The notes beneath the pieces were generated by a model. It searched no databases, was not told where the DNA came from, and was given only the letters and a program-made list of their open reading frames with translations. A program made the position numbers and the translations under genes. 64,000 nucleotides of DNA from Cordia subcordata (lineage: Eukaryota > Streptophyta > Magnoliopsida > Boraginales > Cordiaceae). The stretch is taken from contig JAPTOF010000003.1 in the NCBI GenBank assembly GCA_028554755.1, positions 30,150,001 through 30,214,000 on the forward strand, written 5' to 3'. Below are positions 1-64,000 of the stretch, piece by piece (the first letter of the stretch is position 1; the number at the start of each line of letters is the position of its first letter).

Positions 1-2843
1 AGGTATTTTTATTGCAGTAAATTTAAAATTTAAGACAGCACTCAAATTTGGATATTTAAAAAACCAAAAGGTATTTCAATCATAGAATTCGTTTTTTAAA
101 AAATCAAAAATGGTAGATTTTAAAATACTCTTGAAGGTAGGGTATTTTTTATAAGAATTTGAAAAAGCTCTGTCTTTGTAAAAAATCCGAGGACATTCAA
201 CTCTACAGCCACAAGAAGGCCTCACATCAATTATTGTGCCTGGAACATTTGACTGGTTCTAAACTCTCTTCATATGTGACGTTCTTTTGAAAAATAAATA
301 AATAAATCAACACATATATTAAGTGTTAGAAAAAGTAAACTGATTAATTACTACTAAATGGATATGCGGCAACAGATTATTGACAGATTTGGTGCAATCT
401 CGGACGGAAGATATCGTTAGACTAGGTTTCCCTCTGGCTCATTAAACATCGGCCGGCTTTATAGTGCACTTTTCTAATTTTGTTTGAATAAAAGCCCCCA
501 TTTGATACGTATAGTGAAGTTGACACTTCCTAAAAAGAAGGAAATTATACAATTGGAACGGCACCCAATATGTTTTAATTGGTTACTCATTTTCTTTTTC
601 AAAATCTTTCCTCTTTTCGGTTTTCTTTATTAATTGTTTTTTGCTCTTTCCGGAAGAGAAGTAATTTTAATTTCACTTTTTATAAAGTGGATTTTACTGC
701 ACCAGTTACGTATAATATATTTGCATTAGAAGAGAGAATAATTAGAATGAGACATTAAAGGAGAAAGCTTATTAAGTTTTTATCTGGATAAATATGATAT
801 ATATATATATATACATATATATAATTCTCCCAAGAAAATGCTCGCGTCACATATATAAAGCTAGACTGGTTCGCCTTATACTTCTTCACGTAATTGACTA
901 ATAATTCGAGGATTACGCCATGCAAATGATGCTGTAAGATTTCACGCTTAGGAGTTGGAGTGCATTGATGATGTACATATCTATAATTTGACCTAGCAAC
1001 TCTTTTGACCTAGTTAACATTTCATGAACCCTAAACATTCCAAATTTACGATCTTGCTCGATATCAGTATATTTCCTAATTCACGGAATGTAACACTGAA
1101 AAAAAAGGTTTAAAAAATATAATTACTAATTATACGTCTTCAACAACCAACCGTGTGTTCTAAAATAGTATACAAGATCTTGATTTATTCTATTCGACGC
1201 AAATTAATTTCAAGATGGAATTGCATGTTTTTACTAATAACTTGTTTGAAGAAATATAATCAGTAACAGGTCTGAAAATGTTTCTTCTTATCATCATCAA
1301 TTTGCATTGATAGACAAGGCAAGTATTATCCTTCCTTCAACTTGCAATAGTTTGTGGCCGTCGGGGACCAGAAACACGTTATGGTTCTTAGGAATTCGTG
1401 CCGAAAAATATGACGCAAGCTGTTAAATGGAATTAGGGTTGAGTATGCATGGGATGGCTTGGCCATCAATTATTAGAGAAGAGAGCTCCGATGCGCAAAT
1501 TTCATTCATTAGTTGACTTTGTCAATCAAATTCCTATTTAATTTGTCGTGTGATTTGTTACAAAGTCAAAATCACCTGGACCATTAGATACCATAACACA
1601 GTGGTCAGCCCTTCGTTCTGCGTTTTCCTTTGGTTGATTCGCGAGTCTTGTATGAAGCCAAAAATTAGAGAAGTCAAAATATGTAAGAAAATATGCGCTT
1701 GGTCAGCAAGAATGCCCTTGAATATGCTTGCTTCCTAGGAAAGTCCCTATATATTGATCTAACTCTAATATGCATAGAATTCAAAATTATAGATCTCACA
1801 AAAGATCTAGTAATCAAATAGTATGTCTCTCATCTTTAGTGTAAATGGTTCAAAGATAAATTCTCGTTATATGCATGTGATGCATGTAGTGATCGACATT
1901 TGGCCTCTGCTGAAGTGAAAAAAAAAAAAGAAGAAAATTATTGATCTCTATCCCATGAATTAGACTACTATAAGAAGATCTTTTTTTTTTTTTCTTTTTG
2001 GTTATTCTGTTGTACGTCTACCAATACGCTGATCTTTAAGATAATTGGCATTTATTGTTCCATGGTGCCAAAATTCATTTTTAAACGAAACGACTAGTTT
2101 TGACTGACAAACCACGGCGTTTGAGACTCTCGTCTCTCAGCTCGTACAATATTATGGTAGCATCACTCCATCGGCTGTCTAGCGCATGCATGATCATGAC
2201 GCCCACGAATTGAACGAGACGAAGAATTTTGATTCAGCCTAGCAAAAAAAAAAAAAGAATTTTGATTCAAAGAAAGATCTATCTATCATGAAAATTAAGT
2301 GAATGCACCATGCATATCTAAAATGAAATTGTCTAACTACCAGGAGAAATTTATTGCGGTTCGTTTTCTGCATAATCCTCATATATATGGAATTGTGCTT
2401 TTCTCTTCTCTTTGTTATTGTGGGTGGGTCTCACATGTAAAAATCATTGACATTGAGACGGTCAAATAATTTCTTTGTTACACTTGTCCCGGTAAAGCTG
2501 GTTTTAATTAGAATAAAATCTTATAATTCTCAATTATGATATTACATAACTAGCTAGTTTCTTGATATGATCCGATCCATCCACATTGATACAATTCTGT
2601 TCTCACTAAGTCATAAACCTCAATATCAACTCTACTTCTCTTAGTATCAATCAATGTCAAGGAGAAATTTCTATTGGTACCAATTGATTTATCATGAAAC
2701 ACTATAATTCATATACCTTATTAACCTTGTGATCGTTAACAAGATGACTATCGAACCAAATTAAGTTTTATAACCAAGTTATCACATCGTAAATCTGTGT
2801 TTCAGTATAAATCCTTTTACATTTATCATCATCATGCAATATT
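1..2843. other. AT-rich intergenic DNA, no gene recognised
   Basis: This stretch is AT-rich, with poly(A/T) runs and a short (TA)n tract near 797-822. Open frames are short and have no recognisable protein. It lies 3' of the phospholipase gene, which reads leftwards and stops at 2844, so the last part may hold that gene's 3' UTR. I see no RNA gene or clear transposon. Confidence 0.6.
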
Positions 2844-4731
2844 TTAGGGGTCAAGATCACTACCATCATGATCTAACAACCTCCAGCTACCATCTTCTTG
2901 CTGAACCATCCCTTTGTTTCTCTCTATACGCCATGAGACTGGTACTAAATATCTATCCTCCAATGCATCCAAACTCTTATTGACAAGTGCAATATCCCGA
3001 TTAATTTCCAGCTTGAACCCTCCTTTGCTCCCTTGGGTGCCGGCGACACCATGCAAGTAAGCCTCCAAGTTATGCCAACTCTCTAAAATTCCAGGTTTCC
3101 TCAAATAATTTGACTTACTCGTATCAATTGCTAATTTTTCACCAACATCTGCGTAGCCTACCATTGGGTAACTTGCCACAACATCAAGCGCGTTCTGGAC
3201 ACGTAAAATTTGCAGATTCTGGAGACCAGATATGTAGTTCTGGAAGTTTAATTCTCCAACTCGGGGGCTGGCAAATACGAAGGCTGTGACTGGACAAGCC
3301 TTATTTGGAACCCCTGCTGGCTTGTTGAATCCATTGGCTACAATGTCGACGGCGTTCAGAGTTCCGATAGCGGCGCCCAAGCTATGACCAGTTACAGTTA
3401 TACTGATCTCTTCATTCTTGTATTGCTCTACCAATCTTCTGATTTCTTCAAGAACCTCCAACAAATATCAAGATCAATAACATTTAGTTTTTTTTTTTTT
3501 GTTATATTTTAATTCGGGTTGTCTTTTACACTCCTCTCCCGGTCTCACCCACAGGTGGAACAAGGAATTTTTAATTGGGGACCGAGATTTGTTTATGTAT
3601 TTGAACAGAAACCATTGTTGAGATAATATTAAGTACAAAAACAACCTTTTCTCTCTTCAAAAATGAGAAAGAAATATACTATATATAAAAATAATCATAA
3701 AAACAAATGTTGATAATATTAGGTCTTTTAAAACATAAACAAGCATAAAAAAGAAAAATACTATTTAGCAAAATAACATAATATTATGTAAAGAAAAGTT
3801 AACTGATTTAGTCAATAAAATTAATTTCTTCTCTCCTTTATAAAATTATCTCGCCAAAATAGATACATAAATAATATATGAAGAAACTCACTGAATAAAT
3901 AAATTCTCTATGAAAGAAATTTTTTAAATTTATGAACTTTTTAAATTATCTTGCAAAAGAATTCTAAATATCTAACCAGCAAAACAAATAAATTAAGGAT
4001 TACTGAACTTTGTCAGCTAAAATTATTTTTTTATTACAAACATTAAATCATTGAAATATTTTCTACAATTCGATCCTGCAAATTTGAGTACTTAACGAAA
4101 GAATAACACACACACACACACACACAAAAACTTGTATAATTCTGGTTACCTGGTCTCTGGCACTGGTGGTGTTGAAATGTGATCTTGGATCATCTGAAGT
4201 GTAAATAGAATACCAACCCCGATGCACTTTAGAGTCATTGTTCTCCCCAAAGATTTGGGGTGCGGAGACTAACAGAAACTGAAAATCATTAACCCACTCC
4301 AAAGTCTCAATCGTCCCTCTCCAAGCAATCACAATATCTCTCCTTCCCAACGCCGCTTTGCCCTCATCCGTCGCGACGGCGACATACCCCATCCAGTTTG
4401 ATTCCTTGCTCCACGCCTCTCTCGATAACGATTTAAAGATGAATGCATCAGGGACTGGGATTGATGAGGTCGCGTAAAGATACTTGGTGACTTGATACTT
4501 GAATGGATTAGCTTTCTCAATCCCCACCATTGAGAAAAGGTGATTCTCAGCGTATCGGCTGCTTCCTGCGTATTTGGACACCTTCTCCGAGTTGAAGGTG
4601 TCGTAAGTTGCCTGAGCCATTTCTCCGTAGTGAATGAGGTAACGACGAAGATCCATGTCTAGAGGATCCAACATTCCTTCCCATTTGTTCTTGCCACTTA
4701 GAAGCTCCCATCTTTTGGCTATGCTGCCCAT
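2844..4731 (-). CDS. Phospholipase A1-II (DAD1-like class 3 lipase, DSEL-type)
   Basis: Two exons, 4731-4150 and 3455-2844, give a 397-residue protein. The 694-bp intron has a GT donor after ...ARDQ and a TTGGAG acceptor, phase 0. The alpha/beta-hydrolase nucleophile elbow GHSLG is intact (Ser about 219). The rest of the triad is probably Asp about 285 in NALDVV and one of the His residues in [10 protein letters not shown]. The N-terminus ([13 protein letters not shown]) starts directly in the lipase fold without a transit peptide. This is typical of class II PLA1 enzymes, which are largely cytosolic, unlike plastid class I (DAD1). Such enzymes remove the sn-1 acyl chain from phospholipids or glycolipids; Arabidopsis DSEL (At4g18550) acts on storage and membrane lipids in seedlings. 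Family and intact catalytic serine are clear; the exact orthologue is inferred. The (CA)n tract just inside the intron is not coding. Confidence 0.93.
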
Positions 4732-5808
4732 ATATCGATCGGCTTCAAGTTAATTAGCTTCAGATATAGGACTTTGATTTGATTAAAAGGTTAGAGATTT
4801 TATTAAGATGTTTCCGTCCTACAATAACATTTTATTTAATTGATTGCGTACAATTTAGAATTAGAGTTCGTTTGCATTGATTTTTTTAAAAATATTTCTT
4901 TAAAAAAATTATTAAAAATATGCCTTTTTGAGAAATTTTAGTTTTTGAAAGAAGTTATAATTGAGCTTTTTTAAAGTTATCCAAATACCTATTATAAAAA
5001 AGATATACTCTTTTAACATCTCATTACCGGACCAGAGCTGCTAACTAATGCATGTAGCTAATTATATAATGTATATAGTGATGATAGTTATGTCAAAAAA
5101 GATCCAAGTAAGCTGGAAAAGAAACGTACTTGATTGGACAAATTACATATATAGAATGCTTATCGTGCAGGGTGCTCGAAGCCAATGCTCCCACGTATGG
5201 AATTCTCTCTTGTTCTTTTTTTTTTTTTTTCTTTTTCTTTTTTAGCATATGAAAATCGAAAGTGATCAATTCTCCATCGTCATATACTTTTGGTATAATA
5301 ACATGGTCAAATTTAGTCATAAAGCGGTAAGCGAACTTGTGTACGTACTATTCCAACGTACATATTGTTGATCGCCCTTGTGAAGCTGGAATAGAAAATC
5401 TACATTCATGATGGTTATTAACTTATACCACAACTATTATTTCACGAGCTTTTATTATTGCCCTGCTAAAAGTTTACAATGAAAATCCTCCCTTTGCTAG
5501 CTTTTTAGTGCATTGATTACTTTCAGATATTGTAATATGCCGACTGAATAAGACATTAATCAATAATGTATATTCTGAGAGGACGCTAGTTATGAAACCA
5601 GCCTCAATCACCGACGCTATTTGTGAATATGAATGATTCCTCGGCCCTCAGGCACAAGCCATCCGGATATATATATATATATACACACACTTACTACTGA
5701 ATTATTTCAATATCTATCTAGAGTACTAGATCTATCTGATACATTCAATTATCTGACTGAGAATTGTTAATTGTCAGTTTAATTTCAATAACAGAAAAAT
5801 ACATGTTA

Positions 5809-5810
<2 letters not shown>

Positions 5811-5850
<40 letters not shown>
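5811..5850. repeat. (AT)n microsatellite
   Basis: An almost uninterrupted run of AT dinucleotides. It is simple repeat DNA and likely to vary in length between individuals. Confidence 0.9.
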
Positions 5851-5854
<4 letters not shown>

Positions 5855-6724
5855 CCTTCTTTTTTCTAGTTGTTTGTTCTCCGCTTATTAACTTCTAAAA
5901 ATTGATTATTTCTTTTTCTGTTCGGTTTCTGTTACTGTTTATATATTCTATATGTAGCTACTGACAATTTAAATTGATAGACACAGTAAATGAGACTCAC
6001 AGTTACTGGCATTCAGTTTTCCTTTTTCGAAAGTGAAATCAAGACGCAATTCAATTTTCTTTCTATTAGAAAGTGAAATTCACATGTTTGCATGCAGTTT
6101 CTTTTAGAACAAAATGAGATATACTACCACTCCTCTTGTATATGGTGTTTGTTAGACATGGAGCTACCCTAGCTGATCAATTTCTTGGAGTAACATTCTA
6201 ATCGACTGTTAATCTAATTAGTTTCTTCTTATTGTTAGATGTCTTTGTTTTGGCTCGTCAGCTAAGACTATATCCAGTAATTAATAGCTTGTCAGGATTG
6301 GTTTATGTACCCCGAGCTCAGGCAAGGTACCCTTTGTCGAGGAAAAATTAACATAATATGGACGCATGCATGCTAAATAGAGATGTAGAATCTGGCTAGC
6401 TACTTGTTTACGTATTCTAAGCAGATTCCCAACAGACTCAATTTAACATCTTCTGTAATCTCATGCAAAACTGTCTGCCACGAGTTTTAAGAAATCAAAA
6501 CAAACAAACTTTCACATTTTTTGCGTTCTCCTGAGGCATTGTTGTTCTCCAGGCACTATAACAAGACATGCATGGATTTTTATATCGAGACATCTACGGT
6601 TTTTCCTTCTTTAATTACTACCAAGTTGATGAGTCATTCTAGCATGATTAGATGATGCTTGAGCTATGTTGCTTGTCCATGCCTTTAATTTCTCCAATAT
6701 GTGTAACAATTTAGGCACATTTAC

Positions 6725-6860
6725 ATTATGTTGAGCTTAATTAATTGGTCCAAAATACTTAAGCCTATGATGATAATAGTAGTGAACCAAAGCATTATAA
6801 AGTACACACAAATCTCGTATATAACTGATGTGGAAGGACGTTACAATATGTGATAACTTT
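6725..6860. repeat. Dispersed repeat, copy 1
   Basis: It shares the core GAGCTTAATTAATTGGTCCA followed by AAATACTTAA, then an 'acaaatctcgtata...gatgtggaa...gttacaat' segment, with 10590-10770 and 11040-11200. The three copies are diverged. The order of shared blocks suggests fragments of one transposable element (LTR or non-autonomous) that I cannot classify. Confidence 0.5.
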
Positions 6861-7487
6861 TTTCTTTTCATGATAAATATTTTAGGAAGCTTTTAAGACT
6901 GGTTAGTTTAAAATTAAAATCTCAAGACAGGAAACCACTTTTAACAAAAGGCATAATCGCAGCTAGTTAGATTACAAAATCTAAGAAGACTATTTCTAAA
7001 AAGTATTTGGTCCTGGTTAATTTAAACCCAGATATGAGCTATGTCGGAGATTTTAAGAGGCATAGACTAATAAATGTAACTTGATGCAGGCACGTACGTA
7101 GTAGCATTTAATAATGTTTAGTTGGGTTTGCTCGTGATATACTCAGCTCCTACTTGTATGAAAGATATTAAATAATTAGAGCGTTTGAAGGACCACTTTC
7201 ACTTATATTTGTCTAACATACTCGAAACTGAACATGTCACATTCCTTTCATGTGTTTTCAGACGACACCGCCAGTACCCCCCCCCCCCAGCCCACCGTTG
7301 ATTGAGATTGGTTCATCAGCTAAAGAGCATCAGATGGATCTAACCAATATATTTCTTCACTAATTGACATGAGAACATCAAAATGTACAAGGACAAGTGT
7401 ACTCATCCACTCAATTTATAAGTCTTCCTCATTAATTAGATAGTTCAAATTCTCAAAAATCAAAATATATGATTCATTAGATTAATA

Positions 7488-7755
7488 ATTTGTTTGGAAT
7501 AATCTTATTTTAAAGTGCTTATTTTATTAAAATGGACATTTTATAAGATTTAAAATATTTTATTACATGCATCTTTTCTATCTTATAAGAAATAAGTAAT
7601 CTATTCTTATTTTATTTTTTACAATTATAGAAGTATGGTTTCTTTTAAATTTTGATACTAAATGCATGCGATAAAATATCTTAAATCTTATATGATATAT
7701 CATCATTTTGATATAATTAATATCTTTAAATAAGATCGTTTCAAACAAACTATAA
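7488..7755. mobile_element. Foldback MITE with about 30-bp terminal inverted repeats
   Basis: The left end (AATTTGTTTGGAATAATCTT, then ATTTTAAAG) matches the reverse complement of the right end (AGTTTGTTTGAAACGATCTT, then ATTTAAAG). The interior is also partly self-complementary, so the whole unit could fold into one long hairpin. There is no coding capacity. I could not find a convincing target-site duplication, so the superfamily is not assigned. Confidence 0.6.
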
Positions 7756-8640
7756 GTTGTCATCATCATCAATTAACTCATGTCCACTTAATACCTGCTC
7801 TTTTTGAAAATATAAAAATTGCTGCCCTTAATTTTAAGCAATAGAGAACGACCTTGTGAAAAATGGAAAGGAACATAATTGTCATTTGCAATCATTCTAA
7901 ACCAAATAGCACGGCGAGAAGCAAACATGATTGTCATTGGCACTATATGAGCAATTTTATTGCTTGGAATATTTTAGTTTTTTTAAGAGTGCATTAACTT
8001 ATTGCTTCTGCTTCGATATCTCTCTTGTATGTTAACGCATCGTTGATGACGTTGGTGTTCTAGCCTTCTCATATCTGTATGTTTCTTGGTAGGTGTAGCG
8101 AAAATGAGCAAATGTCCGAGTAAAAAAGGTGAAAGCGATAGGAAAACACAGTTGTACGTAACGATCCTAGCAGTTTCCTTTTCTTTCTTTTTCCTTTTTT
8201 TTTTTTTTTTGAGAAAATGATTCTAGCAGTTGCCTGTGGAGAAACGTGACAAGAAAGAAAAAAAAAAAACGAAGGTACATACTCACGCATGGCGACTATA
8301 TATTCGCGTTGAGGGCCCCTTTAAATTTGAATTTTTTTCATGAACTTTTTTAATGGAAAAAGTGTAATCTTTTTTATGACAAATATTTGCATTGAAATAA
8401 TTATGATAAAATTTGAACTATGCACAAAATACTAGAACTTGTTTGTGATGAACAAGCCCAATAACTAAGAGAGCCTATCAACATTTTATGTTTAATCTGT
8501 TAATTTAAAATATTTGAACACGTAATAACAATAATCATATTAGTAATAAATGGTCATTATATAAATTGAATATAAATGTCATAGAAAATCAATGTAAGAA
8601 AAGGTGTCACATTGTTTATAACATAATAAAAGGAATCTTT

Positions 8641-8790
8641 ACAATGGGGTAGTGGTTAGAAGAGTCCGTTTCACATGATGGCCAAAGATTTTTGCAGATA
8701 GAAGAGGCAAGCATGGGTCGAATCCAAAAGGGACTCTCATGCATCAGTTCCAATGCTTTGCGTGCCTTGCCTTTTGTTCTTTGCTACGTT
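8641..8790 (+). mobile_element. tRNA-derived SINE fragment
   Basis: An A-box-like sequence (TAGTGGTTAGAAG, from 8650) is followed about 65 bases later by a near-consensus B box (GGGTCGAATCC, 8715-8725). This is the internal RNA polymerase III promoter layout of plant SINEs. The region does not fold as an intact tRNA, so a SINE head is preferred. The 3' limit is uncertain. Confidence 0.5.
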
Positions 8791-9081
8791 TTTACCTCTT
8801 TTAAGAAGACAATAATATATTAAATGAGACTAAAAGATTCTGTAGAATTTGAGAGAGCTAGCTGAATTTGTGATTAGTCAAGTCAGTTTTCGCTCTCCTC
8901 AGCATCTTAGCTTGAGAGCGATGTATCAACTATGAAATACAAACAAAACCCATCCCCCAATTAAGCATAATTGCATATATTGCATGTTCATTTCAACTGC
9001 CTCACCTAAAAACAGTGGTTCCGAAGAGCTCAGATCAACAACCAAACTACACACATATATATATACACACACATGACTCGG

Positions 9082-9147
9082 TTAGCTGCGTTTATCATTT
9101 TTGTGGAAATTATCCTTTAGCTGCGTTTATCATTTTTGTGGAAATTA
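9082..9147. repeat. Short tandem duplication, period 35
   Basis: A 31-bp unit starting TTAGCTGCGTTTATC occurs at 9082-9112 and again, identically, at 9117-9147, separated by four bases. It looks like a recent local duplication. Confidence 0.85.
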
Positions 9148-9551
9148 GTGCCGCAACGTGTTAAGAGTGCTGTGCTGGATAGAAAATTTCTGATTTACTT
9201 TTCATGAATCGATAACATTATCCCAGTGTTTATTTACCATATTCTATCAAGATTCAAGGAAATGAACCATAGGCTCCATTTAGTGACTTTGAGTTAAACG
9301 AGATAAAATAAGATCCGATTTTTGCTAAGCCGATAGAGAGGATTTGATGTAGTAATTAGTATTTCAAGTTTATAAATCACAGACAAAGTTAGTGTGGTGT
9401 AGAGTGGTAGAAACATAAATGTGGTTGAAATGATTGAGTTTGTTAGTGACACGTTGCTTCTCTCTAAATTACATACAGCTTATAGTTACAAAAAGTTATT
9501 ATTGTAAATGAAAGTCAAATTTTATTTTATTTTATAAATAGATGAGTTATG

Positions 9552-9969
9552 TTAAATGTCATTCTCTTTTTATCACTTTATTATTACCTCCTAGCTTGAG
9601 GATCAAACCATATCAATTGTTTTATAGATTGTTTTGCAACGCGTTTTGAACTATTTCAAATCAAAATAGCTTCATTTCGAATTCAATTGGATTCGAATGG
9701 AGTAATGTATTATAAGAATCGTATTATTTCAATCAAACAGGATATTTCAATGATTGTCGCATTTGTATTTCGAAAAAGATCTGGATGATAGGAAATTTAT
9801 TCCAACCGAATTCTTTTGAAATTTTCTATTTCAATATCAACAGATTCTTACCAGACTTAGAGATGGATATTGAGGAAGACAGGACCCCCTTTTTCTTTTG
9901 ATTTTTGTGATCTGTTTTTCATTGTTGCTATTGCTAATTAGGAAGTGATAAAAATAGAGTGACATTTAA
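9552..9969. mobile_element. Inverted-repeat element, about 37-bp termini
   Basis: The left end (TTAAATGTCATTCTCTTTTT then ATCACTT) is nearly the reverse complement of the right end at 9933-9969 (AAGTGAT then AAAAATAGAGTGACATTTAA). The ends are about 418 bp apart and enclose non-coding AT-rich DNA. This is the structure of a non-autonomous DNA transposon. No clear target-site duplication was seen. Confidence 0.55.
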
Positions 9970-10584
9970 TATTGTTCCTTTAGATATGAAGCAGAAATTA
10001 GGTAAATCTTACTTTAGCCTTTGACCAAACATATATAGAGAGACCAAATGATTTTGTTGGGATTAATTTTCTTGGCTTGGCTTAACTTGTCATGGATTAT
10101 GTTAAAATCGTAGTGGTTACTTCACGTTTAGAGGTCATGAAGCTGGTCTTTATTTTAGATTATGAAACACTCCATCCAAAATTCTCAAGTTCAATCTTTC
10201 GAAACTAATGAATGACGCACATTAAATTCCTTAATTTCACTTTGCAATGAGCAGCGTGAATCAATGGGAAAGCATCAACTACAAGACATAATGAAATGCA
10301 TTACCTGCCAAAATCCACACAACAAGATTAATATGAGTTTTAATTATACCACGAGAAGTAAATGAAAATTGAAATATGAATTTTCAAAAGAAACAAGCGT
10401 CTATGGAAGATATGTCATACCCTCAGACCCAATTTTGCAAGCGAAATTGATGTTATAAATAAAACTAATAACTACTTAGATCTCAAATTAACTGTCCAAA
10501 ATGGTTAACTTTAATTATTAGTTATACCCACATTACTCACTTATAAACCCGTCACAAGTCATCCTACAAATCGATGAGGAACAC

Positions 10585-10775
10585 CACCTGTAACGACCTG
10601 GACCCAGTTACTAGTTTGTCACCACACTTGAGCCTAACTAACTGGCTCAAAATACTTAAACTGGTGCACTACGAGTCCACTTCTTCCCCACACTACGAGT
10701 GACAAAGAAAATGTAAAGACTACTATTAAAGCAGTCGAAGCAAGACTTATTATATCCATGTGAATTATGTCTCCT
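10585..10775. repeat. Dispersed repeat, copy 2
   Basis: It begins with the LTR-like phrase TGTAACGACCTGGACCC. It contains CACCACACTTGAGCCTAACT and the 'aactggctcaaaatacttaa' core shared with copies 1 and 3. The copy is diverged and has no coding frame. Confidence 0.5.
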
Positions 10776-11034
10776 ATCTCTATAAATATGAAGAAATTAT
10801 TCCATTTTTCCTTACTAATAATAGTGGAATCAATGGTGCAAAGTCAAAAAGGGATTATGACCAAACACTATAGAGAAAGTAATTCAATGAATCTACTCAT
10901 AAGAAATTTCTATATGATTTCTAATTGGAAAAGGTGAAACACAAGCAAAATACGTAATAACATCTCAAAGGAATGTTATTAATGGAAGATGTCGTAATCA
11001 TAAGGTCACGTAGAATCTGTTTACAGCTTGCTCT

Positions 11035-11205
11035 AATACCACTTGTAGCGACATAAGTCTAACTACTGGCTTATCACCACACTTGAGCCTAATCAATTGG
11101 TCCAAGATGTTTGAATCGAGACACTCAAGCCAATGTAAAGTTAATACAAATCTCATATAAAATCCACGTGAAATGAGATGTTACAAGATATAAAAATAAC
11201 TCTAG
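11035..11205. repeat. Dispersed repeat, copy 3
   Basis: It begins TTGTAGCGACATAAG. It repeats CACCACACTTGAGCCTAA and the 'caattggtccaagatgttt' core, then 'aatacaaatctcatata'. It is about 450 bp from copy 2 and in the same orientation. Confidence 0.5.
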
Positions 11206-12067
11206 TGGTCATGGTTATGTTTTCTTCTAATTATAGTACCTTTTGAAAAAAAAAGATAAAAATCTTTAAGTTAAATGTGGGGTAATATTGCCTTTACTCC
11301 GCAACCCAAGTCAAAATTGGACTTGAAAGAAGACCCATCCAATTCAAACCAGCAACCCACCACAAACGGACGAAAGCTTCCAAAATAATTGAAAAAAGGA
11401 AAATAGAAAAAGTTTGTTGGTCAATACGTAGCTGACCGTTGGAAACACCTTTCAAGTTTCCTAATTTTCTATTCTTTTCCAAGTCATTTTTGTCACCCTA
11501 TCACTATCCATTTAACTAAATCCCAAACATAGAAAACAATCACATAACCCCATCCTCACATAAGCGCGTGTCCCGATGGAACAACATGTGTCCGCGTACA
11601 AACTTGGCCATGGTTCAGACGTGGCCTTATATGTCAGCGAGTGAACTCATTGCATACTCGATAGCCTGAGAGACTATATTAATTCCCGTTAAATGCTTTC
11701 TTTAACATATATATTAGTAATTAGCAATATCAATTTACTTATTCTTTTTAAAATCCGGATCCGAGAAAAGAAGACCGTTCCTCGATTTGATGCACTCCCA
11801 TTTAACACACTGAAAACTCTCTTTGTACTGCTTACTGACGACACACACAACACACACTGTTTTACCAAAAAAGCTTAAAGCTTTGGACACTCACTCTCTA
11901 ACAGATAGTTAGATAGTGACCCATATGGACACGTCTTTCTCTTCGTAGATATTCAAAATCATCGAACGGTAAAAACTTGTGTTTACAACCCCACCCAGAA
12001 ATCTTATACATTCAGTATCAGTATCTATCTGTTGAGTTGGCATTTTGGGTACGTCGTAGATGCAAGA
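11206..12067. other. Upstream region of the IPGA1/CHUP1-like gene
   Basis: This intergenic DNA leads into the gene starting at 12068 and must hold its promoter and 5' UTR. The translated frame stays open upstream to 12032, but there is no ATG before 12068. I could not identify a confident TATA box. Confidence 0.5.
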
Positions 12068-15000
12068 ATGGTTGCTGGAAAGGTGAAAATGGCGATGGGT
12101 TTACAAAAATCACCGGCAGTTTCGAAGGGAAACAGTAATAATAATAGTAACTCATCGCCCAAGCCACCATCTCCTGCAAGCTCAGCAACTAATAATAAGC
12201 AGCATCAATCTGGAAAGGGAGGCTCGTTTTCGAGATCTTTCGGCGTTTACTTCCCACGCTCCTCCGCCCAGGTGCAGCCTCGGCCTCCTGATGCCACCGA
12301 GCTCCTCCGGTTAGTGGAAGAGTTAAGGGAAAGAGAGTCAAGATTGAAGACTCAGCTTCTGGAGCAGAAACTGTTAAAAGAAACCGTTGCCATTGTTCCT
12401 GTCCTCGAGAACCAGATTTCGGTTAAGGACTTGGAGATCGAACGGTTTAGAAACAAGATCGAATGCTTGGAAATCGAAAACGAACGGCTAAGACAGGAGG
12501 TTGAGATACTACATTTGGAGCTATCCAAACAAAACAGCAAACATGAAGAAAAGGTCAAATACTTGGAAGCTGAAATATTCAGTTCAAAAAAAGCCAATGA
12601 GGAGCTTGTTTTGGCATCACAGAAGACTGCTGCTGCTTCTACTTCTACGACATCAACACCAACAACGATAACAGCAAAGACGATGAGAAAATGCTTCAGT
12701 CAGAATTATTGTACGAGAGATGAAAGTGTAGCAAATGTAAAGCTCGAAAATGAGGTAAAGAAAGATGATGCGATTGTTGAAGGGCCGAGGCATTCGAGGT
12801 CTAACTCAGAGGATATGACTGCTGAGAGTTCGGACAATGTGTTGAGTTTAAGGTCACGTGGTCCGCGTGTACCCAAGCCGCCACCTAGGCCTTCGTCGTC
12901 GTCATCGACAACTTCGTCTTCTTTGTTGTTTTCTTCTTCGTCTTCGCCTTCGTATAGTTGTTCGATGGCAGATTCAGCAGAGCGTGCATTGGCCGAGATT
13001 TCTAATGTGCCGCCACCACCTCCTCCTCCGCCGCGTCCGTCTGTCAAGGCAGCTCCAGCGCCCCCTCCTCCGCCTCCTCCGCCGTCCCTTGTAAAAGGGT
13101 CGAAGGCTGTGCCAGCAAAAGTGAGGAGGGTGCCGGAGGTGGTTGAGTTCTACCACTCGCTGATGCGGAGGGATTCGCGGAGGGACTCCAGTGGCGGCGG
13201 CGGCAGCGCTGGTGTGGCAGATCCCCCCGTACCGGCGGCTGCGGCCAAGGATATGATTGGTGAAATTGAGAATCGGTCAGCGCACTTGCTAGCGGTAAGT
13301 TTTTTTTTTTTTTTTTTGTTTCTTTATTTCTTTCAGAAAAAAAAACTCATTTTCTGTTTTCATGGTGTTTTGATTTATTTACAATTATGCCCTTCGATTA
13401 AACCTAGCTATCAGTGAAAAGTGACCAGTCGTAGTAGTGTCTCTGTGCGGTGGTACCTTTTCTTGGAATTTTGTTGTGCTTTCTTACAAGATAAGACAGT
13501 TTCTAGATTCGAAATCCAAATGCGTATCTTAAAAAACTGTAAACTCAAATAAAAGCACGTCTACGTGGAATACTAATGAAAAGGAACCAATACTGACTGT
13601 TGATTGCTTTCTCGGCTCTTAGCCGAATATTTCAAATTACAACCAGTAAGTTGGATTTGTGGACTTGATTGATATTACTGATTGATGGAGGGCGCATTTT
13701 GTCATTTTAATTAGGACTTCTTTTTTTCATTTTTGTTTTGACCTTTTTTGGTTATGTTAATTGCAGATTAAGACTGACGTAGAAACGCAAGGAGATTTCA
13801 TTAGGTTCTTAATCAAAGAGGTTGAGAATGCTGCATTTGCAGACATTGAAGACGTTGTGCCCTTTGTCAAATGGCTCGATGATGAGCTCTCTTACCTGGT
13901 AAATTTTTGTTTGGACCCAGGAACTTATTCTAGTTTCTTATTTTTTTGCAGTATGAACTGTTGATTTAAATCTTTTGTTTTATTTGTTGTGAGAGATATA
14001 ATAATAGTGGCGGGCTATTTAGATTATTTTACTTGTTACGAGAGGACACGAGGTATTCAAGTCTGCTCTTGTAGTGTTGTTTTTGCCAGTAGTAATAGTA
14101 ACATTCTGGGCTTCCATTTTACTTATCAGGTCGATGAAAGGGCAGTATTGAAACATTTCGAATGGCCTGAGCAAAAGGCAGACGCTTTAAGAGAAGCTGC
14201 ATTTGAGTATTCTGATTTGAAGAAACTCGAGTCGGAGACCTCTTCTTTTCGTGATGATCCTAGACAGCCCTGTGCTAGAGCTCTCAAGAAAATGCAAGCC
14301 ATGTTTGAAAAGTAGGATTTTCTTCTTTGTTTGGTTTTTTTTACGCATTCTTTATTACCTTTAAATCTATAGTTGATAGATATATATATAGTAAAGGGTA
14401 TTGGAGTTAATTGGTCGGCTCTTAATTTTACGTGTTGTTTTACAATAAGAACAGATTAGAGCATGAAGTATATAATTTGTCAAGAAAGAGAGAATCGGCT
14501 GCAAATCGTTACAAGAGTTTCAACATTCCAACTGGCTGGATGCAAGATAAAGGATTTGTTAGTCAGGTAATACAGTTTGTTCTCCTAATTGTGTTTTTCA
14601 CTACAGGGGCTTTTTAATTGCTCTATTATAATTTAGATTCGTGGGCTCTAGATGACAAAAGGTATGGAAGAATTGTGTACGAATAAGTTAGCCCCCCGCC
14701 TGCATTGGCACATGTGCACTCTCAGATCTCCAGAAAGATATATATGTGCTTGTTTGCATTCTTTTTATGTTTGGTCTAGTGAGCACCAGTACAAAACAAT
14801 CAGATTCTTCCTGTTGATTAAAATACTATCATTTTAATCACTAAGATAGCCGTGTAGTCTTTTATTGACTCAATGTAATTTGATTATACTTTCAGGTGTA
14901 GTTAACCATTTCTTCGCGTTAAAGAATACAATTCTCTTGTATTGATAGGTTATTAATTGTTAAGGCCGTGGATTAACTCGACCCACTGATCAACTAATTT

Positions 15001-15639
15001 TAAGATAAAATTTTGTTAGCTTATCTTCTATGTGCACATTGGTGCTGGAAGATATGAATAAGGCTTAATTTGACAGGGATCTACAGCTTTCGTTTTCACT
15101 GGCATGTGGGGGTGTTTAGTGTTATTAGGGAGTTTTTGTAATCTTATCCAATATGAATGAAATAGCCTACACCTACTCTGAATTTGGTGGAGAAATAAAG
15201 CCAAGAAATTGGGTGTCATGATGCTTGGCACATTATTGCAGATCAAGCTGGCATCCGTGAAGTTGGCCATGAAGTACATGAAGAGAGTTTCTGCAGAGCT
15301 TGAAACGGTTGGGGGTGGTCCCGATGAGGAAGAACTCATCATTCAAGGCGTTAGGTTCGCCTTCAGAGTACATCAGGTAAAATTTTACCACAATTGTATA
15401 TATCATCATGCTCTACAACAAAACTTCAACTCTGCGTTTTCACATTCTCAATTTTTTTTTTTTTTAACCTAAAATAACATGTAATTTTTTCTTTTTGGTA
15501 GTTTGCGGGTGGATTTGATGTGGAGACAATGAGAGCGTTTCAAGAACTGAGAGACAAAGCTCGATCGTGCCATGTACAATGCCAAAATCAGCAGCAGCAC
15601 CAGAAGATTGTGTGCAGCAGCAGGTCTGCTGCCTGTTAA
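12068..15639 (+). CDS. IPGA1/CHUP1-like coiled-coil microtubule-associated protein
   Basis: Six exons: 12068-13294, 13767-13898, 14130-14311, 14455-14566, 15242-15376 and 15502-15639. They join in frame to 641 residues with GT-AG introns. From N to C there is a Ser/Asn/Pro-rich head with RSFGVYFPR, then a coiled coil (about residues 75-190) rich in Leu/Glu heptads (LEIERFRNKIECLEIENERL). A Ser-rich linker and two proline runs follow (about 314-339, eight or more Pro each). The conserved CHUP1-type C-terminal domain comes last (GDFIRFLIKEV, FVKWLDDELSYLVDERAVL, HFEWPEQKADALREAAFEY, FNIPTGWM). The short N-terminus lacks CHUP1's chloroplast-envelope anchor, which favours the IPGA1 branch (At4g18570). 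That protein binds cortical microtubules and shapes anisotropic petal and pavement cell growth. The start is the first ATG in the frame. Exon 1's antisense poly-Gly frames are shadows of the proline codons. Confidence 0.92.
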
Positions 15640-16743
15640 TAATTCTGTAGCAAACTCAGCTTCAGCGGCGTAGCCAATTTGTACCACATTTTGTTGTAAA
15701 GAGCGATTTGAAGACAGTGAATACTAATGGCAACAGCAGTCATTAAATTGCACTCTGATTAAATTCATTTATTATTATATACTTACTTGAAGAATTGCGA
15801 TTCCAGAAGAATTTTTTGCTCTCTGTAATCAAAGCAAGTTGATAAATTAGAAAAAGATGGGCCAGATAATTAAAACCAACCGGGGGTCTTAACTTTCCTA
15901 AAGCAACCAAAGCCATTGATTGGTTAGGTATCGTTGGACTAGTTTACGTGCATCTTGATTCCATTTAGACATGACCCTGAATGCTCACATAAGGTAATGT
16001 CACCTTTTTACGTTAATGTTGGAAATATTTCCCGTAACGTGGAGATTTCAATTTCAATGATGTGGGAGTTTAAAGAACTTCCTACTTCAAAGGGACGGAG
16101 TAACTCACTACATTTATTATGTAATTTGCCAAGCATAAAGAATTCTTAGCTGAGTTTTCTTTCTTTCTTTTTTGGGTTTGTCATAAATTCTTAGCTGACT
16201 AACCCCACCAAACAAGGACACTAGTTGAATTTCACCGCGTAATGCTCATAACATTATGAACAAGATTCGTATATTATCAACTGTTCAAATTAAATTGCTC
16301 AAAGTATAATTATATTTTAATTTTATCCAGTCCAAGTTTCTTTTTTTTTTTTTTTTTTTTCTCTTTTGGCTGGGCTCATCCTCTCCAACTTGTACTTGAA
16401 GCAAGTTTTTTCCAGAGATACGGGTGCGTCTCCATCACTTTCTGCTCGAGTTAGTTTTCTAATCTTCTGGACTTTACTTGGGCCTTTCTTTTGCTTAATT
16501 GTGCGCCGATTATTGGGCCGCATTATATCTTTGAGTCGCGGATCTGGCAGATTAGTTTGGTTGATATTTATTTTCTTGATTGAATTGGGCTCATCCTCTC
16601 GGACCAAAAAGAATTGGGCCTATCCTCTGTGTGAGTTTACGAACTTCTGTTTTGCAATGATCTTAAGAAGAAGAAGAAGAAATAAAAACTGGAGTGAGGT
16701 GGCAACAGCAGAAAAGCCGCGATCGGAATCGAAACGCAGGAAT
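15640..16743. other. Intergenic between the IPGA1-like and Lin0512 genes
   Basis: No gene is recognised. There is a poly(T) tract at about 16339-16360. The sense frame of the next gene is open upstream from about 16366 and contains a further ATG at 16657 (MILRRRRRNKNWSEV), but this lacks transit-peptide character and I treat it as 5' UTR. Confidence 0.5.
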
Positions 16744-18785
16744 ATGATTGCAATCACACCATCCTTGCTCTCTCCAAATCCAAATCCAAATCCAAATCCT
16801 CGTACGAGTTTCCAGGTTCTCAGCACTTGCCACGTCACTCGCTGCTTAAAGCTCCGTGTCATTTCCACCACTCAGCTCCTGTTTGCTCCTCGAATTCTTC
16901 CCCCCATCGCAGCTTCAACAACATCAACGTCAAAAGCGTCAATGGCTGCTGAAACTAGTCAAACTGTGCCCAACTCTTCCATGAAGCTCTTGTTCGTCGA
17001 GATGGGTGTTGGCTATGATCAACATGGGTATCCTCCCTCCCTCAATCAAGAATTTTTCTTTGGGCTCAAAAAAGCGGCTTTTCAGATTAATTCATTACAT
17101 CTTCTATAGCAATTTTCGTGAATCCTTCTTTTAACGACTTATCTTTTTACCTATTAGATTAGATGAACTATTCAATTTGCTTGCTGTAAAGTGTATCAAA
17201 ATTTGCTGAAAATGTTACCAAATGGTGTTGTGAATAGTTCCGAATTAATACACCGTAATGGGTTAGAGTTAAAAGGCATTAAACAAATAGAATTTAGCAA
17301 ATCCCGCTTTAAACAATTTAAACTTCTAGACGTGATTATTAATTTATGATTTCGGACGAGAGGAGTATGTATTTTCAGTAGAGAAAATTATGTCTGATTA
17401 TTTATTTTGGGGTTGGATTATTTTGGAATGAATGAATGAATGAACAAATGATCAGGCAAGATATAACATCAGCAGCAATGCGGGCTTGTAGGGATGCTAT
17501 CTCTTCCAATTCAATTCCTGCCTTTAGAAGAGGTATTCCTTCGACTTGGATTCTTCTAGTGTTATTCGAAGTTTCATTTTTTAACTTCTTTTTTACTTAT
17601 GCATGTTGCACCAGTAATGCATGCATTATTGAATTATTGAACTGTTATTTGATGCTTGTGATAATTCACTATCATAATTAAAATTTGAGGCAATTTTTTA
17701 GTTTGATTCAATACTATTTGCATTACTTGTAGAAGAATTGAAGCTGACATATCATGATTTCAGGTCTTTAGCTCTGACCATAAGACAGAGACCTCATTGG
17801 CAAAATAGAAAAAGCATTATTGGATACATTGTAATCATTCCATTTTTTGTATAGCTTAAAGACTGAGACGAATGGGGACTTGATCATTTAAAATATCCTT
17901 GTAGATGTATATGGAATCTCGAAACGATCCCAATATTATTATATTGCTTGACATACTTCAAATTCCTCATAGGCCCAACATTATTCGAATGTGATGATAA
18001 GTATTTGATGGTGACAATTCAATTCTGATCATATTTTCAAAAGGAAGCCTTATGTATAATTTGTTGTCAAACACACTTTTAGTCAAGAAATGGATGTGTC
18101 GGGATATGTTAGTTTTTCCACTTAGATACAGTATCTATATCCACTATAACTTTTTGTAAGCTTTATTTTGTCTCCAGCATCAATTTGTTGAATTTGAAGC
18201 AGGATCTATACCTGGCATTTCATTTGAGCAAATGAAACTACAGATTAAGCTGGGAGTTCCTTCATCTCTGCAGAATGCCCTGGATATTGAGAAGGTCAAA
18301 TCAGTTTTTCCTTAGTAAGTATCCTTGTGATCAAATATTAGATGCGTATGCTTTGTGAATATCATTATTCTATGCGAAAACTTTTTTATATGTAAATATT
18401 GGAAATCCCTTTAGGACTACATAAAAAGAAAGGAAGTAGACTGAATTTTTCAAGTATCTAATAATGGAGTCTAGCCCATGAGGCCTTAAAAAAGTTGTCA
18501 TGTTTGCAGCATTATCCTACATGTGTATGCCTGATTAATTAATAGATGTGACTTAAGAATGATCTTGGAATTTGAATTATCATATCTGGAATTCTTTAAG
18601 CATCCATATATTTAGACCTATATTTTCCTCACCATCTGTTAAATATGAATGACAGTGGAAAGATTTTGAACATCGAGGTTGTTGATGGTGGACTAATATG
18701 CTCAAGCGGTGTGCATGTGGAGGAAATGGGAGATAAAAATGATGACTGTTACATTGTGAATGCAGCTGTTTATGTTGGATACTAA
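16744..18785 (+). CDS. Lin0512-family conserved protein, probable organelle-targeted form
   Basis: Four exons, 16744-17027, 17456-17532, 18203-18314 and 18656-18785, join in frame (200 residues). The core, from about residue 80, reads KLLFVEMGVGYDQHGQDITS, then AAMRACRDAISSNSIPAFRR, and ends NAAVYVGY. I recognise this as the Lin0512 family, found in bacteria and plants and without an established biochemical function. The extra N-terminus is rich in Ser, Thr, Pro and Arg with almost no acidic residues, and holds four Asn-Pro repeats (PNPNPNPNPR). It looks like a plastid or mitochondrial transit peptide. An alternative in-frame ATG at 16942 (MAAETSQ) would give a 134-residue protein without it, so dual forms are possible. 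Family identity is from memory of the motif pattern; targeting is inferred. Confidence 0.82.
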
Positions 18786-19081
18786 ATTCTCTCATCTTTC
18801 AACTTAAAGGTTGGATCTCAGTGGTCCTTGTATGTTTTCTTTCTTCTACCTATAATTGGAATGTAAATTTCTATTCCATTAGTGCTTGAATATAGATAAG
18901 TGAACCTTTTTCCCTGTTTCCTGGTGTCTAAATTTGGTTCATCATATCAGACATGTGCTTCGGAAAAACTTTTACCTGTAAGAGAAACATAAATCTAATA
19001 ATAGCTCTGTGTAACTTCAAAGAAAAATCTAAAATATAGTCTTATTGCCTCATCTATATATTTTTGCCTTCGTATCTTGAC

Positions 19082-20985
19082 TCAAGCAAATGCTGTAAAC
19101 AGAATCTGATTCCAAGTATCTGGAAGTCCCGGTAGACACCAGTGGCTGCAATCGTTTCCTGATTTCAGCCCACTGTAAATTGATGGATGAGCATCCTTTC
19201 TTAACTGTGAGAGTGTTGTTATGTCGAGCAGATAGACTGGCTTCTTGATGCCACTTAGTACTTTCCTAACTACATTCACAGGTTTTGGTGTTCCAGCTGG
19301 ATATGATGGACCTGGTAATGGTTGCTTCTCCCCTTGGCAGTTCTTCGATTTTGAACCCCATTCCTTTCCCCTGTTTGTAAAGAGACATATGTACCATCAG
19401 TTGGTCTGTCCTGAACTATAGTCATGAGTCAAAACGAATACATTGTGCTGCTCACATTTTACAGAAGCTAAATAAGTCGACTAGCCATTCGTTTACTTTC
19501 TCCATCTGTGACAATCTAATTTCCTCCTCTCTTTTTCCTTACTTTTCGGATTATTCACATCACGAGGGAGTGGCATAGATCTGATACATATAGTAGACTC
19601 TACATAGTGAGATAAAAACTTGGTTTGATTTGGTCCGGAAGCAAAAGTCCATGTAATAGCTTTTTGATTGAGCACTCACTGGTTATGTGTGGGTGACATC
19701 CCCTGGTAGACTACTTTGGTCTTAGTAGGATCCACATTGATGTCCAACCATTTTGCCCAAGTTGCCAAACCTTGGGAAAATGCCTCCAATCTGTCCATGT
19801 CTTTAATTATGGTGTTCCCATCCTGTATAAAGTCCCATCTGTAGAGCGCCAAAATACTTATAGTGAAAAGAGCTGTGAAAAATAAGGAAAAAACAAAAGC
19901 TATATCAAGAAATGAAAATTATATAGAAACTAAGGAGGATCTTACGGTTGAGATGATCCTGTGTGTGTCCACCAATGCCACGTGTTGAATATCAGCATGT
20001 CCATTCCTTTCCATGCATCACCTTGTTGAATTGAGTCCAATTTCAGTACTCTGCCAATTTTTTCTTGTACTATGTCCACCAAAAAAGGGGTTCGATATAG
20101 AAGCACACTGACTCCATAGTCCTGCAAGAAGAAGAATAAGCCATTCCTTTTACTCTCAACTCAAAACCTTTATTTCATTAGGCAGAATCAGCTAAAGTTA
20201 TCACGTTACCTTGATGTATAGTAAATATCGAAAATATTTCTTGTTATCTTCTATGACTTAGAGAACAAGGCGATGAATACTAATTACATAATAATATATT
20301 GTTACTTACATCGAAGCTAATAGAATAGAGCGCCCCTTTGCCGCTCGTGGTGGTTTTAACGTTTGGTGCAGTCGCATGAATCATGCAAGCCAAAGACTGC
20401 CACTGGTTTCGGCTCAGCGAGTCGCCGACGAACATGATCTTCTTTCCCCTCCAGCTCTTCAATATGGCCTCACCATCAAACCTGTTAGTTGATACAAGAT
20501 GACGAGTACGTAAGATCAGAATCAATATACTAGTTCTATTGTCTGTGCTGCATTGAGAAGTGCATGCTTGGAAATTCATGTTGATTATGAAATGATTATA
20601 AAGGGATTCATTCGAATCCTGTTGTACTATCGATTGTTTGATTAAAAGGCGATAAAGTGATGGTCAGTTTGATAGCGTGAGGCCTCCCGAATTTAGGAAA
20701 AAGTTACCTCAACAAGTTACAAGAATCGGGCTTCCAGGCGTACTGCAGGTACGCTTTGTCAGGGCGGGCTCGGCAGTCAAACTGAGCATCAATGAAGGGA
20801 CAACTTGAGGATTGGTAAATCGGAAATGAGTCATCAACTATCCATTTGCCCTGAAACAAATTGCATCCTTTTTTCGAAGTGGTGAAATTATGCACCAACT
20901 CTGATAAAGCACCTTGCATTAGCGTAGGCAGATATATCAGAGCTTGTAGAACCAAACATGATAAAGCTCGGCACTTAGACTCCAT
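19082..20985 (-). CDS. Trichome birefringence-like (TBL) polysaccharide O-acetyltransferase, copy 1
   Basis: Five exons, 20985-20708, 20481-20310, 20121-19946, 19838-19680 and 19370-19082, give 357 residues. A hydrophobic N-terminal segment ([15 protein letters not shown]) acts as signal peptide or Golgi anchor. The TBL domain follows ([17 protein letters not shown]), then the GDS esterase motif (Ser about 114 in [10 protein letters not shown]). The DUF231 part has WHWWTHTG and the terminal [15 protein letters not shown] (Asp about 335, His about 338), the DxxH motif of the triad. TBL proteins transfer acetyl groups to xylan, mannan or pectin in the Golgi. The sequence resembles the TBL37-43 group, whose substrates are mostly unsettled. 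It forms a tandem pair with the gene at 22248-25389: internal exons of 172, 176 and 159 bp are the same size in both. All catalytic residues are present. Confidence 0.93.
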
Positions 20986-22247
20986 TTTCAGAATTTGCAA
21001 TATAAAAGCAAAGCCTGAAGTATTTTTCTTTTTTTCCCAACGAACTTTGAGGATATAATACACGTATATAAAGCAAGTGCTTTGTGAAAATTTCCAATTT
21101 CGCCATTTAATTTTCTTGCTATGCTGTTATGTAAAGTCAATCAGTTACTGATTTGTTTTTTGAGAGATGGGATTGCGAGAATTCCATTCAATGTGATTGC
21201 TGGAGTTTCATTTTGTTCATTTCAGTCATGGAAATTTTTGGATTAATAATGAATTTTGACCGAATAACATTCAAATCGAGGTAAGTTGAAAATGATATAT
21301 ACCCTGTAATCAAGCAAATCCACACTTCTACCTTATGTAATTTGTATATGTAATGCAATCTGATTCTGCAAGGCCCTAATCTTACAGAATACATTGATAA
21401 GGTATGTAATCAGAATTCGGAAATGGAGCTAAAGCCTAAAAGGAATATTTTGCAGAGAAAGATGAATAACATGCAATGCAATCTGATTCTTAATTCTATG
21501 TTAATTTTATCTACCATATATGTTTAGGCAATTTAACAGTGGACTGAATAATAATTACCAATCTTAAGGCTCGTTTAGCGCTGACAAATTGGAATTCATT
21601 TGCTAAGCGTAATTGATATCCCCGGATTTTCACCTCTCGACAGTGAAAGGTTGTCGTTACTCGTAGCATATTTACGGTCAATTATTATTGATAATGAAGC
21701 AGTCGGTTTCACCTACGGAAGCAAGACTTACTAATGGTTTGACCGAATATAATTTATATTGTAATTAACACTCTTCTCTAAATATGTTCCTCTCAATTAA
21801 TAGGGAACGTGTAGTCAATTTTCATAGATTTGTGGCCGTACCATCGGCTCATGTATAGAACTTGAGTTACATACATAAAACTATAAATTATACGTCAACA
21901 GCAGAAAAGGGGAAAACGTGAAGAGCGAAGATATTTAGGACACGATTCTAGTATAAACCAACGGAAGGCACATGCATGATTGATTATCAATGTGATAACC
22001 TCCTCAACTATGGTTGTACATGTACTACTTGTGTAAATTTTTCTATACCAACAATTTACCTGCATACTTATTTCAAACTCGAAGCATTTTTTACAACCAT
22101 TTGATTTTACAGTTAAATTTTGTGCTTCTTATTGTTTCACTGAGGACTAATCTATCAAGCAATGAACTAGCAATACCTTTGACAAATGTAGACACGAATT
22201 CGAGAGGAAACGGAGAAACTATTTTTATGTGTCTTGGTCGCGTGTCT
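20986..22247. other. Spacer between the tandem TBL genes
   Basis: This holds the promoter of TBL copy 1: in the minus sense a TATA-like CTTTATATACG lies at about 21063-21073, roughly 80 bases before the ATG. The rest is AT-rich and holds no gene I recognise; frames near 22014-22331 overlap the last exon of the next gene in antisense. Confidence 0.5.
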
Positions 22248-25200
22248 TCACATGACGAGTGCTGCATAGAGGAGTTGGTTCCAAGTATCGGGAAGTCCAG
22301 GGAGGCACCAGTGGCTACAATCGACGCCTGAATGCTCACCACTGTAAGTTGAGGGGTGAGCATCTTTTCTTAGTTGGGAGAGCGCTGTGATATCAAGCAG
22401 ATACACTGGTTTCTTCATCCCACTCAATACTTTTTTAACAACGTCTGCTGCTGGAGGCATCCCTGCTGGATATGTTGGTCCTGTTAATGGTTGGAGCTCC
22501 CCGTTGCAGTTTTTCGACGCTGATCCCCATTCCTTTCCCCTGTTAAAAAGAAAGAAAAGCGTTCCTCTGAAATTAACTAGGTACTCTCGTGGAATTATTG
22601 AAATCGGTAAATAAATACAACACACCTTAGAAACTAGGTACTAGAAAAAAATTCTAGTTTTAACTCTCGTTACTCTCCATTTGTAGAACCATGTTCACGT
22701 GTAAGATTCAATCAAAAATAAAATCCATAATACACTTGAGGGGGCCAGCTTGAGGGTTCATTATGGTAGGCCTCGGCTCCCACCAAGAATTTATCAGGGT
22801 CATACTAGGGGCAGATATAAAATCATCTTCTTAAGGGAATTTGAGATTTGTTAGCAACTGAAATGCCAAGAAAAGCTTTAAATGAGGTTGAGGAATTATT
22901 CTACAAAATTTCAGTCGCACAAAGAATTTATTAGGATCATATTCAGTAATAGTTCAGCACCGGATTTCAAGTTATTTCCTAAGGTGTGTTCATAGAGAAA
23001 TACGATGTATTACTAAACACATTGGGACATGTAAATGCATATATACGATCATATTGCTACAATTAAAGGTCCTTGTGATGTCTAGACTCAAAAATAATGT
23101 GGAAAAGTTTACGAGGTTTAAAATCAATCACTTACTGGTAATGAGTGGGTGAAATTCCCTGGAAGAAGACCTTGGTCTTAGAAGGGTCAACATTGAGGTC
23201 AACCCATCGCGCCCAAGTTGTCATGCCTTTGTAATATGCCGTTAGGCGGTCCATATCTTTGGAGATTTTTGAACCATCTTGTATGTAATCCCATCTGCAA
23301 TTAAAAATAATAATAATAACTATAGCAAACCATTTAAATAGCAAACAACGGTATGTTTCTTCTCTTCTGTTTAATTTTATTATTCTCTTAAATTTTTGAC
23401 AAGTACAGACGCATTTGGGATAGAAGTGTTGCAATCATTATTATTAAATTGCGCATTATAGTCTTTATTGATTGAAAAATATTAAATTCACGGAAAGGGG
23501 AGATTAGTTTTGTTGGACAAATATTTTGTGCATGGTTTAATTAAGGGGGGAAGACGAGGAAAGTTTCGTACGATTGAGATTTGCCTTTGTGAGTCCACCA
23601 GTGCCAGGAGTTGAATATCAACATGTCCATTCCTTTCCATGCATTGCCTTGTTGAATCGAGTCCAATTTCAACACTCGCCCTATGTTCTGTCGTACAATA
23701 TCCACCAAGTATGGTGTTCTGTAAAGAATCATGGTTACTGCATAACCCTGCAAAAAAAAAAGAAAAAAAAAAAGAAAATTGGGATATGATTATTTGTTTT
23801 TGTTTTAGAAGTGAGAAAATAATCATATTTCAGTGGCCCTCGTGGCACAAGGGGGGCAGGAAAACAATTTAAAAAAAAAAGAGTTTATTTTAATTGAATT
23901 GTTTCTATACTAATGACTCTGAAAGAATAACCAAACAAAACTTTTCTACAGCGTTGTCTGCTTTGTGTTTTCAATGTTGAGAATTCTTCATTGACCACAA
24001 AGGTCCTTTGAGTTTACTTTTCAATTGATTTTTGTTTTTTTTTTTTTTTATGTACTTGTCAGTTGGTAGAGCTGTCTGCTGAGTGGTGATTGCGGACTAG
24101 CTACGTTAATCGTTCGATGCATAAAAATAGTAATCTTACCAAACTCCGATAAATACTTACAGATTAAAATTTTACAACATCTCCTCCTTGAAAGGGATTA
24201 TAGCATTATTTTTAGAATTCTTTGCTGAAATTAAGATTAATACTTATAGAATTATATCTCCTCCGATTTGGATAATGTTTTTCAAGATTTAACACCTCTA
24301 TCTTGTCCGAAAAGCTTTTTGAAAAGAATTTTTCATCACAAAAAGAAAAATAAAATATATTCTGCAATTACAAATGGTGAAAAAGCAACTGCCCTTTTTC
24401 GCTTAGACAGAACAGAGAATGTAACCAAAAAAAAAAAAGCCAGATATCGACAGAAAATAACAATAGATAATCATTGAGAAAAAGTCATTTTACCGAAGAA
24501 GCACAGTGGACTAAACAACTTTAATTATTAGAAATTAGAAATACTATATTTTCATAATAAGATGATGGAGTATGCTACCTCGAAAGTCACAGAAGAAAGT
24601 GACTCCTTTCTCACAAAGCTGGCCTTGGCATTCGGCACCGACGCATGAATCATGCACGCCAATGATTCCCACATGTTCAAGCTCAGCGAGTCGCCCACAA
24701 ACATAATTTTCTTCCCCCTCCATCTCCTCAGGAAATCCAAACCATTAAACCTACAATATTCATTTAGCGAACAATTAGTAATTACATCGAAAAAAGTATG
24801 AAAAAATTCCACCAGGATGAATTTGACGAAAACGATTGCTAACGTAATGAGAGGTCACCCATTGTCATGCAGGGCGAGATTTGTATTTTCATCCTTGCAC
24901 GGGAACTCGTCTAAAACCTTAAACTTGTATTAAGGAAACACTAGTATACCAAGCATTTGCAAGTTTGCTGCAAACTTTTACATTCTCTTGCAGAGCAAAA
25001 GTATATGCTCTAGCATGCAAATGACATATTACTAGAAAAAGAGATACGGGTGACGGGAATTAGCGACGGAAAAGAACGTACGGGACTTACCTTGGTATGT
25101 TACAGGAGTCAGGTTTCCAAGAGTACTTGAGGTATTGTTTATCAGGGCGGCCATATTTTTGGCAGTCAAACTCAGGGTCAATGAATGGGCAGCTTGAAGA

Positions 25201-25389
25201 TTCATAGAGAGGATATGAAGCATCAAACACCCAGTTCCCTTGAAACAAGTTGCAGCCACCGGCTAGCTCTCTACCTCTATGAATAAAACCACTGACATTG
25301 TGTACTACCAGCTCTGCTTTTAAACCTCCTACTAGTAAGGCAGCGACAAAGAGGAACGCTTGAAGAAGAACCACACGGTGAAAAAACAT
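22248..25389 (-). CDS. Trichome birefringence-like (TBL) polysaccharide O-acetyltransferase, copy 2
   Basis: Five exons, 25389-25091, 24750-24579, 23747-23572, 23294-23136 and 22539-22248, give 365 residues. It has an N-terminal hydrophobic anchor ([17 protein letters not shown]) and the TBL domain ([17 protein letters not shown]). The GDS motif is intact (Ser about 121 in FVGDSLSLN), as are WHWWTHKG and the terminal [15 protein letters not shown] (Asp about 342, His about 345). Exons 2-4 have exactly the lengths of its neighbour, showing that the two arose by tandem duplication. The proteins differ in the luminal stem and in the GDS flank (SRNQW versus SLNMW), so substrate or expression may have diverged. 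A minus-sense TATA-like TATATAAA lies at 25567-25574. The predicted role is wall polysaccharide O-acetylation in the Golgi; the acceptor is not deducible. Confidence 0.93.
24049..24125 (+). mobile_element. tRNA-like SINE fragment inside a TBL intron
   Basis: CAGTTGGTAGAGC (24060-24072) is a classic tRNA A box, and CGTTCGATGC (24111-24120) resembles a B box at tRNA-like spacing. The flanks do not pair into an acceptor stem, so this is a SINE or tRNA pseudogene remnant. It sits in the 0.8-kb intron between exons 2 and 3 of TBL copy 2. Confidence 0.45.
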
Positions 25390-26661
25390 CTTGGGTTTTA
25401 GTGCAAAAAAGGTTGTAGCCTAATGGACCAACTACAAAACAGAAACAGCGCAGCTCAAAGTTGTCCTACACATAATGGTACGTGTATGTAACAGTCTGAG
25501 GGAGAGGGGAAGAGAGAGAAGGGAGATTCTTGGAGGAGGTTCACATGCTGCAAAAACTGTTGATGTTTTATATATCTGACATGAGTTGTAATATTTCTTG
25601 GAAAGATTCGAGACCTGAAGTAAACTGTGGCCATACTGGGGACTCTTTTGTCTGTCTTTTGTTTCTTGGAACTTTGGCATAAAGATTTTTTTTTTTTAAT
25701 AAAAAAAAGGGAAGAAAAAAGAGAAGGAAAGCAAAGCAAAGTATTTTCTGGGCTTGTTCTTATTTTCTGGGCGCGTTTAATTGGTGACCGTGTCACGGGG
25801 GGCACATTGATATGGATTGTAACGTTTTAATAAAGAATGTAAAAGAAAGATGGTACCATGCTACTTGGTGCAATCTCTATAATTCCAGATTGATTTAAAA
25901 TATAAATATATATTAAACTCCCAACTTCACTTGGTTTTTATAAAGATTTATATATTATAGCAAAACCGTTTACTGTCTCCTATCAATGGGAGGTGGCATA
26001 ACAGGAGAAAGATTTACATATCTATATATAGAAGACAAAAATTATTGGGTCTAACGATGATGACTACTGTTCTTCGCTGCGTGCTCTTGAGTAGCGGGGA
26101 AGTAAGAACGGAGAGAGTAGAATATTGCGGAATAGAGGTGAAAATGCCGACTTTTTCTAATATATATATAATAAGAAAATTTTTTGAAAAAGTCTTTTGA
26201 ACTCACATGAAAATTTGAACTTAAAAAATGTAATCTTGCTTGAAAGAAGTTGGCTCAAATTAATCAAATAAAAAGACCTATAAGAATTGATCTAGAAACA
26301 GTGATGAGATTTGATTGACCTGAATTTCGTGATCAAATAAAAGGTTGTCGGACAAATTTATTAACCCGTGACTTTCAGCATTTTCTTAGAAATTAATTGT
26401 TCTAAACAAGATTTTTTTTTCTTTTTTCAACTTCGGCCAACGTTCTAAACAAAATTGGGAATGGTTTTCTCGTTGAAAACTGAGAAGTGCTGATGACCGC
26501 ATCGAATTTGCTTTATTGTATAATCAGCAGATGATAACAGATTAATAAACGAATAATCATAGTAAATACAGATTCTTATTCTTTCTTCTTTAATTTTCTC
26601 TTTTTTGTTTCTTTTGTCAAAGTAAGATGGTTGAATGGCACCCATCAATTGCCTGTTCTTT

Positions 26662-26695
<34 letters not shown>

Positions 26696-27050
26696 GATAT
26701 ATATATATTTATATTTATATATGAATCTCAACTTTTTTTTTATACTTGCTTTAACAGATGAACATATATACTTCTATAGCTGGTCGGAAGGATGACATTA
26801 AAAATTAAATATCTATGTCAATACAATAAACACAAACAAGTAACTACATGCATTATAATTCCTTTAATTATATTTTCAATTAATTTTCTATTTTTTGTAA
26901 CAGTTAATTTTAGTTTTTTTTAAGTGAGCAAACTATTTAGATTCAAAAAAAATATAAATTTTAGTAAATTAATAACTTTTACATAAAATTAATTAATTTT
27001 TAATCATCGTGTTTTTTTGTTTTTTTTGGAAAAACTTTTTCTTTAAACCC
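25390..27050. other. Intergenic, AT-rich
   Basis: The first few hundred bases are the promoter side of TBL copy 2. Beyond that are a (TA)n tract at about 26661-26720 and poly(T) runs. Open frames are short and low-complexity, with no recognised domain. Confidence 0.5.
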
Positions 27051-27053
27051 CCA

Positions 27054-27140
27054 CCTCCATCCAAATTTCCCACTCCCTGTGAGTTTAAAAACCCAGGATA
27101 TCGCCTTTAGTCTTAGCCACTTGAGCTATTTCCTGTTATG
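27054..27140 (-). mobile_element. Possible SINE head, minus strand
   Basis: Read on the minus strand, GAAATAGCTCAAGTGGCTAA resembles a SINE/tRNA A box. It is followed by a degenerate B-box region near 'cctgggtttttaaactc'. The fragment is short and decayed, with a (TA)n(TG)n microsatellite at 27155-27204 beside it. Confidence 0.35.
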
Positions 27141-27151
27141 TCACCATAAAA

Positions 27152-27154
<3 letters not shown>

Positions 27155-27204
<50 letters not shown>
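27155..27204. repeat. (TA)n(TG)n microsatellite
   Basis: A compound run of TA followed by TG dinucleotides next to the decayed SINE-like sequence. Confidence 0.85.
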
Positions 27205-27264
27205 AATTATATCCGCGATATTGCAGGATTGGCGCACTAGCTCGTACAAAAGCAATGGGAATTT

Positions 27265-27326
27265 TGGTGGGATGGTCCAGCACAACAAACCGCTCTTGTA
27301 TACTGCAAGAGCGCTGGACACCACCA
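27265..27326. other. Long imperfect hairpin of unknown role
   Basis: TGGTGG (27265-27270) pairs with CCACCA (27321-27326). GTCCAG (27275-27280) pairs with CTGGAC (27314-27319). CGCTCTTG (27291-27298) pairs with CAAGAGCG (27306-27313) around a 7-base loop. A 10-base bulge lies on the left arm. No protein or RNA family is recognised. Confidence 0.5.
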
Positions 27327-29721
27327 CAGCACTTCACAGTAAGAAGAGAGATCTAGCATTAGAAAACAGGAGCACATTGTTCAACGAATTGAAGATAAGG
27401 AACAAAATCAAATGATTCATAAATCCATTTTCTACTCTCAACCCATTCTTAGTTCTTTGATTGCGATCCACACCTCACCCTTGGGAAAATTCGTTGGGGT
27501 AAGGTGGTGGGTCTGATGAACATTTTCATGCATGGGGCCTCTGGGTGTTCCTTTTCTTACAAAAATGCCAACTTTAATTCGTTTCAAATGAGGCCAACTT
27601 GATTAATAATTATTAGTGAATGGAGTTGATGATACGTGCATTTCTAATTCATGACTTTTATGATTTGATGCTCGCCCAACAAAGAGAATTCAATCAATTG
27701 GCAAAACTAGCATCAACAAAGAACCACCTTTATCTTTCATATATATTATTATCAAAGAAAAGATGAATTACATAAAGTTAATGATAGTTCTTGAAACCTT
27801 CTTTTCCATAACAACCAGTAGCTAGGATGCCACCCTTTATTAATAATTGCACGAAAAAGCTAATAGACCCTCCAAACAAGTTGACATACTACCAGAGGGA
27901 TCTCATCTAGTTATAGTGATTGAGAATACATAGATAGGGATCGTTTTATACTCGAAACTCCTGTTCTAGCCGTCAAAATTTTGTGTATGCATTTTTTAAC
28001 ACAAACTATTGAAATTGAAACTATATAAAAGTCAACAAAACCTATATATAGGTTTCAAGATTCATTTAAATAAATCTACCTATTGACCTTTAGTTTTCTT
28101 TCTTCTTCATGCCAGCTAGCTAGCTTATCATTCTTAGAAACTTTGATGACACAATATATACATCATACTTTCACAATAATAACATATTTCCATTTATATA
28201 CGCCCAAAATAAAGAAACAGAGCAAAAGTAAGAATGCAATAATATGAGCGACCAGTCCATTGAATATCCCGCATGATGTCACATGTTGTGGTCAAAATAC
28301 CATGGCTGCATATTTGCTATTGCGGCCAAAAAACTTTTGAGGGTCAAAAATGTACGTATGGGCTGTAATTGAAAAAGGGATAGGTGAAGGTTACGTGTTA
28401 TGAGTGGGTTGTAGTGGGTGCATGGTGGAGGCCACTTTCCCGTGGCAGTTTGTTCAACTACACATTTTGCTTATGAGATAAGTTTGTCTAAACTCCAGCT
28501 CACGTGAACTGGGAGGTTTTGCATCAAAAATGGTATTATCACATCAACATCTTAACTAATAAATTTCTTTTGGCTTCATCCTTATTTTCTTTTGCTTCAC
28601 GGCGTTCTCAGCAATAATTAATGTTGGAGCTAGAGATATATAGACGACAATGGTGGACGAATCATCATTGGTTGAGTGGCTTAAGAAACGCGATTTCAGG
28701 ATAAATCTGAATTAAATAATAGGAGAACCACATAATTGAAGCACCCTAATTAATTGACTTTGCATGCATGACTATTGCATGGTAAGATTAGTGAGTGACT
28801 TTCTACGTTGATTGTATTGAAGATAGTCATTTTATTATAATGAATAGATGATAAATATGCGCGCTTATGCAAACAATGCTCCAATTAGATCAGAGAAGCC
28901 ATAAATATCCAAGGATAGTCCAAAAACTAAATCTGGTATCAATGACCTCAGCCTTCTTTTTGAAGAATGTGGTGAATATTTAGATCATGTCTCAAGTCAA
29001 AGTAACATTTTTGGGTTCAATCGTCTCATAAGATTTGTACCTAGCTAATCTAGATTATACCTCCTTCGTCCAGAGTACTCATATGTGGTGAAGCTTCAAC
29101 TTTAGCATCAGCTTGAGAAACTTCTTAGAAGTGTTTTTAATCACCAGAAAATATAATTCTACCTTCTTAATTAATTCCTATCATGAAAATGTTTGTTCTT
29201 TAATTTAGAAATACATTACTGATTGAGGGGTTCAAATAACGCCCCATGCACGCACATCAGGAACATGCCACGCGACTTGAGCATACGCACGTTAAATGCA
29301 TGGTTAGTCCTCCCTTAAGGGGCAAGAGTGCAGGGGAGGGAGGTTGCCGGAGGCACATCTTTAGGTTGTCGGAGGAGATGGCCATCATTTCTTTTGGTAA
29401 AGTCTCCTCGAAAGTATAAGGGCCAGCTCTCTGATGATTGACATTTTAAAACGACAAGCAGCTAGCTTGGCCACCCTCAAACTGACCATGGGTGGTGAAG
29501 ACAGTGGGCATCACATCACCGCAAAGGTCGCGAGGGTCCCGTCGACCAGAATAGTTCTGGTGAAGATTGAGCTTCATCAAATATATACACAACTCTACAT
29601 ATTTTACATCAACTGCGTACATATATGATATATAGTCAAGCTGCTACAATCCGATACATGATTAATTAGTTTAATTAACTAGTCAACTTTTGCTCTCTTT
29701 CAGCTTAATTTTGAACAGACA

Positions 29722-29805
29722 GACGCCAATTGGTATACATTATCGTTCTCTGCTCACCTTCGAGAGACGCCAATTTGTCTACATTGTCGTTCTCTACTCA
29801 CCTTC
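29722..29805. repeat. Imperfect tandem repeat, period 44
   Basis: GACGCCAATTGGTATACATT (from 29722) recurs as GACGCCAATTTGTCTACATT (from 29766). Each copy continues with a near-identical 'atcgttctctgctcaccttc' tail. Two copies. Confidence 0.8.
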
Positions 29806-31052
29806 TCCCATTATGGAGGAGTCTATTTCTCCACTTGCGACATCTCTAACGCCACGGTTAATTTCTAAGACTGATATCAAGTTTGATTGCCCAAGTTGAT
29901 GAGTGGACAGTGCATTTTATCCATATCGAAACGTAACACGCAACTACTTAGAAATTTCAATTCAACTTTTGGTGGGCGAAGTGCACCCCTTGATCAAGAC
30001 TAGTCGACTAGTCCCCTACTCTTCCTCAATTTGTCTTTTCCTTTCCCGTTTCTAGTCGAACCCCAATTTCACCAGAAAAACACAACTTCTCTAATCTCTT
30101 TGGCTAAATTTAGCGCCTGCAAATTTGACTGTTTAAATCTAAAGTTTGACCCATTGATTGAATATTATTGTAGGATAATTCTAAGGGAGGTTTTTAAACA
30201 ATGTAACTCGAAGAGACAGATTCATAGAATTAACTACGTTTAACAATATGCGCTCACCTAGCTAGATCAAGATGTGGTTGAGGAGAACAGATCTTTCACA
30301 ATCTGAATATCAGAAAGAAGGGAATCTACGGACTAGCTATTGTTACGCAGGAACTCCATGGGGATGCGACAAAGGTGTTGAGGCTCTCAGAACATGGGAC
30401 ATATTTGTCAGATTGTTCGTCGTCCATGGTTCCAGTAACTCAGAAAACAACCCCCGGCAACGCAAACATTAAGGTCTCCATGACAGTCGACGTCGTGTCC
30501 TAGACGCAGACCCCATATTTTGATATTGCCCCCTACGGGGTATACGTAACAAAAATCACATGCATGATTCAAGTTGTAATGTCCCACATCAATTTGTGTT
30601 CATTGTATGAGGGTCTATATGCAGAGACGTGACACAAGTAGGCCATCAAAATAAAGCTTGAGCCTCATGTTTACTCGGTAATTGGTGCGCCATGACACAA
30701 TATAATTCAAGTCTAAGCTATCCTCTCGTAACGATTGTTAAACCATCTTGAGTTGGTCTGCAACAGTTAGCCATCACTTTTGCATAATTTCTTGTAGAGA
30801 TATTGATGAAATGACTTCTCATGTGTTTTCTCCAAATTTCCTCAGTTTTGGAAATTGTATTTAATCTTGTATATCGTTACATGCATGAATGAGATCATCA
30901 CACGGATACAAGTGAGGTTTGTGCGCTAGCCAGACCCCTAGAAATATGCAGCCTCATAGTTCCCATAAGCGCTTAATTGAATATCGCAAACCGGTGTTTT
31001 GTATCCATGCTAGGTTCCAAGTTACACACATTGTGAAGCGAATAGATGAACC

Positions 31053-31165
31053 GACTAGCTTATCAGTTGGGGAATTTAGTAACTCTTGGGTTACTCCATC
31101 GTGAGAGTTGGCTAGCTTGCCAATTGGGGAACTTAATTAACTCCTAGGTTACTCCACCATGACTG
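31053..31165. repeat. Imperfect tandem repeat, period about 57
   Basis: 'gactagcttatcagttgggg' with 'gggttactccatcgtgag' is followed by a second copy, 'ggctagcttgccaattgggg' with 'aggttactccaccatgac'. The copies are diverged, so the duplication is not recent. Confidence 0.7.
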
Positions 31166-32467
31166 ATGTATCACTTGGGTTGTTTTTCTTGGTAGAGCGT
31201 GATAAAAGACAGAACACATCGGCCAAGATGGTCATATAAATTCGACTTTTACTTTTTTTTATAAAAAAAAATATCAGTCACAAACAGCCAATTGAAAGAA
31301 CAAAATTTTGATAATTAATATAGAGGGCGACATAGTATTTTGAGGAGAACTAAATGACAAATTATTAAACTTAATAACTTTTGTTTTAATTCGTCAGAAT
31401 CAAAGCCAATAATATGATAGTTGACAAGAAAGGAAAAGAAAAACCAATAATATGATAGAACTTGAGATTGGCTTGGCTTGATGATGCAAATTACTCCGGA
31501 CCTCTCCTTTTCCCTTATTGAGCTTGAGGTATGCTTGCTTGTCTTTATAGATATTGCCTTAACTTCCGTCATTTTCTATTTAATATTCAAATATACATGT
31601 TATAATTATCTTCTTAAATATAAGTATCCCGCAAAGTATTTGATCGCCAAAGCCAAATATATAATTTCTTGAAACACATAAATTGAGGAGAATATTCGGT
31701 CAATGCATGTGTATATACATGTAGATGGATAATATTTAACAGTTGTAATCATTCAGGGTCCGAAAAGCATGAAGTTACTTGTTTAGATAACCAGCGTTCT
31801 TTTGATGTTAAATTTCAACTAATAACCTTTTAAATGATTACTATATTAGATACAGTCGTCCTCGATCTAGCAATAGGCAATTATCTACTTGTGGAGGAGC
31901 TTGGGACATGCCCAGTCTAGCTAGTGCCCATATATCCCACAACAGGATCAACCAACCGCACAAGACTGACAAGCACGGAAGCAAGACAAGACAAAAGCAC
32001 TCACCTATGTTAGTATCACATATTAATATCAGGCACAAAATGCATCTTGTGTAGCTAGAAACTCGCAGTAAGACATTTGGACTACAAGCATTTGTCACCC
32101 TTATGACTATCTACTTCACTTATAGATGTTAAAGAAACTAAAATTTCACTAAGATAAATTTATCAGTGATCAACTATCTATATTGTTTTTTGATAATTGC
32201 ATGATTATTTTTATTTTATTATATATTTTTTAATAGCTCTAGAAAAATCCAAGACCGTAATTGTTGGTTCATACTCTCTGGATCACTTATTTCTGTTATT
32301 TGTAGTATACTTAATTTTTTCGATATGTCAATAACTTTGGTTTTATTACCCTAATATAACGTCGGCTATATGTGAAAAATTAATGTGAAAAGAAAAAAAA
32401 TAAAATGACTGGATTTGTCCATGAGCTAAGTTTGGCTTGTTATGAAGCGGGCCAATTAATGAGCCAC

Positions 32468-32523
32468 TTAAAAATCGCGGGTTGAATGAAAACCATTAAA
32501 AATCGCGGGTTGAATGAAAACCA
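32468..32523. repeat. Perfect tandem repeat, period 28
   Basis: A 28-bp unit (TTAAAAATCGCGGGTTGAAT, then GAAAACCA) occurs twice in direct succession without mismatch. Confidence 0.9.
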
Positions 32524-33162
32524 TGGATTGAAACTCCGTGTGTGGGGGTCTTTAGACAAACGTCCCAACTAATAGTTATTCTTATTTTGATAAAAATTAA
32601 TCAGTTTTCCCCTTTTCACATAAATTTCATATGGAGCAACGATAGCTCTTGCAATATTTTAATACTATAAGGGGAACATAAACTAATCAAACACTTGTTT
32701 TCTTTTTTATGTACAAAAAATTGTATAATCTTTACTTTCTTTAACGTTTTCCAATAATTAAATCTTGCAGGAACCTCCCAGTGTCATTGGTAGAACTCTT
32801 GACTCTTTCAAAAACATGCCTTGTACGGAGAGTTTGAAGGCAAATCATTAAGAGTAGCCCAATGACATTGGGCCTAATATCCTTTCCTTCAAATGGACTG
32901 GGCTCTAGTCTACATCCCAACTATAGACCAACCCAGATCTTGAAGTTGCAAACCACCCCGAAACTCTGTCAAAAATCCTGAACAACCCCAATAAGTTACC
33001 CCAGTTGCAACTTAGTAGTCTACAACCTGCTGCATAATAACAATACTCAGAAGGTTGTCTGCCGTCTCCAGAGCTGCAGATAAGGTGCAAAGAAAACCTC
33101 TTGAAAAAAAGATAAGAAAATACATTCTTTTCATCAGCAGAGGGAAAAAAAGTAACGAGGCA

Positions 33163-34359
33163 ATGGCTTGTCTATCAATGGGAACATGGTCGTGCTACGG
33201 TGGACCATCAGCTTCACTTTCTCTCCTCACTGGTACAAAAACAAGAACCTCTGTTTCATTCAACATGGCAGCAGTTAAGGCCCCTCTGCGCTCTGGGTTG
33301 CTTCATTGCTCCTTCGTCTCTTCCCCTTCCTCACTTTCTTTTTCTTCCAACTCTTCCTTCTTAGGTACCCAATACTTCTTCTTCTTTTTTTTTTTTTTTT
33401 GCTTCTTGCTCTATTAGTGTCATTTTGTGTAGTAATTCTTGTTATTATGCAATGTGGAGGCGTGTAGAATATAAAGTTTGGATTTTTATATGGATTCTGC
33501 CTATAATTCTTGTTAATATATACAATTTGGAGAAGTTTGTATCATAGAGATTAGATTTTTATGTTTTGTTTTTCTTTTAATTTTGTGGGTTGGTGTTGTT
33601 TTAGATGATGAAGTGAAGTATGGGTGGTTTCTTGGTTGTTAAAAAGTGAATTTTGGCTTGTAAGCGTGCGCCAATTGCTCTATGTGGTATTTTGCTGCAG
33701 AGCTTTTAGCTGTTGGGTGTCATGAGTTAGTAGGACTAATCTTCGTTCATGTTAATGGATGCCTTTGAGATGATGACTTGGTAAATTTTGTAGAATAGTG
33801 AAATGTAGGTGAAATAATTTGGGTGATGTATGTAAAGGTTAAAGTTGGACATAGTTTGGGATTTTCCCTGGTCAGTAGTGATCCACCTCTACTATGATGC
33901 TGCATTTCATATAATAACAGATTGTTCGTTGTTGGTGATGTAATAGGTCAGATTGATAATTCAGGTTGCAGCAGGAATGGGAATCTGTTTCCTGTTTGTT
34001 TGGATGAGAAAATGATTATATCTATTGCACTCTGGTTGTTGCATTCGAGTGAATATAAATGGCTAAGTATCACTCAGCAGGTTTTTCTCTCTTGACTTTC
34101 AGGTTCATCACTGGGACTGATCCTGGATTCAAACTTTGGGGAGAAGTTGGTAAAAAGGCGTGGTCTGGTGGTGCAGGCAAAGAAATATAGACTTTGTCAA
34201 ACAAAGAGGAATAGGTCAAGGAAGTCTCTTGCTCGAACCCATGGGTTCCACAAGCGTATGAGTACCACCAGTGGAAGGGCAACTATAAAGCGCCGACGTG
34301 ACAAGGGTCGATGGGAGCTCTGCCCAAAGTCGAACCCAAGTAGTGGGAAACGGGTTTGA
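33163..34359 (+). CDS. RPL34: Plastid large ribosomal subunit protein bL34c
   Basis: Two exons, 33163-33364 and 34103-34359, join in phase 1 to 152 residues. The N-terminal half is a chloroplast transit peptide: rich in Ser, Thr, Ala and Leu, poor in acidic residues, beginning MACLSMGTW. The mature C-terminus carries the bL34 signature KRNRSRKSLARTHGFHKRM, then STTSGRATIKRRRDKGR, very basic and short, as in bacterial L34. bL34 packs into 23S rRNA in the 50S subunit. Nuclear coding with plastid import is the normal plant arrangement. The ATG at 33163 is the first that gives a transit peptide. The poly(T) just after exon 1 is intronic. The final residues (PKSNPSSGKRV) match the extended plastid tail rather than the bacterial end. 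Confidence 0.95.
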
Positions 34360-34771
34360 GCTTCCACTATTTTGACTTGTAATCAGTTTCTAGGTAAATG
34401 CATTCAACTTCAGATGTCTGCTGCCAATGAATCATTTTGACAAGTAGTTGTTTCATTCAACATTATTCTTTTCTGGTTAAGTACTGATGCACCGTATTTT
34501 CCTTTTCTATGGTGTTTGGTTCTTTTTGGCTATAATAGGATTTATCCACTGTATTTGGGATGACAGTTCTGCAACTGTAAGTATTATATTTTCAGAGGCA
34601 TGATAGTAATTAAAGCAATGCACTATGTAAAACATTTCTTGATGATACATATTTTACATGTGAATTCCTATACAATATATCAACTAGAAAGACACCAACA
34701 TAATGTACAGATAATGTACTTCTGATGTCTTACGGAAATAGATGATGAAGCTTCATCTAGTACTTAACATT
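34360..34771. other. Convergent 3' ends of bL34c and the cysteine protease
   Basis: This 0.4-kb spacer lies between two convergent genes and must hold both 3' UTRs and polyadenylation sites. No further gene is seen. Confidence 0.6.
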
Positions 34772-35908
34772 TTAAGCTGTTGGGTAAGAAGCTTTCATAG
34801 CAATACCACAAAGGCCTTCCTTTGCATCAACATCTCTTTGCATCCTAATGTATCCGTCCTCACCCCAATTGCTCCCCCATGAGTTCTTGACTAACCAATA
34901 TTTGGTACCATCATCAGCCGTTCCATAACCTACTGTTGTGACACCATGATCTAAGTCAGTGCCACAAGGCCCAGCGAAAATGCCGCTTTTGTAAAACTGG
35001 AAGGCCAGTCCACCAGCATCGATAGCAACAGAAATTGGTTGGTTAGCCACAGCTTTCAATAATGCTGATTCACTATTTACTGGAACGTCTTCATAACCTT
35101 TGATTGTTGCAGCATCAGATGATTCCTTCTTATTGTTGCAAGTGCCATCGACTCCCTTGTATGGGTAACTAGATTCAGTAGTGAGGCCGTGATTCTTGAT
35201 AATGAATTCAAATGCATCATCCATGAGACCTCCATTGCACCCTTGATCTTCACCACTTGTGTCACAGTCCACTAGCTCCTGCTCTGATAATGAGATCAAT
35301 TTACTAGTTGTCAGTTGGTTGATACCTTCCATTGCCGCCACAGCTGAGAACGCCCAACAACATCCTGTATTTTTGTGTTTAACATCTTAAAATGTTGGTG
35401 AGAAATCAAATATACATTTGATGCTAATATATTGAAGAATGAATTACAACAATCTGAACCCTTCTAACTGACCACATTGCCCTTGATCCTTTACTGCAGT
35501 AACAGCTCCCTTCTTTCTCCAATCCATGGTTGGTGGTACTGCAGTCACATTCTCGTACCTAAACGATGTTGGTTTAGATGACTTTACAGGGGATGACATT
35601 ATGTAGCCATTGCGAGTTGTGCAGAATTCTTCATTCGTTAGATCAGCAAACTCGTTGACACTCAGCTGGTAAGGCTGAGTTCCATCCTCGTTAAAGGACT
35701 CGATGAACTCCACATTCTCCTTGAAAATCTTGAATCTCTTTGCCTTCTCTGCAGCATCCTTGTAAACGCGTCCATAACGAGCCATCCAATGATCATGTCT
35801 TGCAGCCATTGATGCTTCAGGCAATGCGCGAGATGTGGCTTCGCAAGCCCACATCTGCAGCAACAAAAGTATCGCGAAAATAAGCTTCCACTTGATTGTC
35901 AAAGCCAT
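34772..35908 (-). CDS. Papain-like cysteine protease, SAG12 type
   Basis: Two exons, 35908-35473 and 35364-34772, joined in phase 1, give a 342-residue preproprotein. The start is the internal ATG (MALTIKWKL), because the signal peptide ([16 protein letters not shown]) follows at once; the frame upstream to 35992 is open but not signal-like. The propeptide has the ERFNIN motif with exact spacing (E-x3-R-x3-F-x2-N-x3-I-x3-N) and a GNFD-like VNEFADLT. The peptidase begins near [12 protein letters not shown]. Catalytic residues are Gln about 142, Cys about 148 in GCCWAFS, His about 285 in DHGV and Asn about 306 in KNSWG. A second Cys stands where papain has Ser just before the nucleophile, as in SAG12-like enzymes. 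There is no granulin domain or KDEL tail. It is expected to be a vacuolar or secreted endopeptidase in senescence or cell death, a role inferred from family. Confidence 0.94.
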
Positions 35909-36016
35909 GTTAGTTGCAGAATGTAGATTCTGGATGTTGAGGAGCAGATGATTACTTTCAGTTGATTTAAAATGGTGAGAATGAGAAGGCACTGCATATC
36001 GTTTGAGAAGAATATG

Positions 36017-36024
36017 TATTTATA
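36017..36024 (-). promoter_or_regulatory. TATA box of the cysteine protease gene
   Basis: The minus strand reads TCTATAAATACA here, a canonical TATA box about 110 bases upstream of the ATG at 35908. This fits a 5' UTR of about 75-80 bases. Confidence 0.7.
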
Positions 36025-36029
36025 GACTT

Positions 36030-37562
36030 CTCTGTGAGCTCTTCAGAGCATGTTTTCCACTTTGAATGCAATTTCATGGAGGCAAATGGCTTAGATAGCC
36101 CGGCAAGTTTGCCTGATATGGACAGCAAAAATCAAACTTCGTGTACGCTGCTCGATATACTACATTGTCAAAATATATTTTACACAATCATTTTTTTTTC
36201 TTACCTAACAAGCAATCTTAATTCACTTAAAAAAAAAAAAAAAAGAGAGAGAGAGCAATCTTTCAAATATTTTGGACCTTCAAGAATACCTACGGAATAA
36301 AGATATTATTTTGCCTGTGTCTTGGAACATATGTGACCAAATAAGGCCGGCAAACATTCTTTGCTATTACTAGATGATGAAATAGAATTAGATGGAATTA
36401 TTAACTGTCTTATGTGCATAAACGTAATACTAATCCTGGGCAACTATTTTGCAAGGTATTTTTGAAAGATTCATCTTTTATATGGGCTCATTTAAATTGA
36501 CTTTTCTTTAAAAAGATTTTTTTATTAACTTTTTTAAAAAAAGTATTTTTTTGTGAAGTTAAAAGTTTTGGCCTTTTCTCAGACCTTTTTCGGAAACCAA
36601 GCCATATACTTAGAACAAAAAGAATCTATTATTTTCAGGGAAAAAAAGTGTTTTTTTTCTTAAAAAAGAAAAAAAAAATCCAAACAAGCCCTATATATAT
36701 ATATTAGTGTAAGCATTAGTTAATTTGTTTTAGATTATTCCAGTTTAACCACCCTCGAGCCATGGCTATTATTTATCTTTTTGCCCCTCCTCCTTCGTTT
36801 GCCCTCCATTTCACTCCGCTCTATCCTCTCATTAAACCTAAGACAAGTTGAATAGAAATACTAAGATGAGATTTTACGTACATGAAACATTGTCAGATCC
36901 ATACATCCAACCCCACTAAGTGGGATAAAAATTGATTTAATTTGATTTTCATCATCTTATTAGAAAGGCTAGAAACTCCACTCTCTTTTCTTGTCCTTTC
37001 TTCTATGATTCTTTCACTTCAATCTTTTGTGCCAGTAGGTGACAAGCTCCACTCCGGAAACATTTAGAGCCTGCTTACTCTTACTTGTTTTGTAATTTAT
37101 AAACTCTTAAAAAAAAATATCCCTTCATATGCTTTTTACTATTTACAGCTTATAAGTCCCAAATAAGCTTAGCCAAACAGGCTGTTACTCTTTAAATTGC
37201 TTTCATTTGCTTGTTTGCTCTTCCCATAATTCCATAGAGAAAGAAAATCTACAAGTCAAGATATTTTACGACTTGGCGCTTATTAATGAAAAACAATGCA
37301 ATAAAACTAAGCACGCATCAAAGCCTTGAAAAGGAAAAAAAGAACTCATTTTTTAGGGTGATATAATATCACAATGACAGAAATTAAACAATTTCCCTAA
37401 AATATAGTAAATATAAGCATTCAAATGGGCTCATTCATTCTCCATCTTCCATATTTAGGTTGTCTTTTCTGTAAATCATCAGAAAAACGTTCTAATTGAA
37501 AGTAGCGCTTATGCTTGTTACATAGGAGATGGTGAAATATTATTTAGATTGTCAGGTTTCCA
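36030..37562. other. Intergenic with MITE and SINE debris
   Basis: No gene is recognised. The stretch 36480-36695 is an AT-rich foldback-like region ending TCCAAACAAGCCCTATA, typical of small MITE ends. The stretch 37070-37190 also runs from 'agcctgcttact' to 'gccaaacaggct' and looks like another short inverted-repeat element. Confidence 0.45.
36890..36935 (+). mobile_element. Au-like SINE 3' tail fragment
   Basis: 'gatccatacatccaacccca' followed by 'ctaagtgggataaaa' resembles the conserved 3' end of the Au SINE family (ACCCCACTTAGTGGGATAAGG). Only the tail is present. Confidence 0.5.
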
Positions 37563-40458
37563 CTAGATGATCTCCCAGTCAGACTCAGAAAAATCGTGAT
37601 CCATTGACTCATCTGATTCTTTGAGATCTTCAGAGAAAGTTGCCTTCTTATGTTTCTGCTTTTTCGCAAACATCAGCATCGAGGAAAAGGCCCTGCTCAA
37701 GTATTTCTGGACAAAAAATTAAGGAAGCGCATGTGTCAAACTTTTGTGCGATTACAGAAGTATCAGAAAAATGTCATCTCCCCCCAGTCCCTACCCATCA
37801 AAAAATAAAACATGGAACTGCAGCTAGATGCATAGAAGCAAATAGAGTGGGGCCACACCTGGCGATGAAGACGATCTGCTTCATATTCAGAAGCTGAACA
37901 GGTCTCATTGCAATCTACAACGATGCAGCTTTCACCAAGCTTGAGTTTGCTGATTGGCGTAGTTGTTGATGCGCCTTCTTTTGTAAAATGATTAATCCCG
38001 TCTTCCTCTGCACTTAGACCATCTGATTCATGTCGAATAGATGAATAAGGAACGAACATTCAATTGCAGTGAAATAGAAGTATGCCATAATATAGCAGAA
38101 GAATATCAAATTGAAATTCTGAAATGAGAAATTAAAACATGTAACTCCAATATATGTGACACCGGCAAAAGAACACTCAAAAGATTGATTTTCCCTGAAA
38201 TTTTCTCTCCATCCTGGAAAAAGTTACCCATCCTTTTTTTTTCCACGCCAAACTTCAAAGCTGATACCGAGAAAATTTTTGTAGTTAGCACCAAGGATGT
38301 GCACTGGCGTCTGATCCAAGCTTGCTGACAGCTTGGCATTCCCAATTTCCCTCCAAAGTTAATGAAAGGAATGTCTTTAGATGACAAAGCTTCCCAGATC
38401 AGTGTGCTACTGCTTGGACTCCAATTAGGTTGACACAACAAAAACACAAGTATACCCATATCGTGGAGATATGTATTTCACCAGATTGTTCTCTGCAGAA
38501 ACCTTTATAGATGCTAGGACTTCTTTTTGTCAATCGCCCTTCGCAATGGCTAGACTAAATATCTTAGAGGTTGGACATCTTTCTTCAATGGGCTTCAGTT
38601 AATAATTCTTCCTAGGAGTGCATTTTAGAAACAACTTTTGGATGGCTAAGCAGCTCTATTTTCTAATAAATCTAGTTATTCCTGTTCAAATCTTGTGCAG
38701 TGACTCTGGTGGATTACAAGCAGGTAAAAGTGGATAAATGTTCTTCTGAAAATAATCATCATTCATTAAATGTAATATTTTTGAGGAATTTCCAACGGCA
38801 AACTGATATAAGATTATAAGCCTGTCAATATCTAATGATTTAATCATTTAACAGAAAAGTGTAATTAGTATTATAACATTATTATTTTATCTGCCAATAG
38901 TAACACAATGCTGAATGAACATCATCACGCCATTGTGAAGCAAATAGACTAACAAGAACCAGAAATTATAAAATCCTAAATTACCTGAAAATGAAAGAGT
39001 TGCAGAGTCATCCAATGTATTGTGGGGCTCAACTTCAGACTGCAAAGGAGCTGCCAAAAAGTACAATCATATCAAAGAGAGAGGTCATTATGTCATCACT
39101 TTCAGAACTTAAAAGATAACTGAGTTTCGGAAAAAATAAATTAATAAAAAAGAGGCATGGTTCGATGTAACTTGCCATCTGAATCATCTGATATAGTTGA
39201 TAGGGCATTGTCACAAGAACCAAGTCCAACATCCAGATGTCCATGCTCATGGGGCTCGGATAAAATATTAGAATGAGCAGTCAGATCTAAAGGTGAAACA
39301 TCATAGTTGACATCTATGGCGTTGTTCATTTTACTTGATTCCGCAGATATAGAGAGATTCTGCTGGAATTCAACAGATACTTCAGCTGAGAGATTTACTT
39401 GACCAACAGTTCCTTCAGTGTTGGGTTGGGTCACTCCACAAAATACAGATATATCGTTTGAATTTTCATTTGCTGAAGCAATTACTTCCCTAATTTCAGA
39501 GGAAAATAACATCTCTGCCTTAGCATTTTCCTCAATGCCCATGTTCATTCCAGCATCATTCTGTTTCTTGAATGGTGAATCACTATGGTTTTGGTCAAGC
39601 GATTCCCCCAAAAGTTGATGAACTGAAGAATCATAAATGCAAGATCCTTCCTGATGTCCTTCATCTAAAACTAAGCTTGCCATTTGAGAAGCCAGGCCAC
39701 CAGATTTTTCAATTACTTCCAGAGGTGAAGAAGTCACTTCCTTCACCCCCATGTCAAGCACATTTTGGATGAGCCCCGAGCAGAAGTGTTTAACATTTTC
39801 ACCTGTTGTCAGCAACTGGTTTTCGACATATCTTAATGATTCCTGTTCAAGTGACCACAACCCCATGCATGTCGTTAAGAAAGTTTCAGATATGAGGCAA
39901 GGTATCTCAAAGTTGACACACATGTACTGATAAATCATTGGAGAAAGGACAACAGTAAATAGAGAGGTTTTCAAGCAAAAATATTAGTGCTTGAGGAAAT
40001 GTCCAAAAGTAAACCAAAAAGAAAAATTAAAAAAAGACATGCACTATTCAGTAGGCTTTGCCCCAAAGAAAAGGAGAACTGAATCAAAGACATGCATCAA
40101 AATACATTTCTCTTTCTTTTCTTTTCCAAGTGGTTTAGAACATGCATTTGATAAAAATGGATCACATAAAAAGCAAGGATGTTAACTTTTGAATGTGTAT
40201 AAACTATTACTTCATATGTATCAGCAGACAATCGTCTGCTGCATGAAATCATTTTGGGGAACACAGTAATAAAAAACCCAGGGGCCAAAATCAAAACAGA
40301 ATACTCAAGACTCAAGAGTTAGTATTATCTCAACCCAAACAATATAAGGAGAACAAGGGCGACACCTGAGCTATGAGATCATCCATCTCAGTGAAGAATG
40401 TTTCAGTCTTCTGATATAGTTTATTGACCCAGGCCATCCCGTTACTTTTGCAATCCAT
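37563..40458 (-). CDS. Plant-specific protein of unknown function (377 aa, five exons)
   Basis: Exons 40458-40366, 39842-39176, 39050-38985, 38022-37859 and 37706-37563 join in frame. The N-terminus (MAWVNKLYQKTETFFTEMDD, then ESLRYVENQLLTTGENVKHF) looks like a conserved plant module. A long acidic, Ser/Asn-rich, low-complexity middle follows (about residues 70-250), probably disordered. The C-terminus has a short basic stretch (AKKQKHKKATF) and ends ESDWEII. I know of no enzymatic domain and no membrane segment is visible. The intron after exon 2 appears to use a GC donor (G|GCAAGT): the nearby GT alternative puts an immediate stop in the next exon, whereas GC keeps the frame. The basic patch could be a nuclear localisation signal, but this is speculative. 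Exon structure is inferred from splice signals and frame only. Confidence 0.75.
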
Positions 40459-42689
40459 GCTCACAATATAAACTTCAGAATACAAGGTAGTCACTTCTTC
40501 TCAAAGCTTCCAAGATATCTGCAATTTTTCCAATATGAAATAAATTATATATTTTTATGAATTTTAATTGAGAATATGTGAATTTGCAGAACTTTAGTGC
40601 TAGGTATTTCCAACCAAATGCAGAAATGTATAAGTAAAGCAGTAAGAATCGTATTCAGTTTATTTGATGGAAGACATAATTGCACATACAACAAAAAGTG
40701 ATCAGATTGTATACACACAGATTTAGCGACTTATAAGTATCCATCTACCACCAGTAATGATTTTCGCCCATGATGAAGCTAAAAGAAACAACTGGTATAA
40801 ACAGTGAAGTGGTTCATAGATATATGTATTATGTCTGTGTAATTCTCCAAATGCAAATGCAAAGCCACATTTAGCCAATAGATAGTCAGAGAGAAACTAG
40901 TTTTGGCTCTTCCTTTTTAGCCAAGAATGTTATCTACATGTAAGCAGTGAATGAAAGTAAAGTCCTGTGAGATCATGTGTAGCAATTACCTTACGTTGCT
41001 TTAAGGTTATTCCCCAAAACCAGTGAGGACATCTATTCTAGGTTCAGGTAGTATAGAAGATAATGAAATTATGTTGGTAAATGCCCTAAGAATCTGCAGA
41101 ATTCAAGCCAGCTAAAGCTAAGATTGTCAAAGTAGTATTTTTGAGAATAAGGATTATAAAGGTCCAAAAAATTACTGTAAGATATAATGACATGTAATCT
41201 AACTACTTCCAAATAATTCTTGCAACTAAATGTTGGTATAGCCATAATACATCATCATCTTAATTAGAAACACCAGGAGCACCACATCACTCAAAATAAG
41301 AAAGAAGAGAAGGCTAGGTATAGAGAAAAAGGGAAAGAAACGGATAAAGTATAGCAAAGAGATACACTATGGCCCTGTTTGGTTCAAGAAAAAGCACTTC
41401 TTTTTTTTTGGGGGGTGAGGGGAAACTTCTCAAAAACGCACTTTGGAGAGTTACAGAAAAAGAAAAAGAAAAAGATCTCTTTCTTCAAAATCCAATTCAA
41501 ACAAGCCTATTATTTTTCTCTTTTCTTGCCTTTTCTGCTATTTGAATATAGGGGGACGATGTATGATGCAGCACATGGAGCAAAAGTCAATAGTACTTGA
41601 GCATCTATCTGAAGTTTATTAAGAAAATTTGAGCAGATATCACCAATAGATTAGTTGAACATTCTTTCACTCAGTAGCTGATTAGCACTAGTGGTGAGCA
41701 TACACATGATAAATTTTTTAACTTCGCAAATCTCCTAAAAGAGGTTCCACCTAACATTGTTCGAAATTTCACATAATGTTGCAACAAGCCCAGCAGAACA
41801 AACCATATGTCCCAAAAACTCCCTTTTACTACAATATTTAAATAAACTAAAATAATCACTAACAAGTAATAACGATAATTCACTACAAAAGTGACAGAAC
41901 CTTCATAAAAATGCACGGAAACTTCAACATATTCATGAATTAAGTCTTGATCACTTACAAAGTTCAATCTATTGATGCCCGGAAGCCAAATTCCTTTGAA
42001 AAACTGTGATTTTTATCGGACCCCAACTCAACTTAGCTTCACTGGACGATTTAAAAAAGGAAGACAGATATAACCCATGTACAAATATAAATACATATGA
42101 TAATATAAATAAAGATATATATATGTATGTATATATGTATACGACTGTGTGGTACGTGTGTGTTCTATGGTGAAATTAGTAATGCATGCGGAGCTGCAGA
42201 CCTAAATCAAACAGGAAAAGGAGAAGGAAAGTAACAGGAAACCAACAAGTTTTGGTGAAGTTTGTAATGAAAAGTGGGAAGAAGCAGAAAGGTGTTTTGG
42301 TATTGGTGGTTGTCTTTTGTATGTTTGTTTCCCAACTTGACATGGTTTTCTGTTTCGAAAGTATACAATATTAGGGCCCGTTGGGTTGGTTTTTTTTTTA
42401 AAAAACGCTTTAATAGTTTTTAAAAAATAATTTTTTTAAAAGTTAAAAATTTTAACTTTAGAAAAAATTATATTTGTGTCTTTTTTTTAAATTTTAATTT
42501 TTTTGAAAATCAAATCAAATAATTATTATAAATTTAATATAATTTTTTTTAAAAAATATTAAAAAAAAAAAAAACCAATCTACACAAGTCCTAATAATCT
42601 AGCGTTGCCCGTGCGCCGAGGCTACTGTCATTAGCATTGCTTTCTTCCCTTGTATTTCCCTCGTGTAAAATATATAAGGAAGAAAAAAG
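40459..42689. other. Upstream region of the unknown gene, plus small repeats
   Basis: No further protein gene is recognised. The segment 41371-41511 begins GGCCCTGTTTGGTTCAAG and ends CAAACAAGCCTATT. The segment 42372-42597 begins TATTAGGGCCCGTTGGGTTG and ends CCAATCTACACAAGTCCTAA. Both resemble small inverted-repeat elements, with weak termini and no clean target duplication. Confidence 0.5.
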
Positions 42690-43049
42690 GGTAAATGATT
42701 TATTTGATTTTTTTATTCTTGATTTTTTTATAATTAATTTTTATTTTTAAAACATGATAATTTAGTCTTTATATTTGCCATTAGTGATGCTATTAATATT
42801 AAATTCAAAAAACAAAAAAAAATATTGTTTAGTCCTTTATCTTTGTAACTTATGATAATATTAATTCTTTATTTTTGTAATTTGTGATGTTTTCAATCTT
42901 TTATTTTTACAATTTGTGACATCATTAATTCTTATCTCATTACTTTACAAATTACAAAGATAAAGTACTAAATTGTCATGTTTTAAAGATAAAAGACTAT
43001 TATTGAAAAGATCAAAGGGACCAAATAAATCATTTATCAAAGAAAAAAG
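42680..43049. mobile_element. Mutator-like MITE with 10-bp target-site duplication
   Basis: The element spans 42690-43039 (350 bp). Its left end (GGTAAATGATTTATTTGATT) matches the reverse complement of the right end (GATAAATGATTTATTTGGTC). Similarity continues for about 80 bp, including 'taaaacatgataatttagt' against 'taaaacatgacaatttagt'. The ten bases AAGAAAAAAG flank it on both sides (42680-42689 and 43040-43049). Long inverted repeats with a 9-11 bp target duplication are the hallmark of Mutator-like elements. The duplication is low-complexity, which weakens it somewhat. The interior contains tandem copies of a 'tttttgtaatttgtgatg' motif and no coding frame. Confidence 0.7.
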
Positions 43050-43690
43050 AGAGAGAGAGAGAGAATAAAAGTCCAATACCTAATACCCAAAAAGAAAAAG
43101 AGAGGGAGAGAGAAATGAGAGGAGAAAGCCAAGCAAGAACTTATGAATATAATTAATCCATTGGGGCTGTATAAGACGTCCAGATTGGGAAGGTCATCCC
43201 GAACCCGTCTCCTCAGTTTTTTTCTCTATAGAGTACCTTGCATTCTCAAGACGCTTTGTTTCAATTTTACCTTCGTATTTTAGTTTCATTCTAAACGCAC
43301 TCTTTATCTTAATTAATATATTATTCTATTTTTTATATTTTATTTTCTAATTCATAATGGCTTTGTTTAAAATCATTGGTAATACTAATCTTTTTCTTTT
43401 CAACTTTTCAATTCGTAGCCTATTCACGGTTATGTCATTTTCTTTTAATTGACGTCTTTTACATTGTCTTTATTAATTTAAAAATTTTAATGTAAATAAG
43501 GAGACAAATATGATTACCTTTAATTTAATAAGAACCCGAATCTGGTTCCCTAAATATGGAAAGATTGTTGGAGTTAAAATCTCCCCTAACAGCTCAAATA
43601 CTTTTTTTTTTTTCGCTTTTCCCATGATCCTGGGTCAAATTATGGCTTGCAAATAACTTAGGAATCAGTACTACGCTTAACAAGCAACAG
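43050..43690. other. Intergenic between MITEs
   Basis: A GA-rich microsatellite is followed by AT-rich DNA. Nothing else is recognised. Confidence 0.5.
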
Positions 43691-43692
43691 GA

Positions 43693-43938
43693 CTAGCTTG
43701 TTTAGCCCATTTTTAAAAAAGTATTTATATAAAAGATAAAGTTACAAAAAGTTGAAAAAGTAAAAGTTTCAAATTAGAGCTTTTTAAAAACAGTTTTTTA
43801 AAAACTATTTCTATGTTATATCAAATTTTGTTTTATTTATTTATTTTTTAAAAATTACTATATATTTTTAAAAATTCAATATTACCTGAAAAGAGCTGAA
43901 AGCTCAATTCTTAAAATATAATGCCAAACAACCTATGA
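43693..43938. mobile_element. Small AT-rich MITE
   Basis: The left end (TAGCTTGTTTAGCCCATTTT) resembles the reverse complement of the right end (TAGGTTGTTTGGCATTATAT). The interior is nearly pure A/T with foldback potential. There is no coding frame and the target duplication is unclear. Confidence 0.5.
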
Positions 43939-44031
43939 TTTCTATTCAAATATACTTTTATCTAAAGCTTTATTGCTATAAGCTTTACAGTTCGACAATT
44001 AAAATCTCATAGTTAGGCCAAACAAAACTAA

Positions 44032-45238
44032 AAGGTTGTTTGGTTTAGCTTTTAAGCTGGTCAAACCTATGTAAAGCCCATTTAAACTAGTAAACGTGTT
44101 TGTTTTAATTAAAAAAAAATGCTTTTCTAAACAGCTTTAAGCAGAAAATAAGAAGCTTCCCACCTCTAACTTCTGTTTTTTATGAAAAAGAAAATTTGAC
44201 CAAATCATTTACTATCTTATCCTTTCTTTTTTGTCTTTGTTATGAAAATATCTTTACTCTTTTATTTATACTTACCCTTTTATCTTTATTACTATAACTT
44301 ATTTTTAGGTCCTTTAATGTTTATTACTATAACTTATTTTCATGTCCTTAGCAGTTTATTTTAACAATATAAGTTACTTTCTGACATATTTTAACCGAAC
44401 ATGTAAATACTTATTTTTATGAGGGTAAAATGTCTCGGACCCATTTATGGTCTATTATAAGTGCACAATACTCTTCTGTGGTGTCAAAAATCTTACAACA
44501 ATCCCTTGTAATGAGGAAAAGTTCCACGCGCACCACTTGTCTAAACTTTCCCTAATGGTGTTAAAAATGTACTGTAAAATTACATTAATACCCTTACCTT
44601 ACTCATTTAATTTTTTTTATCCTATATAAGTGGTATGTTATTGAAACTATTTTATTGAACAACGATTTTCCAGGGAAACATAAACTAAAATAAATTTACT
44701 GTTTAAGTTATAATTCGCGCCTTATAATAGCATGTCTTACATTTACATATAGTCCGAAATTATCAACAAAAGAGATTTTGTAACCAAAAAAAAAAAAAAA
44801 AACTTTACAAAGTAATACTATAAAGTGCCATTAGTAGATAAAAGTTGGCTGGTATGTCAACAAAAATGAACCTCCTTTCTTTTTCTATTTTTGGATCGAA
44901 GATGATAATGAACCTCAACAGATCAAATTCATCAACCGTATTCTCCATGTCTATTATTTAGTATTTTTGTGCTATATATATATATAAAAAACAGAATTTT
45001 ATAAGAAAATTTTTGTTTTTGTTAATTGTTATGTATTTGTTTAACAAAAATAAAATAAAAATTAAACAAGTAGGGGAAGGAGGATGCTGCGGACTTATAG
45101 TAAATTTATCTTTTTTATAATTATAACTTTTATTTAAATACGTAACTAAGAGTCAAAAATTAAAAAAAAAATATTTAAAACTAAAAATACTTTAATTAGC
45201 TTTTCAATAATCAAATCCAAAAGCCCTCTGAAACTATG
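44032..45238. mobile_element. Tourist/Harbinger-like MITE split by a 0.7-kb insertion
   Basis: This is the same family as the element at 63415-63880, in the same orientation. Shared stretches include 'gtgtttgttttaatta', 'aagcttccca' and 'gaccaaatcatttactatct'. The ends read AAGGTTGTTTGG and CCAAAAGCCCTC, flanked by TAA on the left and TGA on the right (a mutated 3-bp target duplication). Alignment to the intact copy breaks after TTATTTTTAT (44411-44420) and resumes at TTTTTTATAA (45111). The roughly 690 bp between (44421-45110) are therefore a nested insertion of unknown type. The insertion has no recognisable protein. Confidence 0.7.
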
Positions 45239-47902
45239 CAAATTAAGTAGATACGAAGCTTGCTTAGTGGAGCTTTTGTCTAATTCATGTTCAAACTTCA
45301 AGCCTAGGTAGGGGAGGGCTTGAGATCTACCCTCCTCAACACATTCTTTTGGATGTATGGATGTACACAACAATTCTTCGACCACCCACCTCACCGTTGA
45401 ACCTTGAGGCACACGTATCACATATCACATCTACTTTGAAATCGGGACATGCAATAGAGGGGAAAATCTCATATATAAGATTATTTATCACTCCAATCAA
45501 TTATTATGAGACGTTTTTCCTTCAACAGCATACCATACAAGAAAATTGGATCAAGACAAAAGAATTACACAAATTATTTCTTAACTAGAAACGGGCGCTC
45601 GCATAATTTCGACTCCGCCTTGATGTCACTACTCAACAGCAGACGCCTCGGAGTGGCTTTGTGTCAATGTTTCACATATTTATGAACCATGTCATTTACT
45701 CATGATCCCACCTCCACCCGCAAAACAATGTGCTCAACCATCATATTGCCAAAGATCTTTGCCGAAGAGGATCCTTTTTCTTTTTCTTGTTCTCTCACCC
45801 TTGCGGAATAGGTTTTCCTCTTGCGCGCCAACATAGCTTGCGCAGGATCTGGCAATATGCCGTGCACAATTCACAAATACCACCTGGTCAGCCCCAGCCC
45901 CCAACTCTTCTGAACAAACCTTGCCCTTCCAAGTTCAAAATAAGTGCCTCATGTCCGATGGAAAAAGGAGAAAAGCAAAGGGCAGGGGAACCACAACTAA
46001 GATTCAAGTCTAGCTTCAAACGTCCCTGCATCAGCATTTTTAACCATCGAAGTTTGCTTATTGTGAAGCCAAAGTACAAAAACCTCAAGAAAAGAACAAC
46101 TCACAAGGAAGTTATAACCTATTTCCAGAAGGCAACTGATACTATCTACAGGTTAACGTGAGAATTTACACTAATAAGAGACTTCAAGGACAGAAGGACA
46201 AAGGGTCTCATTTTCTTCTTTTATTTTTTACTTTCTCTGTGTTGTGAGCACTTAACATTCACTTCTAATGCAGATAATCCAAAAGAGACGGGAAAAAAAA
46301 GTTAGAGACCTCAATGTATGAATTGGGAACAAAACAATGGCCAGAGAGGACAGAGAAAAAGTAAAACAAAAACTATGCATCAGATTAATTTTGGTCATCA
46401 CATTAAGCTAATATAGTAATCTGAATTCCAGAATTAATGAAGTTAGTTTTGTTTAAGATGAGCAACTCAACAATTGATAAATCAAAACACAAGTTGAGCA
46501 GCAACTTTCATGAACCAAGAAGGCCGAGTAAAAGTGCCTTGAGAAGAATCTCGGTGATAAATTATACCCATGATTAAAAGAACCCACCTATAGGAAAAAT
46601 ACACAAACAAATAAGAAATTTGGTGTGAACTCATGGGTGTAACTTATTATACAGATTTCTACATATACTCTGGAAGTACACTGAAAAACTTTGTTTGCAG
46701 GCCCTTCTTTCATCCTTTACTTTTATCCAGGGATGAATATAGCTTTCTAGCTTCCATCAGTATCGAATGAAACAGAGAATAAAGTTGCATTCAGCTTGAT
46801 GCATCTCCCATAAACTGGCTACAGAAGACAGAAGGCAAAGACAAGCAGAACACAACTCTAATGTACCACAAAGCATGCATCAAGCAGAATGATTCAGGGC
46901 TAGGACTCCAGCAATTTCTTCAGAAACACATACAAGTTCCATTTATACATTCACAGAACGCAGAAGTCGCATTTTAGCTAGCAAGCAACATCGTTGCTAG
47001 TGTTGATCAGCCAGTGTAAAGCACCAAGATTCACTCACTTATAAAATTAAATCAACTTGTATAGCAGTCCATTTTCCACTCATTAGCCAATATTAAGTCC
47101 ATCTTAACCAATAAAAAGAACGTAGGACAACCATAGAATAGTCAACCAGAAAGGATCCACAGAATGGAACTTAGACCATATTAACTCAATAGTTGATTCA
47201 GTGACTCAAAGGCAAAAACGTGTAAATATAATCAAAACCATGTTTTACAATTTTAGCTTTATTATATCCATGGTCTTTACAAATACCATATAGAATAAAA
47301 GATGATGTTTTACTTCAATAAGAAAAGAAGTTGTCGAGAAGAACTGGTAGTGGAACTTGCTCAAGCTAGAGAAATAGAACACTTGGGAGAAGAAGATAGA
47401 TCCCCCAGCAACATCCCCCCTAAACTGAAAGGAAAAATAGTAATAGAAAGAAGAAAATCAAAGAAGTGGAAAAGGCTGTAGCCCAGTAACAAGCCTTTGA
47501 TTTTCGGCTACGAGAAAGGATAATCAGAATAGATGTCGATGTCGTTAATGACAAATGGGATCAATAACTAAGAAAGGATTGTCTTCAAATTTACATATAG
47601 AGGTCCAGAAACACACATTTGCCTTTCAGCTACTGCCCGAATTTCTTTCTCTATCTGTCTTTTTATGACTACGTCATATTTTTCAAATATAACGCCATGG
47701 AAAAACATATTCATCCACACACACCCCCAAAAAAAAAAAAAAGGAATAGCAAATGAAAGACTACATAAAGTACAATTAGAGATGGCAAATGTATTAGAAA
47801 TCAACTGATAAAGAGAACCAGTCTAGAAGTATAATATCACATAATACAGCAACATCTCCAGCAGCAAAATATTAGCCTAATCATAGGAACTACAGCTAAG
47901 GC

Positions 47903-48049
47903 CACAAAACCACAACTTATAAGCAGATAGTGAAGCAGCAACAGATGTACAGCAGCCATTTTATCAACCAAAGATGCATTGTCTGCAAGCACGTAATCAC
48001 CAAAACCATTTAACGCAATTACGCCAAAGAAGCTCTTGAATACCTGACA
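47903..48049 (-). promoter_or_regulatory. 147-bp invariant 3'-flank element, copy A (putative UBA2 3'-UTR exon)
   Basis: Every one of 147 bases is identical to 53469-53615, although the surrounding duplicated DNA has diverged. In the gene's sense (minus) it starts within a splice-acceptor-like TTATCTGTCAG|GTATTC, so an exon could begin at 48043. It lies about 0.79 kb downstream of the stop codon. The minus strand is open through it (VFKSFFGVIALNGFGDY...). Identity at all codon positions argues against simple protein constraint. Low similarity resumes at once on the left side; on the right, a further 30 bases are still very close. Confidence 0.75.
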
Positions 48050-48836
48050 GATAACCATATATCACAATCCATCATTCAACCATCAAACATAAAATCAAGT
48101 TTGTGCTAGAAAAGATATTAATGCTATTTGCAAGATGGCACTTGAAAGAAATATATCATACAGAAGAAATGAAGAGCCAGATTATTTAGAAACAACTGAA
48201 AAGAAATATTGGCATCTATCTAAGATCTAATTAAAAAAAGAGTAACAGACAACAAACAGACACAAAAATGAATCACCAAACTAGCCAAACCAAACTGAAA
48301 GGTTTTTATGATACAAATATTGTCTTTAAAGTACACCCATCAATTGGCAAACACTTCCCAACACTAATTGAAGTGACCATGAAAAATCTAAGAGAAGGTT
48401 AAGATACAGATGAAAGGGGTGAAGTGTTGCACCAAAACTAAATCACAAAGGCCTCAACGAGGCCCACCATAAAAGACCAAGCAAATGGTGAGCTTTCCAG
48501 AGAAGAATTGTAATAAAGGATATATTAACTCTAGATTTTGAAACTGACAGCCAGCAAAAAGTGATTTATAACCAAAACTCTCAAACTGATCTACACTGAC
48601 TTTTTGCACCTTGACAGCCAGCATAGAGAGAGCAATTACAAATAGAAGACAATATGTAATTCTTACACAATTAAACAAATTGGACAACTGAAACTCGATG
48701 GTTAATTAAGCCAAAATTCACAGATTAGGTACTAAGCATATCAAATTAATTAAACCATACCAGTGCTAAATACCAAATCGGAATATAAAGAACTAATTTA
48801 CCAAGGTCCGAAGTTGTTGTAAGAGAATAATTTACC

Positions 48837-50033
48837 TCAGTAATAGGGTGGCATGCCCTGATACATTCCGCCAGATGGGCCTCTTGGCCCTACACCCGGT
48901 TGCGGCACCTGCGATGCATAACCTGATTGTGCCCCATAATTTCCGCTATCTGGATAGCCTCCTGAACTTGGCATTCCCATAGAACTTGGCGGCATCCTAT
49001 ATCCTGCTGCATTGTTCAAACCACTACCATAACCTCCGGCACCAACACCAGCTCCAGGTCCACTACCGTACTGTGCCGCAACACCAGGCCCATACCCACT
49101 AGGAGGAAACCCTGCCCCTTGGTTCCCGTATCCAGGCCCAGCCGGCCCAGTCATATTTGGAAGACCCATTCCAGGCTGCTGGGGAGGGGCACCCTGATAT
49201 CCAGCATAACCGCCATAATTAGACCCTGCCTGCATCGGTGAAACTCCTATCTTATCATCAGAAGGCATTCCAGCATTCGGTTGCTTCCCCTTCTTATTGT
49301 CCGTAGCAAACTTACAGACCACTTGGTGCCCATCTATAGTTTTCATAGGATCAACCAATGACGCCCGTGCTCCTTGCTCCGTTTTATACACAAAAAATGC
49401 AAAACCTTTCGCCTTTCCTGTCTGTTTATCGAACCCTAAAGGCCCTTCCTCAATTTCCCCGTACATCGAGAAATGCTCCAACAACCTTTCCGATGATATT
49501 TCAAACGGAATGTTTCCAACGTAAATCTTACGGGCCGCCACGTCAGCAGAATGTGAACTCCCGGAATTGCCAGCTGCCGCCAGCTGCGTAACCGTTATGC
49601 GGCCATCGATTTTCTTGTTGGGTTCTCTGAGGGCTAAAACAGCCCCGTCGATGTGCTTAAAGGTCACGAATCCATAGCCTTTGGATTTTCCGGTGGCCTT
49701 ATCGGTGATTACTATCGCCTCGTCAATGACGCCGTATGCTGAGAAGACGGACCGAAGGCTTTCCGTTGTGGTCTCCCACCCAAGGCCCCGAATGAAGAGC
49801 TTCCGCTGCGCGGTGTCTGCGTCCGCAACGCTGCGGACGGCTTCGAGCACATCGGGGTGGCGGAGGAGAGCAGAGCGAAGGATTGGGACAAGTTGCTCCT
49901 TCGATAGATTCTCTAGGATTTTGTCTGCGTCCTCTGCGGAGAGGACAGTAGGTGGTGCTGCGGTGGAGACGTCCCCGGGGACAGGATACGCGCTGCCGTT
50001 CTCGTCGGCTTTGCGCTTCTTTGAGAGATCCAT
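48837..50033 (-). CDS. UBA2-type RNA-binding protein, two RRMs, copy A
   Basis: A single-exon CDS of 398 residues. The N-terminus has a basic KKRK and an acidic/Leu-rich helix ([18 protein letters not shown]). RRM1 is at about 78-150 with RNP2 LFIRGL and RNP1 [11 protein letters not shown]2 is at about 168-245 with IYVGNI and KGFAFFVY. The tail is a Gly/Tyr/Pro-rich low-complexity domain ending MPPYY. This is the UBP1-associated protein 2 (UBA2) family, most like UBA2c: nuclear hnRNP-like proteins that bind U-rich RNA and function in mRNA stability and stress signalling. It is one of a tandem pair with the gene at 54322-55527; the RRMs are almost identical and the Gly-rich tails vary. Directly after the stop comes G|GTAAAT, a strong splice donor, so the 3' UTR is probably spliced. 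Both promoters share a telo box. Confidence 0.95.
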
Positions 50034-50074
50034 GTGCTGTTTAGTGGGGAACCTAAGAGAGAGAGAGAGAAATT

Positions 50075-50081
50075 AAACCCT
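50075..50081 (-). promoter_or_regulatory. Telo-box, UBA2 copy A
   Basis: AAACCCT(A) lies about 45 bases upstream of the ATG and is kept in copy B at 55583-55589. Telo boxes (AAACCCTA) are common close to the start sites of plant translation and RNA-binding genes. Confidence 0.55.
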
Positions 50082-50370
50082 ATAGAGAGAAAAGATTGCT
50101 TTTAGGTAAAACCTTGGCGTAAACAATCAGTATATACAAATAGAAGCGAACTTTGGAGCAAAAAGGCTTCGTTTGAGAAGATATTAGTCTCGTTCAGGCC
50201 TGCCCAAAGTCCTCGTCTCTGGACTGGACGTATCCAGTTATAATATCAGTCGGGACTGGATCTAAGAAAACTAGTTTCAGCTAAAAATAGACGGGTTGTA
50301 TTTGGGCCCGTCAAACGTGCAGTTTGGATTAGACTGGCCGCGATATTATCGTCGATATCAGATCCTACCA

Positions 50371-51499
50371 AACTAATTTCAACTATTTCTTATAAACATG
50401 GAGGTAAAGTGAAATAGGAAGCTAAATGGTCACAGTGTAACAGTGAGTTTCTCTCTCTCTCTTTTTTTTTTTTTTTTTCATTCCATACAATGTTAAACGG
50501 TCACAATGTAACGGTGGGTTTCTCTCTCTGTCTCTTTTTTTTTTTTTCTATTTCATACAAGGTAATAAACGGTCATAATGTAAGGTGACTTTCTCTCTTC
50601 TTATCTTTTCTATGCAGGGTAATAAATCTATTGGAAGCCCATGGATCTCATCGAAGCCCAAAGAGAAGCTCAATCTGCACAAGAGTTTGCTTATATGCAA
50701 GCCTCCTAATTAGAATTGTAATTACAATTCTCTATGATTGGTCGAAACTTACTGATCGATTGAGATGTCCTCTTAATAAATGCACAAATGACTGTCAAAT
50801 CCGTTTCAACCTTCAAAATATTTGCGGTAATGCCAGCCTCAATCCTTTGCAAAGGGCCATTGGCTCTGCTTTATTATTCAATGACGTACTAAGGTTGATG
50901 GTTTAAACTACACATACAATCCTATTACTATCTCGGAAACTCCCTTGTGCATACAATAACTAAGTCTTCTTAGGACACCCAACAATATTGAGCTTAAGCC
51001 TCACTAATCTCTTTTCTCGTTTCTACTTTGTATGTGCAACCTGATTATCGTTAAGTCTCAAGGTTTCCTCAAATTCCCTTCAGCCAAACCAAAGAGTAAC
51101 GGCAAACAAAACATTCCATCGAACCCCAAGCTTGGCCGACTATCCTTAAGGTTTCCGTCCAACCAATGGAGCCAATCGATCTGGAAAAAACTTTGGCAAG
51201 GAACATGAGTTTAGCTCGTTGAAATTGTCAAGAGATTAACAATGTAGACATATAAAAAAAATCAACACACGCAACACTTTTTATTTTAAACTTACCTAAC
51301 CCTAAACCCACAAAACGTTAATCTATATATGTGTCACCTATTCAAACTGTTAAACCTAAGGTCTAAAAGCATTAGACCTTGTCAAGATAAGAAATTTCGT
51401 ATTTTAAATATAAAAGACTTAATTGTCAATTAGTCATTAATCCAACCATAATTCTTTGTTCAATGAAATTTCAAACAAATATACGAGATTGCTTTGGTA
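50371..51499. other. Spacer between the UBA2 duplication units
   Basis: Apart from the triple repeat at 50428-50628, no feature is recognised. The open frame at 50631-50906 shows no known domain. Confidence 0.5.
50428..50628. repeat. Triple tandem repeat with pyrimidine tracts, period about 72
   Basis: Three degenerate units start at 50428, 50499 and 50571. Each begins GGTCAYARTGTAA, continues with 'tttctctctct' and a poly(T), and ends 'catacaa.gtaataaac' (unit 3 is shorter). They lie just upstream of UBA2 copy A. Confidence 0.75.
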
Positions 51500-53468
51500 T
51501 CCAGTCCAATAGAGGGGAAAATCATATATAAGATTATTACTTCAATCAATTACAATAACCGCTTTCCCTTCAATAGCATACTAAATAAGAAAATTGGATA
51601 AAAACAAATGAATTTGACAAATGTTTTTAAACTAGAAACTGTTGCAGCTGCTTGCATAATTTCAACTCCCAATTTGATGCTGCCACCCAACAGCAGTCAG
51701 CAGATGCTCCAGAATGGCTTGTATCAACTATTCACATATTTCTGAGCCACATCTTTTACTCACGATCACATTTGCAAATACAAATGCTACCTATTTGCCA
51801 CCAACCCCATCATACTGCCAACATCTTTGCCCAAGATAAGGAATCGTCTCCTTTTCCTGAGTCTCTCATCTTTGCCGAATGTGTTTTCTTGTTGCAACCA
51901 ATATAGCTTTGCATAACTGGCATTGCGCAGAAAGGCATATTACCGTGCATGATTCACAAACACCACCTACCTGGTCAGCCCCCACTCTCAACAAGTCTCA
52001 CCTTTCCCCGTTCAAATCAGTCCTTCCTGTTGACAGCAATAGAAAAGCAAGGGGGCAGGGGGACCACAACTAAGATTTTACTCTAAAGCTTCAACGTCCC
52101 TGCATCAGCATCTTACCATGAAAGCTTGCTAACTATCAAGCACAGGAACAAAAATCTCAAGGAGAAAAGGAAAAAGCAAATACACGAGTCTAACTTATTA
52201 TATACAGACATCCATCATACACTCTGGAAGTACTTTGAAAAGGTTCATTGGCAGGGCATTCTATCTTTCTTTACTTTCATTGAAGGATGAATATAGCCTT
52301 CTAGCTCCTATCAAGGATGGAATAACATAGAGAATAGAGACGCATTCAGCTTGATGCCTTGGCTAAGTTTAGATTTGCTACAACCATCGGAAGGCAAAGA
52401 CAAGCAAACAACACATCTGATGTACCACAGAGCATGCATCATGCAGAATGATTCCTGGCTAACATTCCAGCAAGTTCTCCAGAAACATGTACACATTTTT
52501 GTACATTTACAAAGGGCTGAGATCACATTTTACCTAGTAAGCAACATCCTCAGGAATCCTCAGGAATGTTGATCAGCCAGTGTAAAGCACTAAGTTTCAC
52601 ACATATATAATTAAACCAACTTGTATTTCAATTCAATATCCACTTGTTGGCCAATATTAAGTCCATCTTATCCAATCAAAAGAATGTTGGAGAAACATAC
52701 AATACTCAAACATAAAGGATCCACAAAATGGAACTGAGGCCATATTAATTCAATACTTGATTCAGTGACTCAAATGCAAAAAGTTGTAAGAATTATCATA
52801 ACCAAATTTCACAATGTTAGTTTAATCATATCCACAGTCTTTCCAGGCATTATCTAAAAAAGCAAATGACACTTTACTTCAGTTGAAAAAAGGAGCATCA
52901 AGCGGTACTGAATTGGATCTTGCTCAAGCTAAGGAAACAGGACACTTGGCAGAAGAAGATAAAAAATTTCTCAACACCCTCTCCCTCCAACCAGAAGGAA
53001 GGGGGAAAAAAAGATAATAGAAACAGCAGAAGAAAATTGAAAAAGTGGAAAGGATCTGCAGGCCAGCAGCAAGGCTTTGATTTTTTGCTACAAGAAAGTC
53101 TAACCACAACAGATCTAGATGTCATTAATGAGAAATGTAAACAATAACTAAGAAAATATATTGCCTTTGAATTTAGATATAAAGGTCCAGAAATAGATAT
53201 TCGCCTTTCAGCTACAGCTCAATTTGTTTCTCCCTGTCTGTCATCTTTATGAATAAGCCACATTTGCAAGTATAATGCCATGGAGAACATTTTCATCCAC
53301 ACAGAAAAAGAATAGCAAGTGAAAGGCTATATAAAGTCACAACTAGAGATAGTAAATGTCTTAGAAATTAACTAAAAGAACTTCTAGAATTAAATTGTCA
53401 CATAATACAGCAACATCTCAAGCACAAAATATTAGTCCGATACTCTAATCATAGGAACTAGCTAACGG

Positions 53469-53615
53469 CACAAAACCACAACTTATAAGCAGATAGTGAA
53501 GCAGCAACAGATGTACAGCAGCCATTTTATCAACCAAAGATGCATTGTCTGCAAGCACGTAATCACCAAAACCATTTAACGCAATTACGCCAAAGAAGCT
53601 CTTGAATACCTGACA
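53469..53615 (-). promoter_or_regulatory. 147-bp invariant 3'-flank element, copy B (putative UBA2 3'-UTR exon)
   Basis: It is identical base for base to 47903-48049. In the gene's sense it follows TTATGTGTCAG|GTATTC, the same acceptor-like context apart from one base. It lies about 0.71 kb downstream of the stop of UBA2 copy B. Confidence 0.75.
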
Positions 53616-54321
53616 CATAACCAGATATCACAATCCATCATTCAAATTTCAAACATATAAATCAAGTGCCAGAAAGATAGAGGTGCTATTCACAGTATGG
53701 TGCTTGAAAGAAACATATCGTACAGAAGAAATACAGAGCCAGATGATCCACACATAATTGAAAAAATATTGCCATCTGAGACCTAATTAAAGAAAGAGTA
53801 ACAGACAACAACCAGATACAGAAATGAACCACCAAACTAGCCAAACAAACTGAAATGGTTTTATGACACAAATATTGTCTTTGCCAGGCCCATCAATTGG
53901 TAAACACTTGCCGACACTAACTGAAGTGGCCAAGAAAAATCTTTAAAAAAATTGTTAGATTACAGATGAAAGAGGTGAAGTACTGCACTAAAAGTAAACT
54001 GACAGCCAGCAAAAGTGATTTATCACCAAAATCTCAACCTGACGTTAATTAAATATTTTGGAACACGACATCCAGCATAGAGTGCGCAATTATAAATATA
54101 AACAATATGTAATTCTATTACATGTGAACACAAATGAAACTTGGGTTAATTAAGCTACAATTCATAGAATACGTTTTATGGCATATCAAATTAATTAAAC
54201 TGGCGCTAACTACATTACAAAGAACACATTTATCAAGATTCAAAATTGTTATATGAGAATAATCACATTATAAAGAGCACATTTATCAAGATCCAAAATT
54301 GTTATATGAAAATAATCTACC

Positions 54322-55527
54322 TCAGTAATAGGGTGGCATGCCCTGATACATTCCACCGGGTGGGACTCTCAACCCCACACCCGGCTGTGGTCCCTGCGAT
54401 GCATAACCTGATTGCACCCCATAATTTCCACTGTCTGGATACCCTCCTGAACTCGGCATTCCCATTGAACTTGGTGGCATCCTATATCCTGCAGCATTGC
54501 TCAATCCACTACCATACTCTCCAGCACCAACACCAACACCAGCTCCAGGTCCACTACCATACTGCACACCAACACCATGTCCATACCCACCAGGAGGAAA
54601 CCCTGCCCCTTGGTTTCCAAAACCTCCTGGCCCAGCCGGCCCAGTCATATTCGGATGACCCATCCCTGGCTGCTGCTGTGGGCCACCTTGATATCCAGCA
54701 TAACCACCATAATTAGACCCCGCCTGCATTGTTGAAACTCCAACCCTATCATCAGACAGCATTCCAGCATTGGGCTGCTTCCCTTTCTTATTGTCCGTAG
54801 CAAACTTACACACCACTTGATGCCCATCTATAGTTTTCATAGGATCAACCAATGATGCCCTTGCTCCTTGCTCCGTTTTATACACGAAAAACGCAAACCC
54901 TTTAGCCTTTCCTGTCTGTTTATCGAACCCTAAAGGCCCTTCCTCAATTTCCCCGTACATTGAGAAATGCTCCAACAACCTCTCCGATGATATCTCAAAC
55001 GGAATGTTTCCAACGTAAATTTTACGGGCTGCCACGTCAGCAGAGTGTGAATTTCCGGAATTGCCCGCAGCAGCCAGCTGCGTGACAGTTATGCGGCCAT
55101 CGATTTTCTTGTTGGGTTCTCTGAGCGCTAAAACCGCGCCGTCAATGTGCTTAAAGGTCACGAATCCATAGCCTTTGGATTTTCCAGTGGCCTTATCGGT
55201 GATCACGATCGCCTCGTCAATGACGCCGTAGGCAGAGAAGGCGGAACGAAGGCTTTCCGTTGTGGTCTCCCATCCAAGGCCGCGAATGAAGAGCTTCCGC
55301 TGTGCGGTGTCGGCGTCCGCGACGCTGCGCACGGTTTCGAGCACATCGGGGTAGCGCAGGAGAGCGGAGCGGAGGATTGGGACAAGTTGTTCCTTCGACA
55401 GATTCTCGAGGATTTTGTCTGCATCCTCCGCAGAGAGGTTACTTGGTGGTGCTGCGGCGGAGACATCCGCGGGGATAGGATAGACGCTGCCGTTCTCGTC
55501 GGCTTTGCGCTTCTTTGAAAGATCCAT
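54322..55527 (-). CDS. UBA2-type RNA-binding protein, two RRMs, copy B
   Basis: A single-exon CDS of 401 residues with the same domain plan as copy A: KKRK N-terminus, RRM1 (RNP1 KGYGFVTF), RRM2 (RNP1 KGFAFFVY) and a Gly/Tyr/Pro-rich tail ending MPPYY. Differences in the N-terminal 100 residues are few (for example LRHPDVLEA versus LRYPDVLET, and SVFSAYG versus SAFSAYG). The tail has three extra residues ([10 protein letters not shown]). Both genes look intact and functional. The stop is again followed by a donor-like G|GTAGAT. The role is as for copy A; having two close copies suggests dosage or expression divergence. A frame of 156 codons on the plus strand at 54246-54716 is antisense to the tail and is not a gene. 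Confidence 0.95.
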
Positions 55528-55582
55528 GTGTTCTTGAATTCGTTTGTACTTGAATTGGGAACCTAATAGAGGGAGAAAAATT

Positions 55583-55589
55583 AAACCCT
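55583..55589 (-). promoter_or_regulatory. Telo-box, UBA2 copy B
   Basis: AAACCCTA about 60 bases upstream of the ATG, conserved in position with copy A in otherwise diverged promoter sequence. Confidence 0.55.
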
Positions 55590-55900
55590 AGAAAGATAAA
55601 GAACTGCTTTTAAAATAGAACCCTTGCGTGAAGCAATTCTCCACATACACTAGAGCGAGCGAGATTTGGAGCACAACGTTCCGTTTGGGCAGATGTTAAC
55701 CTCCCCTGGTTGCTACAGTTAGGCCTGTCCAAGATCCATTCTCAATTGGGCCTGTCCATTTAGTATATTGGTAGGGACTAGATCCTAAGCAAGTTTTAGT
55801 AAAAAATTTGGCTGGCATGTACAATGGTCCTATCAAGGTCCAGCTTAGATTGGATGGGCACAGTAATATTATAGGATGAGATCAGATCCTACAACACTAG

Positions 55901-56446
55901 ACCAGCCCAATGAAAATGGACTGGACCTCCCACAACGACGAGGAGTTCTTTTTTTTTTTTTTCTTTTTTTCATTTTAAGGGAGGCCAAAAGCTAATTACA
56001 ATATGAATCTTTAACGAAAATTCTTGGACCACTCACACTAATGGTGAGAGAGATATCATTAGACTACTAGGCCTTTTTTTAATCCTATAGACTATTTTGA
56101 AATTATAATCCCCGTAAATTAATGAAAATGTCTTTGAGGGTATAAGGAGTAAGAACAATTAACTCGTGAATCGTGAAGATATTTTGAGGCCAATATTAAG
56201 TAGAAAGTGATAAAAAAACTAAAATTTGTAATTCATTTATGATTGCAATTACAACTCATTAAAATTGTCTTAGCGGTGGAAATTTTTACAAGCTTGTCAT
56301 AAGTTTTGTCCACCCAGAAGAAATCGTTTTATTTCCACAATAATATACAAAGGGTGGGGGGTGGCATCATCTGGAGAAGTATTTAGAACTGATGATCAGA
56401 ATAAGCAACAGAAAATTTGCAATGTGAACAATAATAAGACGATTGA
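55901..56446. other. Short intergenic region
   Basis: Nothing is recognised except a poly(T) tract. It includes the 3' UTR side of the ARM-repeat gene that stops at 56447. Confidence 0.5.
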
Positions 56447-59400
56447 TCAGTAAGGTAAGCTCTTGGAACTTGAAGTTGCAGCCAAGGCCTTAAGCCCGGA
56501 AGAATCAGCAGAACCATTGGCCCGACGAGTAATTTTCTCGAGATTCTTGTACAGGCTTTGTTTTACGATACTCTTCATCAATTTCTTCCCTTCATCCACT
56601 TCCTTTTGACTTATTACAGGCGAAACGATGATGATTCTTCCGACCTGTGGCCCTGAATGATTCCCCATTTTCACTTGCCTTTCATTCTTGAACCACTGTA
56701 GTAGCTTTAGCGCTCTTTTCTGAGCCAAAGCGCTGCCTAACAAGGCCACTTCAAGAAGCACAGGAACGATTCCAGCCTTCTCCATTTTGTCTCTCTGCAC
56801 TGAGCTTTGATGAGCTAAGATCATCAATATGTAGGCGGATAATTCTTGACATTTTGCGTTCTCTTCCCATGCCAATGTCTCTATCAAGCACTCCGGCACC
56901 ATCGGGTTGTTTTCCAATGCCTTCTTCCCTGTCAAGGTTACCACTAGATTCGCTAAGGTCGACAGGGCTTTCTCCGATGCTTCTATTGATGAGGACAATC
57001 TTAAGAGAGTGGTGATTACCCCAGGCGTAGCCATAGTTGCTGCATTGTCCAATACTAAAGACAGATTGTGCAATGTGGCTAAACATAAGTTGATGGTTTC
57101 AATGCTTGATGAGCTTGACTCAAGAATGCACACTGCAAAAGCAATAATTCTTGATGAGGTGAGAGGGAATCCATTGTTGGCCAGAGATGACACAGACAAA
57201 AGCAACTCTGCATATTTCTGTTTAGTTGGTTCATCCATGGAATCCCCACTTTCAGGTAATTTTGATAAGATTCCTGCCTCCACCATGACAGCCTTGTTCC
57301 TGGATGAAAAGAAAAGTACAAATATGATTAGCTAGGAACTGGTCTAATATTAAATGTAAAGCTCTGAAGTCTAAACAGATAGAATAAGTTTTAATTAAGA
57401 AATTAGTTCTCACGAAACAAAAATCTTAAAAACGTCCCCACATCAATAAAACAATTATATCTGCAATTTATATCCATAAAGGCATAAACTACTACTACTC
57501 TACTAGGAAACAGATATAAACTAAGCAAATGGTCCGGGGGGGCTAGGACAAGTTAAGTTCAACTACGATCTACCTGTGGGGCACCTCATTGAAAATTGGA
57601 GCCAAAGCTAACAAACCAAGAAATTGAAAATTAACATTATGAAAGTAAGAAGTCAACAAGATTCCCAAAATGAGATCTGCGCTGAGCTTGAAGGTCAATA
57701 AATGCAGCTTTCTTATTGTCTATGGTACCAAGACAAATTGAATAAATTTCATTGACTATATATAATATATTATTAGTGACTTCAAAGGCTTGGAATTATT
57801 CCATTGAAATTCCAACTTTTTCAAACAAATCCTGGACTTTAGTGGACAGTCAGCGCTCCTTGTGGCCTTATATTTCCATGACAGGAAACAATAATGTATT
57901 ATTTTAGTCGATCAGTTGCTTTTTTTTTAAATGAAGGAAATGGCAAAAGATGATTTTTGCTCCATACTTGGAGTGGACCACTCATGATAAAAAAATTGCC
58001 TTAGTGGTTTCCATATGTATGGTGGTGGCTGAAGAGCGCAAAACTTCAACTGGGACCGTAAGAATAAGACTACAAAGCGAATAGTAAATGTTTTCACTGC
58101 CTTCACTGAAAACCACAACCAAATGCTTATATACTTTGAAGACAAATTCTTGCTTAGACTTAAAAGTGTAACCGCTAAAGCCAACTGCTAGTATATCATC
58201 GCCTAATCAACTAGAAACCTGTGATGATAATAGTAACGAATCTTATCTTACAAAAAACTAATATAAGAGGGTGTTACATAAATCACTAGTCAGACGTCAA
58301 ATCTAAGACAACATTTTCATAGTGCACACTGCCTGATGTCCTTCGTGGCTCCCGTGACCTCATTTTACCCTTCACATTATTGCCTCCGTATTCATCATGT
58401 TGGCCAAAAGTACAACAATCTTGGCTCTGGACAATCATATATTAGCCAAAATAGAGAAAACTCTTAAAAACTTTTTCTCGGAAAAACAAACTTCACGTGT
58501 TTGGTTACTGCATATACTAAAAAGTCAATAATGGCCACTAGGATCCACATCGGTTTCTAGCTAAGTTTTGGTTACTTACCAACCTCATCCTGTTGTGATA
58601 AAAAATGAAAGCTCATTAGATAATTGCTCATTTGACTTATATCAACTTTAAGAAAAACAAGAGCTGAACATATTTAATTTCAACGTCGTCCTAGCGTAGC
58701 AAAAAGAATAATATGCGCCAACATGAACTTCATTATTTCTAATACGATATTTTCTTTAAAAAAATGGACTTAAAATCCTGGATGAGATTGAGGGGAACTA
58801 TATCTAGCAATGTTGATTTAATATCAAAATACTTAAAATTGGTTCTGATATTAACAGTGTTGGAAAATTCAAATCACTATAAACAAAACACAATATCTTC
58901 AAAGAACTTATAATATGAAATATCACAATTATTTTGAATGGAAAGGTGAAATTTTTCTAGGTGGATTTTAGTAGTCAATTAAAATTAACGAGAATGTATA
59001 TATATGAGCAGGTGTTTTACAAATTAAACGAAGGTACAACCCAACTATTGTACAAAGATGAGCAAAAATCAAAACTAGTAGGCCTTAATTTGATTGTAAT
59101 GGAATTAATAGAACAGTAAAGGCGAAGACCATAAAAGAAACAACATTAAAAAGGACATTAATATTGGCGAATTAATATTAATTAACAATTAAAAAAAGGA
59201 CCACGAAAGAGAAAAAACCAACTTACGTGAAAGTGCCATCGGCGAGCTGAATCAATGCCTCAACCGCCAATCTTCGCCGCTCCACATTCTCGGAACCAAG
59301 CATCGCCACCAGGGGCTGTACAACGCCGAGCTCAGCCATCAATTTCCTCGTCTTCAAGTCTTGTTTGGCGAGCATCGTTATCTCCTCAGCGGCCTCCTGT

Positions 59401-59687
59401 TTCTCTTGCCAGCTTCCGAAATGGAGTCTCTTCACAGCCTTCTGCAATACCATCCATTCATCCTGACGATCCGGCCTCTCTATTCCCATATCTTCTTTCA
59501 AATCTTTGTCCCTCGTCGTGTCTGTGTTTCTTGGTGTATCAAGCTGAAGAGGCGAAGGTTTAAGTTGTTTTCTTGGGGGGTTTAGCTTGAGGAATCGTCG
59601 GATGCGTGTGAAGAACCTTAACTTTGTGTAGTATGAGAACCAAGTAGTTGAAGGATCGGACATGTTTGGTGCTTTCGAAGAGGGCAT
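56447..59687 (-). CDS. ARM-repeat protein (U-box-like family without the U-box)
   Basis: Two exons, 59687-59227 and 57299-56447, are joined across a 1.93-kb intron (AC|GTAAGT ... CATCCAG|GAAC). They give 437 residues. The N-terminal 60 residues are basic ([19 protein letters not shown]). Armadillo repeats follow from about residue 80 to 370: [89 protein letters not shown]. The basic, Ser-rich C-terminus contains [14 protein letters not shown]. No U-box, F-box or kinase domain is present, so it should act as a scaffold or adaptor rather than an E3 ligase; the partner is unknown. The first ATG is only about 25-30 bases from one TATA box, so initiation at the next Met (position 59663, MSDPSTTW) is possible, although an upstream second TATA box would cover the first ATG. 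Confidence 0.87.
57300..59226 (-). other. Large intron of the ARM-repeat gene
   Basis: The intron is AT-rich and 1.93 kb long. Frames in it (for example 57927-58184) are short with no known domain. I see no nested gene. Confidence 0.7.
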
Positions 59688-59710
59688 AAGATTTTAAGGT
59701 TGATTGAGAC

Positions 59711-59775
59711 TTTTATATATGTACGCTGATAGTGCTTTCTGGCTTAAAAAAAAAAAAAAAATCCCTTTTATATAC
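59711..59775 (-). promoter_or_regulatory. Two TATA boxes upstream of the ARM-repeat gene
   Basis: In the minus sense TATATAAAAG occurs at about 59710-59719 and again at about 59766-59775, each a canonical plant TATA box, 56 bases apart with a poly(T) run between. They predict two start sites, one close to the first ATG and one about 55 bases upstream. Confidence 0.6.
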
Positions 59776-59779
59776 GTCT

Positions 59780-62480
59780 GACTTTTGGGTGTGAGGAATT
59801 ACAGGACCAGACAAAGGAGAAGAAGACTGTGTGCCTAAAACTAAAAGCGCAGTGAGCACATGCAGACTCGCAGAATTGTCTGTTACATGCACAATTTCTT
59901 GAAATATTTTCTTAATGCATGTAATCAAATAAATAATAAAATAATCTATGCAGGATTTGGGTGATCAGATTGAACCAAAGAAACCCGGAAAAGTTATTAA
60001 AATTCCAATTCTACCATGTTATTTTTATCATATTACTAAAATGGTATTGTAGAGGGCACGAGCATGACTCAATTAGTGACTCTGGGGTCAAGGGCCATAT
60101 ATATGTTTTCAATTGAAAGAATGGCGATTGTCCTCATGGCGATTTTAAAAATCTTTTCAGGAGTTTTATATATAGTTTTATAGTTTTATAAATATTCACT
60201 TGCATAATCAAAAAAGAATCTTAGGATTTGTAAAGACTACAATCCTTGCTACCTTAATGTCGCATTGGTTAATATAATTGAGGTTTTTTTCTTAAAATCG
60301 TAACTCGTAATTTTATTATAGATTTTGTTATACATTGCAAGAATATATTTTAATACCAACCTTCACATGTGACTCCGTTTGAAGTGCAATTTTTTTGGAA
60401 ATGATTGATGAGTTGCTGAGTGATGGATGTGAAGATCTAGAAGCGAAATGAGATAGACGACAAACATATAACAAGATTTAACCAAGGCCCGAGATAGGAA
60501 TTAATCACATGCGCAATGAACAACACTAGGCTAAGAGTCCAGCTTCCATACCATATTAAAAACCATGAGCTTGCATCCTAAAATTAGTTGTTGTTAAGAA
60601 GACTAATTAAAGATTTTGTATGTTAAATTTAAGATTTTTAAATTTTTTTAATGTGAGAACAATGTATAATTCAACGTCATTCACCAATCATTATGCTGAT
60701 GAGGGAACCAAATTTGGACAAAAAGAAAAAGAAAGAGGAAACCTAATCATTTTGAACGGGGCTGGTGGGGGGATGATAACACAGCGTACCTAACAATAAT
60801 GTCCTTTAAGTGAGATTTCTGTCTTGATGTAAATCTCATTATAGACGTACATCTTGTAATTTGTGTATTTTGATGACAATTTCCGAACGTGCTGACCTTG
60901 ATCGAAGGACACCCCACTATGGTTGTTTCACAAATTGAGGAATTAATTAATTAAATCTGGGGTTTATATCTTACGTCGATAATTTTATTTACTATATTAA
61001 TGTTGATGACCAACATTAATTGTATGTTGGGATCAGGGTGCATCATCTTGTCTCTTGCACTAAAATCAGTGAACATGACAGCAATGCAGGCAAGGCTAAG
61101 ATCTGATCATGAGAATAGGCCATTCTCGATCACCAAACGCTACATCATAAATTTATTTGAGTAACGCTTTGAACTTCTTATGTAGTACAATTTTCATGCA
61201 TCTATCCTTATTTTTATATATAGTGAGAATCTTTATGATATAAAGAGTGATAAATATCATTCCGAAAATGATATAGCAGTAGTGCCAATCTATTTATGGT
61301 TTTACAAAATTCATTCGGATTGTAAAAATGACAAATACTTAAATTTCATCGATTCATTAGAATTTTAAAGATGACAAATACTTAAATTTCATCGATCTCG
61401 AATTGCTTAATCTAGTTTAATGCTCATATCAATTTTTGGTGATGTATGGACCAAATTCACGTGTCATCTCTCTGGCTAGAATGAACTGGCTGGCGATCAT
61501 CTGAATAATTTTTTTTTTGTCAGAATCATCTGAACATCAGGTGACCTAATTTATAGAAGCTTAATTTGTTCATGTGCAAGTCCATCACACACTGGTTCTC
61601 AGGTACGAGGACACTGAAAAATCGCACTTCCAGCTAGTGCTCTGAGATTTGAAGGCATGTGAATTGAAGCTCATTAATTAACCTTCAACCTCCAGAATAG
61701 ACAAGCAGAGGAAAGCAGGGAACACACGTGCGACATGATTAATGACGTCATGATATTTTTGTTATTGCTTTTTCTTAAAATTAATATTAGTCATTTTTCT
61801 GCTTCTGTTTAGTCATTGCCATGTCCAAACTCACGTCCCAAATATTCTGACCGCTCATGACGAGGTTTGGATCCTCAACAAATAAAGGGAAGGGGGACTC
61901 GATCATGATTCTTCACTTTTAAGACGACAAAAGTATATTCTGTCATAAGATTATTGGTATTCATATGAAATTTCACAAATGTACTTCCCACAAGAAAATA
62001 TAGTAATTAATTTACTTACGCCACAGTTTTTAGATGTATCATTTATCACTGATACAATTGTTCGACAAAATCCAAGCTGACTTTAGGTCCAAGAATTACA
62101 TAGACAAGAAATTTAGGTATATTTTCTTGAATAGATGCATCTATTGTTCTTTAAAAAGTTAATCGTTCGTGACCCGATTACATCAAATTTCCAGCATATT
62201 ACAATTATGCTTCGCCACGGTTGTGTGCTTCAAGGTTATAATTTTAAGAAAAGTGTGTTTATTTTAAGACTTATGTAAGCAAGGATTTGTGCTTTTTGGA
62301 GGCGTTCTACAACTAGACATGAACCCCAATTGCAACACATGGAATGACAAATTCCATCATTGTCCCAATCATTTAAAGGATTATAGATATAGTGACAATA
62401 GAATGAATTTAGATTGGGATAGAATGACATAAACAAAGGAATTCGTAAGTTTATTGCAAATATTAAGTACGGAAATGAGA
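59780..62480. other. Gene-poor intergenic region
   Basis: No gene, RNA or intact element is recognised in 2.7 kb. It contains one local tandem repeat at 61328-61396. Confidence 0.5.
61328..61396. repeat. Tandem repeat, period 43
   Basis: ATGACAAATACTTAAATTTC then ATCGAT occurs at 61328 and again, identically, at 61371, within a longer imperfect unit. Confidence 0.85.
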
Positions 62481-62586
62481 ATAAGTTTTTTTTTTTGCTA
62501 AGCAATTAAGATTTCATTCATACCAACAAATGTACAAAAAGTAGGTGCTAACATAAAGCATATACATTCCAAGCTCTAAGAATTAC

Positions 62587-63231
62587 CTAATTCAAAAGAG
62601 AATTTTTTATCTTCCTAATCATATGCACTTTACTTCTGATGTCGAATTCGATATTCTCAAAATTTTGTTTTTCCGTTGAGACATTTCTATTATGGATTCT
62701 CTGGTTTCGCTCCTTCCAGATATGGAAAACAAACGCTCCCAGAAAAAGTTTAGATGAGTAAGCTTGCAGTGATTGAGAATTAGCTTGTGAAATGAGCCAT
62801 TTAGACACCTCATCCCAATTTCTCAAGTTGCTTGGCCCCTTACACATCCTCCACCCAGAGTTCCATATTCTTTTAACAAAAGGGCAGTAAAAGAAAAGGT
62901 GCTCATGGTCTTCAATGCAGAAATGGCAGAAAACGCAAGAGGGATTAACAGAGAGTCCCCAGGAGATTAGCCTGTCCATTGTTGGAAACCTATTATGCCA
63001 TAAAAGCCAGCAATAAGGGGCATATTTGGGAATATGATGTTTAAACCAAACTATCCCATACCAATCCACCTTCTGTAACGGGTTTCTGATAAGCTCCAAA
63101 GCTGCTCTTTTCGAATATCTGCCATTAGGGTCATTAATCCAAACAACTTTGTCATTACTTGATCCATTTGGCTTCATATTTCCCAAGTTACGAAAGATCT
63201 CCGAGTAGATTGGATTGGAGTCATCCCACAC
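62587..63231 (-). pseudogene. LINE zf-RVT domain fragment
   Basis: This is the longest open piece of the LINE remnant, 214 codons. The CxxC...HxxxxC arrangement (CVFCHFCIEDHEHLFFYC) and the WLLWHNRFPT motif define the reverse-transcriptase zinc-binding domain. It is preceded in frame by a TAG stop, so it is a decayed piece and not a host gene. Confidence 0.85.
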
Positions 63232-63414
63232 CTAACTATCTTCATGAATAAAATCAACAACTTTCAAGTTGGGACAAATGAGTGAGTCAGCCAAGGAAAA
63301 GTATTCAGTCAACGAGCCAAAGGGATGCCAGTTATCATGCCAGAAGAGTGTACATTGCCCATTGCCAATAATGTGAATCAAAGCTTGACGAGCCACCTCT
63401 CTAAGAGGGTGTTT

Positions 63415-63880
63415 GGTTTGACTTTATTTTTTTTTCTGGTCAAACCTGCTTAAAGCCCAATTTAAGCTAATAAAAGTGTTTGTTTTAATTAGAAAAGTAC
63501 TTTTTTAAGTGACTTTAAGTAGAAAATAAAAAGCTTCCCAATCCTAACTTTTGCTTTTTATGGCTTTAATCATTTTGAAAAAAAGCAAGTTTGACCAAAT
63601 CATTTACTATCTTATCCTTACCTTTTTATTTTTATTACTAAAATATATTTACTCTTTGATCTTACACTTACCTTTTTAAATTCTATTTTAATGTCCTTAA
63701 TAGTTATTTTAATTATATAACTTACTTTTCAACCACTTTAATCAAGCGTGTAAATATTTATTTTTATAACTACAATTTTTATTCAAACACGTAACTACTT
63801 AAAATTGACAATAAAAAAAAAGTTGCTTAAAGCCAGAAGTACTTTAAGTAGCTTTTTGATAAGTCAATCCAAAAACCCTC
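63415..63880. mobile_element. Tourist/Harbinger-like MITE inserted in the LINE
   Basis: A 466-bp element with about 20-bp inverted ends: GAGGGTGTTTGGTTTGACTT, and the reverse complement of the right end GAGGGTTTTTGGATTGACTT, 18 of 20 matching. It is flanked by TAA on both sides (63412-63414 and 63881-63883), the 3-bp target duplication typical of PIF/Harbinger. Removing it with one TAA rejoins the LINE reading frame. It has no coding capacity and a diverged relative at 44032-45238. Confidence 0.85.
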
Positions 63881-64000
63881 TAAGTTGCATAATTTTCCTC
63901 CAAGCCCAGGTGGAATTCAGATGAATAGGGCCCATCCAGAGAGATTCCTTCTTCAGATAAAAGTTCGAAACCCAGTCAACCCAGATTGATTTTTGTTTGG

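What the first reader, a model, noticed from the sequence alone, without database searches (positions are those of the whole stretch)
47903..48049. 147 bp without a single mismatch between the 3' flanks of two UBA2 paralogues
The blocks 47903-48049 and 53469-53615 are identical at every base. Neighbouring duplicated DNA has many substitutions and indels, and the coding regions differ at many synonymous sites. The element lies about 0.7-0.8 kb downstream of each stop codon and follows a conserved acceptor-like sequence. It also contains an internal acceptor-like TGCTTGCAG. The simplest reading is a strongly constrained 3'-UTR exon or RNA structure that could autoregulate an RNA-binding protein. 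Local gene conversion is the main alternative. From memory, alternative splicing at the 3' end has been reported for Arabidopsis UBA2 transcripts, which would fit.
Basis: partly seen in the sequence, partly recalled or inferred. Interest (0 to 1): 0.78.

Follow-up and report, generated by a model that had tools for sequence, protein, structure and literature searches.

The report
Conserved 3'-UTR exon in UBA2C genes
Two neighbouring plant genes for an RNA-binding protein share a perfectly identical stretch that appears to be the start of a non-coding exon spliced on right after the stop codon; relatives in another plant order carry it too, so it is probably a control element rather than only a copying accident.

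Summary
On the minus (gene) strand the block is 6 nt of intron end (TGTCAG) plus 141 nt of exon. A donor, TGAG|GTARAT, sits 1 nt after each stop codon. Two Oleaceae UBA2C gene models, Forsythia P0066 and Fraxinus P0064, have odd C-terminal tails which, back-translated, match the window's stop-codon exon joined directly to the block. The block's own acceptor edge is the best of 2114 (copy A) and 2049 (B) acceptor positions, and the base after the stop codon the best of 1888 and 1807 donor positions, for both proteins. The window groups with Lithospermum (Boraginales), so the exon is shared with Lamiales and is not merely a recent conversion. One-base gaps shift the frame, no fold stands out and no Rfam family matches, which points to RNA-level constraint. 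The perfect paralogue identity exceeds what cross-order constraint predicts under most assumptions, so conversion may have added to it. Autoregulation is plausible but untested. The host genome search did not complete.

The parts
48837..50033 (-). UBA2C-type coding sequence, copy A (398 aa, two RRMs)
   Evidence: ORF; Pfam RRM_1 and RRM_7; UBA2C relatives
54322..55527 (-). UBA2C-type coding sequence, copy B (401 aa, two RRMs)
   Evidence: 92.7% amino-acid identity to A, dS 0.40
48044..48835 (-). inferred 3'-UTR intron of copy A (792 nt): donor TGAG|GTAAAT 1 nt after the stop codon, acceptor TGTCAG|
   Evidence: donor and acceptor conserved in both copies; junction matches two Oleaceae gene models best of 2114 acceptor and 1888 donor positions
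53610..54320 (-). inferred 3'-UTR intron of copy B (711 nt): donor TGAG|GTAGAT, acceptor TGTCAG|
   Evidence: best of 2049 acceptor and 1807 donor positions
47903..48043 (-). exon part of the identical block, copy A (141 nt); 48043-47964 also matches Forsythia and 48043-47994 Fraxinus
53469..53609 (-). exon part of the identical block, copy B (141 nt)
48044..48049 (-). TGTCAG intron end inside the identical block, copy A (same in B at 53610-53615)
   Evidence: sequence; acceptor scores 5.8 and 5.4 by home-made matrices
47983..48043 (-). 61-nt GT...AG stretch inside the block (GTATTC...TTGCAG): possible mini-intron or second acceptor
   Evidence: donor 3.9 in both copies, internal acceptor only 2.0 by home-made matrices; length and composition; no usage evidence
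48227..48246 (-). further conserved acceptor-like site GTTACTCTTTTTTTAATTAG in the intron (B: last base 53783)
   Evidence: scores 7.2 and 7.1, the highest of the conserved acceptor-like sites; no usage evidence
47836..47902 (-). downstream shoulder with elevated paralogue identity

Best explanation
The block is the 5' end of a non-coding 3'-UTR exon of UBA2C genes, together with the last 6 nt of the intron before it. Splicing removes an intron that starts one base after the stop codon (TGA G|GTARAT) and ends at the block's edge (TGTCAG|GTATTC), so in the mature mRNA the conserved sequence follows the stop codon directly. That anatomy is well supported by comparison but not seen in transcripts of this plant. 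The function is inferred: the sequence is kept at RNA level, most likely because it influences whether and where this 3'-UTR intron is spliced, or the mRNA is cleaved and polyadenylated. That would tune the amount of an RNA-binding protein, perhaps by feedback from UBA2/UBP1 proteins, which bind U-rich 3' UTRs. Purifying selection explains the cross-order conservation. A recent short gene conversion may have removed the last few differences between the two copies.
For: Exact 147-bp identity against 79% flanks and dS 0.40. Conserved donor next to the stop and conserved acceptor at the block edge. Among the 120 listed UBA2C relatives (of 984 found), the best match to any translated 3'-flank frame is the odd tail of Forsythia P0066 (ALNGFGDYV, 9 of 9 residues, E 4e-4 to 5e-4). 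Back-translated, the Forsythia and Fraxinus tails beat 300 of 300 shuffled tails each, score 65.9 and 47.5 at the two blocks and at most 33.5 elsewhere in 64 kb on both strands; the runners-up, 48833 and 54318, are the stop-codon exon ends. Joining the stop exon to 48043 raises the scores to 87.4 and 71.0 in A, the best of 2114 acceptor positions; likewise in B. With that acceptor fixed, the last base before the donor is the best of 1888 (A) and 1807 (B) positions. Element side: 39 of 48 fully determined bases match for Forsythia, 24 of 27 for Fraxinus. The window copies group with Lithospermum (99/97), not with Oleaceae.
Against: No transcript data for this plant. The Oleaceae sequences are database gene models read only as proteins, and they were picked because their tails resemble the block; the other models of the 120 could not show the exon, because they end at the normal stop or have unrelated ends. 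In one search Fraxinus alone (E 0.05-0.07) is no better than an unrelated chance match (0.060). Chance donor joins elsewhere reach 79.4 against 87.4. Whether Oleaceae DNA still has the intron is unknown. Cross-order identity (81% and 89% of fully determined bases) is lower than the 100% between paralogues: under assumed neutral distances of 1.0-3.0, 0 differences in 147 bp has a probability between below 0.0001 and 0.15, so constraint alone may not suffice. Dedicated protein searches found no further carriers. The Arabidopsis UBA2a isoform pair that switches in the cold is reported as differing by polyadenylation, not splicing, and is UBA2a, not UBA2c. No evidence of any kind for autoregulation.
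Confidence: 0.7

Rival explanations
1. Recent local gene conversion alone: the 147 bp was copied from one tandem gene to the other and carries no special function.
For: Zero differences in 147 bp is more than the cross-order constraint predicts under most assumed neutral distances; tandem copies 5.6 kb apart are good conversion partners.
Against: At least 80 bp of the block is recognisable in another plant order with a matching splice junction; the upstream edge lies 6 nt before the acceptor cut. A neutral tract would have to land on the constrained exon by chance.
Confidence: 0.08
2. Constraint plus conversion: the exon is functional and a recent conversion event erased its few remaining paralogue differences.
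For: Combines the cross-order conservation with the excess identity.
Against: The rate estimate rests on an Oleaceae side lineage that may be relaxed and on an assumed neutral distance; extra conversion is not required if constraint is stronger in Boraginales.
Confidence: 0.4
3. The block contains a dual-use splice site: TCAG|GTATTC serves either as the acceptor of the long intron or as the donor of a 61-nt mini-intron ending at TTGCAG. The second use would put an exon junction well downstream of the stop codon and expose the mRNA to nonsense-mediated decay.
For: By home-made matrices it is one of only two donor-like sites scoring above 3 in both copies and the second-best conserved acceptor at the same place; the best conserved acceptor at 48227/53783 would define an exon of 183 (A) or 173 (B) nt before it.
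Against: Both Oleaceae models use the site as an acceptor and Forsythia reads through the mini-intron; the internal acceptor scores only 2.0; 61 nt is very short for a plant intron (recalled); no transcript evidence.
Confidence: 0.12
4. Protein-coding: the block encodes an alternative C-terminus.
For: One minus-strand frame is open through the block in both copies; two database models translate through it.
Against: Such an open frame occurs in 38% of shuffles over six frames and 24% over three. The Oleaceae frame reaches the exon only by reading out of frame past the place of the normal stop; one-base gaps relative to the window change the frame (two for Forsythia, one for Fraxinus). No homologue of the frame was found.
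Confidence: 0.03
5. A structured RNA, snoRNA or microRNA embedded in the 3' flank.
For: Ungapped conserved block of typical small-RNA-gene size.
Against: No excess folding on either strand; no Rfam match in 46000-56500 at E up to 5.
Confidence: 0.04

Closest known systems
Arabidopsis UBA2a (AT3G56860) 3'-end isoforms, PMC9264592 (passages read)
   Same: UBA2 family gene; isoforms with identical coding sequence differing far downstream of the stop; cold- and time-of-day-regulated
   Different: Poly(A) sites 1218 nt apart in UBA2a, not UBA2c; the authors attribute the pair to alternative polyadenylation, and the passages name no conserved element and no junction next to the stop
THIC 3'-UTR switch (riboswitch), described in PMC9264592 (passages)
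   Same: Splicing of a 3'-UTR intron competes with a poly(A) site inside it and sets mRNA stability; a working model for how this exon could act
   Different: THIC has a structured ligand-binding aptamer; no structure stands out here
Conserved poison exons of splicing-factor genes, e.g. Smndc1 (PMC11357089, start of abstract in a search listing)
   Same: Very conserved non-coding exons of RNA-binding or splicing-factor genes
   Different: Poison exons bring a premature stop codon; here the supported junction lies 1 nt after the normal stop and would not by itself trigger decay (50-55 nt rule, recalled)
Plant TFIIIA 5S-rRNA-mimic exon and GRP7/GRP8 autoregulated introns (recalled, not looked up)
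   Same: Plant RNA-binding factors controlled by conserved alternatively spliced non-coding sequence
   Different: Mechanisms and, as far as recalled, sequences unrelated

Membership tests
UBA2 / UBP1-associated protein 2C genes | Two RRMs and a Gly-rich C-terminus ending like MYQGMPPYY | tested here: met
   Pfam; relatives; C-termini
Conserved 3'-UTR exon (this element) | Splice junction linking stop-codon exon to the block | tested here: met
   Best acceptor of 2114 and 2049 and best donor of 1888 and 1807 for both Oleaceae models; indirect, from protein models
Conserved 3'-UTR exon (this element) | Presence in another plant order | tested here: met
   Forsythia and Fraxinus (Lamiales) versus a window allied to Lithospermum (Boraginales); matches
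Conserved 3'-UTR exon (this element) | Transcripts using the junction in this plant | not testable with these tools
   No RNA data
Autoregulated unproductive splicing (poison exon or 3'-UTR intron with decay) | Junction more than about 55 nt downstream of the stop | tested here: inconclusive
   Supported junction is 1 nt after the stop; a downstream mini-intron is only a candidate
Autoregulated unproductive splicing (poison exon or 3'-UTR intron with decay) | The encoded protein binds and changes its own pre-mRNA | not testable with these tools
   No binding or expression data
Riboswitch or structured RNA | Stable fold or known family | tested here: not met
   z +0.25 and -0.26; no Rfam match
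Gene-conversion tract | Copies closer to each other than to orthologues in sister species, with edges unrelated to function | tested here: inconclusive
   Upstream edge lies at the acceptor; no sister-species DNA; host genome search unanswered

The most novel reading that the evidence does not exclude
A deeply conserved splice switch sits at the very start of the UBA2C 3' UTR. One site, TCAG|GTATTC, can act as acceptor (productive exon placed right behind the stop codon) or as donor (mini-intron, decay). UBA2/UBP1 proteins or temperature would choose between the uses, a plant counterpart of ultraconserved autoregulatory exons.
Probability: 0.1. Interest if true: 0.8.

Novelty: new member of a known kind. 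Interest (0 to 1): 0.5.

Why it matters
Non-coding exons of RNA-binding protein genes under strong constraint are well known in animals and, as far as I recall, less so in plants. This case gives an exact intron, exon and junction in a gene family whose Arabidopsis members have reported cold-, infection- and SR45-related transcript variants. It turns a vague statement, UBA2 transcripts vary at the 3' end, into a testable element. It is also a case where constraint and gene conversion can be told apart with a few sister genomes.

Tried and rejected
Structured RNA: folds no better than shuffles, no Rfam match. Coding reading: an open frame is common in shuffles (38% for six frames, 24% for three sense frames; 122 of 696 flank windows), and the frame is not kept across orders. 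Small-ORF search of the protein database: no candidate. Chimeric search of the protein database for further carriers: 40 candidates, only Forsythia itself returned; Fraxinus was known. DNA pattern scans of the bacterial/archaeal and viral collections, hoping for plant contamination: nothing. Plasmid and phage records: nothing. Exact short words of the block in the paper library: 0 papers.

Literature: the listings showed no paper that, by title, start of abstract or the passages I opened, describes this element. The listings were capped (30 of 19,544, 20 of 1,610 and 8 of 4,363 papers). Bove et al. 2008, the paper on UBA2 splice variants, is not held, so I know it only from reference lists and recall. 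It may already show a 3'-UTR intron of this kind in Arabidopsis.

Corrections made on the way: first suggested that the Oleaceae tails matched the intron end as well (TCAG). Searches showed that the part before GTA is the out-of-frame end of the coding exon, so homology of the element begins at 48043. The counts (Forsythia 41 of 50 and 60 of 71; Fraxinus 26 of 29 and 38 of 43) include such positions; one search gives 39 of 48 and 57 of 68, and 24 of 27 and 35 of 40. The expectation table used 9/50 and 3/29 instead of 9/48 and 3/27, which slightly understates the expected differences. Its line labelled lower CI-ish (0.09) is my rounded guess, not a computed interval.

Full report
The observation. 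The two blocks are identical at all 147 bases and the match cannot be extended by one base on either side. They lie at corresponding places in a tandem duplication, 45452-50375 and 51507-55899. The 3' flank outside the block is 1496 of 1887 identical with 38 gap events, fourfold sites in the genes differ at 57 of 200, and NG86 dS is 0.40. After 147 the next longest non-coding run is 23; resampled flank blocks never exceeded 68 in 2000 trials. So this is no chance run. Identity is also raised beside the block: a 31-column scan at 93% marks 48079-47894 and 47875-47836, but also 9 other patches of 33-35 columns in the flank; the raw shoulder values are modest (32 of 37 upstream, 21 of 23 downstream with one gap).

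The genes. Both ORFs are on the minus strand, 398 and 401 aa, with two RRMs. Their named relatives in the protein database are mostly UBP1-associated protein 2C and RRM proteins of flowering plants; 984 were found and the best 120 listed. In a tree of 39 rows (37 of those 120, chosen by me to span lineages, plus the two window proteins) the window copies are sisters (100/99) and group with Lithospermum (99/97), so the window comes from a Boraginales plant or close kin. These are UBA2c-type, whereas the cold-switching Arabidopsis isoforms cited below are of UBA2a.

Splice signals. Home-made matrices from recalled consensus values, so to be read as rough, leave two donor-like sites scoring above 3 in both copies after the stop codon: TGAG|GTAAAT / TGAG|GTAGAT one base after the stop (5.4, 3.1), and CAG|GTATTC at the block edge (3.9, 3.9). 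These signals alone would not decide.

The cross-order evidence. Of the 120 relatives, my end filter flagged 8; 3 of these are ordinary ends (P0026, P0041, P0047), and P0002, P0043, P0062, P0064 and P0066 are really odd. The best match between any 3'-flank frame of the window and these proteins is the block frame against the tail of P0066 (Forsythia ovata; ALNGFGDYV, 9 of 9; E 5e-4 for A, 4e-4 for B). P0064 (Fraxinus pennsylvanica) comes at 0.05-0.07, no better there than one unrelated match at 0.060; compared singly the E-values are 5e-06 and 2e-04. Back-translated and aligned at DNA level, both tails beat 300 of 300 shuffled tails (40.0 against at most 25.4, and 29.6 against at most 25.2). 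With another scoring they reach 65.9 and 47.5 at the two blocks; the next places in the whole 64 kb, both strands, reach 33.5 at most, and the best of those, 48833 and 54318, are the ends of the stop-codon exons. This showed what the tails are: the Oleaceae models read the end of the coding exon out of frame, pass the place of the normal stop, and continue into the element.

The junction test. I joined the window's coding-exon end (through TGAG) to every downstream position and scored the Oleaceae tails. The best join is 48043, the base after TGTCAG, for both proteins, out of 2114 positions in copy A (87.4 and 71.0), and 53609 out of 2049 in copy B (87.4 and 72.0). Joins shifted by one base score 4 lower. 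The halves alone score 26.5-29.5 and 42.5-60.9. With the acceptor fixed and the donor varied, 48836 is the best of 1888 positions and 54321 the best of 1807, for both proteins; the best donor more than 5 bases away reaches 72.9 and 57.0 in A, 79.4 and 60.0 in B. The two proteins had been picked because their tails resemble the block, so the element half of the score is not independent; the exact edges on both sides are. On the coding side 24 of 25 (Forsythia) and 31 of 34 (Fraxinus) positions are compatible. On the element side 39 of 48 fully determined bases match for Forsythia over 48043-47964 and 24 of 27 for Fraxinus over 48043-47994. Forsythia's tail ends at a stop codon that corresponds to TGA in the window, so its match may simply end there.

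What this shows and does not show. It indicates that a UBA2C transcript or gene of Oleaceae has the stop-codon exon directly followed by this sequence, and that the window has the same two pieces 792 and 711 nt apart with splice signals at exactly those edges. The simple reading is one conserved 3'-UTR intron. If the Oleaceae copy were an intron-less retrocopy, the conclusion about splicing would be the same. It does not show usage in this plant, and no Oleaceae DNA or RNA was seen. It also does not show translation: the frame reaching the element is out of register with the normal protein, and one-base gaps between window and Oleaceae (two for Forsythia, one for Fraxinus) change the frame. 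The remaining models of the 120 say nothing for or against, since they end at the usual stop or have unrelated ends; dedicated searches found no further carrier.

Constraint or conversion. The sequence is older than this species, so conversion alone fails. But Oleaceae and window differ at 9 of 48 determined bases (Forsythia), while the paralogues differ at 0 of 147 with dS 0.40. With an assumed neutral distance of 1.0 to 3.0 between the orders, 1.9 to 12.1 differences would be expected and zero has a probability from below 0.0001 to 0.15 (computed with 9/50, 3/29 and a guessed lower value). I therefore keep constraint plus a recent conversion as a serious possibility. The estimate is weak because P0066 and P0064 form a side clade of Oleaceae UBA2C genes whose models lack the usual C-terminus, so they may be relaxed.

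How it may work. Splicing places the conserved sequence directly behind the stop codon. A junction 1 nt after the stop should not trigger decay by the usual distance rule (recalled). Leaving the intron in, or cleaving inside it, would give a quite different 3' UTR. Passages of published work fit regulated processing of these genes, without naming this place: UBA2a and UBA2c are tabled with one intron-retention event each (PMC545797); UBA2a isoforms .24 and .12 share start and coding sequence but end 1218 nt apart, run in antiphase and switch in the cold, which the authors attribute to alternative polyadenylation after choosing pairs without alternative splicing (PMC9264592); UBA2C is listed among genes with SR45-dependent splicing (PMC5637254); UBA2A and UBA2C are among the differentially spliced genes on infection (PMC7563316). 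UBA2 proteins act with UBP1 on U-rich 3' UTRs (PMC545797 and PMC10826988), which makes feedback possible but does not demonstrate it. The bolder reading, a dual-use splice site with a 61-nt mini-intron, is not excluded, but the only cross-order evidence shows acceptor use.

Limits. Plant DNA from other species was not available; the window's own genome could not be searched in 18 attempts (listed in Tried and rejected); the most relevant paper (Bove et al. 2008) is not held. Novelty is therefore stated only against the searches named in Tried and rejected.

Noticed in passing
44028-44282 and 63401-63678: A 76% identical direct repeat pair lies outside both ends of the tandem UBA2C duplication; the neighbouring ORF 62587-63231 (minus) reads by eye like a LINE reverse-transcriptase end domain. 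Possible role in the duplication not examined.
   Followed up: no
19091-20868 and 22260-25257: Four collinear segment pairs at 73-78% identity suggest a second tandem gene duplication in the window, by eye of TBL-like genes.
   Followed up: no
48227 / 53783 and 48544 / 53999 (minus strand): Two more acceptor-like sites inside the inferred intron are kept in both copies, the first scoring above the block's own acceptor.
   Followed up: partly
P0002 (Rumex salicifolius, 685 aa): The protein looks by eye like two UBA2C copies fused in one gene model, and Forsythia P0020/P0066, Cornus P0060/P0080 and Sarracenia P0046/P0070 are listed with contigs of equal length, hinting that tandem or linked UBA2C pairs recur.
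   Followed up: partly
46637-48442 / 52188-53998: Similarity between the copies runs about 2.2 kb past the stop codons at 78-79%, above fourfold sites (71.5%) and above the 5' flank (69%), so more of the 3' region may be transcribed and constrained.
   Followed up: partly
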